Of a stretch of DNA of 64,000 bases, positions 1 to 64,000 are shown one piece after another. Each line of letters begins with the position of its first letter. The stretch's first letter is position 1. The translations under genes were made by a program, and so were the position numbers. The notes beneath the pieces were generated by a model, which had not been told where the DNA came from, searched no databases, and saw only the letters and a list, made by a program, of their open reading frames with translations. Origin of the DNA: Spiribacter roseus (GTDB taxonomy: Bacteria > Pseudomonadota > Gammaproteobacteria > Nitrococcales > Nitrococcaceae); assembly GCF_002813635.1 (NCBI RefSeq), contig NZ_CP016382.1, positions 682,001-746,000 on the forward strand. The letters are read 5' to 3'.

Positions 1-518
1 GTTGCCACCGGCCGTCGTGCAAGGGCTACGGGTATTCGTCTGATGCTTGTGTAACGCACCGCCAACCCAGACGGCGCTCGGCACTAACTTGAGCCCCGGG
101 CTATAAAAGCCATCTCAGAGGGCGTGGTCAGCGGTGAACCCAACACCTTGGTTGGCAGGTCTGACAGTCAGATATTGCAAAATAGCTTCAACGCGGAACT
201 GGCGATGAGCGCGCTGCGGAGAACGGAGTGCTCTCATCTTGTCGCTAACTTCGCTGCCGTTAGGAGCAGGACACCTCGCATTGGGGGCTGGGACCGGCGT
301 GGATGAGATTTTGCAAAAATTGGCTTAAAGCACAAAAATGCGCCAAGTCGCACTGTCCGTAAGCAATTTTCAAAAGGGCTATAGACTCGCTACGAACGCC
401 TGTGCAGGATTGTTGCAGGTGTCTAGAGCAACAAAGCGTTAGCTGCGTCGCTTGATTCAATATGTCAACGTCGAAGAATACGCATTTTAATCAGACTATG
501 GTCGATAGGTGGTAAACA
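1..518. other. Left-edge region without a recognisable gene
   Basis: About 0.5 kb with no open frame that looks like a protein. The short frames present have no ribosome binding site, domain or composition typical of a real gene. No tRNA or repeat was recognised. The island presumably continues to the left of the window. Confidence 0.5.
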
Positions 519-1697
519 ATGCATAATGATCTTGGATGGATTAATAGAGCTGGCTCTGTTGTTCGGGATGATCTCCACGAACTAGCGGCCCAATGGCATG
601 CAAGGCCCAAGATTCTGAATGCTAAATCCGCTAAGCCTTACTACTCGATCGGTCAAGCCGCTCGGTTGGTTGGGCGGACGCCAGAATCGATCCGTGGCGC
701 TGAAAAGAAGAACCTCGTAAAGCGGCCCGAGAGTGACGAGGAAACGGGTCGCCGTGTCGGCTACACGCTAGAGCAAATTAACCACCTACGCGCGCACTTC
801 AAGACTTTTCCCCATCGCCATCCTGCCGACCCACCAGCAATCATTAACCTATACAACTTAAGCGGTGGGGTCGGTAAGAGCTGTATCTGCACGCACCTCG
901 CGCATGGACTTGCAATAGACGGTTACCGCGTGCTCGTCATCGACGCAAGTGCAGATGCTACAACGACAGCAGTGTTTGATTTTCTGCCGGGTCTCGATGT
1001 TGGCTACAAGGATACGGTTGCGCCCGCGCCCGCAGGGGAATGCGATAGCTTGGCTTCATTGGTTCGTCAGACGGCCGTCGACCAAGTTGATCTGATCCCG
1101 TTGTCGTACAGTCTGAGCGCCGATGCCCGAATGTTTAGCACGAGTGTGTCTGAACGCACCGTCACTCAACGAGTGAGTGATCAGGTGAATAAGCTTTCAG
1201 CAGATTACGACGTGGTCCTTATCGACTCCGCGTCACGTCAAGACGCGAGTCTCGTTCCGCTATTATATACGTCGAATGCGGTGCTCGTGCCGCATCCTCC
1301 AGCAGGTATGCGGGTAGCTCAGACTTTGCAATCGTTGTTGATTTTAGACGATCGGGTCGCGGCATGCCATGCGAGTGGTGTCCGGCTCGGCTTCAATTGG
1401 ATCCTTGGTTTGGCTAATGAGAGCTCCGTCAAAGATGCAGAGATGCAAGCGAGTTGGCCGGATAATTGCAAAGTACCACTTCGGATGATGCGTACTGAGA
1501 TAAGGTACAATAGAAAAATCAGAGAGGCTTGCGATAATTCCTCAACGATTTTTTCGAATGCGAAACCCTCGCGCTCGGATAAGACTCTGTGCAACGCAGT
1601 TTCCAATTTATGGGCGATGACGAAAGAAACGGAGCGGCATATCCATCATATATGGCCGATTCGATTAGCAGAGCTCCGGGCGATGGGGCACGCTTAG
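519..1697 (+). CDS. ParA/MinD-like ATPase with N-terminal helix-turn-helix
   Basis: A 392-residue ParA-superfamily protein. Residues about 40-95 look like a MerR/plasmid-ParA winged helix (YYSIGQAARLVGRTPESIRG, then an arginine-rich wing). The ATPase core starts near residue 108. The P-loop is SGGVGKS at residues 115-121, followed by a VIDAS motif (Asp about 142) and a hydrophobic VVLIDSA Walker B strand. Partition ATPases normally carry KGGxGKT; here the first, signature lysine is a serine, so the dimer-sandwich chemistry of classical ParA is doubtful. A plasmid-type ParA would pair with ParB, but the next gene is an AP2-like protein and no ParB is visible. The family call is safe. A role in partitioning or maintenance of the island is inferred. 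Confidence 0.8.
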   Translation: MHNDLGWINRAGSVVRDDLHELAAQWHARPKILNAKSAKPYYSIGQAARLVGRTPESIRGAEKKNLVKRPESDEETGRRVGYTLEQINHLRAHFKTFPHRHPADPPAIINLYNLSGGVGKSCICTHLAHGLAIDGYRVLVIDASADATTTAVFDFLPGLDVGYKDTVAPAPAGECDSLASLVRQTAVDQVDLIPLSYSLSADARMFSTSVSERTVTQRVSDQVNKLSADYDVVLIDSASRQDASLVPLLYTSNAVLVPHPPAGMRVAQTLQSLLILDDRVAACHASGVRLGFNWILGLANESSVKDAEMQASWPDNCKVPLRMMRTEIRYNRKIREACDNSSTIFSNAKPSRSDKTLCNAVSNLWAMTKETERHIHHIWPIRLAELRAMGHA

Positions 1698-1866
1698 TTT
1701 AGGCTTGTTGTATGTGTCGAAGGCATCGATTTTGAAGGGGTTGGCCTCAGAAGATTCCTTGCTACGCTTCTTATAGCGTTGACGAGTTGACGTTGTAGCC
1801 AGACGACGATGGCTGTGCTCGGGTTCGATTGACGCGGTTTTTGGCTGTAATTAAAAGGAATCTGTT

Positions 1867-2481
1867 ATGAAGTATATCTCACGCACTAACGTTGGCTACA
1901 TGGTCCGTAAGCGGGTCAACGGCCGGCTTTACCAATCGTTCTTCGGCGATAGCGCCTGTGGCGGAGAGGGCGCGGCTAAGCAGGCAGCCATTGCCTATCG
2001 GGATCAGTTCCTCGGGTTTCTCGACGACGAGGCTCTCCCCTCGCGGCGTTTCAAGAACGTACGCAACCGTACCGGTGTCGTGGGTGTCGCTTGGTATCCG
2101 CCGATCAAGGAGGAAGGCGAGGACTCACGCGAGCATGTGATCCGGGCGCGGGTGACCAACGATAAGAGCTCGCAGCGGCTGACCACCCGCTCCTGGGCAC
2201 TTAGACGCTATGGGCTATGGGGCGCGTACTTCCGTGCTGCCGACTGGCGCCACCGTGAAGTCAATCGCGGCCGAGGTATTCCGGAAGAGGAGATCACCGC
2301 CGCCTTTGAGATCTTTCTCTCGCACTACATGGACATGGCCGATCTGCTCGATGAGCGCCTGCCTGCGCTGATGCACGGCCTGGAAACGGTGCTCAACGAC
2401 GCCTCTGCCCCCGATGCAGTCAAGGCGATGGTAGAGGGCAAAATCAAGGCGCGGCGCGGCCAGCGCCGGACAAACGCCTAA
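1867..2481 (+). CDS. AP2-like DNA-binding domain protein, hypothetical
   Basis: A 204-residue basic protein. Residues about 62-130 contain an RNRTGVVGVAWYPP segment followed by strand-like stretches and a helix (WGAYFRAADWRHREVNRG), which resembles the AP2/ERF-type fold found in phage and mobile-element proteins. The N-terminal 60 residues (YMVRKRVNGRLYQSFFGD) read like a second such module. The C-terminus ends in a Lys/Arg-rich tail suited to DNA binding. The ATG is preceded by AAAAGGAA. It lies 169 bp after the ParA-like gene on the same strand, so the two may be co-transcribed. AP2 assignment is by pattern only; no catalytic domain (HNH or recombinase) is seen. Confidence 0.55.
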   Translation: MKYISRTNVGYMVRKRVNGRLYQSFFGDSACGGEGAAKQAAIAYRDQFLGFLDDEALPSRRFKNVRNRTGVVGVAWYPPIKEEGEDSREHVIRARVTNDKSSQRLTTRSWALRRYGLWGAYFRAADWRHREVNRGRGIPEEEITAAFEIFLSHYMDMADLLDERLPALMHGLETVLNDASAPDAVKAMVEGKIKARRGQRRTNA

Positions 2482-2499
2482 AAACGCTTGAGAAAGGGC

Positions 2500-2690
2500 A
2501 GTCGTCGGGTTGGCTGCGGCATCAGGCGCTGCGCAGGAAATGACGGTCTTAGATCATTCTTTCCTGGGTAGCGCCCATTTCACGGGATTGGGTCGGGGTA
2601 GGAGAGGGCGTCGGCTTGCCAGAGTTGCAATCCCTACATGCCAGGCCACCGCACCCGGGTTGCGTTGGAGCGTGCGCTCGGCAGGTACAC
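2500..2690. other. Non-coding stretch before an IS scar
   Basis: No convincing gene. The open frames on both strands here lack ribosome binding sites and are rich in rare, low-complexity translations. Confidence 0.35.
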
Positions 2691-2770
2691 TGATCTTGCC
2701 CGGTAACAGTGGCTACGCGATTACGCAACGATCCGGGCCTCGAACGCATCGAGATATCACTGAGCGGAAG
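2690..2770. repeat. Relic of an IS3-type element end
   Basis: This stretch matches, with substitutions, the left end of the IS3-type element near 22,459-22,520. Both read CTTGCCC-GTAACAGT at the tip and share ATCCGGGCCTCGAA further in, where the intact copy encodes the C-terminus of its transposase. Nothing of the rest of the element is present. It is a solo end left by a decayed insertion. Confidence 0.6.
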
Positions 2771-3070
2771 AATACTCACCAAGCATCGCCCGGATTCGGC
2801 ATTCCCACGGGAAACCTGCCCAAAATAGGTCCAACACCTTGTGATGACTTGGCTGGATCGACCGCGTAACGGCAGGAGAAGCACATGTAGAGGGTCAGTG
2901 ATCGATGGGCGTGAATCGTCGCAACGGTGGTCACCGTGCGCACTCTGGAGATGAGGCTTCAGTCGGTGCCGCCGGCGTTGCGGTTTTTTGACATGTATGG
3001 CGAAAAGGGTGACACCGTCATTTGGCCCGGGTAGTGTCTGTGTCGAAACAACTGCAACGGAGCAGTAGCC

Positions 3071-3724
3071 ATGACGACAACTTTAGCTCGATACGTGAGG
3101 CGGGCACTCTTTCTCGGGGGTGCAGCGATCTTGCTCGTCGCCTGTAAGGCCGACGAGGTGGAGGTCGAGCTCGATGTCCAGCAGCTCCAGTCGGCGGCGG
3201 ATGGCGCTGAAGTGATGGCAGAGTTCGAGGCCGTATTCTCCAACCTCGGAGAGCTCGACGACGAGCAGCGGGCGCAGGTCGATGCTGTCCGCGACATCCT
3301 CGAGCAGTACATGGCGATTGACGATTTTGAGCTGGAGACCACAGATACCGGCTTTGAGGTCACGATCGAGGGCGCGATCCCCGTTGTTGATGCCCCACGT
3401 GCCGATCATGCCTACTTCATTGCCGTGAGCGAATCGGCCAGCCTGCCCGGATACCATCGCGTTGCCTTACAGACGGGTGATGATTTCACGGCCATGGAAG
3501 GTGAGATGTCCGCGATCAGCTTCATGCTGAGTCCAGATGCTCACCATCCGACAAAATTCCGGGTCGATGGCGAATCGAGTAGTCTGCTTGCACCGGCGGC
3601 GGAAGTGGACGGCCGTGCGTATCTGCTATACGACGCACCGCTTGAAGACCGAGTCCGACTCGTCCAGAGGGATGGCCCTTTCGATCGGGTTGGGGCTGGG
3701 TTTTTCATTCGCCTCGCAGACTGA
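3071..3724 (+). CDS. Putative lipoprotein of unknown function (intact copy)
   Basis: A 217-residue predicted lipoprotein. The N-terminus has basic residues, a hydrophobic stretch and an LLVAC lipobox, so Cys25 would be the lipidated residue. The mature protein is acidic, begins with a charged coiled-coil-like segment and then a probable beta-rich domain (residues 80-215). No known domain was recognised. The start ATG follows CGGAGCAGTAGCC, a good ribosome binding site. A second, decayed copy lies 1.6 kb downstream (4,680-5,110 and 6,777-6,945), including homology in about 100 bp of upstream DNA, so promoter and gene were duplicated together. Confidence 0.75.
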   Translation: MTTTLARYVRRALFLGGAAILLVACKADEVEVELDVQQLQSAADGAEVMAEFEAVFSNLGELDDEQRAQVDAVRDILEQYMAIDDFELETTDTGFEVTIEGAIPVVDAPRADHAYFIAVSESASLPGYHRVALQTGDDFTAMEGEMSAISFMLSPDAHHPTKFRVDGESSSLLAPAAEVDGRAYLLYDAPLEDRVRLVQRDGPFDRVGAGFFIRLAD

Positions 3725-3931
3725 TGCGAGCTACTGACTCCTGCGGCTTACATGCCGGAGACGCAATGGCGATGGAGACGTCACCGGACTTTACAAATTA
3801 ACCGGGATAAGTTGTCCGAAGGATGGGGTTCACCTCAATGCGGCCGGATACTCAGGAACGACTAATCGAGCCTTGGCTTCACAGGAAAGACGTGATTCTA
3901 TCAATCCAGTATTCAGAAGAGGATTTAAAAG

Positions 3932-4075
3932 ATGAAAACGTTTAAGTTTTTAGTTGTGTTGGACGGTAAAGGAATGCACGTCAACATCCAGGCTGCGAAT
4001 GCGGCTGATGCTGACAAAATGGTCAAAGCCCAATATGGAGCGCAAAACGTCAAGTCTGGTCCTATGAAGGCATAA
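3932..4075 (+). CDS. Small 47-residue protein, AQYG-NVK family
   Basis: A short gene. ATG is preceded by AGAAGAGGA at the right spacing. The product begins MKTFKFLVVL and continues into a strand-strand-helix pattern (HVNIQAANAADADKMV) ending in AQYGAQNVKSG. The same VxI-A-AA-A-K-AQYGxxNVK pattern occurs in the 48-residue protein at 23,778-23,924 on the other strand, which strongly supports both being real. Small proteins with this alpha-beta layout are common in proteobacteria but have no established function. It sits alone between the lipoprotein gene and its decayed copy. Confidence 0.65.
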   Translation: MKTFKFLVVLDGKGMHVNIQAANAADADKMVKAQYGAQNVKSGPMKA

Positions 4076-4080
4076 CTTTT

Positions 4081-4329
4081 CGCAGTTCAGCAAGTGGCTA
4101 GCTGGGATCTTTCAATAGGTTATCAACGAGTGTGGGTAGGGGTAGTGCTGGATTCCGCATTTGCGAAATCGGCGGGCGAATGGAGAAGCCCCGGTGGACA
4201 ATCATCGCGACGGCGCTTTCGCTGCCAGGATGAGCGCGAATAGTTTGTGCCGTCATCGGTCACGGACTTAACCTGTCCTACCGGCAGAGGACGCTTCTAA
4301 GTTCGTAGACTGGCGATGAACCTTGGCAA
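4081..4329. other. Intergenic region, nothing recognised
   Basis: About 250 bp after the small gene with no gene-like frame, repeat or RNA that I can identify. It leads into a series of IS scars. Confidence 0.35.
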
Positions 4330-4455
4330 CAGCAGATAAAGACGTGTCTAAGTCCAAGCAAACCGCGACATTGCCGAGTGTTGCGCCAAAGCCGCGGTGC
4401 TCGCGAGCCGGAACGGTGGTGTAACCGCGGCCTGTGAGCGTTGCCTGCATGCCGA
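4330..4455 (+). pseudogene. Relic of an IS3-type orfA
   Basis: Reading the plus strand in one frame gives an interrupted peptide resembling the middle of the orfA at 23,369-23,650: ...AxxLASRNGGVTAACERCLHA aligns with ALSLAERIGVAAAASELGLHA. The nucleotide match (GGCATGCAGGC, CTCACAGGCCGCGG on the opposite strand) is clear although diverged. It is a short remnant with no start or stop of its own. Confidence 0.5.
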
Positions 4456-4494
4456 GCATTTCGATCCGGGACTCGAATGCATCAAGGTGCCGCT

Positions 4495-4585
4495 CGGCTC
4501 AAGAGGTCCTCCCTGAGTACCGGCAGGGGATTCGGCATTGCGGCGTAAAACCTGTTCAAGAAAACGCGGCACCCACTGAGTACTA
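4495..4585 (+). pseudogene. Relic of the right end of an IS3-type element
   Basis: The sequence GAGTACCGGCAGG..ATTCGGCATTGCGGCGTAAAACCTGTTCAAG and the following GCGGCACCC correspond to the last transposase codons, stop and terminal inverted repeat of the intact element ending at 19,769 (GAGTATCGTCAGG..CTCGGCATTGCCGCGTGAAAACTGTCCAAG, then GCCGCACCCCC). A small insertion shifts the frame. Only the extreme right end survives. Confidence 0.65.
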
Positions 4586-4679
4586 CCGACTTTGCGGTTT
4601 TCTGGCACGCGCGGCGGGAAGGATAACTCGTCTACTGGCTCGGGTTGGGTTCGTGTCGGAACAACCGCGACGGAGCAGT

Positions 4680-5110
4680 CGTCATTAAGGTCTTGTTAGC
4701 CTGAAACACCAGGCGGGCGCTCATTGTCGGGGGATAATGGTCTTACTCGTCGCCTGTAAAGCCAACGAGGTGGAGGTCGAGCTCGATGTCTTGCAGCTCC
4801 AGTCGGCAGCGGGTGGTGCTCAAGTGATGGCAGAGTCCGAGGCCGTATTCCCCAACCTCGGACAGCACGACAACGAGCAGCGGGCGCAGGTAGACGCTGT
4901 CCGCAATCTTAATTAGTACATGGCCATTGACGACTTTGAGCGAGAGACCACAGATATCGCCTTTAAGGTAACGATCGAGGGCGTGATTCCTGTGGTTGAT
5001 GCGCCACGTGCCGAACATGCCTACTTTATTGCAGTGAGCAAATCAGCCAGCCTGCCCGGGTACCAGCGCGTTGCCTTACGAACGGGCGATGATTTCATGG
5101 CCATGGGAGG
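4680..5110 (+). pseudogene. Decayed second copy of the lipoprotein gene, 5' part
   Basis: It is clearly homologous to 3,071-3,495 over its length, including about 40 bp upstream (GTGTCGGAACAACCGCGACGGAGCAG). The start codon is lost (ATT where the intact copy has ATG). A CAG codon has become TAG next to a disturbed stretch near 4,910-4,918. The frame downstream (ATGGCCATTGACGACTTTGAG) still matches. The copy stops at about 5,110, where an IS3-type element is inserted, and resumes at about 6,777. Confidence 0.8.
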
Positions 5111-5136
5111 CGGCGTCTGTCAACAAAGGTGTTGCG

Positions 5137-6207
5137 TCAAACCGTTTCAGGCCAACATGGCAATCGTAAGTCCCGGGGTTCCCTCTCCGCGTCGACATGG
5201 AGGGCGCCGACGGTACGCCAGTCTCGAGTTTCCCGGCTCCAGCGGCGCGGGTTCCGGGCCTTCGCCTCGGCGTAGGCCTGCTGGCGTCGGGCAAGGATAG
5301 CCGCATCCTCGCCGTTGTGCCGCTCCACTGGCGTGATGTACTGAATGCCGCTGTGCCGGTGCTCGTGGTTGTACCATTGCACGAAGCGCTGGACCCATTC
5401 CCGGGGGGCTTCCAGGCTTCCGAAGCCGTTGGCCGGATAGGCTGGCATCGCCTTGCAGGTGGCAAAGATAGACTCCGAGAACGGGTTGTCGTTGGACACC
5501 CGTGGCCGGCTATACGACGGCTCGATATTCAAGGCCGTCAGTCGGGCTCTCAGGGTCGCCCCCTTGAACGGGCTGCCGTTGTCGGAGTGCAGCACCAGCG
5601 GCTGGTTGAAGCACTGCTCCTTGAGCAGCGCCTGCTCCAGGACCTGGGCGGCCAGTGCCGATGACTCCCGGGCTTCGACCTCCCAGCCCACTACCTTGCG
5701 GCTGTAGAGATCGATGATGAGGGTCAGGTAGAAGAACAACCCGACCACGGGACCCGGCAGCCATGTGGTGTCCCACGACCAGACCTGATTCGGGCCATCG
5801 GCCCGGTGGCTGGTCGGTGGCGGCGGTGTCGCGACCTTGCGCCCACGGCCCCGAGGCTGCGCCTGCTTGTGTCTGCCCAGTACTCGGTACAGGGTCGACT
5901 CGGACGCCCAGTAGCGGCCGGTATCGGCCTCCTGCGCCACAATTTGGGCCGGCGGCAGGTTCTGATACGCAGGCCGGTTGCACAGGTCGATAACGGCCTG
6001 CTCTTCCGCCTCGCTCAGGGCGTGGGCCGGCTTCGGGCGCACCGCTGTGCGCCGCCCGTCGCACGGCACCTCGCCTTCACACTGCCAGCGCTGGTAGGTG
6101 CGGGGACTGATGCCCAGCATCTCGCAGGCTGCCTTCAACCGCGCGCCATTGGCGCGAGCATCGTCGATCAGCTCGATGGCTTTGCGGCGATCCGGGGTGC
6201 TGATCAT
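5137..6207 (-). CDS. IS3-family transposase orfB (DDE integrase)
   Basis: A 356-residue protein with an N-terminal helix-turn-helix (ISPRTYQRWQCEG) and a retroviral-type integrase core. The three acidic residues are visible in WSWDTTW, LHSDNGSP and NPFSESIF. The C-terminus has the usual QWYNHEHRHSGI motif (IQYITP). The open frame is uninterrupted. It starts with ATG just after the orfA relic ends. Transposition also needs the orfA product, which is broken here, so this copy is probably not autonomous. Confidence 0.88.
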   Translation of the reverse strand: MISTPDRRKAIELIDDARANGARLKAACEMLGISPRTYQRWQCEGEVPCDGRRTAVRPKPAHALSEAEEQAVIDLCNRPAYQNLPPAQIVAQEADTGRYWASESTLYRVLGRHKQAQPRGRGRKVATPPPPTSHRADGPNQVWSWDTTWLPGPVVGLFFYLTLIIDLYSRKVVGWEVEARESSALAAQVLEQALLKEQCFNQPLVLHSDNGSPFKGATLRARLTALNIEPSYSRPRVSNDNPFSESIFATCKAMPAYPANGFGSLEAPREWVQRFVQWYNHEHRHSGIQYITPVERHNGEDAAILARRQQAYAEAKARNPRRWSRETRDWRTVGALHVDAEREPRDLRLPCWPETV

Positions 6208-6705
6208 TCGTCCTCGGACGCCCCCCAGATCGCCTGCGCTTTTTTTGACAAGGTGAGCAAGGCAGCGGTCTCGGCGAGAGCCGCCTCCTTGCGGTGGAGC
6301 TCCTTCTCGAGCGTCTTGATGCGTTTGCGCTGGGTCTTGCTCTCGCGCTCCTGGGTCTGGCGGCGGCTATCCGCCAGATCCGCGGCCTGCTCACAGTCGA
6401 CGCGTTAGCGCTCCAACTGCTCGGTGTAGAGCCCCCGGCTGCGGCAGTACTCGGAGCGCTCCTGGGCGTTCATGGCGGCAGTCTCAACCACCGCCGCGAA
6501 CTTGTCCCGGGACGTCCAGTCCTCCGGGTTCGAGTGGTGGCGTCCGGGAAACACCGACCCTGCTCTCGGGCCTCATGACGCCACTTGTAGATGGTCGGGT
6601 CGGAGATGTTCTCCCGCTCAGCCACCTGCTTCACCGTCAGGTTATGAGGCGGCAGTAGCTTCGCCAGCACCGCTTCTTTGCGCTCCTCGCCGTATCGAGG
6701 CATGA
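6208..6705 (-). pseudogene. IS3-family orfA, frameshifted and with an internal stop
   Basis: The frame opens with MPRYGEERKEAVLAKLLPPH and a helix-turn-helix (QVAERENISDPTIYKWRHEA). Near 6,550 the reading frame shifts. The continuation in another frame (DWTSRDKFAAVVETAAMNAQ) is the expected family sequence, but it meets an in-frame TAA at 6,405-6,407 before resuming through a coiled-coil segment to the stop next to orfB. Two independent lesions make a sequencing artefact less likely. Confidence 0.75.
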
Positions 6706-6776
6706 CTCGTCGTCTCCTGCAGACCTTCTGGACTTAAAGGATACAAAACAGAGGCGACAAGTAGTCTGACGGTGGG

Positions 6777-6945
6777 GGAAGGTAAGGGATTCGTCATCAG
6801 CTTTATCCTGAGACCAGATGCCAGCCATCCGAAAAACTGCCAGGTCGACGGCGAGCCGAATCGTCTGCCTGCGCGGAGGCGGAGGGGGCAGTCGTGTATT
6901 GCTGCTCTACGACGCACCCCTTGAGGAAAGGGACCGCCTCGTGCA
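6777..6945 (+). pseudogene. Decayed second copy of the lipoprotein gene, 3' part
   Basis: It resumes the homology broken off at 5,110: ATCAGCTTTATCCTGAGACCAGATGC matches ATCAGCTTCATGCTGAGTCCAGATGC of the intact gene. The CTACGACGCACC..CTTGA segment near the 3' end is also shared. Small indels around 6,875-6,900 disturb the frame. The homology fades before the intact gene's stop. Confidence 0.75.
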
Positions 6946-7044
6946 CTCGCAGAGCCAATGATGCGGTGTGTAACTAAAGCGCCATTTGACTCGCCGCGTT
7001 GGGCGTTGATAGCGTCGGGTATCATGCAAAAGGGAGCATTATCC

Positions 7045-8547
7045 ATGGATCGGATGTCATTTGTAGCACGCCGGCGCCTCGCGACAAGCGCTCTTCTTAT
7101 GGCACTTGTCATGGTCCTTACCGGATGTGCGAGCACCATAAACGAGGGCAAAATGTCATCGTTCAGTGGTGAGTGGTTGCAAGGCAACTACACGGATGCC
7201 GGTGATTCATTTTCCGACATACATCTCCCGACGGCATCTGAAAAAGATCTTCAAGGCCTAAGTCTCTTCGAGACATTGCACGTCGCTGAGGCCGCGCGTC
7301 TACAAGGACGTGCTCAACTCGCTGTCTCCGCATATGATGCTACTGAACAGCACTTCAAACGGTTTGATGTTGAAAACTTCGGAAGTACGGCGGCATCCCA
7401 AGCGTCTGCTGTTTTACTGAACGATAACGTGATGAGCTACCGCGGCTATCTATATGAGGCCGTCTTAGCTAATACGTATAAAGGTGTCGCATTCCTCGAG
7501 CTGGGTGATGCCCAGAGCGCACGGGTCGAGTTCAATCGGGCAGAGGAGCGGTCACGTAGGGCGGCCTATTACTTTCGGCAAAGCATTGCAGCTCAGCGTG
7601 AGGCCTTGGAGGAAGAGGCAGGTAGTACCGAGGCGGGAATTGTAAGCGCCTCCTTGGGGGATGCTGACACACAGCGGGCTATCCGTAGCAACTATGGCGC
7701 ACCTAGCGAGTGGTCAGTTTATAAAGGGTTTGTTAATCCTTTCACGACTTACATGCATGGCCTATTTCGGTTGGCTACCGCTAACACAAGCGGTGACTAT
7801 GAACAGGCTGCATCCCTGCTCGAGAGGGTTGCGGGTGTCTCTTCAAATGCAACCGTGGCCGAAGATGTGGTCCTCGCGAATGCAATGGCGGCTGGGCGCG
7901 GCTCCGCTAGCGAACGCGAGGGGTTGGTTTGGGTAGTTTATGACAACGGTGTGGGACCGCGGTTACAGGAGACGAGGATCGACTTGCCGCTGGCCGGCAT
8001 CGGTGACGGGTCGGTCTACTATGCAGGAATTGCATTACCATCAATCACCGAGGGTCAGCCGCTACCACGAATCACCGTGCGTGCGGGCAACGGAGAGTTC
8101 CGGACGCAAGAGTTAGCCTCCATGAAGAGGATTATGAATACAGAGTTTCAAGCGCGGCTCGACGGGATTCTAGTGCGATCGCTCACATCTGCGGTTGTCA
8201 AAGTGGCGGCACAGGCAGCCGCTGAAGAGGAGTTTGGTGCAATAGGTGGCCTCGCTGCTGGCATTGCCTCCGCTGCCACTACTCAAGCTGATTTGCGTGT
8301 ATGGAGAGCGCTTCCGGCGCGGTGGGAAACGATCAGATTTGCACGCCCAGCTAGTGGGTCCATAACGCTCAATGGTCTTCAGCCTGCTGCCATTAACGTC
8401 TCCTTACCCGATTGGCCGATGACGATGGTTTACGTGAGGAAAACTGGACCGAACGCCTCAGCGACGGTCAGAGTCGTGGATCTTTCCGGTCGAAGCCCTG
8501 CAGCCTCTGGAGAGGGCGTAGTAATTGCCAAGGGGGCGGAAAAATGA
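7045..8547 (+). CDS. COG3014-like lipoprotein with TPR-like repeats
   Basis: About 500 residues. I chose ATG 7,045 because AAAGGGAGC lies just upstream and it gives a clean lipoprotein signal (RRRLATSALLMALVMVLTGC). The mature N-terminal half (residues 60-300) is helical with TPR-like pairs (AYKGVAFLELGDAQSARVEF, where the real text begins NTYKG). The C-terminal half is beta-rich and contains a glycine/alanine-rich helix (FGAIGGLAAGIASAATT). Length and layout fit the COG3014 family of uncharacterised lipoproteins. It overlaps the next gene by ATGA and begins a five-gene operon with YcfL-like, LpoB-like and CsgG-domain proteins, so a role in outer-membrane or peptidoglycan maintenance is a reasonable inference. 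Confidence 0.7.
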   Translation: MDRMSFVARRRLATSALLMALVMVLTGCASTINEGKMSSFSGEWLQGNYTDAGDSFSDIHLPTASEKDLQGLSLFETLHVAEAARLQGRAQLAVSAYDATEQHFKRFDVENFGSTAASQASAVLLNDNVMSYRGYLYEAVLANTYKGVAFLELGDAQSARVEFNRAEERSRRAAYYFRQSIAAQREALEEEAGSTEAGIVSASLGDADTQRAIRSNYGAPSEWSVYKGFVNPFTTYMHGLFRLATANTSGDYEQAASLLERVAGVSSNATVAEDVVLANAMAAGRGSASEREGLVWVVYDNGVGPRLQETRIDLPLAGIGDGSVYYAGIALPSITEGQPLPRITVRAGNGEFRTQELASMKRIMNTEFQARLDGILVRSLTSAVVKVAAQAAAEEEFGAIGGLAAGIASAATTQADLRVWRALPARWETIRFARPASGSITLNGLQPAAINVSLPDWPMTMVYVRKTGPNASATVRVVDLSGRSPAASGEGVVIAKGAEK

Positions 8548-8951
8548 CGTTAGAGGGATTGGTCAGAGCGCTGATATTAGCCGCAGCAGCGGCATTTATG
8601 GTGGGTTGCGCTGCTACACAACCCACAATCACCGAATCCCCGCTTCAGAACGTGAACCGAATCGACCTAGAATATCCGATCAACAACCGAGTTGAGGATG
8701 TGAGCCTCAGTGTTCTGAGAGATAAGCCGCTGCCAACGGTCATCGTTGAGGGCAAGGGTGTTCGGTCACGCACGGCCATCGAATGGTCGGCCCAGTGGTA
8801 TCACAGCGACGGGCGGAAAATCGCAGGGCCTAGTACTCGGTTCAGGAGAGTAACAATCAACCCAGGCGTAGCGTTCTCGCTACAAGCAACGGCACCGATT
8901 GACGAGGCTGACGTAGTCCATGTACGGATGCGACAGTCGGACAATATGTGA
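8544..8951 (+). CDS. YcfL-like (DUF1425) lipoprotein
   Basis: A 135-residue lipoprotein with signal LAAAAAFMVGC and lipobox cysteine at about residue 22. The remainder is one beta-sandwich domain of the DUF1425/YcfL type (TAIEWSAQWYHSDGRKI, then a threonine/proline-rich strand). The ATG overlaps the stop of the preceding gene (ATGA), so translation is coupled. In enterobacteria ycfL lies directly upstream of lpoB, and the same order holds here, supporting both identifications. Its molecular role is not known. Confidence 0.78.
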   Translation: MTLEGLVRALILAAAAAFMVGCAATQPTITESPLQNVNRIDLEYPINNRVEDVSLSVLRDKPLPTVIVEGKGVRSRTAIEWSAQWYHSDGRKIAGPSTRFRRVTINPGVAFSLQATAPIDEADVVHVRMRQSDNM

Positions 8952-8961
8952 GGCGCAGAGC

Positions 8962-9594
8962 ATGCATCCTAAGGAATTCTACAAGTTGACATCGAACTTA
9001 ATTGTCGTGGCTGTGGCATCGCTTTTTCTAGCAGGCTGCGTGGCTACAGGAACGAAATATGTGGACACGGCGGACGATCGTGGCGAAGCGGTTATGGCGC
9101 TGGACTACAGAGATTTTCAGCAAGCCGCTGGCGAGATGGTTGAGAGTATGCTTACGTCTGGCGCGGTTGTAGATCCTGACGGCGGGCGTCGCGTGTTGAT
9201 GGTCGGTCGTATCACGAACGACACCATGCAGCGAATTGATACGGACCAACTCCTGCGCCCTATCCGTGCTGATCTGCGCCGGTCAGGCAGAGTGGTGATG
9301 ACGAGTGCCGTTGGTCTCCAAGGTCCAGAAGATGAAAGTAGTATGGCCGTTCGCGAGCTGCGAGACAGTGAGGAGTTCGATCAGCGGACAGTCGCGGGTG
9401 AGGGGCAATTGATTGCACCTGACTCGTCGCTATCCGGATCCATCCTTCAGCGAGTGATAACGATGGACGACGGGAGCGACCAGGTTGAATACTATTTCGA
9501 ACTTGCATTGACGGATATCAAAACCGGCTTAGTTCTGTGGGAAGATCAGCGGCTCGTCGTCAAGCGCGGATCCGGTGACACGGTCTCGTGGTAA
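8962..9594 (+). CDS. lpoB: LpoB-like activator of penicillin-binding protein 1B
   Basis: A 210-residue outer-membrane lipoprotein: signal LIVVAVASLFLAGC, then a CsgG-related alpha-beta domain (RVLMVGRITNDTMQRIDTD, LSGSILQRVI, YYFELALTDIKTGLVLWED). Those motifs are typical of LpoB, which reaches through the periplasm to stimulate PBP1B. The usual proline-rich linker after the lipidated cysteine is short here. I prefer ATG 8,962 because upstream codons in frame do not form a signal peptide. It sits 10 bp after the YcfL-like gene. Since it is in an island, it could be a second copy beside a chromosomal lpoB. Confidence 0.75.
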   Translation: MHPKEFYKLTSNLIVVAVASLFLAGCVATGTKYVDTADDRGEAVMALDYRDFQQAAGEMVESMLTSGAVVDPDGGRRVLMVGRITNDTMQRIDTDQLLRPIRADLRRSGRVVMTSAVGLQGPEDESSMAVRELRDSEEFDQRTVAGEGQLIAPDSSLSGSILQRVITMDDGSDQVEYYFELALTDIKTGLVLWEDQRLVVKRGSGDTVSW

Positions 9595-9616
9595 CCGCAC
9601 AGCAAGGGATTATTCA

Positions 9617-11026
9617 ATGCATTACCTTAATTTAACGGCCTCAGCGCTTGTCTTAATTAGCACCTTGATTGTGGGAATGGCGGGAGCACAGACCGGTGTC
9701 GAAGCTGATTCGGTGGACATATCCGAAACGGAGGTTGGTGGCACCGGGGGCGAGACAGACGAAGTGGCTGCAGCTACTTCTAAACCGGAAAACATTTTCC
9801 CATCCGCCAACGATATCGCCGGCTCAGGCATCCTCCAGGATCGAGATGAGTATCTCTCAGAGAGAGGTTGGTCGCTAGGGATTTATGACAAGAATCCGGG
9901 CGGTAGCTATATTGGATGGGGAACGGCTAATATCGTTACGAGTCCGGAGAGCATAGATTACGGAGGCGCGCGTATCGCTGCGGTGGACGCTGCGATAGCT
10001 GAAGCGATGGGCGATTTTGCGATTTCGAGGGGACTTGACGGAGGCGCAGAGACCATACGCACGGTTTCGCAGGACCCGAATGCGTTACAACGTGCGGAGC
10101 GCGAATCGAACGAGAATTACGCTCAGGCGGTCATTGACCGAGTTGCGAATTTGACAACTGCGCAATTGGACAAGGCTTTAGAGGATCTCGGCGTAGATCC
10201 GGCCCGTCATGCGGATCTCGACTACTCTGAAACGGTTAAGTTAGCGCAAGATCGCGTTCAGCGGGAGATAGTGGGGACGGCATTGGAAAGCTTCCGCGGC
10301 GTGCGGCTTCTCAAGACATTCGAGGAGGAGGACGCTGTCGGCGCGCTTGTCATACACAACGATGGTATGGCGGAAATCGCGAGACGAATCGCGGAGGGAG
10401 ACATCGTTGCGATTGGCGATGGCGTGTCATCCGATGCAGTTGAAAAGATCACCTCCGATCTCACGGCAGAGGAGTTGATTTTTATGCATGGTGTACGTCT
10501 GCTGCGTGACTCGCAGGGCAACCCGGTCATCGTGTCATTTGGACAATCATCCCCGTCGGTCACCCGCGCGGATACCGATCGAGCAATAAATCTGGCAGTG
10601 ACGGCATCAGACAAATCGGCTGTGTTGCGCGCGAACGGAGCAATATCCGACTTTCTTGGCGCGTCCGTAAGGGTTGACGATCAGCTTGACGCCGATGCCG
10701 ATGCGTTCCGCGACGGGACGATAGAAGAGGATGGCACCCTAACTAAAACAGATGGCGCGCGCTTCGTCGAAAATCTCGAGAGCTTCATCAGCCAATCGAG
10801 CGAGATCAATCTCTCCGGGATAACGACCGTTCGATCGTGGCGAGCGAACCACCCTGATACAGGGCATTTGTATGTCGGAGCAGTGAGGATGTGGTCCCCT
10901 GGAACCGAGGCTGCTTTCACCGACAAAGGCCGCGTCCCAACAGAGGAAAGCGCAACGGTGTCGGGGGACCGATCTGTAGAGGTGGAGCGTCGAGAGTCCC
11001 CGGCGTTCGGAACTGAAGACTGGTAG
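9617..11026 (+). CDS. Secreted protein of unknown function in the lpoB-csgG-like operon
   Basis: A 469-residue protein with a cleavable Sec signal (ALVLISTLIVGMAGAQ, cleavage after AGA-Q). The ATG at 9,617 follows AAGGGA. The mature part is acidic and mixed alpha-beta. An early segment (GGARIAAVDAAIAEAMGDFA) resembles the LPP20/FlgT-like helix that collects alanines, and the C-terminal part contains TVRSWRANHPDTGHLYVGAV, as in proteins that pair with CsgG-domain partners. No known enzyme motif is seen. Location between LpoB-like and CsgG-like genes suggests a periplasmic partner of an outer-membrane complex. Confidence 0.65.
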   Translation: MHYLNLTASALVLISTLIVGMAGAQTGVEADSVDISETEVGGTGGETDEVAAATSKPENIFPSANDIAGSGILQDRDEYLSERGWSLGIYDKNPGGSYIGWGTANIVTSPESIDYGGARIAAVDAAIAEAMGDFAISRGLDGGAETIRTVSQDPNALQRAERESNENYAQAVIDRVANLTTAQLDKALEDLGVDPARHADLDYSETVKLAQDRVQREIVGTALESFRGVRLLKTFEEEDAVGALVIHNDGMAEIARRIAEGDIVAIGDGVSSDAVEKITSDLTAEELIFMHGVRLLRDSQGNPVIVSFGQSSPSVTRADTDRAINLAVTASDKSAVLRANGAISDFLGASVRVDDQLDADADAFRDGTIEEDGTLTKTDGARFVENLESFISQSSEINLSGITTVRSWRANHPDTGHLYVGAVRMWSPGTEAAFTDKGRVPTEESATVSGDRSVEVERRESPAFGTEDW

Positions 11027-11031
11027 GTGTG

Positions 11032-12336
11032 ATGTTGCCGAAGGTTTCGATTCAAAGCTTGTTACTGGGCGGTCTGCTCTATTTGCCGACATTAGCGATA
11101 GGCTCTAGTGAGATAGTTTCGGTAGAGGCTATGGGAAGGGGCGCGAACCGCGCGGAAGCAATCAATGCAGCGCTCGTAGAGGCTGTGTCGCGCGTGGAAG
11201 GGATCAACGTCATATCGGAGCGCAAACGCAGCAGTAGCTCTCGCGAGGTAGTGGTTCGCGATGCAAACGGGAGTGAGCGGAAGATTGCGTTTGACCGCAC
11301 TATGAGTGGTTCAGTGAGGACCGCCACTGACGGTCTCGTTGAAAGCTTTCGTATCCTCCAGAACCGTACGCTTGACGGGATGAGTGAAGTCCAGCTCGAA
11401 GTTGACATTGCCAGCTTTGAAGCGCCGGGCAGCGCCACGCATACCACGCGACGAAGGATTGCTGTCTACCCCGTCAGCGCATCCGGGAGTTACACCGTCT
11501 TGGGCAAGAAATTGCCGGCTTCGGTGGTTAGCTCACGTCTCACTCAACGGTTAGTGGAGGCATTCACTGGCACAAGACGCTTCGCCGTTTTGGAACGAAG
11601 TCGCTCGGAGGCGTTAGATACGGAGTTGGAGTTTTTAACCAAGCCTGTGGTGGCGCGGCGCGAGGCAGCACGCATTGGCGAAGCAATAGGGGCGGATTAC
11701 TTAGTTACAGCGCAAGTGACCGATCTAGAAGTGATGCAAAGCCGTCGCACCTTACAGCTTACTTCGGAAGTGGTGCGCGAAATTACTGCGTCGCTCGCCG
11801 TTAACATGCGAATCGTTTCAACCGCGACGCGCCAAATCATGTGGGCAGACACCGTTGCAGTCAATGCGCAGGAGTTGAAAGATTTGGGAGTGGAGGTCGA
11901 ACAGCGGAACCAATCGCTAACGGCGACGCTCCAATTCGTTGCTGCTGAGTTGACCAGTCGTGCGGTAGACGCGATTTATCCCATTCGAATCGCCTCAGTT
12001 ACGGAGGCGGGCGAGATCGTCCTGAATCAGGGAGATAACCGCTTATCACCTGGCGATCGGCTTGATGTCTTTAAGCTCGGCGAGCATGTCACGGATCCGT
12101 ACACGGGCGAGAGTTTAGGTCGAGAGGAGCTGCCGGTTGGTGCTGTAAAGGTTGATCGTGTTACCAGCAAGGTTGCCTACGCTTCACCGGTCGATGCAGA
12201 AAAATGGCCTGGCGAGGGAAGTATATCCGGCGGTTATGTTGTCCGAGGGCAAACTGTGAATCGCGCTTCCGTAGAAATTTCGGAGCTCGTCGGAAATGCG
12301 GCGGATCCAGTCCTCCTGCCGCAAGATGGTCACTAG
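11032..12336 (+). CDS. CsgG/FlgT-like periplasmic or outer-membrane protein
   Basis: A 434-residue protein with a signal (LLLGGLLYLPTLAIGSS). Residues about 25-130 form an LPP20/FlgT-N-like domain (GRGANRAEAINAALVEAVSR). Residues about 140-320 are a CsgG-type domain (RIAVYPVSAS, RLVEAFTGTRRFAVLERSRS, IGADYLVTAQVTDLEV). The C-terminal 100 residues resemble a FlgT-C-like beta domain (GDNRLSPGDRLDVFKLGE). This architecture matches FlgT, the flagellar H-ring protein, but no flagellar genes are near, so a distinct envelope function with the preceding four genes is more likely. A GTG directly precedes the chosen ATG. Confidence 0.72.
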   Translation: MLPKVSIQSLLLGGLLYLPTLAIGSSEIVSVEAMGRGANRAEAINAALVEAVSRVEGINVISERKRSSSSREVVVRDANGSERKIAFDRTMSGSVRTATDGLVESFRILQNRTLDGMSEVQLEVDIASFEAPGSATHTTRRRIAVYPVSASGSYTVLGKKLPASVVSSRLTQRLVEAFTGTRRFAVLERSRSEALDTELEFLTKPVVARREAARIGEAIGADYLVTAQVTDLEVMQSRRTLQLTSEVVREITASLAVNMRIVSTATRQIMWADTVAVNAQELKDLGVEVEQRNQSLTATLQFVAAELTSRAVDAIYPIRIASVTEAGEIVLNQGDNRLSPGDRLDVFKLGEHVTDPYTGESLGREELPVGAVKVDRVTSKVAYASPVDAEKWPGEGSISGGYVVRGQTVNRASVEISELVGNAADPVLLPQDGH

Positions 12337-12669
12337 CGCGATGTGCTATGAACATTGTGGATTATCATAGGAGGGGATCGGCTTTTCGGGGTGCGGAGCT
12401 GAGGCGTTGTCCGATAAACTCTGCGCCTTCTCGGTTGAACGCTTCTATATCACTCACTTGCGTAAAGTGCCTTGGTGTTAGTCCGGTTGGCGTTCGCTGC
12501 TCTGGTGATATGTTGGTCTCCTCACCAACACGTGCTGTTGCCATCACGGGGGGCTAATCGGGGGTCTCGAGGTGGCTCGCTTTTTCATCTAGACGGGTTG
12601 GATCCTCGCGCCGTACGCGAGGCCGCTAGTCATAGCCTCATGCCACAGGTAGCGGATTTTGGAGGTTGC
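12337..12669. other. Intergenic region, nothing recognised
   Basis: About 330 bp between the CsgG-like gene and the beta-barrel gene. No frame is gene-like. It probably holds the promoter of the following gene, but I cannot point to a clear -35/-10 pair. Confidence 0.35.
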
Positions 12670-13206
12670 ATGAAGCGTATTCTATGTATTGCTATTCTGG
12701 GTCTTTCGATTCTCATTGCACCGATCAGAGCCCACGCTGTTGATGATACGTACATGGGTGTTCAGTTCGCTCAAGCGCAACTCAACAAAGACCAGCTCGA
12801 TGAGACATTCGAGCCGTCAGCGATCGTGGGCCGCATTGGAGCATCCGCAACGGAGGGTTTTGTATTCGAAGGCCGAATTGGAACAGGTGTGTCAAATGAC
12901 AGTCGTAAATCAGGCGGACAAGACGTCACTGTGGACGTGAATTACTTAGTCGGCGGATATGGTTTGCTGCGCGGCAATTTCTCAGAGACGCTTTACCCAT
13001 ACGCGATTGCCGGCGCAACAATCGTCGATCTCGAGGTTCCTAACAATCGGGGGCTCAACGGTGAGAAAACGTCGCTTTCCTACGGGGTTGGTTTCGATGC
13101 GCGGGTGAGCCAAGCACTGGGGCTCGGCGTTGAATATATCCGCTATATCAGTCATAACGATTTCGACTTGGATGGGTTATCCATCGGGTTTACTGTTCGA
13201 TATTGA
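12670..13206 (+). CDS. Outer-membrane beta-barrel protein (OmpA/opacity-like)
   Basis: A 178-residue protein with a signal (CIAILGLSILIAPIRAHA) and a barrel of about eight alternating strands, ending in an aromatic C-terminal strand (SIGFTVRY), the usual signal for barrel insertion. Strands such as YPYAIAGATIVDL and SLSYGVGFDARVS and VEYIRYI are typical of the small porin/OMP_b-brl family. The ATG follows GGAGG by 5 bp, which fixes the start although an open frame extends 66 codons upstream. It may serve as the surface component for the neighbouring envelope operon, but it is separately spaced by 330 bp. Confidence 0.75.
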   Translation: MKRILCIAILGLSILIAPIRAHAVDDTYMGVQFAQAQLNKDQLDETFEPSAIVGRIGASATEGFVFEGRIGTGVSNDSRKSGGQDVTVDVNYLVGGYGLLRGNFSETLYPYAIAGATIVDLEVPNNRGLNGEKTSLSYGVGFDARVSQALGLGVEYIRYISHNDFDLDGLSIGFTVRY

Positions 13207-13470
13207 CATGGAATCAGCGAAACACGGGTGGCGTTCGTGTAGAGGCAGCTTGATTGTGTCTAAGCGGGCGTTCCGTAGATACATTTCCGGTAACAACCTC
13301 AAGCGGCCATAGGCTGACCTTGATAATAGAACCCGGGCTTAAGGTTATCGGGCCATATTCCCGAGATCTTAAAGCCGATGGGGGAGCCACCGGTCTTTCC
13401 ACCTTAGCTGCTAGGAGTGCTCTGGCGGATGAGGTCCTTGATACTTACTTTAAAAAAGAATAGAGCCATC
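13207..13470. other. Intergenic region
   Basis: About 260 bp with nothing recognised. The end of this region (13,456-13,465) is A/T-rich and could hold the translation signals of the next gene, though no strong Shine-Dalgarno sequence is seen. Confidence 0.3.
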
Positions 13471-13959
13471 ATGACAAAGATTAGGTGTTTGGTTGCATTG
13501 ATAGCGAGCGTCTTCACGGTGGTTAGTACAAATGGGAGCGCGCAGGGGCCCGTGGCGAGCTCCGAATCCTTCGACTATTACCGTTGCGGTACCTTCCTTC
13601 AGCAACCCCAGGTTGAGTTCTTCTATGGGCTGATTGCGCCTTTAGTGAAAACCTACAATCGACAGGGGGATGTTGATGTTGCAATGGACCAGCCATCCAT
13701 TTCTCAATGTTTTATCAGTCAAGGAACGCGGGGATCGATGTTCGCCGGTGTAGCGTCGATTAATTTTTACATAGACTCAGACCACTTTCGCTGCTCAGTG
13801 AACGGCAATTGCACAGGCAATCGGGCGGGATATCAAGCGTCAGGCATGATGATGGGCGGTGACAAGATTCAACTTACGATAAACACTAACAAGTTTGGCG
13901 ACGCAATTCAGCGGTGTAGAACGAGTGATGGGCGTTCATCCGTTGGGCGCTGTAACTAA
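13471..13959 (+). CDS. Small secreted cysteine-containing protein, unknown
   Basis: A 162-residue protein with a Sec signal (LVALIASVFTVVSTNGSAQ). The mature chain has seven cysteines (in YYRCG, SQCF, FRCSVNGNC, QRCR and GRCN among others), consistent with disulphides in the periplasm or outside. A MMMGGDK stretch is unusual. No family was recognised. The start at 13,471 is chosen because the signal peptide begins there. Confidence 0.5.
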   Translation: MTKIRCLVALIASVFTVVSTNGSAQGPVASSESFDYYRCGTFLQQPQVEFFYGLIAPLVKTYNRQGDVDVAMDQPSISQCFISQGTRGSMFAGVASINFYIDSDHFRCSVNGNCTGNRAGYQASGMMMGGDKIQLTINTNKFGDAIQRCRTSDGRSSVGRCN

Positions 13960-14640
13960 GCAGACCACGTTTGCTCGTCTCCGCCGTCCGCTTGGCACGA
14001 CTTCAGTCTGGCTGTTCTAGCCCGTAGTGCGTTTCACTGCGCGGAAACGGCTAAGAAGCGGACCCCGCCCGATGCCTCGGTAATCAGCGCACTTAACGGC
14101 TTGATGGAAGACTTCTGTCGCTTCCCCTTCTGGAGGCGATTCGGTACGCAAAGCAATCGGGGCCATCGCTGAGGCAACAATGATCGCTGGCGTGCATATC
14201 AGGCAATGCGCCGCAGTCAGTGGCGGCGGGTCGGAGAGCATCGGCCAGATCGCGAAAGCTTGCCGCTCGGAATGCTGGCGGTCGATCAACCATGGCTAGT
14301 TATCGGACTTTATGAGTGATGTGCTGCACCGCGGGCGTCGCTCGCGGATACTCAATGGCATTGAGGAAGGCACTTCGGAGGCGCGGGTGATTGCGATCGA
14401 TACATTGATACTCGTGGCACCGCCCTTTAATGGCCGTCCATGGAAGTCTCCTTCATGAGTGTGTCAAGTCTGCGGGCTCAGAATCTCTCGTCGCTCCCGC
14501 GTGGATCATCTATCGAGAGGTCTCAAGCAGGCTTCATTCAGGCTGGATATATGCGGACGGCTCTGGTGACGCAGTGCGACACAACGCGTCGCGGTACACG
14601 ACTGCCGGCTGTTTAATGCGGCCAAAGTTAAGAGGGTTTT
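13960..14640 (+). pseudogene. Decayed IS3-family (IS407-type) orfB
   Basis: There is no intact gene between the secreted protein and the STAND gene. In one plus-strand frame around 14,070-14,140 the peptide SVISALNGLMEDFCRFPFW resembles the start of an IS407-type integrase domain. In another frame around 14,309-14,410, DFMSDVLHRGRRSRILNGIE and ARVIAIDT match the first catalytic block (DFMSDxL..GRRFRxLNV..AIEID). Stops and shifts separate them. The rest of the transposase is missing or unrecognisable. Confidence 0.55.
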
Positions 14641-14643
14641 ACG

Positions 14644-17600
14644 GTGGAACACTCCCAGCGATGCATCAGAGTCTTTCTGTCTTCGACCTTCCGGGACTTT
14701 TCCGAAGAGAGAGACTTGCTTGTACGCCAGGTCTTCCCAGCGCTCCGGGCGAAGCTGGCCGAGCGCTTTGTTGATTTGGTTGATGTTGATCTGCGCTGGG
14801 GTATTACTGAGGAAGAGGCGGAGCGTGGCGAGGTTTTACCAATCTGTCTATCCGAGATAGATCGCTCTCGGCCGTTCTTCATTGGACTTCTAGGCGAGCG
14901 GTACGGGTGGATTCCTCCATCGAACGCCTATCCTGCCGAAGTGCTCGAGACACAGCCGTGGCTTGAGGAGCATCGGGGCGGTAAGAGCGTTACTGAGTTG
15001 GAGATCCTACACGGCGTGCTCAACAACCCCGATATGGCAGGCCGCGCGCTGTTCTACTTCCGCAGCCCTGCATACGCACAATCGCGAGGCGAGGGCCACT
15101 TACCCGTATCGGCAGAGAACGAGGCGAAACAACAAGCGCTGAAAGCCCGCATTCGGGAGAGCGACTTCCCAGTTGTCGAGGACTATGAGACCCCGCAGGC
15201 GGTCGCCGATCAGATACAGCATGATCTCTGGGAAGCGCTCGATGCAGAATTCCCCGCCGCTGACATACCTGATGCCTTCACTCGAGACCTGCTTCAGCAC
15301 GAAGCCTATGCGGCACCGCGCCGGCGCATCTACCTCGGTGGCGAGCGGTATCTTGATAGCTTAAACCAAGCGCTCAAAGGTGCTACGCAGTGGATCTTGA
15401 TAGAAGGTGAGTCTGGCAGCGGGAAAAGCGCCCTGCTCGCTAACTGGATCGATCAACTCAGCAGCGCCAGTAATGATCTCATCATCCACACCCACTTCCT
15501 TGGGGCAAATCCAAGTGCTGCTGATCCGGTGGCGCTTGTACGCCGGCTCATCGAACGGATCCGGCGAGAGACCGACACCGATGAGGAACCGGCGTCTGAT
15601 CCAGACACACTACTCGATGCGCTACCGGAGTGGCTCGCCAGAGCAAGTGCCTGGGCCGAGCTTAACAACAAGCGCTTTCTAATCGTACTGGACTCGCTGA
15701 ATGGGTTGGCGGACCGACGTGAGCTTCGATGGTTCCCCAGCATGATGCCGCTGCGCGTCCACTGCGTTGTCTCCACACTACCCGGTGAGGTGCGTGAGCG
15801 CCTCGATGACAAAGCACAGTGGCACCGGATCCAAGTTGAACGACTAGACCGCAAAACCACCCGTCAGGTCTTTGTCGCCTACCTGAGCCTATTTAACAAA
15901 ACGCTGCCCAAACCACTCATCGATCAGGTGATGGAACATCCTCTGGTCACGAACCCGCTTTTCCTGCTCACGCTCGCCGAAGAGCTCCGGCTGTTCGGAG
16001 AACATGAACGGCTCAGCGAGCAACTTTGCTATTATCAAGAGAGCAAGACCGTTGATGATCTGTTCGAGCGGGTCCTGGCCCGGGTCGAGGCTGACCACGG
16101 AGCCGCTGTCATCCGGCACATCATGACCGCCTTGTGGGCGGCCCGCGGGGGCATGCGAGAAGAAGAGCTACTCGCCTACACCGGCCTCGCTCCAATGAAG
16201 TGGGCCTACATCCGGCATGCCTTAGGTCCAGCGCTCATAGAAACAACCGGCCGCTACGTCTTCGCTCATGACTATCTGCGCATTGCCGTCTCGGATCGCT
16301 ACATGGCCGGCAACAATCATCTCGAAGATGAAGGTCAGAGCGAGCAAGCATTAAAATTACGAAAACAGGCACATATCTGGCTAGGCGAGTGGTTCGAGGC
16401 GAATGCCTTCCAGAATGACCAAGGGGCTGTCACCGACGCCCGCGCCGCTGAGGAGATCCCTTATCAGTGGCAGCAGGCGAAGCAGTGGGAGCGCCTTGCA
16501 GATGCCCTCGCTACTCTTGACCTTTTTATGGCCCATACCGAGCACAGGGAGGGTTATGAGTTACTCAGCTACTGGCTCGCTATCGAAGCGAATACTAGAG
16601 AAACGCTTGAGGTGACTTATGAGCATGCCTGGAAAAAATGGAACCTTGATGAAAGTACAGAGGAAGCTGGCGATGTTGCTACACGGCTAAGACGTTGCCT
16701 TAGTGTGGGTGGCCGCTACACAGAGTTTGCGACAACCATGGCTAGACTAGCACTAAGCCTTGTTACCTCACGTTATGGAGAGCAAAGCCTTGAGACAGTC
16801 TCTTGTTTGAACAATTTGGCCACGCTATTACAAGAGCGCGGTGATCTCAACTCTGCAGAGTCGACGCAACGACGCGTAATTGCTTTACTTGAAAATAGGC
16901 GTCACTCCAATCCCCTCGCCTATCTTATGTCACTGAATAATCTTGGCTCGTTGCTCTGGCGTAAGGGCGAATTTCACGAGGCTGAACGACTTTACCGAGA
17001 AGCACTTGAGCTAGCCGTAGAGAACCAAGCAAGACACCTTTACTCCAAAGCGACAACACTCAATAATTTGGCTGCTCTTTTGAGAGACCGAGGAGAGCTC
17101 ACTGACGCTCATAGACTGGCGTCAGAAGCCTTGGCGATTAGCGAGCACTGCTATGGAGAGCATCATCCCAAAACTGGAACTAATCTCAATAACCTTGGCG
17201 TTCTCCTGAAAGACCTCGGCAACTACGAAGCGGCTGAACGCTGTTATAGAAAAGCGCTTAGTGTCCGTACAAAAACTCTGGGTCCAGCTCACCCCGAAAC
17301 AAGCACAAGCCTCAACAATCTTGCTGAATTCCTGCAAGACCGTGGCAACCTAAAGGATGCCGAAACCCTTTACAGAAGAGCAATTACGATCCGAGAAAAC
17401 ACTTTCGGTCCCGAGCACTTCCAAACCGCAATGATCTTGAGCAACTTAGCTTCGTTACTTCGTGACACCGGTGATTTGGAGTCGGCGGAGCGCTTGATAA
17501 AGAAAACCATTCACATTTACAAGACCAACTTTGGAAATAATCATCATCAAACCGGGCTGAGCTTAAATAGCTTGGCAGTTGTTCTTCAAGAGCTTAAAAA

Positions 17601-18093
17601 ATACGAAGAAGCTTCTCGCATCTATCAACGAACCATCGCCGTTTACAAAAAAACTCTAGGCAAATCGCATGCCCACACTGCTGCAACTCATCAAAATCAC
17701 GGAGTTTGTCTACGGACTATGGGAAATTATGAGAAGGCACTGAAAGAACTAGAAAAAGCATTGAACATTAACGAACAAAATTTTGGACCCGAGAGCGAAC
17801 AAGCTGCCTCAACGCTTAGCGCTATCGCCAAGCTATATGAATTGACTGCCTCTTACCCTAAAGCTCGCGACACCTATAACAACGCTCTCACAATTCGAAA
17901 GAAGATCCACGGTACTGAGCACCCTAAAACGACACTAATCTACTCCCGCCTAGGCGACCTCAACCTTGCAACAGGCCAGACCGTAGCGGCTAAAGTTAAT
18001 TTTCAAAAAGCTCTCAGAGGCTACCAGCGAACCTTTGGACCTAGTCACCCTACAACCTTAGAGGTGATACAAAAACTCAACGGCCTTAATTAA
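14644..18093 (+). CDS. DUF4062 - STAND NTPase - TPR protein (NPHP3/TEP1-like architecture)
   Basis: A 1,149-residue protein. Residues 8-95 are a DUF4062 domain (IRVFLSSTFRDFSEERDLL, DLRWGIT, FFIGLLGERYGW), which also heads eukaryotic nephrocystin-3 and TEP1. Residues about 225-520 are a STAND P-loop NTPase, with Walker A GESGSGKS at 255-262 and Walker B FLIVLDSL near 346-352. The region to about 700 is a helical arm. Residues about 720-1149 are ten 42-residue kinesin-light-chain-type TPRs (LNNLAxLLxxxGxxxxAExxY..). The GTG start follows AGAGGG. STAND proteins of this type act as switches that oligomerise on sensing a ligand, and many bacterial ones are antiviral; DUF4062 would be the effector or adaptor. 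Function here is inferred. The TPR half is visibly more AT-rich than the first two thirds, suggesting recombination within the gene. Confidence 0.85.
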   Translation: MEHSQRCIRVFLSSTFRDFSEERDLLVRQVFPALRAKLAERFVDLVDVDLRWGITEEEAERGEVLPICLSEIDRSRPFFIGLLGERYGWIPPSNAYPAEVLETQPWLEEHRGGKSVTELEILHGVLNNPDMAGRALFYFRSPAYAQSRGEGHLPVSAENEAKQQALKARIRESDFPVVEDYETPQAVADQIQHDLWEALDAEFPAADIPDAFTRDLLQHEAYAAPRRRIYLGGERYLDSLNQALKGATQWILIEGESGSGKSALLANWIDQLSSASNDLIIHTHFLGANPSAADPVALVRRLIERIRRETDTDEEPASDPDTLLDALPEWLARASAWAELNNKRFLIVLDSLNGLADRRELRWFPSMMPLRVHCVVSTLPGEVRERLDDKAQWHRIQVERLDRKTTRQVFVAYLSLFNKTLPKPLIDQVMEHPLVTNPLFLLTLAEELRLFGEHERLSEQLCYYQESKTVDDLFERVLARVEADHGAAVIRHIMTALWAARGGMREEELLAYTGLAPMKWAYIRHALGPALIETTGRYVFAHDYLRIAVSDRYMAGNNHLEDEGQSEQALKLRKQAHIWLGEWFEANAFQNDQGAVTDARAAEEIPYQWQQAKQWERLADALATLDLFMAHTEHREGYELLSYWLAIEANTRETLEVTYEHAWKKWNLDESTEEAGDVATRLRRCLSVGGRYTEFATTMARLALSLVTSRYGEQSLETVSCLNNLATLLQERGDLNSAESTQRRVIALLENRRHSNPLAYLMSLNNLGSLLWRKGEFHEAERLYREALELAVENQARHLYSKATTLNNLAALLRDRGELTDAHRLASEALAISEHCYGEHHPKTGTNLNNLGVLLKDLGNYEAAERCYRKALSVRTKTLGPAHPETSTSLNNLAEFLQDRGNLKDAETLYRRAITIRENTFGPEHFQTAMILSNLASLLRDTGDLESAERLIKKTIHIYKTNFGNNHHQTGLSLNSLAVVLQELKKYEEASRIYQRTIAVYKKTLGKSHAHTAATHQNHGVCLRTMGNYEKALKELEKALNINEQNFGPESEQAASTLSAIAKLYELTASYPKARDTYNNALTIRKKIHGTEHPKTTLIYSRLGDLNLATGQTVAAKVNFQKALRGYQRTFGPSHPTTLEVIQKLNGLN

Positions 18094-18166
18094 CGGTTAC
18101 CGTAATGCGAGCACTTGCTCCGTGGCGTCATCAAAATGTCTTTGCATGGTGTGGATTCCAGTCAAG

Positions 18167-19769
18167 GGGGGTGCGGCGGAAATCTTGGACTACTTTGGAG
18201 GTAGTTCATGTATTCCTATAAAGACCGGATGAGGGCTGTCGAGCTCTATATTCAATATGGGAGGAGAGGGGCAGCAACCGTGCGGGATCTCGGTTATCCC
18301 TCTGTCAAGCATCTCCGGCGTTGGTACCGGCACTATATGAAAAACGGTGATCTACCCCCTGACAGATCTCTGCCGGGCAATAGCTACTCACCTGAAAAGC
18401 GTCGGGCGGCAGTCGATCATTACCTGCAGACTGGTCGATGTGTTGCGCACACCATCCGCGCGCTCGGTTATCCAGACGGCGGCACGCTGCGGATTTGGCT
18501 GAATGAAGACCTTGGTCCAACGCCCCAGAGCCAGGGTCGAGGCGCACCGAAATGCCATATCGACGACAAGCGGCAGGCTGTTTATGAGCTCTGCACCCGG
18601 CAGACCTCCGCGACAGCCGTAGCGCGAAGATACGGCGTCACCGACTCAGCCCTGTATAACTGGCGTGACCAATTGCTCGGTAAAGAAGCGAAGAGGTCAT
18701 CGGTGAAGCGACAGGACGACAACGCCAACGATGGCGACCCCGAAGCGCTCCGCGCGGAGGTCAAGGCCCTGGAGAAACGGGTGCACGAGCTACAGCTTGA
18801 GCACGACATCCTGGTCAAGGCGAGTGAAATCGTAAAAAAAGAAGGCGGCGTCAACCCGCAGACCCTGAGCAATCGGGAGAAGACCCTGCTGGTTGACGCC
18901 TTGAAGGGTGCCTACCGTCTCTCTGAACTATTGAAGGCCGTCCAACTGCCGCGGAGCTCGTACTACTACCAGCGCGAGGCCCTGCAGCGTCCGGATAAGT
19001 ACGCAGAGGCCCGCCAGGCGATCGCGACAATCTTCGAGAACAACTACCGTTGCTACGGCTATCGGCGGATCGGTGAAAGCCTTCGTCGCGATGGTGCAGC
19101 GCTCTCTGAGAAGGTGGTGCGCCGTCTTATGAGCGAAGAGGGCCTCGTCGTCGGCAGCACGCAACGGCGACGGTTCTCCAGCTATCGTGGGGAGCTCAAT
19201 CCGGCTCCGGAGAACATCATCGCCCGTGATTTCCAGGCATCGGCTCCCAATGAGAAATGGTTGACCGATATCACCGAGTTCCCGGTGCTGGATGGCAAGG
19301 TCTATCTCTCTCCCATGACCGATTGCTTCGACGGCCTCGCGGTCAGTTGGTCGATCAGCGGCTCACCCAACGCTGAGCTGGTCAATGCCATGCTGGACGA
19401 GGCGATCAGCACGCTTGCTCCTGGCGAAAGGCCGGTCGTTCACTCCGACCGAGGCTGCCATTACCGGTGGCCCGGCTGGCTGAAACGCCTCGAAGCGGCT
19501 GGTCTGACACGATCAATGTCCCGCAAGGGGTGCACGCCGGATAATGCCGCCTGCGAGGCGTTCTTCGGCCGGCTGAAGGTCGAGTTCTTCTACGCACGCC
19601 AATGGACTGGCACTACGATGGAGCACTTCATCGCCGAACTCGATGCCTATATCCGCTGGTACAACGAATCACGAATCAAGATGTCGCTGGGCGGAAAAAG
19701 CCCCATCGAGTATCGTCAGGAGCTCGGCATTGCCGCGTGAAAACTGTCCAAGAAAAGCGCCGCACCCCC
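18167..19769 (+). mobile_element. IS3-family element, apparently intact
   Basis: About 1.6 kb bounded by terminal inverted repeats of about 24 bp: GGGGGTGCGGCGGAAATCTT at the left and the complement GGGGGTGCGGCGCTTTTCTT at the right, both continuing GGAC. It contains one long transposase frame. No exact target-site duplication is visible by eye. It lies directly between the STAND gene and the RyR-domain gene. A relic of the right end of the same type of element is at 4,495-4,585. Confidence 0.85.
18208..19740 (+). CDS. IS3-family transposase, single fused frame
   Basis: A 510-residue transposase. Residues 1-110 hold two similar helix-turn-helix units (RMRAVELYIQYGRRGAATVR and KRRAAVDHYLQTGRCVAHTI). 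A third helix-turn-helix with a leucine-zipper-like coil follows (residues 120-215). The DDE core has catalytic residues in WLTDITEF, VVHSDRGCHY and DNAACEAFFGRLK. orfA and orfB are joined in one frame, so no ribosomal frameshift is needed. The start ATG follows GGAGGT. All expected motifs are present, so it may still be active. Confidence 0.9.
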   Translation: MYSYKDRMRAVELYIQYGRRGAATVRDLGYPSVKHLRRWYRHYMKNGDLPPDRSLPGNSYSPEKRRAAVDHYLQTGRCVAHTIRALGYPDGGTLRIWLNEDLGPTPQSQGRGAPKCHIDDKRQAVYELCTRQTSATAVARRYGVTDSALYNWRDQLLGKEAKRSSVKRQDDNANDGDPEALRAEVKALEKRVHELQLEHDILVKASEIVKKEGGVNPQTLSNREKTLLVDALKGAYRLSELLKAVQLPRSSYYYQREALQRPDKYAEARQAIATIFENNYRCYGYRRIGESLRRDGAALSEKVVRRLMSEEGLVVGSTQRRRFSSYRGELNPAPENIIARDFQASAPNEKWLTDITEFPVLDGKVYLSPMTDCFDGLAVSWSISGSPNAELVNAMLDEAISTLAPGERPVVHSDRGCHYRWPGWLKRLEAAGLTRSMSRKGCTPDNAACEAFFGRLKVEFFYARQWTGTTMEHFIAELDAYIRWYNESRIKMSLGGKSPIEYRQELGIAA

Positions 19770-20325
19770 GGGAGGGTCAGCCTAGATGGCCTTTAACACC
19801 CGCCTCGGCGGCGGTTTGAGTCGTGCCTTTCCATCGCTTGAAAATGTAGATGTTGACCTGCGCTTTAGTGACCGCCATCGCCCGTCCCTCATGAGTCGTT
19901 TGCTACGGCAGTCAAGCTTAATGGCAACCGGCCAATTTAATTGTCGTGACCGCCCAACATCATTGTTGTCGGATAGTCGTTAGTTTTAAAATTTCCCTGC
20001 GCCTCCCAAGCCATTCATTATTGGCGGCTAAGGCCATTAAGACTGACCTCGCTGCGGGAAACAGCTTGAAAGGTGCCTCATCATCTAGAATCCGATCCCA
20101 CTAGAATGGGATGTATATGGGTTGGGTTACGATACTCCCTGAGGCAATTTCGGAGCTCTAGCTTCGGTTGGTTCGGAACTCGTCAGTGTTCCGGCCACCA
20201 GAGACAGCACCTCCTAACGATCACGTAGCGGGATTGGCTTCCGAGGCGAGATGACCGGCCCGAATAGATCTCTTCCGATACTTCGGCGGATTCAAAGCTG
20301 ATGCTAGCAGGAATCATCTCTACTG
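19770..20325. other. Intergenic region between IS and RyR-TrkA gene
   Basis: About 550 bp. I see no gene. It is of mixed composition and contains a few short inverted repeats of no clear type. Because the RyR gene and the IS converge here, transcription terminators are expected, but no strong T-tract hairpin was found. Confidence 0.35.
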
Positions 20326-22050
20326 CTAATTCCTTTGTTCCAGCGCTATTAGCCGATTAACTTTTTCTACATCCTTTTGTTTCTCGGAAACGCTCAGATC
20401 ACCGTAGGCCACCAAAGACGGGTGGAGCTTGTTCACATCGTCACGACACGGACCGAATCGCCACCCAGCAATAATTTTGTCCGCCATCCAGCTTCGATGC
20501 TCTGCCTCCGCCAACGCCTCAATCATCTCACATGAACTATCCCGCGCGAGCGCATCTCGTTTGATACGATCGTGGTCAATCGTACGGCGATTCGCAGCCT
20601 TATACTCTTCCTTAAGTTCCGGCCACGGTGCCGTTGCTGGTTTGCTCGGGTCGTACTGCCTGTTTTTTATGTGCATTAAGTATGACTCGTGAGCTTTTCG
20701 CGCCTCAGCATCGATCTCCTCGTCAAAGACAGAGGAGCTCGAGCATCCGATTTCTGTCACGTTAAAAAATCGCCCATACTCATAGATGGGCAGGTCGGGC
20801 CTTACAGTGGGGAAAGAGACGCTTGGCTTGATGCAAACGACGTGGTCCATCCGAGCACTATCATCTGAGGTTGCAGCGATGAGTGCCTGCTGATTCAATC
20901 GCCGTGCAAATTTGATGCTTGCGAATGGATCGTCGAGCGCGACTATCGCCAAGTCGTACAGCCTCCCAGATGTCCTATCAACTAAACCGAGCTCATCAGA
21001 AAGCAATGCCCCGCGAGATTTTTCGTGGAAGCTGACGGCACTTACTAAAGATAACTGAGGGTGAGAATGCGGGAACTCCTCTAAAAATTGGTTCAAATCT
21101 GGAGACATAAAATCTATCGTGGGCACGCCACAATGGGGGTACTGCAGTTGCTTTATAGCCATACTGATCAGAGACGCCGAGAATCGCCCTTCACCTACGA
21201 TTAGAATCTTAGGCTGTCTATGATTATCGAAGAAATTCTCAAAATTTGCCAAGCTGGCATCCATTGCGATCTGTCGGGCTGCGGTAATATCGGGGTCAAA
21301 AAACCTTGCATCTGCTACACTCGTGCTCGTGCCGAAAGGTTTGGCATCTTTGAAAAAGTCCGAGAAATCAGGCCCAGCAAGCGCCCTGATTTGCGTCTCT
21401 CGCCCAGGTTCGTTTTTTCTCCTCTGCTCTTCAATTAGCTCCACACATTTAGAAGCTACGCCATAATTCTCTCGTTCGTCGGCTGCCATCACGGCAATTT
21501 TGGATGCAGTTTGGACGCGCCCGCTCTTTAACACTATTTTATCGAGCGGAGAACCGTATATAACTTTCACTCCCGCGGCTTTCAATTCTCCGAGGTACGG
21601 ATTTTTCGTGTCATTCTCGACTACAACAACAGTGTGACCCTCCGTTAAAAGGCTACGTGCAATCGCTTTGCCCCTATCGGTCAACCCACACACAACTGCG
21701 TGCCCCTCAAGGGAGGCAACGGATAATTTACTTGCTGCATCAGTGACAGCGGCCGCTACAAGCCTGATTACGCTATATGCCACTGTTCCCGGTGCAAGGT
21801 ACCTGGCTATCTGAATAAAGGCATTCGGTGCAGATAGCACTGTTGCCCCTTCCGCCGAGACAGGGTTAGCGACGCTGAATAGTTGAAACACCCCGTAAAT
21901 TAGGTCTAGTGGCGGGGCTTCTACGCCAAGCGTGGCATAATGTAGCCGGAATCCAATATACCCAAGTATAGATGCGAGGAACGCTAGCGCACCAACTATC
22001 CACCACTCGAATCTTTTTACCCACGTCAGAAATGTCTCGATATTGCCCAA
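20326..22050 (-). CDS. Membrane protein with TrkA/RCK-like domains and C-terminal RyR domain
   Basis: A 574-residue protein. The N-terminus has a membrane helix (residues about 16-35), a short hydrophobic pore-helix-like stretch (DLIYGVFQLFSVANP) and a second helix (about 76-101). Residues 116-200 are a TrkA-N Rossmann domain (AVVCGLTDRGKAIARSLL, VVVVEND, IYGSPLDKIVL). A second Rossmann-like unit starts at KILIVGEGRF (residue 281). Residues about 470-565 match the RyR domain found in ryanodine receptors (AEHRSWMADKIIAGWRFGP, HPSLVAYGDLS). The layout suggests a ligand-gated ion channel or nucleotide sensor in the inner membrane. Proteins combining RyR and TrkA-type domains have been linked by genome-context studies to nucleotide-based conflict systems. 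The start codon is TTG, behind AGGTGAC with short spacing. Ligand and ion are unknown. Confidence 0.8.
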   Translation of the reverse strand: MGNIETFLTWVKRFEWWIVGALAFLASILGYIGFRLHYATLGVEAPPLDLIYGVFQLFSVANPVSAEGATVLSAPNAFIQIARYLAPGTVAYSVIRLVAAAVTDAASKLSVASLEGHAVVCGLTDRGKAIARSLLTEGHTVVVVENDTKNPYLGELKAAGVKVIYGSPLDKIVLKSGRVQTASKIAVMAADERENYGVASKCVELIEEQRRKNEPGRETQIRALAGPDFSDFFKDAKPFGTSTSVADARFFDPDITAARQIAMDASLANFENFFDNHRQPKILIVGEGRFSASLISMAIKQLQYPHCGVPTIDFMSPDLNQFLEEFPHSHPQLSLVSAVSFHEKSRGALLSDELGLVDRTSGRLYDLAIVALDDPFASIKFARRLNQQALIAATSDDSARMDHVVCIKPSVSFPTVRPDLPIYEYGRFFNVTEIGCSSSSVFDEEIDAEARKAHESYLMHIKNRQYDPSKPATAPWPELKEEYKAANRRTIDHDRIKRDALARDSSCEMIEALAEAEHRSWMADKIIAGWRFGPCRDDVNKLHPSLVAYGDLSVSEKQKDVEKVNRLIALEQRN

Positions 22051-22253
22051 GAGTCACCTGTCAACTGGCGAGGTCGGATCCCTTTATGTTGATTCAGTAT
22101 GCCGGATGTTGAGCAGTTGTGAAATAAAGAGGTCCGTTATCGTAGGTGTTGGAGGCAGCCTGCTCTCCCGAGCGGTTGCTTACGCGTATTGGTTGTACAC
22201 CATCGCTGCGGACACATCTGAAAAGCTTCATGATGGAAAGCAGGAGGTGTCCG

Positions 22254-22455
22254 ATGGGACAGAAGAGACGGCAGTTCAGTCGAGAGTCCAATGAGGAAGC
22301 GGTGGAGCTCGCCAGTCGGCCTGACGTGACGATCAAAGACGTTGCGCATGAGCTGAGTATTCGCCGCTCGGTTTTCAAGCGGTGGTGCCGGGCATCCAAA
22401 ACCGGAGGACAGCAGGATTATCCCGGCAAGAGCAATCCATGAGACGAAGAGGTCT
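22254..22455 (+). pseudogene. Truncated IS3-type orfA
   Basis: It begins with an excellent ribosome binding site (AGGAGGTG) and ATG. The product QKRRQFSRESNEEAVELASR and a helix-turn-helix (VTIKDVAHELSIRRSVFKRW) are typical of IS3-family orfA. The chain ends early at TGA in ...GKSNP-stop-DEEV, where related proteins have an arginine codon, and about 15-25 bp later the element at 22,459-23,701 begins. The remaining orfA and orfB of this element are not found on the other side. Confidence 0.7.
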
Positions 22456-22484
22456 GAGCTTGCCCAGTAACAGTAGACACTCGA

Positions 22485-23385
22485 TTACGCCACTATCCGG
22501 GCCTCGAATGCCTCAGGGCTAATGTATTCGAGGGCAGAATGACGACGGGTTCGGTTGTACTCCACTTCGATGTACTCGAAAAGGACCTGGCGCAGCGCAT
22601 CGGGGTGCATCAGCGGCATATCATGGATGCTCTCGACCTTTAGGCTGTGGAAGAAGCTCTCCACCACCGCATTGTCGTAGCAGGTACCTCGGCCGCTCAT
22701 GCTGGCGACCAGTCCGTAGCGACGGAGCAGGTTGCGATCATCCCAGCCACAGTAAACGCTCCCGCGATCCGTGTGCATGATCACACCGCTCGGCTCGCCA
22801 CGCCGGGCAAGCGCCGCTCGCAGGGCGGTGCAGGCGAGTAAAGCATCGATGTGCGCACTGGTCGCCCAGCCGATCACCTTGCGTGTGCACAGGTTCAGGA
22901 TCACCGCGAGGTAGAGCCAGCCCTGAAGGGTCCGCAGGTAGGTGATATCACCCGCCCACTTCTCGTCAGGCCGCTTGGCGCTGAAGTCTTGGGTAAGGAC
23001 ATTGGGCGCTACACCGAGCGAGTGACCCGAGTCGGTGGTATGCCGAAAGGGTTTGGCCGCGCAGGCCCGCAGCCCCTGCCGGCGCATACTCTCAGCCACG
23101 GTCTTACGGTTCATAGCCATGCCTTCAGCCTCCAGCTCCTCGCAAAGGCGAGGCGAGCCGTAGCGCCGCTTCTTTGCCTCAAACAGTTCGACCACTTTCG
23201 CGTCCCGCTTGGTCCGCTCAGCGACGCGTTACGAAACACTGTCCCGACGGTGCAGCCACGCGTAGTAGCCACTGCGGGAGGCGCCCAGCACCGCGCACTG
23301 GCGCGCGATGCTGTGGACCGATCGATGCTGGTGAATGGCGGCGTGCTTCAGTCCAGCTTCGTCGCGAACTACGCCGCGGTTTTTT
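22485..23385 (-). pseudogene. IS3-family orfB with an in-frame stop
   Basis: From 23,195 leftward, 236 codons are open and include the integrase core: WAGDITYL, MHTDRGSVYC and DNAVVESFFHSLK supply the DDE residues, and EYNRTRRHSALEY is the usual C-terminal motif. Upstream of that, the same frame carries the expected orfB start region (HAAIHQHRS, ARQCAVLGASRSGYYAWLHR), but a TAA at 23,229-23,231 separates the two parts. The family makes OrfAB by -1 frameshifting at the end of orfA, which would give a truncated product here. Confidence 0.78.
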
Positions 23386-23650
23386 CCAGGATCGTGACCT
23401 CTTCGGTCTTGTCGGCGAGCTGGCGCTTAAGCCGAGCATTTTCCTCGCGGAGCTGGCGCTCGCGGCCAGTGACGGACTTCTCGTGTGCTGCCTTAGCCCG
23501 CCACTGATAGATCTGCGTGGCATGCAAGCCGAGCTCACTGGCCGCGGCTGCAACACCGATGCGCTCGGCGAGCGACAGGGCTTCGGCACGATATTCCGCG
23601 CTGTAGCGAACCCTCTTTCGCTTGGGCATGTCGTTGGCTTCTGTTGCCAT
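23369..23650 (-). CDS. IS3-family transposase orfA
   Basis: A 93-residue protein with the classic orfA layout: basic N-terminus (KRKRVRYSAEYRAEAL), helix-turn-helix (GVAAAASELGLHATQIYQW) and a leucine-zipper coil (LREENARLKRQLADKTEEV) ending ILEKTAA. It is intact; the translation probably begins at the internal ATG of MPKRKR. The AAAAAAC-like run at the end of the gene fits the usual frameshift site into orfB. Confidence 0.85.
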   Translation of the reverse strand: MATEANDMPKRKRVRYSAEYRAEALSLAERIGVAAAASELGLHATQIYQWRAKAAHEKSVTGRERQLREENARLKRQLADKTEEVTILEKTAA

Positions 23651-23777
23651 GGTTCACGGCCAGTCTGTTACCTTACTGGGGTGTCCACTGCCGGTGGGAA
23701 GGGTTATCTATGGTCTAGAGCTCAAGGGCAGGCATAGCCTCCCCTTGAGATTTAACAAGGCCACGTCAAAGAGTCGC

Positions 23778-23924
23778 TCATCCCTTACGGACGTTTTTGA
23801 CGTTACCCTTCCCGTACTGGGCTTCCAGCAATTTCTTGGCTTCGGCTGACCCTTTCGCCTCAATGCTGACGTCTGCATCCGGGGCGCTGCCAGGTAGCTT
23901 TGCTTTCGCAACATAGCGGTCCAT
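23778..23924 (-). CDS. Small 48-residue protein, AQYG-NVK family
   Basis: ATG is preceded by TAAGGAAGATGTC. The product starts MDRYVAKAKLPG, has a strand (DADVSIEAKG), an alanine/lysine helix (SAEAKKLLEAQYG) and ends NVKNVRKG. Its VSIEA-AEAKK-AQYGxxNVK pattern matches the 47-residue protein at 3,932-4,075. A longer frame overlaps it in another phase but has a poor composition, so I regard this frame as the gene. Function unknown. It sits between two insertion elements. Confidence 0.65.
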   Translation of the reverse strand: MDRYVAKAKLPGSAPDADVSIEAKGSAEAKKLLEAQYGKGNVKNVRKG

Positions 23925-24436
23925 GACATCTTCCTTAATAGTGAACGAGTGTCTTTAGTACCTGTGATCGGTGCAGACTGTCAAGATGCTTCAATATTGA
24001 AGAGCAACTTTGAGGACGTGGTGACAGTGCATCATTCGTGACGAACTGCTCGTCAAATGCTGAACCGCCAACCGCAAAGCAGCGACGGTGTTAAATATCT
24101 TCAAAGGCAAGATCACCTCGGTAAGGTGAGTCTGGTAGTGTGATAGTGTCGCTCAGGTCGATCGTTAGGTCGAGGGCGCCGAGGGGAGCATGGAGAAAAA
24201 ATTCCGCGTTCGACACAAAATTTGCATGAACAATACGGTAATGAATTGCAGGAGAACCGAAAGGCGCTTAAAGATCCTCGTTTGGATATTTACGCGAAAA
24301 AGTATCGGTGCTTATTTGAAGACAGGGGGCTCGTTAGATCGCTGCATGTGCAGTTCTTAGTCGAAGGTATGGGTGTTTCGCTCAGTAAGCTGTATGCCTG
24401 TCAACGCCGGAACCAGAGAGCCTTTTTTCGCCGGAG
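23925..24436 (+). pseudogene. Possible gene fragment cut by the IS21 element
   Basis: From an ATG at 24,222 an open frame runs into the IS21 left end at 24,437. Its own part (NELQENRKALKDPRLDIYAK, LVEGMGVSLSKLYACQRRN) looks protein-like, but no family is recognised and no continuation could be placed on the other side of the insertion. The stretch 23,940-24,220 before it holds nothing I can identify. It may be the remains of a gene disrupted by the insertion. Confidence 0.3.
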
Positions 24437-24454
24437 TGAGATGTCCCCTGATCA

Positions 24455-25267
24455 TCATAGTGCAGTCTCGTTTTCTCCGGTTTCCTCGAGCGCAGCCTCC
24501 TTAGCGGTCTGGGATGAGCGGCTCTTAGCGAGCAGGCCGGCTTTCCGCTTCTCCTTGAGCCGGTAGCTCTCGCCTTTGATGTTCACCGTGGTGGCGTGAT
24601 GCAGCAACCGATCCAGGATGGCAGTGGCCATCACCGGATCGCCGAAGACCTCACCCCGGTCGGCGAAGCCCTTGTTCGAGGTCAGGATCAGGCTCGCCCT
24701 CTCGTATCGCCGGGCAACCAGCCGGAAGAACAGGCTCGCCTCGTCACGGCTCATGGGCAGATAGCCCAGCTCATCGAGGATGAGGACCTTCGGGTAGGTC
24801 AGTTGCTTGAGCACCCGCTCGAGCTTTTGTTCAGCGCTCGCCTTGCGCAGCTTGGTGAGGAGCTCATCGAGGGTGAGGAACACCACCCGGTGACCGGCCT
24901 GTGCCGCCTTGATGCCGAGCGCGATGGCCAGATGCGTCTTACCAACGCCGGGCGGACCCAGGAACACGGCGTTGTTCCCGCGCTCGACGAAGGCTAGCGA
25001 GGCCAGTTCCCGGATGACCTTCCGGTCGATGCTGGGCTGGAAGCTGAAGTCGAAGGCCTCCAGGGTGTGCATCGCCGGGAAGCGTGCCTGACGCAGTCGC
25101 GTCTCCACGCCCCGGACGTTCCGGGACTGCCACTCGGCCTTGAGCGCTTCGGTGAGGAACGCCCGGTAGTCGAGATCCCGCTTGGCGGCCTGTTCGCAGA
25201 TCGTATCGAGCTGCTCATCGAGCCCTTGGAGCTTCAACCGCTCCAGCAGTGTGCCGAGCTCCATCAC
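24455..25267 (-). CDS. istB: IS21 transposition helper ATPase IstB
   Basis: A 270-residue DnaC/IstB-type AAA+ protein. Walker A is GPPGVGKTHLA (residues about 105-115), Walker B is VLILDELGYLP, and SLILTSNKGF corresponds to the sensor region. The N-terminal helix (LLERLKLQGLDEQLDTICEQ) is the IstB leader. It overlaps istA by 4 bp (stop and start) and works with IstA in target capture. Confidence 0.93.
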   Translation of the reverse strand: MMELGTLLERLKLQGLDEQLDTICEQAAKRDLDYRAFLTEALKAEWQSRNVRGVETRLRQARFPAMHTLEAFDFSFQPSIDRKVIRELASLAFVERGNNAVFLGPPGVGKTHLAIALGIKAAQAGHRVVFLTLDELLTKLRKASAEQKLERVLKQLTYPKVLILDELGYLPMSRDEASLFFRLVARRYERASLILTSNKGFADRGEVFGDPVMATAILDRLLHHATTVNIKGESYRLKEKRKAGLLAKSRSSQTAKEAALEETGENETAL

Positions 25268-26436
25268 AGCACCTCCGTGTAGTAACCGAGGTCACGGGTC
25301 TGGACCCGTACCTGGTCCCAGAGGCAAGCGTGATGCTCGGCGACCGTGACGAAGCGCTCGCCGTCAGTGGCAAGCCGGTGGTGGGCGACAGGATGGCCCT
25401 CAAGATGACGGATCTCGATCTCGCCATCCAACGTCTGGCGGATGCTGACCCGCTGCTGGGCCAATTGCCCCGGCACGCTATAGCGCACGCCATGCAGAGA
25501 GACGTAGGCGTCCAGGCTCACCGCGCGGGTGTAGTGGTAGGCCGTATCGTAGCGGCTACGCGGCAGCGGCCCGAGCGACTCGCGCTCCCGTGCGAAGCGG
25601 GCCGGGACCGACTCGCCCAGCTCCCTTAGCGTGCGCTGGTTAGCCACCGTCTGGCACCAGGCGGTGAGATAGGCGTTGAGGTGATCGAAGCTGTCGAACG
25701 CCGGATCACCGGCAAGGGCGTTCTCACTGATGTAACGCACCATCCGCTCGACCTTACCCTTGGTCTTTGCCCGTCGAGGCCGGCATGCGCGGCGCGTGAA
25801 GCCGTAGTGGACGCCGAGTTCGCGGAAGCGCGGGTTGAAGCGGGGTCGGCCATCACGCCAGTCGAGCACGGCCGAGGCCTGGTTATCGACCAGTACACTG
25901 CTCGGGACACCGCCGAAGGCCTCGAGCGCAGCGATGATCACCTCGTAGGTATGGTTGGCATCCAGCGAGGGCATCCCCATGGCATGCAGATGACGGGAAT
26001 ACCCCAACACGTTCACCCCGACATAGACCTTCTGGCGCATATCGCCGATCAGCAACCGCCGCTCGCACCAGTCATGCTGCATCTGCTGACCGGGCGGCGT
26101 CTCGTAGCGGACAACGCCGGCGTCCGGACGCAGTACGCGCTTGGGCTGAATGTAGTCATGCAACTGCGTGCTGACCCCGGTATACCCAGCCTTGCGGATA
26201 TCTTGCAGGATCACCTCGGCGTTCCAGATCCCCTTACGGAGCATCCCGTCGATCTGATCGATGAACGGGTCCAACTTCCGCGGCCGTCGCTTTGGTCGCT
26301 TCGGCGGCTCACTGCCGCGCTTTAGCGCTCGACTCACGGTCTTCGGGGTAACCCCGAGCTCCGCGGCAATGTCCTTGATATATACGCCCTGTCTGTATCT
26401 CTCGGTTATCATCAAATAGTCCTCTCGGGTCATCAT
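25264..26436 (-). CDS. istA: IS21 transposase IstA
   Basis: About 390 residues. The N-terminal helix-turn-helix (GVYIKDIAAELGVTPKTVSR) is followed by the integrase core with acidic residues in MQHDWCER, VLVDNQASAV and the glutamate of KGKVERMVRYI. The C-terminal beta domain (VSLHGVRYSVP) is typical. I take the start at the MMTREDY position because the upstream codons lack family similarity. Confidence 0.92.
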   Translation of the reverse strand: MMTREDYLMITERYRQGVYIKDIAAELGVTPKTVSRALKRGSEPPKRPKRRPRKLDPFIDQIDGMLRKGIWNAEVILQDIRKAGYTGVSTQLHDYIQPKRVLRPDAGVVRYETPPGQQMQHDWCERRLLIGDMRQKVYVGVNVLGYSRHLHAMGMPSLDANHTYEVIIAALEAFGGVPSSVLVDNQASAVLDWRDGRPRFNPRFRELGVHYGFTRRACRPRRAKTKGKVERMVRYISENALAGDPAFDSFDHLNAYLTAWCQTVANQRTLRELGESVPARFARERESLGPLPRSRYDTAYHYTRAVSLDAYVSLHGVRYSVPGQLAQQRVSIRQTLDGEIEIRHLEGHPVAHHRLATDGERFVTVAEHHACLWDQVRVQTRDLGYYTEVL

Positions 26437-26498
26437 CCCCGGTCTCCAAGCGGCCAAACTTGCAAGACCGAGGATCGTTGGTCCGAGGGGACATCTCA

Positions 26499-26964
26499 AA
26501 CCGGCGATCAGAGGACTCTACTGGGCGGCGCCAACATGCCTGGTTGAATCACTGTACTTCGGTAACTCCGCGCAACGATCGGCGCAGGACTAAGAATATC
26601 CGCCGTGCCTGGCGAGGGCGCAAACGGCGGGGCGAACTTGCTGTCATGGTTGGGAATTCTACCGACGAGATCCTTTGCTAGCGATTATCAAACAGCGGTG
26701 CCACCGCAAATGCTGAGGCCTCGCTCGGCGACAGCCTTATAGACAGCCTGCGGCACATACAACTCGTGGACCGTCCGTTGATGCGGCCATCGGCCAAAGG
26801 GTGGGTAAGGTCATCAGGGCGTCACACCAGTGCCGTCAGAATGTATGCCGTGGTCAAGGGAGTCATCACGCCCTACAAGCGGTAGCAGGGTGGGCTGATG
26901 GAACGCTCTTCCCGACCTCTCTAGATAGGATGCTTCTGACAGCAGAAGCTCGACTCCCTGGCAT
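26499..26964. other. Intergenic region after the IS21 element
   Basis: About 465 bp. There is no gene-like frame with a ribosome binding site. Its GC content is higher than that of the following genes. No repeat or tRNA was identified; it may include more scrambled IS-derived DNA. Confidence 0.35.
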
Positions 26965-27354
26965 ATGCCCACCATTGGATCGAGCGAGCGATACGGTTTT
27001 AAAACAACAATTAGTATCAGTGACTGGGCTATGTGGTACTCCGTGCAGAATCGGTGTTACCGTCTATCCGAAATGGGAGACCATGTCGGTGAATATGGTA
27101 TGACCGTCGAGTTGGATGTCAAACCTGCGTACTTGGCAGAGAGCATGCGATTAGACATTCCCGGCTCGGGAACTCTCGTCCTTTCTATAATTAATAAAAA
27201 TACGCCAAATAAAGAGAAACTACAGTGGGCCGTTACGGAGAACCGCGTGCCGGCGACAGAGAGGGAAACCCTCCGACATGTAGAATATATCGCAATTATA
27301 TGGCAAAAATTTTATAATTCGACTGCAGCATCACTAACCCCCCTGCTAAAATGA
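26965..27354 (+). CDS. Hypothetical protein, first gene of an orphan pair
   Basis: A 129-residue, AT-rich gene. The product is mixed alpha-beta without signal or membrane segments (TTISISDWAMWYSVQNRCYR, then a beta-rich stretch MTVELDVKPAYL and GTLVLSIINKN). No family is recognised. Its stop TGA lies 9 bp before the next start, so the two are probably co-translated. The low GC content separates the pair from the surrounding IS DNA and suggests recent acquisition. Confidence 0.5.
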   Translation: MPTIGSSERYGFKTTISISDWAMWYSVQNRCYRLSEMGDHVGEYGMTVELDVKPAYLAESMRLDIPGSGTLVLSIINKNTPNKEKLQWAVTENRVPATERETLRHVEYIAIIWQKFYNSTAASLTPLLK

Positions 27355-27362
27355 GGACTCAT

Positions 27363-28112
27363 ATGGATTTTTTAGTACTGACACTTGGTATAGCCGCATC
27401 CGGTTTTATCTACGCTCGGTTTGTGTGGCCAAAAAAGTTCTTCGCCAAAACTGGAGCAGAATTAGAAAACGAAAATTGGCGAATAAGGAATGCGGCTTAC
27501 TCGGATCTAGGAGTTTATCCAACTATTGACACCAATAGCTGGAGTAAGTCTGGGTACATTTGTCGAGACATTGGTGTTTACGTCCTTTACTTGCCGAAAA
27601 GCGCGCTACGGCAGGCCGAGAGTTCGTCCATACTAGCATCGGCCCATCCGGAAGCCGCGGCAGAGGCGTCTGAGTATGGCGTTACTTGGAGGCTTTTGTC
27701 TTATGATGAGAGCGTCTCTATTGTTGATAACCTAATAGTGCTTGCCGATAAGCTAAACTATGTAAAGGAGTGGGAAGGTTCGCGGTTTCTCGCGAAAATT
27801 GGTGGCAAGCTGCCGCGAAAGAGGTATACGTCACGTTTCTGGCCGTTATTGAAAGGGGTTACGGAGCTGGAGGTCAGACATGGCAGAGAGGTTGCGTTTT
27901 GCTACGGCATTAATTTCGATGAGGATGAAGACTCGGGAATAAGTTATGACGTCGAGAAGTATATCAAACATGTTGACGCATCAGACGAATCGGCAGTTGC
28001 TGTATGCACGGATATTAGTAACCTTTCGAACAACAAAGACTTTCTTAATTCAGTGGAAGTAGAGGGTATAACCACCGACGTCAGTAAGGTTGTCAATGCC
28101 GCTTGTGCATAA
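27363..28112 (+). CDS. Hypothetical membrane-anchored protein, second gene of the pair
   Basis: A 249-residue protein with one N-terminal hydrophobic helix (FLVLTLGIAASGFIYARFVW), positive residues after it and a long soluble part, hence an uncleaved anchor. The soluble part is acidic with several aromatic-rich strands (YICRDIGVYVLYLP) and contains EDEDSG. The ATG at 27,363 follows GAGGACTCAT. No domain is recognised. It could act with the 129-residue neighbour in a two-component module such as effector and immunity, but that is only a guess from the arrangement. Confidence 0.55.
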   Translation: MDFLVLTLGIAASGFIYARFVWPKKFFAKTGAELENENWRIRNAAYSDLGVYPTIDTNSWSKSGYICRDIGVYVLYLPKSALRQAESSSILASAHPEAAAEASEYGVTWRLLSYDESVSIVDNLIVLADKLNYVKEWEGSRFLAKIGGKLPRKRYTSRFWPLLKGVTELEVRHGREVAFCYGINFDEDEDSGISYDVEKYIKHVDASDESAVAVCTDISNLSNNKDFLNSVEVEGITTDVSKVVNAACA

Positions 28113-28295
28113 GAGTCCTCACTGTATCGTTTGTGGTAATCGATCTGATCCGGATGCGGTATTCCATGGAGCGGTTTCGCGGTCCGCTGTGGGGTGATAA
28201 ATGTCCGCCGTGCTGTGGCGCGCCCGCCATATCTTGGAGTTTGGACGCCTGCTGTGTTGCAGTAAGGGCGGGGCTCAGCCTCAAATGAGGATCCT
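28113..28295. other. Intergenic region between convergent genes
   Basis: About 180 bp between the end of the orphan pair and the end of the channel gene on the opposite strand. No feature is recognised. Confidence 0.3.
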
Positions 28296-29441
28296 TCACC
28301 CATGCAGCAAATAAAAGCTGAAATATATGCCAGTTAATAGAATGACGAGCGTAAAGGCCCCTCGAAGTGCAAGTTTTTTTATGATCAGCGGCCTGCTCGC
28401 GATTGAGACCTCATTCGGCAGATATTCACTGAGCAGTACAAGTCCAATTGCCACCATGAAACTCATCCAAGTCAGGTCACCCAGTGTGAGGTAAGCGGTT
28501 TCCGGAATTAGTTCCATGAGGTAAAGTGTATAAGCGAACAGTGCTAATAAGGTGCCAATTTGTACATGTATACGGGTATCCACAAGCCGATCGCGTCCGG
28601 AAGGCAAATCCTCTGACTCTCTCAGTGTGTAGGATCCAAAAGTAACAAAGAATAGAATCAGTAGGGGCAGCAACCCTCGGGCGACTTTTGTAGCCGGTTC
28701 CCGCTTTACCGTCAGAGTAATACCCAGCTCGTCCCAATACTCTCCCGTTTCCGATACCCATTCAGTACCAACTTCAGTGAAAGACGCATTTTCCATCCTC
28801 CACCCGGGGACATGAATACCGCCTAGCGATATCTCAATTTTATCAATGGACGCTGCTTCGTGATACCATTTAGAAGGAACAAGGTCCATATATGCTGAAG
28901 AGTCCTCGCCAGCTACTATTATCGGTATTTCCAATTCGTCGAATGGAAAATAGCGAAAATTTCCTACGATGTTCGCACTGCCTTTGACTCGTGTCATGTA
29001 GGCGAAGCGGTTGTTTTGAACCATCCAATGGTGACCTTGTACTGTTTCAGGGTCATGGATAGACATCATTTCGATATCGGGGTTGTAGAACCTTTGCCAA
29101 ACGTTATCTGCAAGATGTCCAACGCATTTCACGTTGGCATGAGGTCTTGAAAGCGGATATTCAATGGTTAAGTAGAAGTCGACGACAGCAATGTTATTGC
29201 TCGGCGAAATATTGGTTACCCGTATGGGTTGTATACCGATTCCCACCTCATATCGGTTGTCGCGGGTCAACTTGGGCGTAAATACTGTATCCGAGGCCGC
29301 GCACAGGTCAGTGTCACCCCGAGCATTTTGATCGGCCGCCTCACTACCAGAAGGTACAGATATACTCAGCGCGAGAAGTATCAAAACGCCGCTGAGCGCT
29401 ATCTTTTTTAACGATAGATGCTCGCTCATCGGGTACCTCAT
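28296..29441 (-). CDS. Prokaryotic pentameric ligand-gated ion channel (Cys-loop receptor homologue)
   Basis: A 381-residue protein related to GLIC and ELIC. It has a signal peptide (residues 8-35), an extracellular beta-sandwich (about 50-248) and four membrane helices: M1 at about 253-272, M2 at about 291-309, M3 at about 322-340 and M4 at about 355-379. Diagnostic marks are the FPFDE motif at 165-169 (the Pro-loop equivalent of the Cys-loop), GLLPLLILFF in M1 and the M2-M3 loop PETAYLTLGD. The M2 segment (IHVQIGTLLALFAYTLYLME) carries a glutamate at its outer end. It would form a pentameric channel in the inner membrane gated by a periplasmic ligand or pH. The first ATG overlaps the stop of the upstream ORF (ATGA); a second ATG at 29,429 behind GAGGT is an alternative start. 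Pore selectivity and ligand cannot be read from the sequence. Confidence 0.9.
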   Translation of the reverse strand: MRYPMSEHLSLKKIALSGVLILLALSISVPSGSEAADQNARGDTDLCAASDTVFTPKLTRDNRYEVGIGIQPIRVTNISPSNNIAVVDFYLTIEYPLSRPHANVKCVGHLADNVWQRFYNPDIEMMSIHDPETVQGHHWMVQNNRFAYMTRVKGSANIVGNFRYFPFDELEIPIIVAGEDSSAYMDLVPSKWYHEAASIDKIEISLGGIHVPGWRMENASFTEVGTEWVSETGEYWDELGITLTVKREPATKVARGLLPLLILFFVTFGSYTLRESEDLPSGRDRLVDTRIHVQIGTLLALFAYTLYLMELIPETAYLTLGDLTWMSFMVAIGLVLLSEYLPNEVSIASRPLIIKKLALRGAFTLVILLTGIYFSFYLLHG

Positions 29442-29881
29442 AGGCTCGGATCAAAAAGGCGGAGAAGTTTTTTAGTAGCGATGATGGAACTCATGAGCGC
29501 TGGAACATTTGGTTTCGTCAGTTGGAGAGTTGACGTGTCCACGAGTTGTGCTGGGAAGACCAGATATTCACGGTAATCGGTTGATGGCGGAACTGCGCTG
29601 ACAATACGCTCCGTAACAGTTGCGTCGCCTATCACTAATCCAGAATCCGTCTCTGTCTGAACGTGTTTTTGGAAATACATCGAATATCTAGTGATAGGCC
29701 TACTTGCGGCCAGAGTTGAGATCAGCTTGCAAGTGATTGTCAGGCTCCATGGTAAACGAGACATGCGACGGGCTACTGTCTGTGGCCCTCGGTGCCAGGC
29801 AAATGTGAGCGTACCAATACATGTCATGTTCGACAAAAACCACAATCGCGAGGAGACGCGTGCGCAATCGGAAGAGCTCAA
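29438..29881 (-). CDS. Small hypothetical protein coupled to the ion-channel gene
   Basis: A frame of up to 147 residues whose stop overlaps the channel gene's first ATG by four bases, the usual sign of translational coupling. The C-terminal 100 residues (YSMYFQKHVQTETDSGLVIG, STDYREYLVFPAQLVDTST) look like real protein. The N-terminal 30-40 residues may not be translated. There is no convincing signal peptide or known domain. It may be an accessory protein or merely a decayed leader. Confidence 0.45.
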   Translation of the reverse strand: MSSSDCARVSSRLWFLSNMTCIGTLTFAWHRGPQTVARRMSRLPWSLTITCKLISTLAASRPITRYSMYFQKHVQTETDSGLVIGDATVTERIVSAVPPSTDYREYLVFPAQLVDTSTLQLTKPNVPALMSSIIATKKLLRLFDPSL

Positions 29882-30132
29882 CCCATTCTAACTCCTAGAT
29901 ATGCGGGAGGGGGATTTAGTCCAGTAGTAGTACACTATCGACTATGGCACGTTTCTAGCTACAGACACATCAGAGTTGATGGTTGATCGAGCCTTAGCGC
30001 TTGTGGTCATCACGGGCCCTTATACCCGGAGCGCTCGCCGGTTGAAGATTACAGCGAGGCTATAGCGCCGTGAGGCCCTCGGTCAATGAGGCCTCGTGGC
30101 TATTTTGCGAACTTGTGGCGACAGCTCGCCGC
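29882..30132. other. Intergenic region between channel operon and integrase
   Basis: About 250 bp. It contains a GAGGCC...GAGGCCTC inverted-repeat-rich stretch near 30,070-30,100 that could form a hairpin but lacks a T-tract. The promoter of the channel operon is expected here; no consensus is obvious. Confidence 0.3.
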
Positions 30133-31340
30133 CTAGAGATCCAGGAACATTGCCCAGTCCGCCATAAGACTACGCCTCTTTTCGAGGAGGTCCCCGCGCC
30201 GGTAGGCGCGCTCGACGGCGCTCTGGATCACGTGTGCTAGTGCCTGCTCCGCGACTTCATGCGGGTAGTTGGTGTTCTCACTGATCCAGTCCCGAAAAGT
30301 GGAGCGTAACCCGTGCGGAGTCGCCTCTACATCCATGCGTTTCATCACCTTGGAAAGCGCCATATCAGAGAGGATGCCGCCCCGTGGTGCGGGAAATACG
30401 TATATAGAACTTGGAAACCTTGGGAGTGAGCAGAGCAGGGCAAGAGCTTGATCACTTAGCGGGACAAGGTGCGGTTTGCCGGCTTTCATCCGCTCCGCCG
30501 GGATGGTCCATATCGCTGTGCCAAGATCGATCTCATCCCATGTCGCACCGCGGACTTCCCCAGACCGCGCGGCCGTTAGTAGCAGGAATGTGAGTGCCCG
30601 CGGTGCAATGCCGTTGCATTGGCGAAGGGCGCGCATGAAAGCCGGGGCATCCTGCCAAGGGATCGCCGCATGGTGTTGGACCGGCTTAATCTTGGTTGTC
30701 GCGGGGAGCACCGCATCGAGTTGCCTTTCCACCGCGCTGGGTTGGGCCCTTGCCGATAACCAGAGACAATCGCGAAGTCGAGAACCTTCTCGGTACGACC
30801 GCGAACCCGACTGGCCGTCTCCGGTTTGCTCTCCCAGATGGTGCGGAGGGCGCTGACGATGTGAGCGAGCTCGATCTGGTCGACCGTTAGGCCGCCTATG
30901 GCAGGACTGATATAAGTCTCAACACTGGTGCGCCACTGTTTGGCATGCTTAGAATTCTTGAACTCCCGGACTTTTTGCTGCCAGTACGCCTCGAGGCACT
31001 CATCAAAGGTGACGCGTTTACTGGCAGCCGCGTCGCGCTCCGCCTGCTGGGCTCGCCGCTCGGCAAGAGGGTCGTGCCCGTCACGAATTGCGGCCCTGAT
31101 CTCGGCGGCTTGTTGTCGTGCCATGGCGAGCGAGACCTCGGGAAAGGGGCCCAGGCCGACGTCGCGCCGTCGACCATTTACCATGGCTCGCAGGAACCAG
31201 TATTTTGCACCCGTCGGGGTGACACGAATGTACAAGCCGGCGACACCGCCCACGGCGTGGAGGCCGGGTTTTTGAAGCTTTCGAATGGCCATCGCCGAGA
31301 GTTCGGTTGCAAGCTTTGGCATGGCCATCATCCCGCCCAT
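30133..31340 (-). pseudogene. P4-type tyrosine integrase, frameshifted
   Basis: The N-terminal half has the DUF4102 arm-binding domain (GLYIRVTPTGAKYWFLRA, DVGLGPFPEVSLAMAR) and SAM-like core-binding domain. The C-terminal half has the catalytic domain: arginine in AARSGEVRGATWDEI, the HGLR box, and the tyrosine in VERAYRRGD. They are in different frames. The break falls in NPARWKG|QLDAVLP near 30,722, where restoring one base in GGCAACTCGAT would rejoin them. All catalytic residues are otherwise present, so this is a recent lesion or a sequencing error. It lies about 130 bp from the putative tRNA-Ser 3' fragment, as usual for an integrase beside its attachment site. Confidence 0.85.
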
Positions 31341-31459
31341 CAAAAAATTTGTTATTGGACGCTACTGCATGCAACGAGCCGTGACAAGTCAAAGCGGGGA
31401 AAACAAACGAAACCAATAGGTTATGCAACGTTCTGCAACGAATTACAAATGCGCCGAAG

Positions 31460-31480
31460 CGGACACCCTCTCCGCCAGAC
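31460..31480 (+). other. Putative attachment site: tRNA-Ser 3'-end fragment
   Basis: The bases CCCTCTCCGCCA at 31,466-31,477 look like the acceptor stem and CCA end of a tRNA-Ser gene (such genes begin GGAGAGG). No T-loop or anticodon arm is upstream of it, so it is a fragment, as left by integration into a tRNA gene. The integrase lies to its left, and base composition changes to core-like just to its right. The matching full tRNA should lie at the other end of the island, outside this window. Confidence 0.5.
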
Positions 31481-31487
31481 ACAAAAC

Positions 31488-31509
31488 AGGGGCCGCGGGC
31501 CCCTTTTTT
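31488..31509 (+). terminator. Rho-independent terminator
   Basis: A perfect 7-bp stem AGGGGCC / GGCCCCT with a three-base loop is followed by six Ts. It reads on the plus strand just after the tRNA-Ser-like end, consistent with its having been that tRNA gene's terminator before integration. It also marks the island-core border. Confidence 0.75.
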
Positions 31510-31539
31510 GTGTCTGATAGAACAGGGGGTCGAACCCAC

Positions 31540-33291
31540 TCAATTCCCCCCTCCAAAGTAGTGCGCCGGCGGCTGCGGCCTTCCGAGTAAAAACCCCTGC
31601 TGAATCGGAATCCCCAGTGACAGGACCGTCTCGCTGAGCGTTTCCGTCTCGATCCCCTCGGCGACGACATGGATATCCAGCGCCTCACACAGCATCCCGA
31701 TGGAGCGGACGATCGCCCGTGACTTGGGATCATCAACCACTGCGGTGATGAGGGTCTTGTCGATCTTGACGTACTCGATGTGGAGCTCACGCAGTCGATA
31801 TAGGTTGCTCTCCAGTGCCCCGAAGTCGTCCAGCGCGAGTGTCGTGTGCCGGCTGCGCAGTTCCTCCCAGGCTGTCTTGAGACCGGTGAGGTCATCGCCG
31901 AAATGCTGCGGCAGCCCGCGCTCGGTGACCTCGATGATCACCTCGGGACCATTGAGGCAATCCGCACCGAAATCGTAGGCGAACTGATCCGGGTCCTGCA
32001 GGTTATTCAGATCCTCCAGCCCGATGTTGAAGGTGAGAAACCCAACGCCGGAGCGCGCGGCCTGCTGGGTCAGAGCGCGCCGCATGGCCACGACATAGGC
32101 GTAATACTCATCATCCTTCATCACCTCGCGGAATCGATCAAGAAAGATCGCGGGCGGACGCATCTCGCCCTCGCAGTTCCAGCGAATCAGTGATTCGTAA
32201 CCAAGTGTCTCGCCGGTGCCGACGTTGACGATGGGCTGGATGTGATACTCGAACTCGTGCGTTTTAAGCCCCTGACGGATCCGCAGATCGGTCACGAACG
32301 CGCCGGTGCTCTGCGAATGGGCGATGAACTCGGCGTCGGCGCAAACGATGCGTCCCCAATCACGCTGCTTTGCGTGCTTGAGAGCCAGATCGGCCTCGGA
32401 GAGCCGCTGCGAAAGCGAATCCTCCGGGCCGACGATTACAGCCCCGCCGCACACCTTGATCTTCTCGAGCTCATCGATCTCGTCAAAGCGCACGGCATGC
32501 AGGGCCGTGGTGACGGCATGGCCGATCTGCTGGACCGATGCCCACTGCGTCGCGGGGATCATGATGGCGAAGTCGTCGCCGTCCAGGCGTGCCACGGCTG
32601 CGCGCGGCCCGAGCGTTGCCCGCAGCGTCCGGGCGACGATCTGCAGGATTCGGTCACCGATCGCCAGGCCATGGCCGGCGTTGATCGCTTTCATGTCGTA
32701 GAGATCGACCAGCAACAAGGCCTGGTGGAGGAATCGATCGCGGTCGCGGAATCGCTCATTGAACCCAAACCGTGACAGTTCACCGGTCACGGGATCGACG
32801 TGGAGTTGTCTGCGCAGGCGGTTCTCGAAACGGGTCTGGATGAATAGATAGCCGCCGAAGATGCCGAGCACACACCACATCACGAACGACTCGAGCAGGA
32901 ACTGCCGGAAGCGCGTGTCGGTGCTGGCCTGCACGCGGGGGGCGTCGGTCCGCAAGGTGATGCTGCCCACCGTCCGCGTCCCAAAGGCAATCGAACTGGT
33001 GTACCCCAGCGCCGGAAAGCGCCCGCTGAAGCCGGTATCTCCGCTGGCGCTCTGAGGGCCTGTGGGATCAGCGAAAACGAGGGTCTGATCCTGCTTGCGT
33101 GCCCTGACCAGTACATCGCCCTGGTGATTGGCGACCACCACGACCCCGATGGTGGGCATCGTTTCCAGCAGGCGCAGCCGCTGCTCGATGCTGCTGCGAT
33201 TGTTCAGCAGCACGCTCTGGCCGATCCGTTCGCTGAGAAGCTGGGTGGTCCGCTCGAGTGATGAGCGGACGTTGCGCTTCTCGGTGTCCAC
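31540..33291 (-). CDS. GGDEF-EAL c-di-GMP protein, lacking its first membrane helix
   Basis: A 583-residue protein as read from GTG 33,291. It has a short periplasmic sensor-like region (residues about 1-120), one membrane helix (FVMWCVLGIFGGYLFI), a degenerate GGDEF domain (RLDGDDFAIMI in place of GGDEF) and an EAL domain. The EAL domain keeps ESLIRW, FNIGLEDL, IEVTERG, LDDFGALESN, VKIDKTL, AEGIETE and QGFLLG, so it is probably an active c-di-GMP phosphodiesterase. The true N-terminus with the first helix lies upstream, cut off by a TAG at 33,310-33,312. It lies next to the pilus locus, whose MshE homologue has a c-di-GMP-binding-type domain, so it may control the pilus. Confidence 0.8.
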   Translation of the reverse strand: MDTEKRNVRSSLERTTQLLSERIGQSVLLNNRSSIEQRLRLLETMPTIGVVVVANHQGDVLVRARKQDQTLVFADPTGPQSASGDTGFSGRFPALGYTSSIAFGTRTVGSITLRTDAPRVQASTDTRFRQFLLESFVMWCVLGIFGGYLFIQTRFENRLRRQLHVDPVTGELSRFGFNERFRDRDRFLHQALLLVDLYDMKAINAGHGLAIGDRILQIVARTLRATLGPRAAVARLDGDDFAIMIPATQWASVQQIGHAVTTALHAVRFDEIDELEKIKVCGGAVIVGPEDSLSQRLSEADLALKHAKQRDWGRIVCADAEFIAHSQSTGAFVTDLRIRQGLKTHEFEYHIQPIVNVGTGETLGYESLIRWNCEGEMRPPAIFLDRFREVMKDDEYYAYVVAMRRALTQQAARSGVGFLTFNIGLEDLNNLQDPDQFAYDFGADCLNGPEVIIEVTERGLPQHFGDDLTGLKTAWEELRSRHTTLALDDFGALESNLYRLRELHIEYVKIDKTLITAVVDDPKSRAIVRSIGMLCEALDIHVVAEGIETETLSETVLSLGIPIQQGFLLGRPQPPAHYFGGGN

Positions 33292-33309
33292 CGAATCGTG
33301 GTAGTTATC

Positions 33310-33453
33310 CTAGAAGGCGCCTGTAACGCCGAACCCAAGTAAAAGGATCAGCCCCAGCAGGAGCATCTGCACCCAGCGCAGATGGCGGATATGACGCCAG
33401 CAGGTTCGAAGGAAATCGAGCACTCGGGTGTCGCCTTGATTGGCTGCCATCAT
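33310..33453 (-). pseudogene. N-terminal fragment of the GGDEF-EAL protein, ended by TAG
   Basis: From ATG at 33,453 the same frame reads LDFLRTCWRHIRHLRWVQML and a hydrophobic helix (LLLGLILLLGFGVTGAF), then TAG, then DNYHDSVDTEKR, which joins the open frame of the main gene. Restoring one codon would give a standard two-helix membrane protein with a periplasmic sensor. The neighbouring genes are intact, so this is a recent nonsense mutation or a sequencing error. Confidence 0.75.
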
Positions 33454-33522
33454 TGGATGGTCGACGACCGTATCTTATTTCACCCCGAGAGGTCAGCCTA
33501 AGGTAACGAACAGTTATCCGGG

Positions 33523-34353
33523 TTAAATGCTACCGGACCACGGCGGGAGCCAGGCGGCGAGGGCAGGGGGAGCGGTGATCGCCAGCCAGCCGGCAATGGC
33601 CAGATAAGGGCCGAAGGGGATCTCGCGCTGGCCGTCGATACCCTTGAACGGCGCCTGAATCAATAAGACGACCAGCGCAGCGATGGGGGCCAACAGCAGC
33701 GTCGTCACCAATGCCTCGGGGCCACCCCAAGCACCAATCAGCGCAAAGAGCTTGAAGTCGCCATAACCGAGTCCATCGATGCCACGCAGCCATCGATAGG
33801 CCATGTTGATCATCCAGAGAGACGAATACCCCAACGCCGCTCCCAAGATGGCCAGAGTAGGGGGGATGAAGTCGGTGCCTACGCTGACAAGCAGCCCCAG
33901 CCATAGCCCACCCAGCGTGAGCCGGTCCGGCAGCAGATGCGTTTCGAAGTCGATGACGGCCATCGCGATCATCAGCCAGCTCAGGACCAGCATCGCGCCG
34001 GTGAGCGGTTCGACGCCGAAACGCCAGACGATCCAAGCGGTGACAAGCGCGGTGAGTACCTCGGTGAATGGATAACGCGCCGAGATCGGATTGCCGCAGT
34101 CCCGACACCGCCCGCGCAGGATCAGCCAACTGAGGATGGGAATATTGTCGCGGATGCGGATGGCGTGTTGGCAGTCCGGGCAGTGCGACCCCGGCCAGGC
34201 GATGCCGGGCGGGGCCGGGTCGTCGCCGGCAGGCGCGGTATCGGTCTGGCGGGCCTGATGCTCGACCTGCGCCGGCAGGCGGGCAATCACCACATTGAGG
34301 AAACTGCCGATGAGGGCGCCGACCAGCGCCGCGGCGATTATCAAAGTAAGCAT
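33523..34353 (-). CDS. pilD: Prepilin peptidase (type IV leader peptidase)
   Basis: A 276-residue polytopic inner-membrane aspartic protease that cleaves the leader of prepilins and methylates the new N-terminus. The cytoplasmic zinc loop has two CxxC pairs (CPDC and CRDC). The catalytic aspartates lie in MAVIDFETHLLPD and GYGDFKLFALIGAW (GxGD). The N-terminal GSFLNVVIARLP motif is also present. It closes the pilus locus, 12 bp after the minor prepilin gene. Confidence 0.93.
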   Translation of the reverse strand: MLTLIIAAALVGALIGSFLNVVIARLPAQVEHQARQTDTAPAGDDPAPPGIAWPGSHCPDCQHAIRIRDNIPILSWLILRGRCRDCGNPISARYPFTEVLTALVTAWIVWRFGVEPLTGAMLVLSWLMIAMAVIDFETHLLPDRLTLGGLWLGLLVSVGTDFIPPTLAILGAALGYSSLWMINMAYRWLRGIDGLGYGDFKLFALIGAWGGPEALVTTLLLAPIAALVVLLIQAPFKGIDGQREIPFGPYLAIAGWLAITAPPALAAWLPPWSGSI

Positions 34354-34365
34354 GCTACCCGGGAC

Positions 34366-35085
34366 TCAATTGGCGAGCTGAAATGTCCATACTTCATTGC
34401 CTGACCCCGAACATTGTGTATCGTTTAAGCCGCTAACGTTGCCGCTGATCTGAGGATTTCCTCTAATGCAGACGTTTGCGTTCTCTTTGATATCGAATCT
34501 GACATTGCCACTGATACCCGGATTAACCAACTCAAGGTAAGCGCCGTCTTCAACAATCAAATCAACAGTCCCGGAGAGGCCCGGATTAGTCATTATAACA
34601 GTCGTTTCGGTTGTGATAAGTATAACTACCTTACCACTGACAGCCGGATTTACGAGTTCGACATTCGTGTAAGACTTTGTTTCGTTCCCACTTAGTGCGA
34701 TGTTGTCCTTTTTTTCCAGATCTCTCCCGGTCGAAATACCGCTTGAATCATAAATGAATCGGTATCCCCAGCGGCCATCCGCCCGATCAACGGTAGCGGT
34801 ATAGCTATTTGAGCCGTTGTCCGTCAATTTAGCTTCGTCAATTAGTGACTTGAGATCTTTACTGCTGCCCTCGGAATCGCGACCATCGATCAGTGCGAGT
34901 CGGTAGGAGTCAGCAACGCCAATGCCGCGGTCCATCTGCACTGCCTCGGTCAGACTTACGGTCTGCTGTTGCAGGATGGCCAGAAGGCCCGCGGTAACCG
35001 CGCCAATACCGGCGATCACCACCACTGCCATCAGCAGGATGCTGCCTTGTTGGGTGGATTGACCCTGTTGCGATCGATCAGGCAT
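34366..35085 (-). CDS. MshP-like pilus protein with NPxxSG repeats
   Basis: A 239-residue protein with a short N-terminus and a hydrophobic helix (GSILLMAVVVIAGIGAVTAG), as in MshP/PilX-type proteins that lack the strict prepilin leader. The C-terminal third has four copies of an Asn-Pro-x-x-Ser-Gly motif at residues 146, 167, 188 and 210, that is, every 21-22 residues (NPAVSG, NPGLSG, NPGISG, NPQISG), with alternating hydrophobics between, suggesting a small beta-solenoid. Two cysteines lie near the end. Position and order match mshP. AT-rich codon use here and a repeat not usual for MshP make the tail odd. Confidence 0.65.
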   Translation of the reverse strand: MPDRSQQGQSTQQGSILLMAVVVIAGIGAVTAGLLAILQQQTVSLTEAVQMDRGIGVADSYRLALIDGRDSEGSSKDLKSLIDEAKLTDNGSNSYTATVDRADGRWGYRFIYDSSGISTGRDLEKKDNIALSGNETKSYTNVELVNPAVSGKVVILITTETTVIMTNPGLSGTVDLIVEDGAYLELVNPGISGNVRFDIKENANVCIRGNPQISGNVSGLNDTQCSGSGNEVWTFQLAN

Positions 35086-35091
35086 CAGTCA

Positions 35092-35544
35092 TCAGCCGTC
35101 CCTTTTGAACGCCCGAACCTCTGAGTCATTCAGAGTCAGTTCGTACAGGCGCAGGTCTGCGCGTTCGAGGTCTGCGGGTTCCAGTGCTTCGCACTCGAAC
35201 ATACGCACGTCCGAGGCAATAACGTTGTCATCCAACATAAGCGTTCCATTCTCATTGCGTTCATACACGCGCTCATCGCCATCCCGGTTTAAGGTTAATA
35301 CACCTTCCCCACAACCACTGATCTCGGTGCTGTCGTCACTCAGCCGGATGTCCTTGGCCATTCGGCTGAGTGCGTGCTCGATTTCGGAGTGCTGCGCAGC
35401 CGCATCGCTGACGTCCGCGCGGGCCTGTATCAAGCTAATCAGTGGTCGCGCGATGAATGCACTCAGAACGCCGAGGACCAGCAACGTGATGACGATCTCG
35501 ATGAGCGTCAACCCGCGAGAGTGAGCAACATAATTCATCTTCAT
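35092..35544 (-). CDS. Minor prepilin, MshO-like
   Basis: A 150-residue prepilin. The leader ends in RG followed by LTLIEIVITLLVLGVLSAF, with Glu at +5, cleaved by the prepilin peptidase. The remainder is a short globular domain with two cysteines (ISGCGEG, MFECEA). It lies 6 bp before the MshP-like gene. It is shorter than typical MshO. Confidence 0.8.
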   Translation of the reverse strand: MKMNYVAHSRGLTLIEIVITLLVLGVLSAFIARPLISLIQARADVSDAAAQHSEIEHALSRMAKDIRLSDDSTEISGCGEGVLTLNRDGDERVYERNENGTLMLDDNVIASDVRMFECEALEPADLERADLRLYELTLNDSEVRAFKRDG

Positions 35545-35622
35545 CGAAATGAGGTATGTGATTCACGACGGAACGCGTCACTGCGCCGGGGTTGTGGGTG
35601 AATAGAACGGAGCGCCGCAGTA
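35541..35622. other. Short spacer between minor prepilin genes
   Basis: An 80-bp gap between the poly-Asp prepilin and the next prepilin, otherwise the genes overlap or nearly touch. No feature is seen. Confidence 0.3.
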
Positions 35623-36249
35623 TCAATCGTCGTCGTCGTCATCGTCATCGTCGTCATCGTCATCGTCGTCATCGTCCTCGTCGTCATCCTCGTCCTCATC
35701 CTCGTCATCTTCGTCCCCGTCCTCATCTCCGTCGCCATCCTCATCGTCTTCGTCGCTGTCATCCGACGAATCGCGCATTGGTAAGACCACGGAGATCGTC
35801 CGCTCACCTCTGACGGTAAACCGGAACTGCGTTGCCGGTTCATCATCCACTTCGACATTACGGCACTCGAGCGTGAAAGGTGACTGCTCTGCCACCGGGC
35901 AACCGCTACGGAGAAGCGCTCCAATGTCGTCATTCGGCGACCAACCATCCAGCGTGCTCGAGTCGGGGATCGATTGCCAGTTATCGGAACAGCTCTCATA
36001 GGGCTCGGGTTCCTCATCCTCCGGCGTGGCCCAACCCCGTGTTTCGTGGATCGCGAGAAAGGTCTCGTAACAGCTGGTCGCCTGTCGGACATCGGCCGCG
36101 AATCCGCGGTTGGTTTCATTAATATTCAGCCCACCGACGAGCAGGGATGAGATGGCGGCGGCACCCAGCGCGATCAGCGCAAGCGTGATCACAATTTCGA
36201 TAAGCGTCACACCCGCGTGGCGTCGACGGCCCGTCAACCGCTCTTTCAT
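35623..36249 (-). CDS. Minor prepilin, MshD-like, with long poly-Asp tail
   Basis: A 208-residue prepilin. The leader RRRHAG is followed by VTLIEIVITLALIALGAAA with Glu at +5. A globular part with three cysteines follows (TSCYE, ESCSD, SGCP, ECRN supply four in all). The last 48 residues are almost only Asp and Glu with a few Gly and Ser, ending in 17 consecutive Asp. The tail is encoded by a near-perfect ATC/GTC (antisense) triplet array at 35,626-35,720. Such an acidic tail could bind calcium or suit high salt. The repeat can expand or contract without changing frame. The gene overlaps the MshC-like gene by 4 bp. Confidence 0.8.
   Translation of the reverse strand: MKERLTGRRRHAGVTLIEIVITLALIALGAAAISSLLVGGLNINETNRGFAADVRQATSCYETFLAIHETRGWATPEDEEPEPYESCSDNWQSIPDSSTLDGWSPNDDIGALLRSGCPVAEQSPFTLECRNVEVDDEPATQFRFTVRGERTISVVLPMRDSSDDSDEDDEDGDGDEDGDEDDEDEDEDDDEDDDDDDDDDDDDDDDDD
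35626..35720. repeat. Trinucleotide array (GAT/GAC) encoding poly-Asp
   Basis: About 95 bp of tandem GTC and ATC units on the plus strand (Asp codons on the minus strand). The two codons alternate in an ordered hexamer-like pattern at first and then mix with CTC (Glu). Slippage here would change the length of the tail only. Confidence 0.85.
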
Positions 36250-36647
36250 GGGCAGGGGCCCTCGGAAATCCGGCGGGTTTTCGATGTTACGCAGACCATG
36301 AGGACGGAATCGCCATCGCCCACCTCAATTTCAGCATCGTCGTCGGGGGCCTCTGGAGCATCATCCTGCTGGTACGAAAACGCCACTTCTTCGGGAGTTA
36401 CCGTCACAGGCGCGGCTGCGGAGGCTAGATCCGCGGTCACTGTCGATGCATCTTCTGGCGGCAGCCGATAGAGTGCCTCCGCACGGGCACGGCGGAGTTC
36501 AGCAATGACCGCATCCCGTGCCTCAATGCGATCGGCGAGGGCGTCTCCGGCAAAACCGAACTGCCTGAACCCCAGCGTCGCCAACACCCCCAGCACACCA
36601 ATCACGAAAACGATCTCGATCAGCGTCAGTCCTGCCTGCCGGCGCAT
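36246..36647 (-). CDS. Minor prepilin, MshC/GspH-like
   Basis: A 133-residue prepilin with leader RRQAG followed by LTLIEIVFVIGVLGVLATLG, Glu at +5. The globular part is short and acidic with two cysteines (MVCVTS, EGPCP), which could form the C-terminal disulphide loop. It touches the MshG-like gene (shared base at 36,647) and overlaps the next by 4 bp. Confidence 0.8.
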   Translation of the reverse strand: MRRQAGLTLIEIVFVIGVLGVLATLGFRQFGFAGDALADRIEARDAVIAELRRARAEALYRLPPEDASTVTADLASAAAPVTVTPEEVAFSYQQDDAPEAPDDDAEIEVGDGDSVLMVCVTSKTRRISEGPCP

Positions 36648-37876
36648 CAGAACGCCGAGCTCATCTGCCAGATCGGCATGAATATGCCCGCCGCCAGGAC
36701 GAGCACCAGCAGGCCGATGAACCCGATCATGATGGGCTCAATGTAAGACGGCAGGCGCTTCAGGTCCTCATCCACTTCGCTTTCATAAAAGTCCGCGACC
36801 TGATCCATCAGGTCGGCGAGCTGGCCGGTCTCCTCGCCGACGGCAAGCATTTGTAAAACCATTGGGGTGAAAAGCCCGCTGCGCTCGCAGACCGTATGCA
36901 GGCTCTCGCCACGCTCGATGCCGCTGCGCAGCCCGCGGATGCCCTGGCTGACATAGGCGTTATCCGTGGCATCGGCCACGGTGTCGATGGCGGTGAGCAG
37001 CGGGACGCCGGCGCGCAGCGCCATGGCGAAGGTGCGGGTGAACCGCGCCAGCAGGGCCCGGCGCATGACCGGGCCGGCAATGGGGATGCGCAGCTTGAAC
37101 CGATCCCATTGCAGGCGCCCGGTGTCGCCACGCAGGTAGTAGCGCAGTAGCAGGACGCCGGCCGCGGCAGCCACCAGCATCGCCACGCCGTATTGCTGAG
37201 TGAACGACGAGGTGGCGAGGAGCGCGCGGGTGGCGAACGGCAGCTGGGTATCGAGGCTTTCGAACAGATCGGCGAAGGTCGGAATCACGAAGACATTGAC
37301 CACCACAAAGGCGCCGAGGATCGCGATCAGCACAAATGTGGGATAGCGCAATGCCGACTTGATACGCTCGCGGGTCTGGCGTTCCTGCTCGAGGTTGTCC
37401 GCCATCTGGGTGAGCGCGCTCTCGAGCTGCCCGGACTGCTCGCCGACGCGCATCATATGAATGAAAAGCGGCGGGAACACATCGCTGTGCTCGTTCATGC
37501 TGTCGGCCAGTGCGGTACCGCCCTCGAGGCTGCCCGCGACGGAGTTAAGCGCCTCTTTGGGCCGCTCCTGCTGGGCGTTCTCCGCCAGACCGCGCAAAGC
37601 GCGGATCACCGGGACGCCGGCATGCAGGAGCGAGCGGAGGTGGCGGGCGAAAATGATCAGATCATTGAGCGGAATGGGTCGTTTGAGATAGCGGGCAATG
37701 AGCTGTCCGACGTCGGTGCTCGCACTCAGCTTCTGGCTGTCCGACTGCTGCAGCGACAGCGGTGTCGCACCCAGATCAAGGACATAGGCGGCGGCGCGGG
37801 ACTGGTCCTCGGCGTCGACCTCGCCCTGGATGAGCTGGCCCTCGCTGGTGCGGGCCCGGTAGTTGAAGCGTGGCAT
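36647..37876 (-). CDS. mshG: Pilus inner-membrane platform protein MshG (GspF family)
   Basis: A 409-residue GspF-family protein with two repeated cytoplasmic T2SSF domains. Each has a FARHLRSLLHAGVPVIRAL or FTRTFAMALRAGVPLLTAI motif. Membrane helices are at about 170-192, 215-240 and 375-400 (IEPIMIGFIGLLVLVLAAGI). It anchors the assembly ATPase at the membrane. It lies 2 bp after the ATPase gene. Confidence 0.92.
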   Translation of the reverse strand: MPRFNYRARTSEGQLIQGEVDAEDQSRAAAYVLDLGATPLSLQQSDSQKLSASTDVGQLIARYLKRPIPLNDLIIFARHLRSLLHAGVPVIRALRGLAENAQQERPKEALNSVAGSLEGGTALADSMNEHSDVFPPLFIHMMRVGEQSGQLESALTQMADNLEQERQTRERIKSALRYPTFVLIAILGAFVVVNVFVIPTFADLFESLDTQLPFATRALLATSSFTQQYGVAMLVAAAAGVLLLRYYLRGDTGRLQWDRFKLRIPIAGPVMRRALLARFTRTFAMALRAGVPLLTAIDTVADATDNAYVSQGIRGLRSGIERGESLHTVCERSGLFTPMVLQMLAVGEETGQLADLMDQVADFYESEVDEDLKRLPSYIEPIMIGFIGLLVLVLAAGIFMPIWQMSSAF

Positions 37877-37878
37877 GG

Positions 37879-39603
37879 TTATTCCGCCTCGCCGATGCGC
37901 TCGCCGAGCACGCGCACGACCTCGGCGACGTTGGTTTGACCGTGCTCGATGAACTCAAGCGCCATGCCCACCAGGGGGACATAGCCGGACGCGGACTGGG
38001 CGCGTTCAGCGAACGCCGCCACGTCGCGCTGGCGCAGCGCCTGACGCATGCCGGCGTCCACCTCCACGAGCTCGAAGAGCCCGATGCGGCCACTGTAACC
38101 CGACTGCTCGCAGAGGGGGCAACCGCGGCCTTCGTGGATCACCAGCCCGTCGGGGTCTGAGTGGCCCGCCCTTGTCAGCCAGGCGATTTCCTCCTCGTTG
38201 GCGGGCCGCGTCTCGGCACATTGGCTACACACGCGCCGGAGCAGGCGCTGAGCCAGCACACCCCGCAGCGCGGCGGCGAGCATGAACGGTTCGATGCCCA
38301 TATCAAGCAGGCGGTTGGCGCTTGAGACGGCATCGTTGGTATGCAGGGTCGAGAGCACGCGGTGGCCGGTGATGGCCGCGCGCATGGCGATATCGGCGGT
38401 CTCGCCATCGCGGATCTCACCGACCATGACGATATCGGGGTCCTGGCGCAGCGAGGTGCGCAGCACGCGGGAGAAAGTCAGGCCGATCTGCTCGCGCACC
38501 TGCACCTGTGTGACCCGGTGCAGCGCGTATTCCACCGGATCTTCCACGGTGATGATCTTGACCTCAGCCGTGTTCATCTCGCTGAGGGCGCCGTAGAGCG
38601 TGGTGGACTTGCCCGATCCGGTGGGCCCCGTGACCAGGATCAGGCCATTGGGGATGGTCATCAGTGAGCGGAAGCGCGCGCGCAGGTCCTCTGCCATCCC
38701 GGTCTGATCGAGCGATGAAACCGCCGCGCTCTGGTCGAGCAGTCGCATGACGACGCTCTCGCCATGTTGCTGGGGCAGGGTGGACAGGCGCACATCGATG
38801 CGCCGGCCCTGGACGCGGGACTGGAATCGCCCGTCCTGGGGCAGACGCCGCTCGGTGATGTTGAGACCGGCCATGAGCTTGAGCAGCGAGACAAGCGCGT
38901 TCTGCATATTGCCCTGTCGCACGAGCCGCTCGTGGAGGATGCCATCCTTGCGCGTGCGGATCCGCAGTTCCTTTTCTTCCGGCTCGATGTGGATATCCGA
39001 GACGCCCCGCTGGATGGCGTCTTCCATCAGTGTTTTCAGCAGGCGCACGGCGGGCGAGCTGGCACGCCCGGTGCCGACGTTGAGGTTGGTGAGATCGATC
39101 TCGTCGCTGCTCTCGATCTCCTCGGTGATCTCGTCGGCAATGCTCTCGAGCTCATCCGTGCGGGCGTAGACCATGTTGATGGTATCGATGATCTCCTGCC
39201 GGCCGGCGAGCCGGAACTCCACGGGTTTCGGCAGGATTCGCTCCACCTCGTCGAGGGCCATGATGTCGCCCGGGTCGTCGGTGGCCACCACGAACTTCTC
39301 GCCGGTCTCCTCGAGGATCAGGGCCCCGAACCGCCGCGCCGCGTTCTCGGGCAGCTGCTGGGCGACCTCTTTGTCCACCCAGTACTTCGCCGGGTCGGCG
39401 GTGCGCACGCCGTAATGCTCGGCGAGCACGGTATTGAGGTCGCTCTCGGCGAGCCGCCCCATCTGCACCAATGCCTCGCCCACGGCCAGGCCGGTGCGCT
39501 TCTGCTCATCGAGTGCCGCTTTCAGATCCGCTTCGGAGATCAGCCCGCGTTCAATGAGCTGATCCCCCAGCCGTTGCGGGCGTTCAGGTCGGGCGGTAGC
39601 CAT
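37879..39603 (-). CDS. mshE: Pilus assembly ATPase MshE (GspE/PilB family)
   Basis: A 574-residue ATPase. The N-terminus (RLGDQLIERGLISEADLKAA.. followed by ..AVGEALVQMGRLAESDL) fits the MshEN domain, a c-di-GMP-binding motif built of two such RLG..L..Q units; the second unit starts AVG instead of RLG. The core has Walker A GPTGSGKSTT, the Asp box, Walker B VMVGEIRDGETADIA and a histidine box. A tetracysteine zinc site (CSQC, CPLC) follows. It powers pilus extension. Confidence 0.93.
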   Translation of the reverse strand: MATARPERPQRLGDQLIERGLISEADLKAALDEQKRTGLAVGEALVQMGRLAESDLNTVLAEHYGVRTADPAKYWVDKEVAQQLPENAARRFGALILEETGEKFVVATDDPGDIMALDEVERILPKPVEFRLAGRQEIIDTINMVYARTDELESIADEITEEIESSDEIDLTNLNVGTGRASSPAVRLLKTLMEDAIQRGVSDIHIEPEEKELRIRTRKDGILHERLVRQGNMQNALVSLLKLMAGLNITERRLPQDGRFQSRVQGRRIDVRLSTLPQQHGESVVMRLLDQSAAVSSLDQTGMAEDLRARFRSLMTIPNGLILVTGPTGSGKSTTLYGALSEMNTAEVKIITVEDPVEYALHRVTQVQVREQIGLTFSRVLRTSLRQDPDIVMVGEIRDGETADIAMRAAITGHRVLSTLHTNDAVSSANRLLDMGIEPFMLAAALRGVLAQRLLRRVCSQCAETRPANEEEIAWLTRAGHSDPDGLVIHEGRGCPLCEQSGYSGRIGLFELVEVDAGMRQALRQRDVAAFAERAQSASGYVPLVGMALEFIEHGQTNVAEVVRVLGERIGEAE

Positions 39604-39608
39604 GGCGG

Positions 39609-40319
39609 TCAGTCTCCATAGGGCAGGGCAAAGTCCCGGAGCGCCTGGTGCCGGTTGCGGGCATAGTCGAGGATGCGTTGATCGACATCGGGATATTCAA
39701 GCAGATCACTCCAGGCGCTTCGCGCAGGCTGGGTGCGCCCGAGGCGATCCAGACAGAAGGCCTCGCCAAGGACCCAGGTGGGGTTGTCCGGCTCGACACG
39801 GCGCAGGTCGGCATATACGGCCGCGGCCTCCGAATACTGCCCGGTCTGGCGGTAGAGCGCGGCCAGATTGGCGGGGATGTCGGTGGTTGCTGCGTCTGCC
39901 GGCGGGCGGATCGCCTTGAGGGCACGAATGGCCGTGGCGGGATCATCATTCTGCTGCGCCACCCGTGCCAGCATGCGCGCCGTGGCCAGATCGTCGGGCA
40001 CCCGCTCCAGGCCTGCGGCGAGCACCGCCTGCGCCCGGTCCAGCCGATCGGTCACGATCAGGATCCGGGCGTATCCGCGTCGCGCGACGAGCAGTGTTGG
40101 GTCGAGGGAGAGCGCTTCACGAAAGTAGCGCGCGGCGGTGAGCAGTTCGTCGCCCTCAAGCGCCCGCTGGCCGTCGTGAAAGCGCTCAAGCGCCCGGGCT
40201 TCGGCGGAGACGGTGGACGGCGAGCGTTGCATGTCACCGTTCTGACCCAGCGCGGGCGTGACGAGACCCAGGGCCGTCAGGGCGGCCATCAGGGCCATTG
40301 CGTAGCAGCGGGCGTTCAT
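39609..40319 (-). CDS. TPR protein, MshN-like
   Basis: A 236-residue exported protein with a signal (MALMAALTALGLVTPALGQ) and about four TPR units (AARYFREALSLDPTLLVARR, AAVYADLRRVEPDNPTWVLG). It lies between the ATPase and secretin genes, as mshN does in MSHA loci, and overlaps the secretin gene by 4 bp. It lacks the single membrane anchor of typical MshN; a cleavable signal is seen instead. It probably helps secretin assembly. Confidence 0.7.
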   Translation of the reverse strand: MNARCYAMALMAALTALGLVTPALGQNGDMQRSPSTVSAEARALERFHDGQRALEGDELLTAARYFREALSLDPTLLVARRGYARILIVTDRLDRAQAVLAAGLERVPDDLATARMLARVAQQNDDPATAIRALKAIRPPADAATTDIPANLAALYRQTGQYSEAAAVYADLRRVEPDNPTWVLGEAFCLDRLGRTQPARSAWSDLLEYPDVDQRILDYARNRHQALRDFALPYGD

Positions 40320-42043
40320 AGCATGGCCTCCCGCTGGCGCTCGAGGGCGCGTTGCCAGGTGTCATCGCCGATGACGGTGGGGCGCAGCAGAATCACGAGT
40401 TCGACCTTTCGCGAGACCTGACGCTGGCGGCTGAACAGCAGATCCAGCGGCGGAAAGTCGCCCAGCACCGGCACCGAGGCATCGGTACTTTCCTCGCGCT
40501 GCTCCATGAGCCCACCGATAATGATCAGGTCACCGTCTTCGGCACGGACAATGGAATCGGACTGGCGCACATCACTGCTCGCCAGATCAAAGGTCACGGT
40601 CTCGCCCTCGGCGGTCTGCACCGTGCGCGGCACATCGGTGACGTTCGTTACCGATGGCTGGACATGCATGGTGACCGAGCCATCGCCATCGATGCTTGGA
40701 GTCACATCCAGCGAGATGCCGGAGAAAAACGACCGGAACTCCGGGTCAACCGTGGTCTGCGCCGTGTCACCGGTGGTGGTGGTGTCGAGGTCGACACCCG
40801 TCTGGAAGAACGTGTCGGTGCCCACCTTGATCAGTGCCTTTTGATTGTTCAGCGTCGATACCCGGGGCGAGGAGAGCACCATGACGTCGCCCTGTTCATC
40901 GAGGGCATCGATGGTCACATCAAACGATCCATCGCGCAGGATCCCCAGCTCGAACAGGCCGCCGATATCGGTGGGGGAGGTCAGGGAGACGTCCACCTCG
41001 GTGTCACCGGCGCCCGCGTTCTCTGCGGTGTTGTCGCGCGAGAGCACTTCCCAGTCGATGCCCGCCTCGAACTCGTCATCCAGCGTCACCTCGACGATCC
41101 GCGCCTCCAGGATGACCTGGCGGTTGACGGTCGTCTGCAGCCCATCGATGAATGTCTCCACCTGCTCGAGGGCCTCGGGCGTCGCCCGGACCACGACGGC
41201 GCCGGCTTCGGGGCTCGTCACTACGCGGGCGCGGTCGCCGGTGTCCGCTGCAGGCGCCGGACTGGACGGTTCACCGCTTGTCAGGCCGGCGAGTGGCGGC
41301 AGGGCGGTGCCTTGACCGGCATTGGCATTGGCATCGGCTGCAGGCGCGCTGTCGGCATTGGTCGATTCACCCTCCTGCGCCTGACCGGTGATGATTTCCT
41401 CGATGGCCGCCTCGACGTCGCTCCACAGCCGCGAACTGCTTCGCGTGGTCAGGTTGCTGCCACTCACCTGATTGTTATTGGATTCGTCCGTTTCCTCGGA
41501 CGACTCGATTTCGCCGCCGGCGATACTGGTCCCCGAGAGTCCCTCGCGCTGGACATTGATGTAGTGCAGCTGGAACACGCGGGTCTCGAGCACCGAGGGC
41601 AGGACCATGTATGCCCCCTGGCTGCGGCGGTAGTGATAGCCATAGCCCTCGCGCAGGATCTCCATCACCTCCGGGACGGATACGTCGCTCAGTTCCAGCG
41701 AAATGCTGCCCTCGACATCGGGGTGCACAAGGACGTTGTACGGGGTGTGGGCGACGAGGCCGTGGTAGAAGTTCGCCACCGGGACCGCATCCGCACTGAT
41801 ATCGAAGCGCGGCTCAGTCACGGGGGCGGGCATCTCGCCGTCGAGCGGCGGTGGCTCGAGCATGGCGTTGGCCGCCGCCGGCAGGGGCGGCGGCTCAGCG
41901 CCCGCGGCCGCACCGGCCTGCTCACCGCCGAGGGCCTCGGACAGGGCGAGCGCCTGATCCTCCGCCGACATCTCGCCCCGGTTTGCACAGCCCGCTAAAA
42001 GCGCAATGGCAAGCACTGGCAGCAGGGCCTTTTTACTGTTCAT
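40316..42043 (-). CDS. mshL: Outer-membrane secretin MshL
   Basis: About 575 residues from ATG 42,043 (upstream AAGGGA), giving a lipoprotein signal VLAIALLAGC. The N-domain region (NVLVHPDVEGSISLELSDV) and a long Asn/Gln/Ser-rich insert (residues about 190-270) precede the secretin core: VILEARIVEV, VLSSPRVSTLNNQKA and the C-terminal VPVLGDFPPLDLLFS. It forms the outer-membrane pore for the pilus. The longer frame upstream overlaps mshK and lacks a signal. Confidence 0.9.
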   Translation of the reverse strand: MNSKKALLPVLAIALLAGCANRGEMSAEDQALALSEALGGEQAGAAAGAEPPPLPAAANAMLEPPPLDGEMPAPVTEPRFDISADAVPVANFYHGLVAHTPYNVLVHPDVEGSISLELSDVSVPEVMEILREGYGYHYRRSQGAYMVLPSVLETRVFQLHYINVQREGLSGTSIAGGEIESSEETDESNNNQVSGSNLTTRSSSRLWSDVEAAIEEIITGQAQEGESTNADSAPAADANANAGQGTALPPLAGLTSGEPSSPAPAADTGDRARVVTSPEAGAVVVRATPEALEQVETFIDGLQTTVNRQVILEARIVEVTLDDEFEAGIDWEVLSRDNTAENAGAGDTEVDVSLTSPTDIGGLFELGILRDGSFDVTIDALDEQGDVMVLSSPRVSTLNNQKALIKVGTDTFFQTGVDLDTTTTGDTAQTTVDPEFRSFFSGISLDVTPSIDGDGSVTMHVQPSVTNVTDVPRTVQTAEGETVTFDLASSDVRQSDSIVRAEDGDLIIIGGLMEQREESTDASVPVLGDFPPLDLLFSRQRQVSRKVELVILLRPTVIGDDTWQRALERQREAML

Positions 42044-42506
42044 TATTGTTTGATTCCCTTGGCGTGTCGCCCGGCCGTTCCTTGACGACGTCATGCTTGT
42101 AGACCCGTGCGGTGCTGGGCTCTCCATCCCTTTCAAACCGCACCTGATCCATTGTGATGGATTCGATGGTACCGCGTTCGGTGCGCTCGCCCTTCTCGCG
42201 GCGATTGCCCCCGATCAATGCCGCGCGCTGCCATTGACCCTTTTTGAGGCGCTGGATGACGGCGTTGGGTGACGCCGGCGCCGGATCGGGTGATGTCTGT
42301 TCGGATGCGGCGTCCCCATCGGTTGATTCGTCCGCCCCGAGCTGCGTCTGCGCCTGCTCAAGGGCGCGCAGCAGTGCATCCGGCGGGGCGGTCGGATCGT
42401 TCAGGGTCTGCGCCTGGACTGATAGCGCGGCAACCGCCAGCAGCAGGGCGCCGACGCCGGCTGATAGTCTGTTATTGATCGGAACCTCCCAGCGCGTAGA
42501 GATCAA
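42033..42506 (-). CDS. MshK-like periplasmic pilus protein
   Basis: A 157-residue protein with a signal (LSAGVGALLLAVAALSVQAQ), then the motif NDPTAPP typical of MshK and PilP-like proteins. An acidic low-complexity linker follows, and a GspC-type beta domain (RAALIGGNRREKGER, VYKHDVVKE). It bridges inner-membrane components and the secretin. It overlaps its neighbours on both sides. Confidence 0.75.
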   Translation of the reverse strand: MISTRWEVPINNRLSAGVGALLLAVAALSVQAQTLNDPTAPPDALLRALEQAQTQLGADESTDGDAASEQTSPDPAPASPNAVIQRLKKGQWQRAALIGGNRREKGERTERGTIESITMDQVRFERDGEPSTARVYKHDVVKERPGDTPRESNNNEQ

Positions 42507-43179
42507 ACCGCACCGTCACCCGCGCGGTGGGGTGTTCGATGACGGCATAGTCGAGCACGCGCCAGACCAGCGGCACCGACAGCGCCTCGAGCCGCGAGAG
42601 CAGGGAGACGGTCTGAGCGAAGGTGGCCTCAAAGACCAGGCGCAGCTGGCGATGATCGACATCCATCGGCGGTTCATCGGTGTCATTGCCTGTGCCGGGG
42701 CCTTCGCCCATCTGGCGGTCGAAGCGGATGACGGTGAGCGCCGGCTCATCCTCGAGCGTTGACTCGAACGCTCGCAGCGCCTTGGTCACGGGCATTGCGG
42801 CGAGGAAGTCGAGGGCATCACCCGCGCCGCCCCCGGGCAGGCTGGCGATGTCGGACTGCAGCGCCTCGATCTCGGCGCGCACGGCCGCGTCCGGCGACTC
42901 GAGATCGGCGATCTGCTGGCGGACCGTGTCGGCCGTGGTATCGAGCTGGGTGATTTCCGAGCGCACCGCCCTCTGCTGGGCGGCCGTGTCGGCGAGTCTC
43001 GCCGACTGTCCTGAGAATATCGCCATCTGCCAGATCAGCGCGATCACGATGAATGCTCCCACACACACAAGGACACGCTCACGGGGCGTTCTCCCCGCGA
43101 GCCACTCGTTCACCTGGGTCACGCGCTGCGTGATCGATCGCGCGCGCGTCATCCAGCGCATCCGCAGACTGCTCCCCAT
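42472..43179 (-). CDS. MshJ-like protein (PilO/GspM type)
   Basis: A 235-residue bitopic inner-membrane protein: a cytoplasmic N-terminus, one helix (VLVCVGAFIVIALIWQMAIF), a periplasmic coiled coil (AAQQRAVRSEITQLDTTADT) and a C-terminal ferredoxin-like domain. Its position after the PilM/PilN fusion matches MshJ. The stop overlaps mshK. Confidence 0.8.
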   Translation of the reverse strand: MGSSLRMRWMTRARSITQRVTQVNEWLAGRTPRERVLVCVGAFIVIALIWQMAIFSGQSARLADTAAQQRAVRSEITQLDTTADTVRQQIADLESPDAAVRAEIEALQSDIASLPGGGAGDALDFLAAMPVTKALRAFESTLEDEPALTVIRFDRQMGEGPGTGNDTDEPPMDVDHRQLRLVFEATFAQTVSLLSRLEALSVPLVWRVLDYAVIEHPTARVTVRFDLYALGGSDQ

Positions 43180-44804
43180 TAGTCGTTGTTATCTCTGGAA
43201 GTTTCAGTCTCGCGACTGGTGTCGGGCTTTGCAACCGCCCCACGGCCGCTGATCACGAAATCGTGGGTGATCAGGCCCCCGGCGGTTTCGGTGCGATTGT
43301 CGATATCCACGCGCTGGGCGGACCAGCCGTTCAGTGCGGGCTCGCGCTCAAGCCGGGCGGCGAAGGCTTCGGCCTGAAAGGGCTGAAGGGTCCGGCCGCG
43401 GATCACCATCTGCTCGGGATTGATCGAGACCTCGCGCAGCCAGACCGCTTCGACCCGTGCGTCGCCGAGTGCGACCAGCGGATCGGCAAATCCCCCCGTC
43501 AGGGTGGTCTCCACATCGTCAAAGGCGCTCAGGGTCTGCTCGTAGGCGTTGTAGCGTTGCTGGAGGGCGTCGCGGCGCGCCACCAGCTCCGCCGATGGCT
43601 CGGCCTCGCGTCTCTGCGCAAGGGTCTGCTGCAAGTCGCTGACCTGCGATTGTAGATCCGATCGCTCGGCCCTTGCCGTTTCCAGTGCCGCCTCGGTCTG
43701 GTGGACTCTGAACGCCTGGCCGGCACTGATCAGACCCAACGCCAGCACAGCCAGTGCGGTGGCCGTCATGAGCCGATCCGGCGCGGTCAGGGACCGATCC
43801 TTGGCCGGTGGCTGATAGATGGACGCGTTATCCGGCAGCGCCGCGTCCATTGTGCCCGCCACGGCCAGCATGCCCTCGGGCGTTGCCGCCGTGGCCCGGG
43901 TTGTTTCATCCGCCGGTGTCACGTTGGGGGGAATGGCGAGGATCTCGGCCTGAACATCGAGGGCCTCGGCCAGCGCGTCGCGGAGCGCGTCCATCCCCGG
44001 GGCATCCGGGCCGATCAGTGCCTTGCTGAGCGGCCGGTCAGAGAGGCGTTTGTTGAAGTTGGTTGCGGTGCGAACACACTCACTGACCAGCTGATCGGTC
44101 TGTCGATCGTCGATGCCGTTGTCGCGATCAATGTCGATCGTGACCGTGCGTGAGAGGTAGAGATGATCCCCCCGCGCAATCGCCACGCCGGTGCTGCGCT
44201 GCCCGATGAAGGCGGTCATGATCGGCGGGGCGTCAGCGTGCGGCGCGCTGGCGTCGGAGGCATCGATATCCTGGTTGGCCAGGGTGATCAGTGCGGTCTC
44301 GCGCGGATAGACGCCGCGGAGGTCAAGGCCGGCCTCGAGGACGGCCCCTGTGAGTTGATCAAGCAGGCTGCGCGACATGATGGTCGCGCGAACAAGGGTC
44401 GGTTCCGTGTTGCCGGCCTCTCGATCGTTTTTAAGCCGCACGCCGGTGGCGACGATCTCGTTGCTCGACAGCACGCCCGGGGGCGTTACACGCCAGGGCA
44501 GGGCGGCCCGCAGCTCGTTTTCCGCCACGCCGGGCAGATCGACGAACTGGGTGTCGTAGTCATTGCGACTGAGCGTGACGTAGGCCGGCAGGCCTTTGAT
44601 GTCATACTCACTAACCCATTGGGAGAGGACCCGCCGGGCATCGTCCCGCGTACAAGCCTGGGTGATGCAGGTCTCAAGCCGGCCCTGATCGACCGCCAGA
44701 ACGGAGAGCGTGATCGAGGACTGGGCAAAATGAATGCCGACCCGGCGCTGCGGAGTCGGCATTCTGCGGGCACGGATGCGATTAAGCATGTTCATATCGG
44801 ACAT
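43179..44804 (-). CDS. MshI-like PilM-PilN fusion protein
   Basis: A 541-residue protein. Residues about 20-330 are an actin-like PilM domain (VGIHFAQSSITLSVL; YVTLSRNDYDTQFVDLPGV). One membrane helix (about 346-362, TATALAVLALGLISAGQAF), a coiled coil (ETARAERSDLQSQVSDLQQT) and a PilN-like periplasmic domain follow. In MSHA systems MshI carries out this combined role; the full-length fusion is clear here. It shares one base with mshJ (ATG/stop). The first gene of the downstream run, with the pilin gene separate. Confidence 0.82.
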   Translation of the reverse strand: MSDMNMLNRIRARRMPTPQRRVGIHFAQSSITLSVLAVDQGRLETCITQACTRDDARRVLSQWVSEYDIKGLPAYVTLSRNDYDTQFVDLPGVAENELRAALPWRVTPPGVLSSNEIVATGVRLKNDREAGNTEPTLVRATIMSRSLLDQLTGAVLEAGLDLRGVYPRETALITLANQDIDASDASAPHADAPPIMTAFIGQRSTGVAIARGDHLYLSRTVTIDIDRDNGIDDRQTDQLVSECVRTATNFNKRLSDRPLSKALIGPDAPGMDALRDALAEALDVQAEILAIPPNVTPADETTRATAATPEGMLAVAGTMDAALPDNASIYQPPAKDRSLTAPDRLMTATALAVLALGLISAGQAFRVHQTEAALETARAERSDLQSQVSDLQQTLAQRREAEPSAELVARRDALQQRYNAYEQTLSAFDDVETTLTGGFADPLVALGDARVEAVWLREVSINPEQMVIRGRTLQPFQAEAFAARLEREPALNGWSAQRVDIDNRTETAGGLITHDFVISGRGAVAKPDTSRETETSRDNND

Positions 44805-44874
44805 CCGTGTCGTTTTCTGGGGCAGTCAGATCTAACCGAGCCTATCCTGCTCCAGCTGGACAACGATTCGTTCC

Positions 44875-45318
44875 TTAGTTAACACCGAAATCGCATGTTT
44901 CCTGTCCAACAGTATTGTCGCTGCTGTTGTAAGTCGGGATCGTGATGTCCACGCTCGGGTCGAGACTACTGCCGATGGTAAAGCTACTAGCCGAAAGTGC
45001 TGGCGAGGCGGTTGTGAAAGTGGTCTCGCAATCCGCCGTTGCCCAATTGACGCCACTGCCGGGGTCTGTGTCGTCGTTATCTTCATTCCCGTTAGCGAGA
45101 TCGCTCGCGAAAGCATTCCCAAGCTCGCTTGAAACCACTGCCGCTGTTCCGTTGAGGTCCGCCTCTTCCTGCAACCCAGTCAGCTGCGGGACGGCAATCG
45201 CTGCAAGCGCACCGAGGACGGCGAGCACGATGACGAGTTCGATGAGGGTAAAGCCACGCTGGAGGCGTGTGGTCTTGCTGTGACGTGCGGTTGAGAGCGA
45301 CTTAAGACTAAAGCGCAT
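44875..45318 (-). CDS. Major type IV pilin, MshA-like
   Basis: A 147-residue prepilin from ATG 45,318, preceded by GGAGAC. It has a long leader of about 22 residues ending RG, then FTLIELVIVLAVLGALAAIA with Glu at +5. The globular part has two cysteines (ADCETT, ETCDFG) that would form the C-terminal disulphide loop. The surface is Ser/Thr/Asn-rich, suitable for O-glycosylation. The neighbouring ligase-like gene supports this. Confidence 0.85.
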   Translation of the reverse strand: MRFSLKSLSTARHSKTTRLQRGFTLIELVIVLAVLGALAAIAVPQLTGLQEEADLNGTAAVVSSELGNAFASDLANGNEDNDDTDPGSGVNWATADCETTFTTASPALSASSFTIGSSLDPSVDITIPTYNSSDNTVGQETCDFGVN

Positions 45319-45470
45319 TGGGGGGTCTCCAAAATTGAACGAAAATGAGCATTGGCGGCATTCGCCAACACACGTTCTTTTTGCCCCACCCTTCAACCCC
45401 GAGTGCGAAATATACCCTTCACACGAGTAATACACAAGGAATATCAGGACCTTGCTCCCTGTGATGCGGA

Positions 45471-47426
45471 TCAGCCGGAATCGTTCAATCGGCGTTGCAG
45501 ATCGACACGAATCCGCTCGACACGGTCGAGCAACGCCGTGGCACCGGCATTGTCACCGGCCGATGAGCGCGCCGCAGCGGTGGCCTGATAGAGGGGGATC
45601 GGGCGCGTGCGACGCCCATAGTCAAGGGTGACCCCGTCCTCGAGCAGCTCGCGGGCGGCGCGCTCGTCACCCTGCGCCCGCAGCCAGGCCACGTAATTAA
45701 GGCGCGCCGAGACTTGTCGTGGGTCAAGCGACAGCGCCCGCTCAAACGCTTCGCGCGGATCACCCTCGGTCAGATCCGGACAGGCCCGGCGCAGCTGACC
45801 ACGTATGGCCGGCGTGCGGGCGCGGAGTGGATTGCGCTCGGCCGCCCGATCAAGTAGCCGCATCGCTTCGCTGGCAAGCGAGGCCCGGAGTTCGGGCTCA
45901 TCCTCGGGGACGCGGCGGAGCAGGCGCTGATACAGCACGGCGTGATGCAGCCACGGTGTGTCCGCGTTGCCCCAGCGCTGCTGGGCGGTCTGGAAGGCCT
46001 GCTCGGCCGCCTCGAACTGGCCCCGGTTCATCGCCGCGACGCCCTTGTCCATTAAAAGCTGCGAGGCGCCCGTGAGTCCGATGCTCACCGCGATAAGCGC
46101 GAACACACCCATGCCCGCGATGAGGCTCAGCGGCCGTCGCCAGTTCGGCAGGCGCAGGTTGACCACCGGGCCGCCAGGCGCCAAACGTTCAAGCTCGGCA
46201 ATCAAAAGGAATGCGGGGATGAGCACGCTGGGCATCTGCAGCTGATAGCTGAAAAGCCCGTGGATGCTGAGCCCCGTCAGCCCGGCAAACGCCGCAAGAC
46301 TCATTGCCCGGACCGCATCGTCATCCCCCACGGATGTCCGCGCCCGCAGGGTCGCGGCAAATCGATGGATGCAGGCGCCGATGATGCCCAGGACCAGCAC
46401 CAGGCCCACAACGCCCCGCTCGGCCCAGAACTGCAGATAGTCATTGTGGGCATACAGGCCGGCACTGCCATCGCCCGGCGGGCGGATGCCCGCATAGGCC
46501 AGCCAGAATACGTCGGGTCCGATGCCAAGCCACGGCGCCTCGCGGATCAACGACCAGGCGCCGGCCCACTGCAGAAACCGCACCGCGCCCGCCTGATCGG
46601 GGGCTGCAAGCGATCCGATGCGCTCACCCAACAACCGGCCGGTGCCAAGGCCCAGTACGTTCACCAGCCAGGCGCTGAGCAGCGCCGTCACAAAGATCCC
46701 GCCAATCAGTGCCAGCGAGCGGCGTTGAGCGCCCAGTGTGTAACCCGCACCGACCAGCACGACGGTGAGTACCCCGACCCCGGCAAGAAATGCGGCGCGG
46801 CTGCCATCGATGCCCACCCCGAAGACCAGCGCGAACATGACCGCCAGCAGGCCATGGTGCGCCCGCGGGGTGCCGAGCAGCGTGCCACGCCCGGCGAGCC
46901 AGGCAACCGCGGCCACCGGCCACAGCGCGTTTAGGAGGGTAGCCGCCGAGTTGGGGTTGGCGAAGAATGCCGTAGGCCGATGACCGGTAAAGAATTGCCC
47001 GATCATGAACGCCGCCATGGCAACACCGGCGATAAGCAGGCCGGCCGGTAGAATCGGGCTGAGACGGTCAGCGGCGGGCGCCGTGACGATGCGCCACGCC
47101 GCATAGGCGCATGCCACTGATCCCATCGCCGCCAGATCGACGAAGGTCAGATACGGGACTCGGCTCCAGGTGACCGAGAGCGCGCTCCAGGCGATCAGTC
47201 CCAGCAAAAAAGCCCCCGCAGGCCCGAGTGGCCAGCGGCCCTCCGAAGGCCGGCGCGCCAGCGCTACGGCAAGCGCGATCAATGCGACGATCACGGTCAA
47301 CGCGATGTAGGTCAGATCCTGCTGGTAATTGGCCTGATCGATGAGCGCGGCGGTGAGGGAGAGGGCGAGCACCAGTGCCGGCGCGAGCCAGCCGCCGCTA
47401 CCCTGCTGTGGTAGCAGGTGTCTCAC
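45471..47426 (-). CDS. O-antigen ligase / pilin oligosaccharyltransferase-like membrane protein with TPR tail
   Basis: A 651-residue protein with about 10-12 membrane helices (residues 10-460) and the Wzy_C/WaaL region in the middle (GSRAAFLAGVGVLTV; WLGIGPDVFWLAYAG; GLYAHNDYLQFWAERGVVGL, the last the characteristic HNxxLQ motif). The C-terminal 200 residues are TPR-like (AAEQAFQTAQQRW; AFERALSLDPRQVSARL). Such proteins transfer glycan from a lipid carrier, either to lipopolysaccharide or, in the PglL/PilO branch, to pilin Ser/Thr. Its position between two pilin genes favours pilin glycosylation, which remains an inference. Confidence 0.78.
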   Translation of the reverse strand: MRHLLPQQGSGGWLAPALVLALSLTAALIDQANYQQDLTYIALTVIVALIALAVALARRPSEGRWPLGPAGAFLLGLIAWSALSVTWSRVPYLTFVDLAAMGSVACAYAAWRIVTAPAADRLSPILPAGLLIAGVAMAAFMIGQFFTGHRPTAFFANPNSAATLLNALWPVAAVAWLAGRGTLLGTPRAHHGLLAVMFALVFGVGIDGSRAAFLAGVGVLTVVLVGAGYTLGAQRRSLALIGGIFVTALLSAWLVNVLGLGTGRLLGERIGSLAAPDQAGAVRFLQWAGAWSLIREAPWLGIGPDVFWLAYAGIRPPGDGSAGLYAHNDYLQFWAERGVVGLVLVLGIIGACIHRFAATLRARTSVGDDDAVRAMSLAAFAGLTGLSIHGLFSYQLQMPSVLIPAFLLIAELERLAPGGPVVNLRLPNWRRPLSLIAGMGVFALIAVSIGLTGASQLLMDKGVAAMNRGQFEAAEQAFQTAQQRWGNADTPWLHHAVLYQRLLRRVPEDEPELRASLASEAMRLLDRAAERNPLRARTPAIRGQLRRACPDLTEGDPREAFERALSLDPRQVSARLNYVAWLRAQGDERAARELLEDGVTLDYGRRTRPIPLYQATAAARSSAGDNAGATALLDRVERIRVDLQRRLNDSG

Positions 47427-47506
47427 AAACGAGTGATTTCGAATTGAAGCGATTCCAGGACTCCGCCGTTATGGATGGGTATCAATATAAGTTTTATTGG
47501 CCGTAT

Positions 47507-47968
47507 TCAATCCTTCACCAGCGCACAGGTCACAGAGGTAATGCCGCTATCCTTACTGCGACCTTCCGCATTGGGGACGCTGAATGTAATTGACCCCTCG
47601 GGAGCCTGAGCGGCCGGCACGACCTCGTACCCCGCCGGGATTTCACCAATGCCGTAGCCTCCGCGGTTATCGTCGGGACTGGCCAGACTACTCTCGGGGT
47701 CATTCAGCCTTTTACAAATTTGATCATCGCCGGTCTTGTTGACCATCCACTGATTCGGCCACCCGCCAGGCTCTCTGAGCTGTACGGCAAATGAATCTTC
47801 GGTCGCGCTGGCGAGTTCTGAAGCGAGCGCCTGAACCTCGACTTGGTGCCGCAGTTGCTGAACCTGCGGGATCGCAATGGCGCCGAGTACGGCCAGGATC
47901 GCGAGGACCACCACCAGCTCTATCAGGGTGAAGCCACCTGTCCGTTGTGTGCTCATTCGTCGATGCAT
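47507..47968 (-). CDS. Type IV pilin, second MshA-like or minor pilin
   Basis: About 153 residues. The frame continues upstream of the leader, but the leader RTGG followed by FTLIELVVVLAILAVLGAIA marks the functional start; ATG 47,968 (MHRR) or 47,956 (MSTQ) are both possible and neither has a strong ribosome binding site. The globular part has two cysteines (QICKRL, VTCALV). It is divergent from pilT on the other side, with the shared promoter in between. Confidence 0.8.
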   Translation of the reverse strand: MHRRMSTQRTGGFTLIELVVVLAILAVLGAIAIPQVQQLRHQVEVQALASELASATEDSFAVQLREPGGWPNQWMVNKTGDDQICKRLNDPESSLASPDDNRGGYGIGEIPAGYEVVPAAQAPEGSITFSVPNAEGRSKDSGITSVTCALVKD

Positions 47969-48040
47969 GGGGCCAACGCTACGTCCGTGCCACAATAAAG
48001 CAGGGTCAAAAGCGAAGCCACACGCACAAAGGACAGCTGG

Positions 48041-49063
48041 ATGGATCTTGAAGCACTGATCGTGAGCGCCGTTGAGCACAAGGCCTCGGACCTGCATGTC
48101 GCTGCTGGCGGGCCGCCGGTGATCCGGGTTGATGGCGATCTGAGCACGCTCAGTGATGAGGTCATTTCGCACAAGGCGCTGGAAAAGGCGCTGTTCGAGG
48201 TCATGGACGAGGCGCAGCAGGCCCAGTACCGCGACCACCGCGAGGTGGACTTCGCGCTGCAGGTGGAAAACGCCGGGCGATTTCGTGTGAACGTCTACGA
48301 GCAGCTCAATGGCCCGGGTGTCGTGCTGCGCGCCATCCCGCAGCAGATCCCGGCGCTGGATGACCTGGGTGCGCCCGAGGTGATCCGTCAGGTTTCAGAT
48401 CGCTCGCGTGGGCTGGTGCTGGTCACCGGGCCCACCGGTTCCGGCAAGTCCACCACGCTCGCGGCCATGGTCGATCACCGCAACCGCCAGTATCCCGAGC
48501 ATATCCTCACCATCGAAGACCCGATCGAGTTTGTGCACCCCTCCAACCAGGCGCTCATCACCCAGCGCGAGGTGGGCCATCACACCGTCGATGTGCAGCA
48601 TGCGCTGCGCGCGGCCCTGCGTGAGGATCCCGACGTTATTCTGGTCGGCGAGCTGCGCGATCCCGACACCATCCGCCTAGCGCTGACCGCGGCGGAGACC
48701 GGGCATCTGGTGTTTGGCACGCTGCATACGCGCACCGCCGCGAGCAGTGTCGATCGCATCATCAACACCTTCCCCGGCGACGAGCAGGCGCAGGTGCGGG
48801 CGATGCTTGCGGAGTCGCTGCTCGCCGTCATCTCCCAGACGCTGCTAAAGCGCGAGGGCGGGGGCCGCGTCGCCGGGTTCGAGATCATGATGGCGGTGCC
48901 CGCGATCCGGAACCTGATCCGCGAGAGCAATCTCGCCCAGATCCCCAACGCCCTTCAGACCGGCCAGGCCCACGGCATGCAGACCATGGCGCAGTCGCTC
49001 CAGCAGCTCCAGCGCCAGGGCGAGATCAGCCCCGAAGTGGCGAAAACGGTGACCGACAGCTAG
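48041..49063 (+). CDS. pilT: Pilus retraction ATPase PilT
   Basis: A 340-residue hexameric ATPase that disassembles pili. It has Walker A GPTGSGKSTT (residues about 129-138), the Asp box, Walker B ILVGELRDPDTIRLA, the His box (TGHLVFGTLHT) and the AIRNLIRE signature at the C-terminus. It overlaps the end of aceK (opposite strand) by 4 bp. It is transcribed away from the pilus locus. Confidence 0.94.
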   Translation: MDLEALIVSAVEHKASDLHVAAGGPPVIRVDGDLSTLSDEVISHKALEKALFEVMDEAQQAQYRDHREVDFALQVENAGRFRVNVYEQLNGPGVVLRAIPQQIPALDDLGAPEVIRQVSDRSRGLVLVTGPTGSGKSTTLAAMVDHRNRQYPEHILTIEDPIEFVHPSNQALITQREVGHHTVDVQHALRAALREDPDVILVGELRDPDTIRLALTAAETGHLVFGTLHTRTAASSVDRIINTFPGDEQAQVRAMLAESLLAVISQTLLKREGGGRVAGFEIMMAVPAIRNLIRESNLAQIPNALQTGQAHGMQTMAQSLQQLQRQGEISPEVAKTVTDS

Positions 49064-50793
49064 AGGCTGATCTGCTGGGGCGCGATGCTCTGGCGGGCGT
49101 AGGGCACGATCTCGGCCACTTCACCCGCCACGCGGCGGCGTTTGACGTCGCGCCAGTACTCAGCGGTCAGCAGGTCGCTGTGTTCGCTCAGAAACGTCTG
49201 GCGCAGGAAGGCCGGCATCGCCAGAAAACGGATGAATTCCTCGGGGAAAATGTCATGGGCGCCGACGAATCGGGTGGTGGCATGCTCCATTAACGGGAAG
49301 TCTTCATCGGGCTCGGGCAGTTCGTAGAACCGGCAGTCGCTGACCAGCATGACCTCGTCGTAGTCATAGAACACCACCCGGCCCGAACTGGTGACGCCGA
49401 AGTTTTTCAGCAGCAGATCGCCGGCAAAGATATTGGTGGCGGCCAGATCCTTGATACAGCGTCCGTAATCGAGGATGACCCGCTTGGCCTCGGCCTCCTC
49501 GACCTCGCGGATGTACAGGTTGAGCGGGCGCACCCGGCGCTCGACATAGGCATGGCCAAAGACCAGCCGGTCGCCATGGGCCGCCACCGTGCGGGGGGCC
49601 TCCTGCATCAGCTCGTCGATCAGGGCCTCGGAAAAGCGCGCCCGTGGCAGCTCGAGGTTGCGGAAGAACTGCGTGTCGATGAGCCGCCCGGCGTGGTCGT
49701 GGCGCGAGACCAGGCGATAGCTCTGGTGCACGTCCTCCTGCGTGGTGGTCTTCGGCGGCCGAAAGACATCGCGCATGATCTTGAACACCAGATTGAACGA
49801 GGGGAGGGTGAACACGATCATCACCAGCCCGGCGTCACCGGCGGCATGCACGAACGCATCATCGGTGCGATCCAGGTGGTGCATAAGCTGGCGATAGCGC
49901 TCGGTCTTGCCCTGGCGCAGGCGGCCCAGCACCGTGTAGAGCTCGTCGATGGGCTTGTCCGGCAGCAGTCCGTGGAGGAACTGCACCGCCGCCACCACGG
50001 AGGTGGGATCGGCAAAGTAGTACGAGCGGGTGTAGGAGAACACCACACCCACCTGCTCGGCGGTGAGCAGGACGGCATCGACGGCGATGCCCTCGTCGTC
50101 GTTGCGCAGTGCCACCACGATGGGGCGGACCCGGTCGGCCAGGCGCATCCGCCCGACCAGATAGGCCCGCGTGCCTTGGAAGAAATGCGAGTCGATGAAC
50201 TCAAAGCGCAGGCAGTCGGCATCGGCCTCCCCGCCGCCGAGCTGCTCGCGGATGGTCGCCGCCATGTCACGCGCATCGGCGTCGCGGTTCACATAGGGGC
50301 GCTCGAAGGCAAAGTCCTGGAGTACCCGCTGGCAGGCCTGATCGAGGTCATTCCAGCACGGATAGCGGCGCATGGTGAGTGACTCGATGCCTTCCTCGGG
50401 CGGTGGCTGGACAAACTCCACCGCCGCATCCACCCCCCGGGTGCCGAACACCCGCCGGGTGATGGAGTTGAAGAAGGTCTTCATAAATCCCGCATCGGGG
50501 ACGGCCTCGACCCGCAGACCGAAGCACTCGCGTACCTCGGCCCAGAAGGCGTGCCCGGCCAGATCCTCGCCCAGCTCGGTACGCAGGGTCTCGACGGTGC
50601 GCCGGGCCCAGAGCTCGTAGAGCTCGACCCGGGCGGCGATATCCGCCATCTGACCCTTCCAGTCGCGCTCCTCGAAGCGCCGTCCCGCGCGGGCGGTTAT
50701 CTCTCGAAAGGCGCGGTTGTAATCGAGAAACCCGTCATGGATGCAACGCGCCGCGGTGGCAACCCGCTGATAGCGGGAGGGGCTATCGATCAT
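49060..50793 (-). CDS. aceK: Isocitrate dehydrogenase kinase/phosphatase
   Basis: A 577-residue bifunctional enzyme that phosphorylates or dephosphorylates isocitrate dehydrogenase and so directs carbon between the TCA cycle and glyoxylate bypass. Length and signature segments fit AceK throughout: VVALRNDDEG, TFPLPS-like VFTLPSFNLVFKIMRDVFRPPK, YNVHDRAGR-like RHDHAGRLIDTQ, and NFGVTSSGRVVFYDYDEV with the DYDE metal site. It lies 35 bp after icd on the same strand. Confidence 0.95.
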   Translation of the reverse strand: MIDSPSRYQRVATAARCIHDGFLDYNRAFREITARAGRRFEERDWKGQMADIAARVELYELWARRTVETLRTELGEDLAGHAFWAEVRECFGLRVEAVPDAGFMKTFFNSITRRVFGTRGVDAAVEFVQPPPEEGIESLTMRRYPCWNDLDQACQRVLQDFAFERPYVNRDADARDMAATIREQLGGGEADADCLRFEFIDSHFFQGTRAYLVGRMRLADRVRPIVVALRNDDEGIAVDAVLLTAEQVGVVFSYTRSYYFADPTSVVAAVQFLHGLLPDKPIDELYTVLGRLRQGKTERYRQLMHHLDRTDDAFVHAAGDAGLVMIVFTLPSFNLVFKIMRDVFRPPKTTTQEDVHQSYRLVSRHDHAGRLIDTQFFRNLELPRARFSEALIDELMQEAPRTVAAHGDRLVFGHAYVERRVRPLNLYIREVEEAEAKRVILDYGRCIKDLAATNIFAGDLLLKNFGVTSSGRVVFYDYDEVMLVSDCRFYELPEPDEDFPLMEHATTRFVGAHDIFPEEFIRFLAMPAFLRQTFLSEHSDLLTAEYWRDVKRRRVAGEVAEIVPYARQSIAPQQISL

Positions 50794-50828
50794 GGGATGC
50801 TCCGCGGCCGTGGTTCACCGGACGGGGC

Positions 50829-52127
50829 TCAGGCCTGCATGCGCTTGATCATGGCCTCGCCGAACTGCGAGCAGCTCACCTTGGTGGCGCCGTCCATCAG
50901 CCGGGCGAAGTCATAGGTGACATGCTTGCTGGCGATGGCCGAGTCCATGCCGGTGAGGATCAGATCCGCGGCCTCGAACCAGCCCAGATGCCGCAGCATC
51001 ATCTCGGCGGAGAGCACCAGCGAGCCGGGGTTGACCATGTCGCGACCGGCGTACTTCGGCGCCGTCCCGTGGGTGGCCTCGAACACGGCGTGGCCGGTCT
51101 GCTCGTTGATGTTGCCGCCCGGGGCGATGCCGATGCCGCCGACCTGGGCCGCCAGCGCGTCGGAGAGGTAATCGCCGTTCAGGTTCATGGTGGCGATCAC
51201 TTCAAAGTCGGTGGGCCGGGTCAGGACCTGCTGGAGGGTGATATCGGCGATGGAATCCTTGACCAGGATCTTGCCGGCGGCGACGGCGGCGTCCTGCTCG
51301 GCGTTGGCGGCCTCCTGGCCTTTTTCGGCCACGGTGCGCTCCCACTCCGCCCAGGTGTAGGTCTCGTTGGCGAACTCGCGCTCGGCCAGTTCGTAGGCCC
51401 AGGTGCGGAAGGCGCCTTCGGTGTATTTCATGATGTTGCCCTTGTGGACAATCGTCACCGACTGGCGCTTGTTGTCGATGGCATAGCGGATCGCGCCACG
51501 CACCAGCCGCTCGGTGCCCTCGCGCGAGATGGGCTTGATGCCGAAGCCACAGTCATCGGGAAAGCGGATGTTGGCGTGAGCCGAGGGGAAATGCTCGGCG
51601 AGCAGCTGCTTGAAGCGCTCGTTCTCCTCAGAGCCGGCCTCGAACTCGATCCCGGCGTAGATGTCTTCGGTGTTCTCGCGGAAGATCACCATGTCGACCT
51701 GCTCGGGGTGCTTGACCGGCGAGGGCACGCCGTTGAACCAGCGCACCGGGCGCTGGCAGACATACAGGTCGAGCACCTGGCGCAGCGCGACGTTGAGCGA
51801 GCGGATGCCGCCGCCCACCGGGGTGGTCATGGGCCCTTTGATCGAGATCAGGTATTTGCGGATGGCATCGACGGTCTCATCGGGCAGCCAGGCGCCGACC
51901 TCGTTGTTGGCCTTCTCGCCGGCGAGCACTTCCATCCAGTGCACCTTGCGGCTGCCGCCATAGGCCTTTTCAACCGCGGCATCCACCACGCGCTGCATCA
52001 CCGGGGTGATGTCGACGCCGATGCCATCCCCCTCGATGTAGGTGATGATGGGGTTGTCGGGGACATTGAGGACGCCGTTATCCAGGGTGACCGGGGCGCC
52101 GTCGGCGGGGACCTGATAGGTGCTCAT
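50829..52127 (-). CDS. icd: Isocitrate dehydrogenase (NADP)
   Basis: A 432-residue enzyme of the TCA cycle: isocitrate to 2-oxoglutarate and CO2 with NADP. It carries the substrate loop [13 protein letters not shown] with the serine that AceK phosphorylates, YEGVDIEF-like [10 protein letters not shown], the metal-binding [14 protein letters not shown] and NAD(P)-site [11 protein letters not shown]. It is upstream of aceK and almost certainly in an operon with its regulator. Confidence 0.95.
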
Positions 52128-52183
52128 GATTGGGCCTCTCTCTTACAGTGCGAGTCGTTGTTATCGCCCGCATTCTTTCATAT

Positions 52184-53408
<1,225 letters not shown>

Positions 53409-53428
<20 letters not shown>

Positions 53429-53912
53429 GGGGATTGCTCCTATCGATGCGCTCGTGGGCCAGCAGGTCGCGCTTGCGCGACGCGCCGCCAATGTACTGAC
53501 CGATCTGGCCATTGCGTCGGATGACCCGGTGACAGGGCAGCAGCACCGGGACCGGGTTGGCCGCCACCGCCGAGGCCACGGCCCGCGCGGCGCCGGGTCG
53601 GCCGATGCGTGCGGCCAGCTCGCTGTAACTGACCGGCTCGCCGGCGCGGAGTTCGGCCAGCGCGCGCCAGACCTGCATCTGAAAAGCGGTGCCATGCAGG
53701 GCCAGTCGTAGTCGCCTGCGTCCGCCCCAGGGGGCCGGCAGGGGATGCGCCGTACCCGGCCGGCCGGGCGGCGGGCCCTGGAACACCGCCGCGGTCAACC
53801 ATCGGGCATGCCCTACCAGCAGCAGCGTCCCCCACGGGCCGTGCCACAGCGCCCGCTGCGGGCTGGCGGGGCGCCGGTCGACGGCAGTGATCTCAATGGC
53901 AGGCAGGCCCAC
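53409..53912 (-). CDS. ogt: Methylated-DNA-[protein]-cysteine S-methyltransferase
   Basis: About 167 residues from a GTG start behind AAGGAGCAGCCC. It removes alkyl groups from O6-guanine onto its own cysteine. The active site PCHRVI and the helix-turn-helix region (GTAFQMQVWRALAEL, VSYSELAARIGRPGAARAVA) are present. It is next to a photolyase-like gene, so the two form a small DNA-repair pair. Confidence 0.9.
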
Positions 53913-53990
53913 GGGCTGCTCCTTGTGGCTTGAACACGTTATGCTAGCGCCTGAAAAATCCGCGTGAAACAACGACAGGGAGCCCATTCT

Positions 53991-55232
53991 ATGGCCGATC
54001 ACGCCAAGCCGTGGACCGAGTCCATGCCTGATGAGCAGTTTACGTTCATCCACGACATTCTGGCCGCGCCCAGCCCGATCGGCCTCGAGGCGGCCATGAC
54101 CCAGGGCGTGCTGCGCCCGCACATGGAAAAGCATGCGCCCAAGGGGGCTGCGGTGCGCAATTTCATGGGGCATGCCGGCGTCGTACTGGATACGCACCCC
54201 GGCCGCGATGACCTTTTTACCGTGATGGTCATCGGCCATGCGGACAAAATCCGCATGCAGGTCCGCAGCATCGGCGAGGACGGCAAGATCTGGATCAACA
54301 GCGATTCATTCCTGCCCACCACGCTGATCGGCCACGAGGTCAGCATTTTCAGCGAGGATCCGGATGCCCCCGGGTCGTACCGGCGCTTTGACGGCGGCAC
54401 GGTCGAGGCGCTGGGCGCCATCCATTTCGCCGATCCCAAGGTGCGCTCCGGCGATCAGGGCGTTAAAAAAGAGCAGCTCTACATCGAGCTGCAGATCCAC
54501 GGCGATGAGAAGAAAAAACAGGTCGAGGACCTCGGCATCCGGCCGGGTGACAGCGTGCTGATGAACCGCCCGATCCGGCGCGGGTTCAGCCCGGATACCT
54601 TCTATGGCGCCTACCTCGATAACGGGCTGGGCTGCTTTGTCGCCGCGGAATCGGCGCGCCTGGTGGCCGAGGCTGGCGGGCCGTCGAACATCCGGATGCT
54701 GTTCGCCGCCGCCACCTACGAGGAGATCGGCCGTTTCGGCAGCCGGGTCCTGGTCAGCGAGATGCGCCCCGATGCCATCATCGGCGTCGACGTCAATCAC
54801 GACTTCGTCGCCGCGCCGGGCATCGGCGATAAGCGCATGTCGCCGGTGACCATGGGCAAGGGCTTCACCATGAGTGTCGGTGCCATCGTGAGCGAGCAGC
54901 TCAACCAGCGCATCGAGACCGTCGCCCGCGAGCATGACATCCCCATCCAGCGCGATGCCGTGGGCCCGGATACCGGCACCGATGGCATGGCCGGTGTGCT
55001 TGGCAACGTCGACTGTGCGGCGACCTCTGTGGGGATGCCGATCCGCAACATGCACACCATCTCGGAGAGCGGCTGCACCCGGGATGTGCTGGCCTGCACC
55101 CACGCGGTGGCGGAGACCCTGAAGGCGCTGGATGCCGAGGAAACCGCACCGGGCACGCTGGCCGCGCGCTTCCGCGACCAGCACCCGCGGCTTGACCAGG
55201 CGACGCCGAAGCGCCATCCCGGCTCGGCCTAG
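53991..55232 (+). CDS. M42-family metallopeptidase
   Basis: A 413-residue cytoplasmic dizinc aminopeptidase (M42, also annotated as endoglucanase M). Metal and catalytic residues are in VIGHADKIRM, YGAYLDNGLG (D), ATYEEIGRFGS (EE), VDVNHDF and MHTISESG. It has the PDZ-like insert domain in the middle. The ATG follows CAGGGAG. Substrate cannot be told. Confidence 0.85.
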   Translation: MADHAKPWTESMPDEQFTFIHDILAAPSPIGLEAAMTQGVLRPHMEKHAPKGAAVRNFMGHAGVVLDTHPGRDDLFTVMVIGHADKIRMQVRSIGEDGKIWINSDSFLPTTLIGHEVSIFSEDPDAPGSYRRFDGGTVEALGAIHFADPKVRSGDQGVKKEQLYIELQIHGDEKKKQVEDLGIRPGDSVLMNRPIRRGFSPDTFYGAYLDNGLGCFVAAESARLVAEAGGPSNIRMLFAAATYEEIGRFGSRVLVSEMRPDAIIGVDVNHDFVAAPGIGDKRMSPVTMGKGFTMSVGAIVSEQLNQRIETVAREHDIPIQRDAVGPDTGTDGMAGVLGNVDCAATSVGMPIRNMHTISESGCTRDVLACTHAVAETLKALDAEETAPGTLAARFRDQHPRLDQATPKRHPGSA

Positions 55233-55861
55233 CCGCCCGGGGCGGTCGGTGGGCCGGCCGCTCCGTCCTCCCCGGTCAGTGCCGGCAGGTGGTCATCGAG
55301 CCAGAGCACGCGATCCGAGCGGGCCTGCAGATCGGTGGCCACCCCGGTGCTGAACACTGCCAGCTCGATGCGCTTGCCGGCCTCCGAGAGGTGCTCCACG
55401 GCATCCAGCAGATCGCCGTCGCCGGAGGAAAGGACGAGGCTGTCATAGCGTTCGCGATGGATCAGCGCCAGCGAGGCCAGGCCGACATCAACGCCCATCT
55501 GGCGCTGGTTGAACAGCCGATGGCGGCCATCGCCGTGGGGGCAGCGCAGATCGACCTTGGTGCCACAGTCGGCGCACCAGGCGTTTCGCACCCGCTCGCT
55601 TTTGAGTCCGTAGAGCTTGACGATAAGGTTGGGGCCGTGGGGCACCGCGGTCTGCAGCCAATTGTGAAAGCGGTCCCGGCCCTCGTTGGGTTCATCCTGC
55701 GCGGAGTTGAGGAAATAGCCGCGCCACAGCGCGCCGAGCTCATGCTCGATGAGCTCGCGCAGCCGTAGGTAGTCGATGCGCCGCTGGCTGCCCAGCAGCG
55801 CGAGGTTGTTGGCATGAATGTAGCCGGCATCGATCAGCCAGAGTCGTCGCATCAGGGGCAT
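55229..55861 (-). CDS. NYN/PIN-like nuclease domain protein with cysteine pairs
   Basis: A 210-residue LabA/DUF88-type NYN protein. The acidic site is visible in WLIDAGYIHANN, QMGVDVGLASLAL and LVLSSGDGDLLDAVEHL. Between them sit cysteines (CADCG and LRCPHG) that could bind zinc. Two ATGs are possible, 55,861 and 55,852. NYN proteins are RNA-processing nucleases. The family here is confident, the target unknown. Confidence 0.78.
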   Translation of the reverse strand: MPLMRRLWLIDAGYIHANNLALLGSQRRIDYLRLRELIEHELGALWRGYFLNSAQDEPNEGRDRFHNWLQTAVPHGPNLIVKLYGLKSERVRNAWCADCGTKVDLRCPHGDGRHRLFNQRQMGVDVGLASLALIHRERYDSLVLSSGDGDLLDAVEHLSEAGKRIELAVFSTGVATDLQARSDRVLWLDDHLPALTGEDGAAGPPTAPGG

Positions 55862-55892
55862 CCGTCGTGGGAAAGCGTGACAGGTTAACGCA

Positions 55893-57158
55893 ATGACAGA
55901 CAGCGGGCATTGGCTGTCGCTGGCCGCGGCACTGGCCATCGGGGCGGTGATCGGGCTCGAGCGTGGCTGGCAGCGACGCGAGGTGGCTGAGGGCGGCCGC
56001 GTGGCGGGGCTGCGCACGTTCATCCTGATCGCCTTCGCCGGCGGACTGGCCGGGGTGCTCGCCGAGCAGACTGGGCGTCTGCTGGTGGGCGTGGCGTTGG
56101 CGGCACTGGCAACGCTGCTGGTGATCGGCTATCGACGCCGCTCGCAGGACGAAGCGGATCGCGGCATCACCACAGAAATCGCCGCGCTGGTGACCTTTCT
56201 GCTGGGGGTGATGACCACCGCCGCGACGCCACTGCTCGCCACCGCCGGTGGGGTGATCACGGCCACGGTGCTCGGCTTCAAACCCCGTCTGCATGCGCTG
56301 CTGCGCCGGGTGGACGGCGTTGAAATGCGTGCCATCCTGCAGTTCGCGCTGATCACCGCGGTGATCCTGCCGTTACTGCCGGACCAGGGCTACGGGCCCT
56401 GGCAGGCGCTCAATCCGCGCACGCTCTGGACCATGGTGGTCCTGATCAGTGCCATCGGTTTTGTCGGGCATTTTGCGGTACGGGTGACTGGGCCACGCCG
56501 GGGCATCCTCCTGACCGGGCTGTTCGCGGGACTGGCCTCGTCGACGGCACTCACCCTGACCCTGTCCCGCGCCGGGCGCAGCCAGCGGGCCTATCAGCCG
56601 CTGTTCGCCGCGGCGGTGGTCATGGCGAGCACCACCATGTTCCCGCGCATGCTGGTGCTGGTGAGCGCCATCCAGCCGGCCATGCTCGCCGGGCTGATCA
56701 CGCCGGTGGCGCTGATGACCGGCGTCGGGGCGCTCGCGACCGCGGTGCTCGCCTGGCGCTCCCGGGATGGCGGCAGAGGCGCCTCGCAGCCGCCCATGCA
56801 ACGGCCCTTCGAGCTTGCCACCGCCCTGCGCTTCGCGCTGCTGCTCGCGGCGGTGATGGTGGCGGGCGAAGCACTGCGCCGCTATGCCGGTGATGCCGGT
56901 GTCTACGCGCTGTCGCTGGTCTCGGGGCTGACCGATGTCGATGCGATCACCCTGTCGCTTTCGGGCATGGTGGGGGATGGGCTCGACACCACCGTGGCCG
57001 AACGCGGGGTGGTGATGGCCGCCCTGGCGAATACACTGGTCAAGCTCGGCCTGGCGCTGGCCATTGCCCGGGGTCGCATGGGGGCACTGGTGAGCATGGG
57101 GCTGGGCGCGGTGATTGTCGCCGGTGCCCTGTGGACGGGGAGTACATTCTGGCTATGA
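55893..57158 (+). CDS. MgtC/SapB and DUF4010 membrane protein
   Basis: A 421-residue inner-membrane protein with about 11 helices. The first third matches MgtC/SapB (IGAVIGLERGWQRRE; GLRTFILIAFAGGLAGVLAE). The rest is DUF4010 (TVLGFKPRLHALLRRVDGVE, GLASSTALTLTLSRA, GLTDVDAITLSLS). The biochemical role is unknown, magnesium transport is only assumed for the family. It overlaps the next gene by ATGA. Confidence 0.85.
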   Translation: MTDSGHWLSLAAALAIGAVIGLERGWQRREVAEGGRVAGLRTFILIAFAGGLAGVLAEQTGRLLVGVALAALATLLVIGYRRRSQDEADRGITTEIAALVTFLLGVMTTAATPLLATAGGVITATVLGFKPRLHALLRRVDGVEMRAILQFALITAVILPLLPDQGYGPWQALNPRTLWTMVVLISAIGFVGHFAVRVTGPRRGILLTGLFAGLASSTALTLTLSRAGRSQRAYQPLFAAAVVMASTTMFPRMLVLVSAIQPAMLAGLITPVALMTGVGALATAVLAWRSRDGGRGASQPPMQRPFELATALRFALLLAAVMVAGEALRRYAGDAGVYALSLVSGLTDVDAITLSLSGMVGDGLDTTVAERGVVMAALANTLVKLGLALAIARGRMGALVSMGLGAVIVAGALWTGSTFWL

Positions 57159-57922
57159 ATCCACGCCGTGTGATCGGGCTGTCGCGCTCGCTGCTGATCT
57201 ATGCCGCGCCCTGGCGTCAGCCGGGCTTGCGGCGGTTCTATGCCCCGTTGATTGATCCGGATCGCCCGGTCTTTGATATCGGAGCGCATCTGGGCGATCG
57301 CAGCCTGGCGTTCGCCGCGCTGGGTGCGCCGGTGGTGGCGCTCGAGCCGCAGCCGGCCCTGCGGCCGCTGCTCGCCTGGCGGCTGCGACGCTATCCCCGG
57401 GCGCAGGTAAGCGGCGAGGCGGTGGGGGATCGCACCGGCGAGGCGACGCTGGCGCTGAGCGATCGCCATCCAACGCTTGCCAGCGTCAATGCCCAGTGGC
57501 GCGCGGAGATCGGCCAGCGGAATGCCTCATTCGCCCATGTCGCCTGGGAGCGGACGGTGACCGTGCCGATGATCACCCTCGAGACGCTGATCGCCCGCCA
57601 TGGCGTCCCCGGGTTCTGCAAGATCGATGTGGAAGGCGCCGAGGAGGCCGTCCTTGATGGCTTGCAGCAGCCCCTGCCGGCGCTCTCTTTTGAGTATGTA
57701 GCAGGCAGCCTGGCGCGGGCCCGCGCCTGCGTGGACCGCCTCGAGGCGCTGGGAGATTACCGCTACAACGTCACGGTCGGTGAACAGCGTCGCCTGCAGT
57801 TCACCGCCTGGCAGACGGCGCAGGGCCTTGTCGAGTGGCTGGGCGGCCCGGCGCAGACCGCCGGGTCCGGCGATGTCTATGCGCGACTTACCGGGCCCGA
57901 CGCGCGTGGTAGGCAGCGATGA
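57155..57922 (+). CDS. FkbM-family methyltransferase
   Basis: A 255-residue SAM-dependent methyltransferase. The first strand and loop are VFDIGAHLGDRSLAF, followed by VVALEPQPALRPLL. The FkbM signature continues as MITLETLIARHG and CKIDVEGAEEAVL. The ATG at 57,155 overlaps the previous stop. Its end overlaps the convergent DUF3581 gene by 35 bp. The substrate is not known. Confidence 0.85.
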   Translation: MNPRRVIGLSRSLLIYAAPWRQPGLRRFYAPLIDPDRPVFDIGAHLGDRSLAFAALGAPVVALEPQPALRPLLAWRLRRYPRAQVSGEAVGDRTGEATLALSDRHPTLASVNAQWRAEIGQRNASFAHVAWERTVTVPMITLETLIARHGVPGFCKIDVEGAEEAVLDGLQQPLPALSFEYVAGSLARARACVDRLEALGDYRYNVTVGEQRRLQFTAWQTAQGLVEWLGGPAQTAGSGDVYARLTGPDARGRQR

Positions 57923-58613
57923 CCGCCGTCATCGCCTCGGCATCGTAGGGGCGCAGGCTACTGACCACCATGCGCTTCGAGGCCTCGCCCAGCGCGCCAT
58001 CGCCGTCAGCGATTCGGTAGTCGAACTGCACGTCGGCGCGCTTGCCGTTGACCGCCAGTGAGGCATCCGCCGGCGTCACGCGGACATCCGTGCCCGGGGC
58101 GCGCTGGATATCGAGTGCCATGCCGTCATAGACCAGAAACGGGCGCTGGGGGTTGAACATGACACCGGCTTCCGCCAGCAGGGGGCCGAGCCGGTCCGGG
58201 AAGGTTTCCCCGGATGAGGCGACATAGGCCTCGATCAGGACCAGCAGCGCGGCAGGGTCAGTGGTTACCGGCCGGTCATACTGGACTTCGACGGTGTCGC
58301 GGTCGTTTTCATCGGCGATGGTGAACGCCTGTGCCGGCTGCGATGGAAAGCTCAGCCTTGTGCCGGCGCGCAGCATGCCGCGGAAGGACAGGGCAAAGTG
58401 GCGCGCCAGCCCATAGCGCCGGACGATCAGCGCGAACAGCAGATCCCCCGGCACACAGAACCGTGACGATTCCGCGTCGTGCAGGGGGTTGTGATCGCCG
58501 GCGATCTCCTTGGCGAAGCGGCTACCTTGATCGGCGGTCACCCACAGCTGGTCGCTGTCGGCGTTGTAGAAGTCGTCCAGCCAGTCGGCGGCCGGCGCGG
58601 TGCTCGCAGGCAT
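57888..58613 (-). CDS. DUF3581 protein
   Basis: A 241-residue protein of the gammaproteobacterial DUF3581 family. The region IAGDHNPLHDAE resembles a hot-dog fold dehydratase motif, as the family is predicted to have such a fold, and CVPGDLLFALIVRRYG follows. The function is unknown. Confidence 0.8.
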   Translation of the reverse strand: MPASTAPAADWLDDFYNADSDQLWVTADQGSRFAKEIAGDHNPLHDAESSRFCVPGDLLFALIVRRYGLARHFALSFRGMLRAGTRLSFPSQPAQAFTIADENDRDTVEVQYDRPVTTDPAALLVLIEAYVASSGETFPDRLGPLLAEAGVMFNPQRPFLVYDGMALDIQRAPGTDVRVTPADASLAVNGKRADVQFDYRIADGDGALGEASKRMVVSSLRPYDAEAMTAVIAAYHARRAR

Positions 58614-58700
58614 GGTACTGCGCGATTCCTTTTGTCACCCATCCCAAGCCAACCAGTCTACCGCCTCCGCCGGGGCGGAGGCGAGCCGCGCCGCGCCGGG

Positions 58701-59069
58701 TCAGTGCCCCGCCGAATCGATCCAGGCCGCCACCTGCGCCTGCGAGACCACCGCCCGGTCGGCCTTGAGCCGCTCGGTCAGCGTCTCTGGGTCGGCGGCC
58801 GCCAGATCAGCGCGGCTGTGGATGCCGAGCCCGGTGAGACGCCGCTGCATGGCCGGGCCAATGCCGCGGATCTCGGTCAGGTCATTGCTGGCCGGGGTGT
58901 CGGCCACCGGGGCCTCGGCAGGTGCCGGTGCCTCGGCGGGCGCCGGTGCCTCTGCCCGGGAGTCGGCGGGCTCCGTCTCCTGACGGGGGGCGTGGGTCGT
59001 GTCGTTTTCCTCGCGGGGCAGCCACCAGGTGGCCATTTCCAGCCAACGGCGCATCAGGTTATTCCACAT
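58701..59069 (-). CDS. Small helix-hairpin-helix protein
   Basis: A 122-residue protein with an alanine/proline-rich middle with PAEAPAPAEAP repeats and a C-terminal helix-hairpin-helix (LTEIRGIGPAMQRRLTGLGI) as in DUF4332-type proteins. The N-terminus is amphipathic. Its gene overlaps the transglycosylase gene by 11 bp. Nucleic-acid binding is likely. Confidence 0.7.
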   Translation of the reverse strand: MWNNLMRRWLEMATWWLPREENDTTHAPRQETEPADSRAEAPAPAEAPAPAEAPVADTPASNDLTEIRGIGPAMQRRLTGLGIHSRADLAAADPETLTERLKADRAVVSQAQVAAWIDSAGH

Positions 59070-60270
59070 GGTCCGAGTCCTCCGATTGCTCTATGCCGAG
59101 TGCGCGCAGCAGGCCACGGTCGGGATGACCGTCGCGGGTCATGGCCTGCTGGCCCTGAAACGATCGTATGGCCTGACGGGTCTGTGGCCCCATTCGGCCG
59201 TCCACGGGCCCCACGTCAAAGCCGCGTGTCCGCAACGCTGTCTGCACGGCCTCGATGGTGTCAACCGGCAGGGCCGGGCGGTCCGGTGGCGGGTTGGCCA
59301 GCGGCGGCGCGCCCACCAGCCGATCAGCGAGGAGGCCCACCGACAGGGCGTAGGCCCGCGACGGGTTCCAGCGCATGATCACGTCGAAATTGCGGTAGAC
59401 GAGGAACGCCGGGCCCTCGGCCCCCGCCGGTACGATCAGCCGGGCTTCGAGATCGGCTGCTGGCAGCGCCCCGCCATTGGCCCGGCGCAGGCCGGCCCGC
59501 GCCCAGTCGGCGACCGACTGCTCGGTTTCGGCCAGCCGGTAGTCGAATCCCTCGGGCAGGCGGACTTCCCGCCCCCAGCGGTGCTCGGGCTCCCAGCCGC
59601 GGGCACGCAGGAAGTTGGCGGCGGACTCGGCGGCATCCGGCAGGCTGTCCCACAGATCGATCCGTCCGTCGCCGTCGGCATCAACGGCATGGTCGCGATA
59701 GACACTGGGCAGGAACTGGAAGTTACCCAGGGCGCCGGCCCATGAGCCACGCAGCTGATCAGCGCTGACGGTCCGGTCATCGACCAGCTGCAGGGCGAAA
59801 ATCAGCTGCGATTCAAAGAACTCGCCACGGCGTCGGTCGCAGGCGAGTGTGGCCAGCGAGCGCACGGTGGACATCGATCCGGTGGTGCGGCCGAAGTTGC
59901 TCTCCAGTCCCCAGAAGGCCACCAGATAGCGGGCGGGGACCCCGTATTCGGCCTCGATACGGGCCAGCAGATCGGCATGCTCGCGCAGCAGTCGCCGGCC
60001 GCGCTGAATGCGGCCGCGATCGACACGGGCGTTCAGGTAGTCATGCAGCGTCGTGGTGAATTCGGGCTGGCGTCGGTCCAGCTCAATGACCCGTTCGCTG
60101 GGCGTGAGTCCGTCCAGCAGCGTATCAATGGTGGTAGGGGCGATATCCCGGGCCCGCGCCGTATCGCGGATGCCATCCAGGCAGGCGGCGAAATCGTCCG
60201 GCGGGATGGCGCCCATGGCAGGCGCCGGCAGCAGGGCGATGGCAAGGAGCCCCGGAATGAGTCGGTTCAT
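59059..60270 (-). CDS. Lytic murein transglycosylase, MltB-type
   Basis: A 403-residue secreted protein with a signal (GLLAIALLPAPAMG). The SLT_2 domain has the catalytic glutamate in VAFWGLESNFGRTTG, then GALGNFQFLPS and DADGDGRIDLWDS. A C-terminal PG_binding_1 domain follows (VQTALRTRGFDVGPVDGRMG). It cuts peptidoglycan between MurNAc and GlcNAc in the periplasm. Confidence 0.88.
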   Translation of the reverse strand: MNRLIPGLLAIALLPAPAMGAIPPDDFAACLDGIRDTARARDIAPTTIDTLLDGLTPSERVIELDRRQPEFTTTLHDYLNARVDRGRIQRGRRLLREHADLLARIEAEYGVPARYLVAFWGLESNFGRTTGSMSTVRSLATLACDRRRGEFFESQLIFALQLVDDRTVSADQLRGSWAGALGNFQFLPSVYRDHAVDADGDGRIDLWDSLPDAAESAANFLRARGWEPEHRWGREVRLPEGFDYRLAETEQSVADWARAGLRRANGGALPAADLEARLIVPAGAEGPAFLVYRNFDVIMRWNPSRAYALSVGLLADRLVGAPPLANPPPDRPALPVDTIEAVQTALRTRGFDVGPVDGRMGPQTRQAIRSFQGQQAMTRDGHPDRGLLRALGIEQSEDSDHVE

Positions 60271-60348
60271 CGGTGTTGTCCCCCGATCTGACCGCGATTA
60301 ACGGGAATGTTACCCTCTGCATCTAAGGAATCCCAGTCTGGAGCGACC

Positions 60349-60816
60349 GTGCCCACAGTTCTTGTCCTTTTCGTGACCATTCCCCTGGCCGAGCTGTTTC
60401 TGCTGATCGAGGTCGGCAGCTGGATCGGCGCACTGCCAACCATCGGCCTGTGTCTGCTGACCGCGATGATGGGCGCGGCGCTGCTGCGCCAGCAGGGGCT
60501 GCAGACACTCGCCCGGGCGCGTAACAACCTCGATCGGGGGTCGCTGCCGGCGGTGGAGCTTCTCGAGGGCGCGGCGCTGATCATCGGTGGCGCGCTGCTC
60601 CTCACCCCCGGTCTGGTGACCGACGTGATCGGCTTTCTGTGCCTGATTCCGCCGACGCGTCGCTGGCTGGTGCGCCTGGCACTGGCGCGCATGGCGGTCC
60701 GCGTCGGGCCGGCCGGACCGCCACCCGGGTCGGGATCGGGGTCGGCGGGCGGATCGGATGATCGCCACATCATCGAAGGCGAGTACGAGCGCCGCGACGA
60801 CGATCCGCGGCGCTGA
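60349..60816 (+). CDS. fxsA: FxsA-family membrane protein
   Basis: About 155 residues from GTG 60,349 behind CTGGAG. It has two membrane helices at the N-terminus and two further on, with motifs ELFLLIEVGSWIG and GALLLTPGLVTDVIGFLCLI, typical of FxsA. The C-terminus is charged. The frame opens 14 codons upstream but without family similarity. Confidence 0.85.
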   Translation: MPTVLVLFVTIPLAELFLLIEVGSWIGALPTIGLCLLTAMMGAALLRQQGLQTLARARNNLDRGSLPAVELLEGAALIIGGALLLTPGLVTDVIGFLCLIPPTRRWLVRLALARMAVRVGPAGPPPGSGSGSAGGSDDRHIIEGEYERRDDDPRR

Positions 60817-60864
60817 CCGCCGAGGTCCGTCCTGGTTGCCGTCGCCCAGATCCTTGCCCCCGTT

Positions 60865-61767
60865 GTGGTGGTCATCGGCCTTGGCTGGCTGCTGACCCGG
60901 ACCGGGTTCCTATCCGCGCCAACCCTCGCTGAACTCAACCGCCTGACCTACTGGGTCGGCCTGCCGGCCCTGCTGGCGAGCCGGATCGGCGCGGCCACGC
61001 CGGCCTATGACCGGGTCGGCAGTCTGCTGCTGGTGTTGATCGGCACGACCGCCGCGGTGGTACTGATCGGCGCGCTGATCGGGCGCGCCGGGCGGCTGCC
61101 GGCGGGGTCCCTCGCCACCTTCGTGCAGGCCGCCTACCGCGGCAATCTCACGTTCATCGGGCTGCCGGTGGTGATCTACGCATTTGCCGGCAGCCAGGCC
61201 CCGGCGGCGGTGGAATCCGCCGCGCTGATCGCGTTCGCGCCGCTGGTGATCGTCTACAACGTGGTCGCGGTCGTCATCATGCAGCCCCGCGCGGGCGCAG
61301 GGTTGGGGGCGGCCACGGCCCGCCTGATGCGACGCCTGCTGGGCAATCCCATCCTCATCGGGACCGGCGTCGGGATGGCGATCGCGATCAGTGGTTGGCC
61401 CCTGCCGGTATCGGTGGATCGCACCCTGTCGGCGATCGGGCAGATGGCCCTGCCGCTGGCGTTGATCGGCATCGGCGGCGGGCTGCATGCCACCCGGCTG
61501 GTCGGGCATCGCCGCTGGGCGCTGGGGGCGGCGCTGCTGAAAACCGCGATCACCCCGCTGATCGGTGCCGCGCTGGCGCTCGGGGTGGGGCTGGATGCCG
61601 GGGAAACGCGCCTCGCGCTGATTTTTCTCGCCTGTCCGACCGCTTCCGCCGCCTATGTCCTGGTCCGCGAAATGGACGGTGATGACGCTCTGATGGCGGG
61701 CGCCATCGTGATCAGCTATCCCCTGGCGCTACCATCGATGGCGCTGGTGCTCTCGCTCACCGGCTGA
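60865..61767 (+). CDS. AEC-family permease (auxin efflux carrier type)
   Basis: A 300-residue protein with about 10 membrane helices. The two halves have internal symmetry; motifs are RGNLTFIGLPVV and GGGLHATRLVGH, then CPTASAAYVLVREM. The first conventional start is GTG 60,865, but the frame extends back to a CTG at 60,832 (LVAVAQILAPVVVVIG), and that stretch matches the first helix of the family, so the true start could be there. Substrate unknown. It overlaps the RND gene by 52 bp (convergent). Confidence 0.82.
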   Translation: MVVIGLGWLLTRTGFLSAPTLAELNRLTYWVGLPALLASRIGAATPAYDRVGSLLLVLIGTTAAVVLIGALIGRAGRLPAGSLATFVQAAYRGNLTFIGLPVVIYAFAGSQAPAAVESAALIAFAPLVIVYNVVAVVIMQPRAGAGLGAATARLMRRLLGNPILIGTGVGMAIAISGWPLPVSVDRTLSAIGQMALPLALIGIGGGLHATRLVGHRRWALGAALLKTAITPLIGAALALGVGLDAGETRLALIFLACPTASAAYVLVREMDGDDALMAGAIVISYPLALPSMALVLSLTG

Positions 61768-64000
61768 TCAAGTTCGCGCTCGAGCGCGGCCTCGGCGGCG
61801 GCGCGTGAGCGGGCGAAGCGGGCCAGCAGCACATAGAGCGCCGGGGTGAAGTAGAGCGTGAACAGCGCCGCCAGCCCCAGCCCTCCGAACACCACCCAGC
61901 CGATGGCCGCGCGTGACTCGGCGCCGGCGCCGGTGCTCAGGATCAGCGGCAATCCGCCAAGCACCGTGGCGAGGATCGTCATGGACACGGGCCGCAGGCG
62001 CACACGGGCGCTCTCCAGTGCCGCGGCGCGCAGGCCATGGCCCTCATCCCGCAGCTGGTTGGCGAACTCCACCAGCAGGATGCCGTTTTTGGCCATCAGC
62101 CCGATCAGCAGGATCAATCCGATCTGCGAGTAGACGTTGATGGAGGTGCCGCTCAGCACCAGCGCGAACACGGCGGCGGCGAGACCGAAGGGGACGGTCA
62201 GCATTACCACCAGCGCGCTCATCAGGCTCTCGAACTGCGCGGCCAGCACCAGCAGCACGATCAGCAGCGCCAGCGCGTAGGTGATCATGACTTCCTGACG
62301 GGTTTCCTCGAGGGTTTCGGCCTCGCCCCGGGTGATCAGCCCGATGCCCGGCGGCAGCGTCTCGTCGGCCAGCGCGCGCAGGTCGGACACCGCCGCCTGC
62401 AGCGGATAGCCATCCTCCACGGCCAGATCGATACTCACCGCGCGCCGTTGCGCCTCCCGGTCGAGCTCGGCGGCAACGCCTTCCTCGCGCAGGCTCACGA
62501 GCGATGACAGGGCGACGAAGTGACCGTCCTCGGAGCGGATGCGCAGATTGCCGAGATCGGCGGGTTCGTTGACGCGGCCGCTGGTGGATTCAAGGCGCAG
62601 CGGGATGGCGCGGTCGTCGATGTTGAGGTCGGTGATCTCAAGGCCGTTGATCATCGCCTCCAGCGTGGCCGCAAGGTCTTCAACGGGCACGTTCAGGGAC
62701 TCGGCGCGCTCGCGGTTGATGTCCACCCGCACCTGCGGCTGGGTGGGCGAGTAATCGATGCGCCCCTGGCCCAGGCCGTCCACGTCGTCCTCGACCGCGC
62801 GGCTGAACGCCTGCGCCGCGGCGTAGAGGCGCTCGTAATCACTGCCGAGCAGCGAGACCTCGAGCCCGCTGCCGACCCCGCGCAGGCCGAGGCTGTTGGG
62901 GCTGCCGACGCGGATATTGACGCCGGGCAGATCGGCCAGTGCGGCCCGGGCGTCGGCGGCGATGACCTGTTCGCTGCGTTCACGCGCCGACCAGGGCGCC
63001 AACGGGGCGACGATGAGGATGCGGTTGGGGTCCCAGCGCCCGGCAATGGTGAAAAGCCGGGTTACCTCGCCGCGCTCGAGCAGCGGCTGCAGGCGCTCCT
63101 GCATGCGCCAGGCCTGGTCCTGACTGTATTTGAGCCCGGCGCCGTCGGGGCCATTGCCCACCACATAGATCAGTCCGCGGTCCTCTTCGGGCAGCAGGGT
63201 CTGATCGATGCGGGTGAACTGCTGGATCGCCAGTCCCAGCACCAGCAGCGCCACCGCTCCCATGAGCCACGGGTGGGCGAGGGCACGGCCCAGACTGGCG
63301 GCATAGAAGTCAGCGATGCTGCGGCCCAGGCGGCGCAGGCGGCGGGTGCCCGCGCCCCCGCCCGATGCCCCGGCGCTGCCATCGTCCGGGCGCAGGAATC
63401 GCGCGGCGAGGGCCGGGACCAGTGACAGGGCGATGAACGATGACAGGGTGACCGCCACCGCCAGCACCACACCGAATTCCCTGAACAGGCGCCCGGCGGT
63501 GCTCGGCAGCAGCGAGATGGGCACAAACACCGCCACCAGCACGGCGGTGGTGGCGATGACCGCAAAAAAGACCTGATGGGTGCCCAGCAGGGCGGCCGCG
63601 CCGGCGCCGAGGCCCATGCGCTGGCGGCGCTGGATGTTTTCGAGCACGACGATGGCGTCGTCCACCACCAGCCCCGTCGCCAGCACCAGCGCCAGGAGGG
63701 TGAGCAGGTTGATGGAAAAGCCCAGCAGCCAGATCGCGGCGACCGTCCCGGTGAGCGCCAGTGGGATGGTGATGGCCGGGATGAGCGTGGCGCGCGGCGA
63801 GCCGATGAAAAGCCAGATCGTGGCGATGACGATCAGTGTGGCCGCGGCCAGCGTGATGAGCACCTCGGTGATGGCCCCGCGGATGAATACGGCGTCATCC
63901 GAGGTCTTGACCACCTCGACCGCGTCGAATCGACGGTTGAGCTCGGCGATCGCCGCGTCCGCGGCGGCACTGATCTCGAGGGTATTGGACTGGGCCTGGC
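61716..64000 (-). CDS. RND-family efflux pump inner-membrane protein, partial
   Basis: The gene runs off the right edge; more than 760 residues are seen. The proton-relay aspartates are in GLVVDDAIVVLEN. The second half has a periplasmic docking domain, the LIVLLVLAAQFESLMSALVV helix and GLMAKNGILLVEFANQL, as in AcrB/MexB/MdtC-type transporters. Short insert and lack of other signs do not tell the substrate. The partner adaptor gene should lie beyond the edge, upstream. Confidence 0.9.
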   Translation of the reverse strand, partial: QAQSNTLEISAAADAAIAELNRRFDAVEVVKTSDDAVFIRGAITEVLITLAAATLIVIATIWLFIGSPRATLIPAITIPLALTGTVAAIWLLGFSINLLTLLALVLATGLVVDDAIVVLENIQRRQRMGLGAGAAALLGTHQVFFAVIATTAVLVAVFVPISLLPSTAGRLFREFGVVLAVAVTLSSFIALSLVPALAARFLRPDDGSAGASGGGAGTRRLRRLGRSIADFYAASLGRALAHPWLMGAVALLVLGLAIQQFTRIDQTLLPEEDRGLIYVVGNGPDGAGLKYSQDQAWRMQERLQPLLERGEVTRLFTIAGRWDPNRILIVAPLAPWSARERSEQVIAADARAALADLPGVNIRVGSPNSLGLRGVGSGLEVSLLGSDYERLYAAAQAFSRAVEDDVDGLGQGRIDYSPTQPQVRVDINRERAESLNVPVEDLAATLEAMINGLEITDLNIDDRAIPLRLESTSGRVNEPADLGNLRIRSEDGHFVALSSLVSLREEGVAAELDREAQRRAVSIDLAVEDGYPLQAAVSDLRALADETLPPGIGLITRGEAETLEETRQEVMITYALALLIVLLVLAAQFESLMSALVVMLTVPFGLAAAVFALVLSGTSINVYSQIGLILLIGLMAKNGILLVEFANQLRDEGHGLRAAALESARVRLRPVSMTILATVLGGLPLILSTGAGAESRAAIGWVVFGGLGLAALFTLYFTPALYVLLARFARSRAAAEAALERELDQPVSESTSAIDGSARG

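Follow-up and report, generated by a model that had tools for sequence, protein, structure and literature searches.

A ryanodine-receptor-domain membrane protein with tandem RCK units as a putative receiver in a Thoeris-like NAD-signalling system

TIR and TIR-like enzymes produce ADP-ribose-type products. A long-standing question is whether ryanodine receptors are direct targets of cADPR. Recent work provides two points of comparison in prokaryotes and their phages. First, the phage RyR enzyme RyDEP cleaves 2'/3'cADPR, with H75 and D117 as the catalytic pair; these residues contact 3'cADPR/ADPR together with W78, which stacks on the adenine, and H100, which holds the phosphates (PMC13232231). 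Other phage homologues with an RyR domain bind without cleaving, and most of those with high conservation show no cleavage (PMC13232231). Second, DUF4062 was described in the Swarozyc system as a TIR-like NADase that yields ADP-ribose and is active in phage defence (PMC13174449). No open-access paper that connects RyR domains with either TrkA or DUF4062 was found in the present study; an earlier mention is possible, and priority is uncertain. Herein, we describe a bacterial locus in which an RyR domain is carried by a membrane protein and a DUF4062 protein is encoded nearby.

The window, i.e. the whole stretch of 64,000 nucleotides of Spiribacter roseus DNA that was analysed, contains on its minus strand an uninterrupted reading frame of 574 aa (20326-22050), which was assigned to an RyR-RCK membrane protein based on the open frame, the Pfam matches to RyR and TrkA_N, and an AlphaFold model. 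The start codon is TTG (22048-22050), and the stop codon lies at 20326-20328. The TTG start and the full length are plausible because the length agrees with that of homologues of 553 and 570 aa; the start codon is uncertain, since the upstream AGGTGA is just 3 nt from the TTG. In the Pfam analysis, the RyR domain (PF02026) was detected at residues 506-568 with 50.1 bits against a cut-off of 27.4 (E 3e-13; 20347-20535), and TrkA_N (PF02254) at residues 119-204 with 38.7 bits against a cut-off of 23.8. The segment EHRSWMADKIIAGWRFGP corresponds to residues 517-534, and HPSLVAYGDLS to residues 543-553. The RyR domain matched RyR1-3, 3NRT and 35TM in the PDB, and by sequence a profile of the family matched RyR1-3, the Bacteroides thetaiotaomicron crystal structure 3NRT, TrkA and GsuK.

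The AlphaFold model, built with 18 natural homologues, reached a pLDDT of 80.6 and a pTM of 0.76. Hydropathy maxima were observed at residues 16-36 and 84-103, in agreement with a first modelled membrane helix at residues 15-40 (21931-22008, minus strand as for all features of this gene; hydropathy 1.9 over residues 18-36) and a second one at residues 77-112 that extends into the cytosol (21715-21822). Between them, a short helix (residues 47-57; 21880-21912) takes a pore-helix-like position, and no TVGYG filter follows it. The membrane part is followed by two modelled Rossmann units, namely RCK1/TrkA-N at residues ~118-275 (21226-21699), which retains the glycine-rich Rossmann motif and is matched structurally by MthK, GsuK and TrkA, and an RCK2-like unit at residues ~281-435 (20746-21210). 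A conserved helical linker (residues 444-503; 20542-20721) leads to the RyR helices at residues 507-573. The top structural matches of the model were the CASTOR/DMI1 gating rings (Z 19), KtrA, GsuK, TrkA, MthK and Slo1; the alignments with CASTOR/DMI1, KtrA and GsuK cover both Rossmann units, and the match to GsuK (Z 18, 350 residues, rmsd 11) comprises the membrane part and both RCKs. A TVGYG filter between the membrane helices was found in none of 28 rows scanned, the sole match being in a Rossmann loop of one relative (L030). Moreover, the linker between the membrane helices is very short in three relatives (L041, L042 and L047); a pore loop is therefore not a feature of all RyR-RCK proteins. 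With the filter missing and too little space for a pore loop in some relatives, the membrane part may form an unselective leak, or it may function as something other than a classical channel; the name "channel" is thus less safe than "membrane effector or sensor". The earlier note had placed a gene at 20326-22050 without stating its strand; the gene is intact and lies on the minus strand, and the plus-strand frame is closed by many stops. Its description of membrane helices, two Rossmann-like units and a C-terminal RyR domain in one chain is borne out by Pfam, hydropathy and the model, the two motifs that it quoted are both present, and the lack of membrane insertion that it held would refute its reading is not what is predicted, given the two membrane helices. 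Its proposal of a channel or sensor holds for a membrane effector or sensor; a canonical potassium filter is absent, and ion conduction has not been demonstrated.

The pocket residues of RyDEP have counterparts in the RyR-RCK protein at H518, W521, H543 and D560, with spacings of 3, 25 and 42 that are identical to those of RyDEP, and the match to PDB chain 35TM shows no length difference. In an alignment of 18 homologues (A3), H518, W521 and H543 show no variation, D560 is retained in 17, and a few rows of a ten-row alignment (A1) deviate at the pocket residues. A second conserved block, comprising H454, Y457, W476, N487, R488, H493 and K497, is located just before the RyR domain in the helical linker, where invariant or near-invariant columns occur in both alignments; judging from these columns, the block marks an extended module. 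The preserved pocket could also be explained by a function as an off-switch, in which the RyR domain would hold or hydrolyse the TIR/DUF4062 product close to the membrane, in the manner of a ring nuclease or of the RyDEP glycosidase from phage, with the RCK/membrane part serving as an anchor or as a sensor of NAD(H)/ADP. The RyDEP dyad H75 and D117 is kept as H518 and D560, consistent with this explanation, and the glycine-rich motif of RCK1 also fits, GsuK structures having been solved with NAD and ADP bound. However, phage homologues of the same Pfam family bind without cleaving (PMC13232231), so the residues are no proof of catalysis, and a large gated membrane body would be needless for such a role. 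We regard the off-switch as unlikely.

The putative partner of the RyR-RCK protein in the window is a STAND protein of 1149 aa with a DUF4062-NACHT-TPR architecture, encoded on the plus strand at 14644-18093 and identified through Pfam, the genome scan and the fold of residues 5-205. The DUF4062 domain matched PF13271 with 51 bits, and the model of residues 5-205 (pLDDT 81) matched TIR and deoxyribosyltransferase-type folds with Z ~10. By profile and modelled fold, without activity data, the partner carries a TIR-like NADase domain. Glu120 in the SVTELE motif (15001-15003, plus strand) is kept in most DUF4062 partners and in the model sits in the helix after the third strand, where the catalytic Glu of TIR domains is expected; its assignment as the catalytic residue of the TIR-like domain is an inference. 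The two genes are separated by an IS3-family element with transposase domains and 24-nt terminal inverted repeats (18167-19769, plus strand), in agreement with the STAND NTPase that the earlier note had placed one IS element away. Because the genes converge with this element between them, they do not form an operon. In the anti-phage profiles of PADLOC 2.0.0, the RyR-RCK protein matched no model, and for the partner the general TPR model alone was strong, the others being weak.

The scan of the window's genome revealed one RyR gene and one DUF4062 gene, 2.2 kb apart, and no TIR_2 gene. Close homologues of either the RyR-RCK or the partner gene were absent from the 13 other genomes of the genus; the matches observed there, to KefB/TrkA-like or NACHT/TPR proteins, were all weak. 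The GC content of the window is 48-62% up to ~36 kb and 62-70% beyond, and positions 1-36000 are rich in IS elements, with elements at 5137-6207, 18208-19740 and 22485-23650 and an IS21 istA/istB pair at 24455-26499. The location of the RyR/DUF4062 block in this lower-GC, IS-rich stretch is consistent with horizontal arrival. Two other parts of the window are recorded here as separate observations. A row of LpoB, DUF6844 and CsgG-domain genes upstream of the island (8920-12336, plus strand) is a cluster of the outer-membrane-lipoprotein type. A 381-aa protein (28296-29441, minus strand) gave a weak LGIC_1 match (E 1e-4), far under the cut-off, and is at most a possible, predicted relative of bacterial pentameric ligand-gated channels.

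The neighbourhood of the RyR-RCK gene was compared across 22 genomes that carry the membrane form; their selection was based on the RyR sequence and took no account of neighbouring genes. In 14 of the 22, TIR or DUF4062 was encoded within 5 kb of the RyR-RCK gene, against 0.29 expected from the number of TIR/DUF4062 genes per genome. The corresponding Poisson-binomial tail is about 2e-22, a value that is overstated, though not enough to matter, because a few of the 22 genomes are related. The neighbour types distinguished by Pfam were TIR, TIR-nSTAND1-WD40, DUF4062-nSTAND1, DUF4062-TPR, and DUF4062-NACHT-TPR or -WD40. Operon-type pairs, defined as genes on the same strand with a gap of at most 200 bp, include combinations of TIR and RyR-RCK genes in a Methanomicrobiales archaeon (L047; 7 bp), Akkermansia (L039; 87 bp), a member of the Desulfobacteraceae (L041; 161 bp), a further genome (L042; 164 bp) and a gammaproteobacterial MAG (L046; 197 bp). 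Pairs with DUF4062 were observed on an Arcobacter plasmid (L018; 48 bp) and in Ca. Marithrix (L065), where 138 bp separate the DUF4062-NACHT-TPR gene from the RyR-RCK gene downstream of it; the Ca. Marithrix partner has the domain order of the window's partner and is 32% identical to it over nearly the whole length. In Erythrobacter (L050), DUF4062, TIR, one more gene and RyR-RCK follow in succession on one strand. The association of RyR domains with nucleotide signalling, which had been put forward in the earlier note, is strengthened by these recurring neighbours and by the adenine/ribose pocket residues, in the absence of binding data. As a separate observation, a 1146-aa RyR protein in which no RCK or membrane part was detected is encoded 13 bp before a DUF4062-NACHT-TPR gene (L097:2657-9166); the RyR/DUF4062 pairing thus occurs also without a membrane part.

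Nearness to TIR or DUF4062 genes might nevertheless reflect nothing more than the clustering of defence genes, the RyR-RCK protein acting on its own, or in concert with different partners, within nucleotide-centred defence islands. In eight of the 22 genomes (three with short or edge-cut contigs), neither a TIR nor a DUF4062 gene occurs within 5 kb, patatin, caspase and SLOG/SLATT-type proteins are neighbours in some genomes, and the pair in the window is not an operon; all of these points are compatible with such clustering. However, type I methylases (PF02384), which are common defence genes and are encoded in 16 of the 22 genomes, were never located within 5 kb of the RyR-RCK gene, and this control weakens the notion of generic clustering. 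The same-strand pairs 7-200 bp apart also recur across phyla and in archaea, and mere clustering appears distinctly unlikely to us. A function as an ordinary RCK-regulated subunit of a potassium channel or transporter with an accessory domain, serving housekeeping potassium balance, is very improbable and was rejected: the fold does resemble GsuK, MthK, KtrA and TrkA, but the TVGYG filter is absent from the 28 rows, TrkH is not nearby, close homologues are lacking in the 13 genomes of the same genus, and any RyR domain occurs in just ~1-2% of genomes of the class and phylum. In the TrkH control, eight of 19 genomes carried this gene, in every case away from the RyR gene. In the window's genome it is located at 1.35 and 1.82 Mb, with the window at 0.68-0.75 Mb; homologues beside potassium-uptake genes, which according to the earlier note would have spoken against its proposal, were thus not the pattern observed.

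The distribution of the family was broad and sparse. Single-sequence scans of genome and viral collections returned no relative of the RyR-RCK protein; the ten-row alignment was too diverse for a pattern search, and a three-row alignment of the C-terminal part served. Among 84,980 species genomes scanned, 59 RyR loci were detected in Pseudomonadota, Thermodesulfobacteriota, Verrucomicrobiota, Actinomycetota, Bacillota, Bacteroidota, Acidobacteriota, Planctomycetota and archaea, among others, and many of them encode the same membrane-RCK-RCK-RyR chain. An RyR domain was carried by four of 369 genomes of the class and eight of 398 genomes of a phylum sample, the window's genome being included in each. 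IMG/VR gave one match, and the matches in phages, chiefly Salmonella phages, were only of the size of an RyR domain. In a tree of 23 RyR-RCK proteins, the partners are scattered, with at least five changes between TIR, DUF4062 and both; because the branches are long, partner exchange is supported just loosely. Several relatives differ in gene organisation. In Bacteroidales (L071, L075, L084 and L086), TIR genes occur together with a small RyR-only gene and a gene for a membrane RCK-RyR protein. The RyR-only protein encoded in L085 gave a match to the orphan crystal structure 3NRT (E 5e-35), which, on similarity of sequence alone, suggests where such orphan RyR proteins may belong. In a genome from the window's own taxonomic family (L013:9627-13472), a standalone RyR gene of 101 aa directly precedes a membrane RCK-RyR gene of 1118 aa, and two TIR genes lie downstream. 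An 840-aa protein (L027:7541-10063) combines, by eye, RelA/SpoT-like, TPR, LOG-like and RyR units, with profile support for RyR alone, and some RyR-RCK relatives end in a region that by eye is SLOG-like.

We propose that, in a Thoeris-like system of NAD signalling, the RyR-RCK protein is the effector or receiver at the membrane, a reading that we consider rather probable, with the messenger, its binding, the gating and the role in phage defence all inferred. First, the DUF4062-NACHT-TPR protein would sense an intruder through its TPR/NACHT part and oligomerise. Second, its TIR-like DUF4062 domain would cleave NAD to an ADP-ribose-type product, either linear or cyclic. Third, the C-terminal RyR domain would bind this product in the H518/W521/H543/D560 pocket. 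The binding would then shift the tandem-RCK gating ring and alter the membrane part with its two helices; the most likely outcome would be a leak that halts the infected cell. Slow hydrolysis of the signal in the RyR pocket may, in addition, serve as a timer. The computation supports the domain architecture, the pocket residues, the TIR-like fold of the partner and the recurring neighbourhood, and every functional step is inferred. Several observations count against the Thoeris-like model, including the eight genomes without a near TIR or DUF4062 gene, the lack of an operon in the window, and the missing potassium filter. In addition, Swarozyc, the known DUF4062 system, depletes NAD and has no effector that responds to a signal (PMC13174449). 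The wider idea of a class of prokaryotic immune systems, in which an RCK-type membrane channel is opened through its RyR domain by an ADP-ribose-type messenger from a TIR NADase or from a DUF4062 NADase under STAND control, is offered only tentatively, as a possibility that we doubt more than we trust. Such a class would parallel, in bacteria and archaea, the action of cADPR on ryanodine receptors as well as TIR/NLR immunity with a membrane channel as its end point.

The locus presents the pocket of animal ryanodine receptors on a small prokaryotic membrane protein, beside presumed ligand-making enzymes, and the link between a TIR-type NAD product, an RyR domain and a gated membrane protein might be tested here in a simple system. 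If the Thoeris-like model is true, TIR-based immunity would gain a new receiver domain and membrane effector, and orphan bacterial RyR proteins would gain a function. It would also join two separate findings of May 2026, namely that RyR binds 2'/3'cADPR and that DUF4062 is a TIR-like NADase.

The locus shares parts with several known systems and differs from each of them. Like the tandem-RCK channels GsuK, MthK, Slo (BK) and CASTOR/DMI1, the RyR-RCK protein is predicted to have two membrane helices followed by RCK Rossmann units; unlike them, it has no potassium filter, adds a C-terminal RyR domain with a conserved helical linker, and has TIR/DUF4062 genes as neighbours. Animal ryanodine receptors have a homologous RyR (R12) domain, and a gated membrane build is common to both, whereas their SPRY and other domains, six-helix pore and the remainder of the chain are unrelated to the RyR-RCK protein. 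RyDEP has an RyR domain with an identically spaced set of these four ligand/catalytic residues (PMC13232231, PDB 35TM). As a small, soluble protein of phage origin, it degrades or sequesters the signals of the host, whereas the RyR domain in the window belongs to a host membrane protein beside a presumed signal maker. The partner gene resembles Swarozyc in its DUF4062 TIR-like domain (PMC13174449). Swarozyc is a single NAD-depleting protein with a C-terminal portal-binding auxiliary domain, whereas the C-terminal part of the window's partner consists of NACHT and TPR according to Pfam, and a membrane RyR-RCK gene recurs beside the DUF4062 partner proteins. In Thoeris (TIR ThsB plus ThsA), as here, the gene of a TIR or TIR-like NADase adjoins that of an effector with a domain for an ADP-ribose-type signal. 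In contrast to Thoeris, the proposed receiver domain is RyR and not SLOG or macro, and the proposed effector is a tandem-RCK membrane protein in which Pfam detected none of the ThsA effector domains (SIR2-SLOG, macro); DUF4062 takes the place of TIR in the window and several relatives, and TIR itself stands beside many others. By its named parts, this system is not Thoeris; by inference, it works like Thoeris with a new receiver and a new effector.

Follow-up and report, generated by a model that had tools for sequence, protein, structure and literature searches.

Bacterial pentameric ligand-gated ion channels (pLGICs) are models for the receptors acted on by general anaesthetics and neurotransmitters. 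The described channels to which the present one can best be compared are GLIC, the proton-gated channel of Gloeobacter violaceus (e.g. PDB 3EAM), and those of the ELIC type. For the superfamily as a whole, Jaiteh et al. (PMC4795631) listed the seven most conserved residues and a [F/Y]PxD motif in the beta6-beta7 loop, and operons that join bacterial pLGIC genes to Cache or PBP-II partners were reported by Tasneem et al. in 2004 (PMC549065).

The locus analysed here lies in a stretch of 64,000 nucleotides from Spiribacter roseus (contig NZ_CP016382.1, positions 682,001 to 746,000), referred to below as the window. Taken as a whole, the locus is in our judgement very probably best explained as a pLGIC gene on a genomic island in a tRNA-Ser gene, preceded by a frameshifted remnant that is possibly its former operon mate. 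The channel is an orphan, very divergent relative of the animal neurotransmitter-gated channels in a salt-lake-type bacterium.

The channel gene and its superfamily

The gene for a Cys-less pLGIC of 377 aa occupies positions 28296..29429 on the minus strand and was delimited by homology, in-frame codon usage and Shine-Dalgarno (SD) energy. Its reading frame is open without interruption from 28296 to 29441 (-), which gives a 381-aa reading from ATG 29441, and its codon usage is in frame under a codon model trained on genes of the island. As the ribosome-binding site of ATG 29429 is far better than that of ATG 29441, located 12 bases earlier (-6.9 versus -2.2 kcal/mol), translation probably begins at the former and not four codons upstream. 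A search for a convincing promoter of the channel gene found none.

A signal peptide is predicted at residues 1-31 (29337..29429, (-)), with a hydrophobic peak at residues 12-21 and a cleavage site placed by eye at about GSEA/ADQ. The Pro-loop FPFD, a signature of the superfamily as defined in PMC4795631, is found at residues 161-164 (28938..28949, (-)), and the M2-M3 loop, MELIPETAYLTLGD, at 28476..28517 (-); the latter was recognized by a pattern match, for which the chance expectation in the window is 0, and by alignment with distant pLGICs. Four hydrophobic segments have their peaks near residues 254-261, 296-300, 322-328 and 356-368. The signal peptide, FPFDE Pro-loop, four membrane segments and PETAYLTLGD M2-M3 loop, from which the preliminary description had recognized a pLGIC homologue, are all present in the translation, and the homology itself was confirmed by a profile match, by the presence of all seven superfamily residues and by matches to GLIC and LGIC_1.

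Single-sequence searches gave modest scores. In a phmmer search of PDB chains the best match was GLIC (E=0.0068, 19 bits), and nearly all of the remaining matches were GLIC or ELIC variants. The NCBIfam model LGIC_1 (NF033918) matched residues 162-338 of the 381-aa reading with E=1.2e-4 and 21.6 bits, its curated cut-off being 500 bits. A Pfam search with E up to 1 returned no family, and hence neither Neur_chan_LBD nor Neur_chan_memb; this is a limit of the detection models, since other pLGICs of this data set are likewise missed by the membrane-domain model or only just detected by it. In an independent test, a PF02931 scan of 398 sampled Pseudomonadota genomes yielded 7 matches in 6 genomes, and the same model does not detect the channel gene of the window.

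Much higher scores were obtained with a profile built from seven other bacterial pLGICs, the query being left out. This profile scored the channel at 75.3-77.6 bits across residues 58-375, covering both the ligand-binding and the membrane domain; among 300 composition-preserving shuffles of the channel the top score was 1.6 bits. Alignment of the channel to the pLGIC profile by hhalign had a probability of 98.4% (E=6.8e-15). All seven residues of Jaiteh et al. are at matching positions: F161, P162, D164, W210 (the beta9 Trp), R243 (the pre-M1 Arg), P255 (the M1 14' Pro, 12 residues past R243, the same spacing as in GLIC) and P309 (the M2-M3 Pro). The basic residue at M2 0' is R286 and the Leu at 9' is L295. 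An AlphaFold model of the channel reached a mean pLDDT of only 39.5, because its alignment comprised just two rows, and this value is too low for a judgement on fold or pentamer. The Cys-loop disulfide of animal receptors is absent, since the channel's only two cysteines do not flank FPFD; one belongs to the N-terminal arm and the other follows an early strand. Judged by these sequence comparisons, the gene encodes a real, intact and strongly divergent pLGIC.

Genomic island and distribution of the channel

The channel gene lies on a 32.9-kb island integrated in tRNA-Ser(GCU), both ends of which are bounded. The island begins about 1.4 kb to the left of the window and occupies its positions 1..31463. 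Its right end is marked by attR, a 14-bp copy of the tRNA 3' end (CACCCTCTCCGCCA; 31464..31477, (+)); the two copies of this direct repeat lie at G000:C1:680571-680584, inside the tRNA, and at 713464 (window 31464), 32,893 bases apart. In a relative (G002) the tRNA-Ser(GCU) site is free of the island, and the left flank runs through the tRNA directly into the hairpin found at 31464-31539 of the window. Just inside the right end is a P4-type tyrosine integrase (30133..31343, (-); Arm-DNA-bind_3, Phage_int_M, Phage_integrase), which is split over two frames and appears broken. An IS21-family istB/istA pair is located at 24455..26499 (-) (IstB_IS21, 7.8e-85; rve) and IS3-family transposase ORFs at 22485..23650 (-) (rve, HTH_21). 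GC content is 47-49% in the channel region and about 60-66% to the right, and the right flank has homologues elsewhere in the genus. The mobile setting with IS elements and an integrase, proposed before from the window alone, is therefore substantiated by the IS3, IS21 and integrase genes, by the att duplication and by the site free of this island in the relative.

Several further features of the island were recorded. The hairpin beside the att site (31464-31539) recurs in similar form at several sites elsewhere in the genome; these hairpins are probably terminators after tRNA-like ends. A ParA-type ATPase with a MerR-like N-terminus, encoded at 519-1697 towards the left island end, suggests plasmid ancestry. 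LpoB, DUF6844 and CsgG-like genes stand in a row at 8920-12336, and a 1149-aa DUF4062-NACHT-TPR protein of STAND-type architecture, similar to that of nephrocystin 3, is encoded at 14644-18093. Roughly 7 kb away from the pLGIC gene, another channel-like gene encodes a membrane protein with TrkA_N and RyR domains (20326-22050). Convergent with the channel is a gene for a 253-aa unknown protein (27351-28112), of which a 41% identical relative is present in G005, a genome that itself has no channel.

At the limits of the searches, 53 further genomes of the order, 369 of the class and a mixed set of 95 relatives yielded no relative of the channel, nor did phages and plasmids. Two distant relatives were found among 398 genomes of the phylum (26-27% identity over 180 residues); identity to any pLGIC found is about 15-20%. 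Scanning viral and GTDB contigs for patterns revealed no close relative: a single one of the five matches in the GTDB scan was a pLGIC, and the sole pLGIC found by these scans was the already-seen Magnetococcales channel. In some of the scans artificially varied copies of the query were used, solely for steering the choice of motifs. Since the viral and GTDB scans rest on short patterns, relatives in unsampled genomes are possible. A defence role was also considered and was dropped, as PADLOC gave no match.

The upstream reading frame and alternative readings

Upstream of the channel and on the same strand (-), an ORF of 147 codons is open from TTG 29881 to its stop, and an ATGA in which this stop overlaps an ATG of the channel frame is present at 29438-29441. 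The codons of this ORF were scored in windows of 60 with a model trained on ten genes of the same island, for which in-frame windows had a mean of 0.092 bits/codon (sd 0.111, minimum -0.214, n=236). Codons 1-60 of the ORF (29881-29702) scored -0.209 bits/codon in their own frame, at the extreme lower end of this range, and their codon-position GC of 0.40/0.63/0.57 was highest at position 2. Over the same interval frame +2 scored +0.100 bits/codon with a GC of 0.57/0.41/0.64, typical of coding. The last ~87 codons of the ORF scored +0.053 bits/codon in their own frame (GC 0.54/0.43/0.45). Because the coding signal switches frame at about 29700-29720, the ORF joins a true gene end to an out-of-frame stretch. 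The remnant of the upstream gene would consist of an N-terminal part that is coding in frame +2 and has a hydrophobic start (RLRTRLLAIVVFV; 29702..29881, (-); +0.100 against -0.209) and of ~87 C-terminal codons in the ORF frame (29441..29701, (-); +0.053 bits/codon). A second break near the start of the remnant is suggested by an AGGAG that lies 9 nt before TTG 29881 and is better placed, at 4 nt, for ATG 29886, a start that runs into a stop after two codons.

Judged by this coding signal, the upstream ORF is a frameshifted remnant, and the gene from which it derives probably encoded a small exported protein. Read in pieces, it had no match in Pfam or PDB, and searches of plasmids and of 58 further genomes from the order and class yielded no relative of it. 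An Rfam search found nothing. A plus-strand ORF at 29691-29891 was rejected as a gene: it scores about like frame +2 of the minus strand, but it is the mirror of that frame, and its score is within the range of the mirror frames of known genes. The remnant's stop is 8 nt from the preferred channel start at 29429. As the two genes are this close on one strand, a past operon is plausible, and remnant and channel may once have formed one.

These results bear on the preliminary description, which had the ORF as an accessory partner translationally coupled to the channel. The open frame from TTG, its lack of a known domain and the literal ATGA overlap were correctly seen; the coding signal, however, is confined to the last ~87 codons, and the overlapping ATG is the weaker start (-2.2 versus -6.9). 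With the ORF disrupted in frame, present-day translational coupling to the channel is unsupported. Neither the channel nor the ORF was found in other genomes of the order, which leaves the proposed pair without a counterpart there. Nor is an operonic partner a new point: as a general idea such partners are two decades old, sensory ones having been reported in 2004 (PMC549065). The negative result removes an accessory-subunit claim that rested on an ORF with an out-of-frame first half, and since the supposed partner is broken, the channel is an added member of a known family and not part of a two-gene system.

Other readings of the locus were weighed against the one preferred here. For the upstream gene, the ORF could be whole and translated, its product an accessory protein whose synthesis is coupled to that of the channel by the ATGA, as the frame is open from TTG 29881 to a stop that overlaps the ATG, an SD-like AGGAG precedes that TTG by 9 nt and the last 87 codons carry coding signal. 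This is very improbable, given that codons 1-60 fall at the bottom of the in-frame range while another frame scores as coding, that the AGGAG better fits an ATG halted after two codons, that the overlapping ATG is the weaker start, and that no relative of the ORF was found. A less extreme scenario, which we consider improbable, has the gene intact in nature and its product made with the channel as a partner, the disruption being due to a sequencing or assembly error or to programmed frameshifting. Both halves of the remnant do score as coding in successive frames, the joined reading opens with a hydrophobic stretch like that of a signal peptide, and partner genes of pLGICs are already known; but the gene would probably have to be interrupted twice, at about 29700-29720 and again close to its start, and more assumptions are required; inspection by eye showed no classic slippery site, and the adjoining integrase is broken too, as fits decay of the island.

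The same decay raises doubts about the channel. The integrase is broken and the neighbouring gene decayed, so the channel gene might likewise lack expression and be a passenger or fossil on a decaying island that also contains IS elements; no strong promoter was found, and none of the 53 other genomes of the order has kept a relative. We regard a fossil without current function as unlikely, though still worth serious consideration: the frame of 377 codons, the good codon usage and every superfamily-conserved residue are intact, so that long neutral decay is not expected, and a good ribosome-binding site precedes the gene. Least credible of all is that the product is an unrelated exported protein with four helices that resembles pLGICs by chance. 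The weak single-sequence scores and the missing Pfam match would be in line with this, but it is effectively refuted by the full-length profile match, far above the shuffles (77.6 versus 1.6 bits), and all seven superfamily residues are kept; for practical purposes, chance resemblance is ruled out.

Proposed mechanism and comparison with known systems

According to the preferred reading, that of a pLGIC gene on a tRNA-Ser island with a frameshifted remnant upstream, the channel gene would have come with the island that integrated into tRNA-Ser(GCU), beside an integrase that has since been broken, and the frameshifted gene 8 nt away, probably for a small exported protein, may have been its operon mate in the past. 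The gene product would be a homopentameric ligand-gated channel of the inner membrane, of the Cys-less (Pro-loop) bacterial type, each subunit being exported via its signal peptide. The beta-sandwich domain would then lie in the periplasm and the membrane domain would consist of the four helices, of which M2 would line the pore. Gating would be triggered in the periplasm by binding of a small solute or by a change in pH, and the signal would reach the pore through the contact of Asp164 in the Pro-loop with the pre-M1 Arg243 and through the M2-M3 loop, causing the pore to open.

Counted back from P309 (23'), M2 of the channel has D-2', T-1', R0', H2', G6', L9', A13' and E20'. By analogy with GLIC, the Asp at -2' points to a preference of the pore for cations, and the His at 2' may give a titratable ring close to the pore's narrow end, with sensitivity to pH or transition metals. 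The only two cysteines, C43 and C102, align without gaps with two of the three cysteines of another, distant bacterial pLGIC (locus L030, 1135-2169), and for this reason a periplasmic disulfide common to both proteins, unlike the classical Cys loop, is possible. A more far-reaching idea, that the channel represents an unrecognised, island-borne pLGIC lineage with a C43-C102 disulfide, a ring of 2' histidines and a small exported partner from a family not yet described, broken in this strain but intact elsewhere, is speculative and, in our opinion, quite improbable. Even so divergent and Pfam-invisible a member keeps every core gating residue, which implies that counts of such channels are too low, and its remote sequence offers a means of testing which residues are required for gating.

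The island resembles P4-type tRNA-integrating islands in that a short direct repeat derived from a tRNA 3' end adjoins an Arm-DNA-bind_3/Phage_int_M integrase; it differs from them in that the integrase is frameshifted and that ParA and several IS elements lie inside. Like the Cache and PBP-II operons, the locus combines on one strand a channel gene and a neighbour encoding an exported or membrane protein, but here this neighbour is broken and matches neither family. Partner genes were seen beside three bacterial pLGIC loci in the present data: in L029 and L031, from two different Pseudomonadota families, a dCache_3 membrane sensor gene lies directly upstream on the same strand, and in L010 a phosphonate-type binding protein is encoded downstream.

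Among the channels themselves, the nearest relatives are those of L010 and of L011/L022 (a Magnetococcales MAG), which have in common with the present channel an M2-M3 loop of the form M[DE]xIPxxxYLTxxD and a Pro that follows the Pro-loop, at an overall identity of about 18-20%. Compared with L010 and L011, the M1-M2 loop of the present channel is about nine residues longer, and a longer N-terminal extension is a further difference. ELIC-type channels (LGIC_1, NF033918) belong to the same superfamily (E=1.2e-4), but at 21.6 bits against a cut-off of 500 the present channel is outside their subfamily. With GLIC, from which it is separated by a very low sequence similarity (19 bits), it shares homology over the whole length, the Pro-loop, the pre-M1 Arg, the M1 Pro kink, the M2-M3 Pro and an acidic residue at M2 -2'; it differs from GLIC in the His at pore position 2' and in two cysteines of the periplasmic domain, with their possible disulfide.
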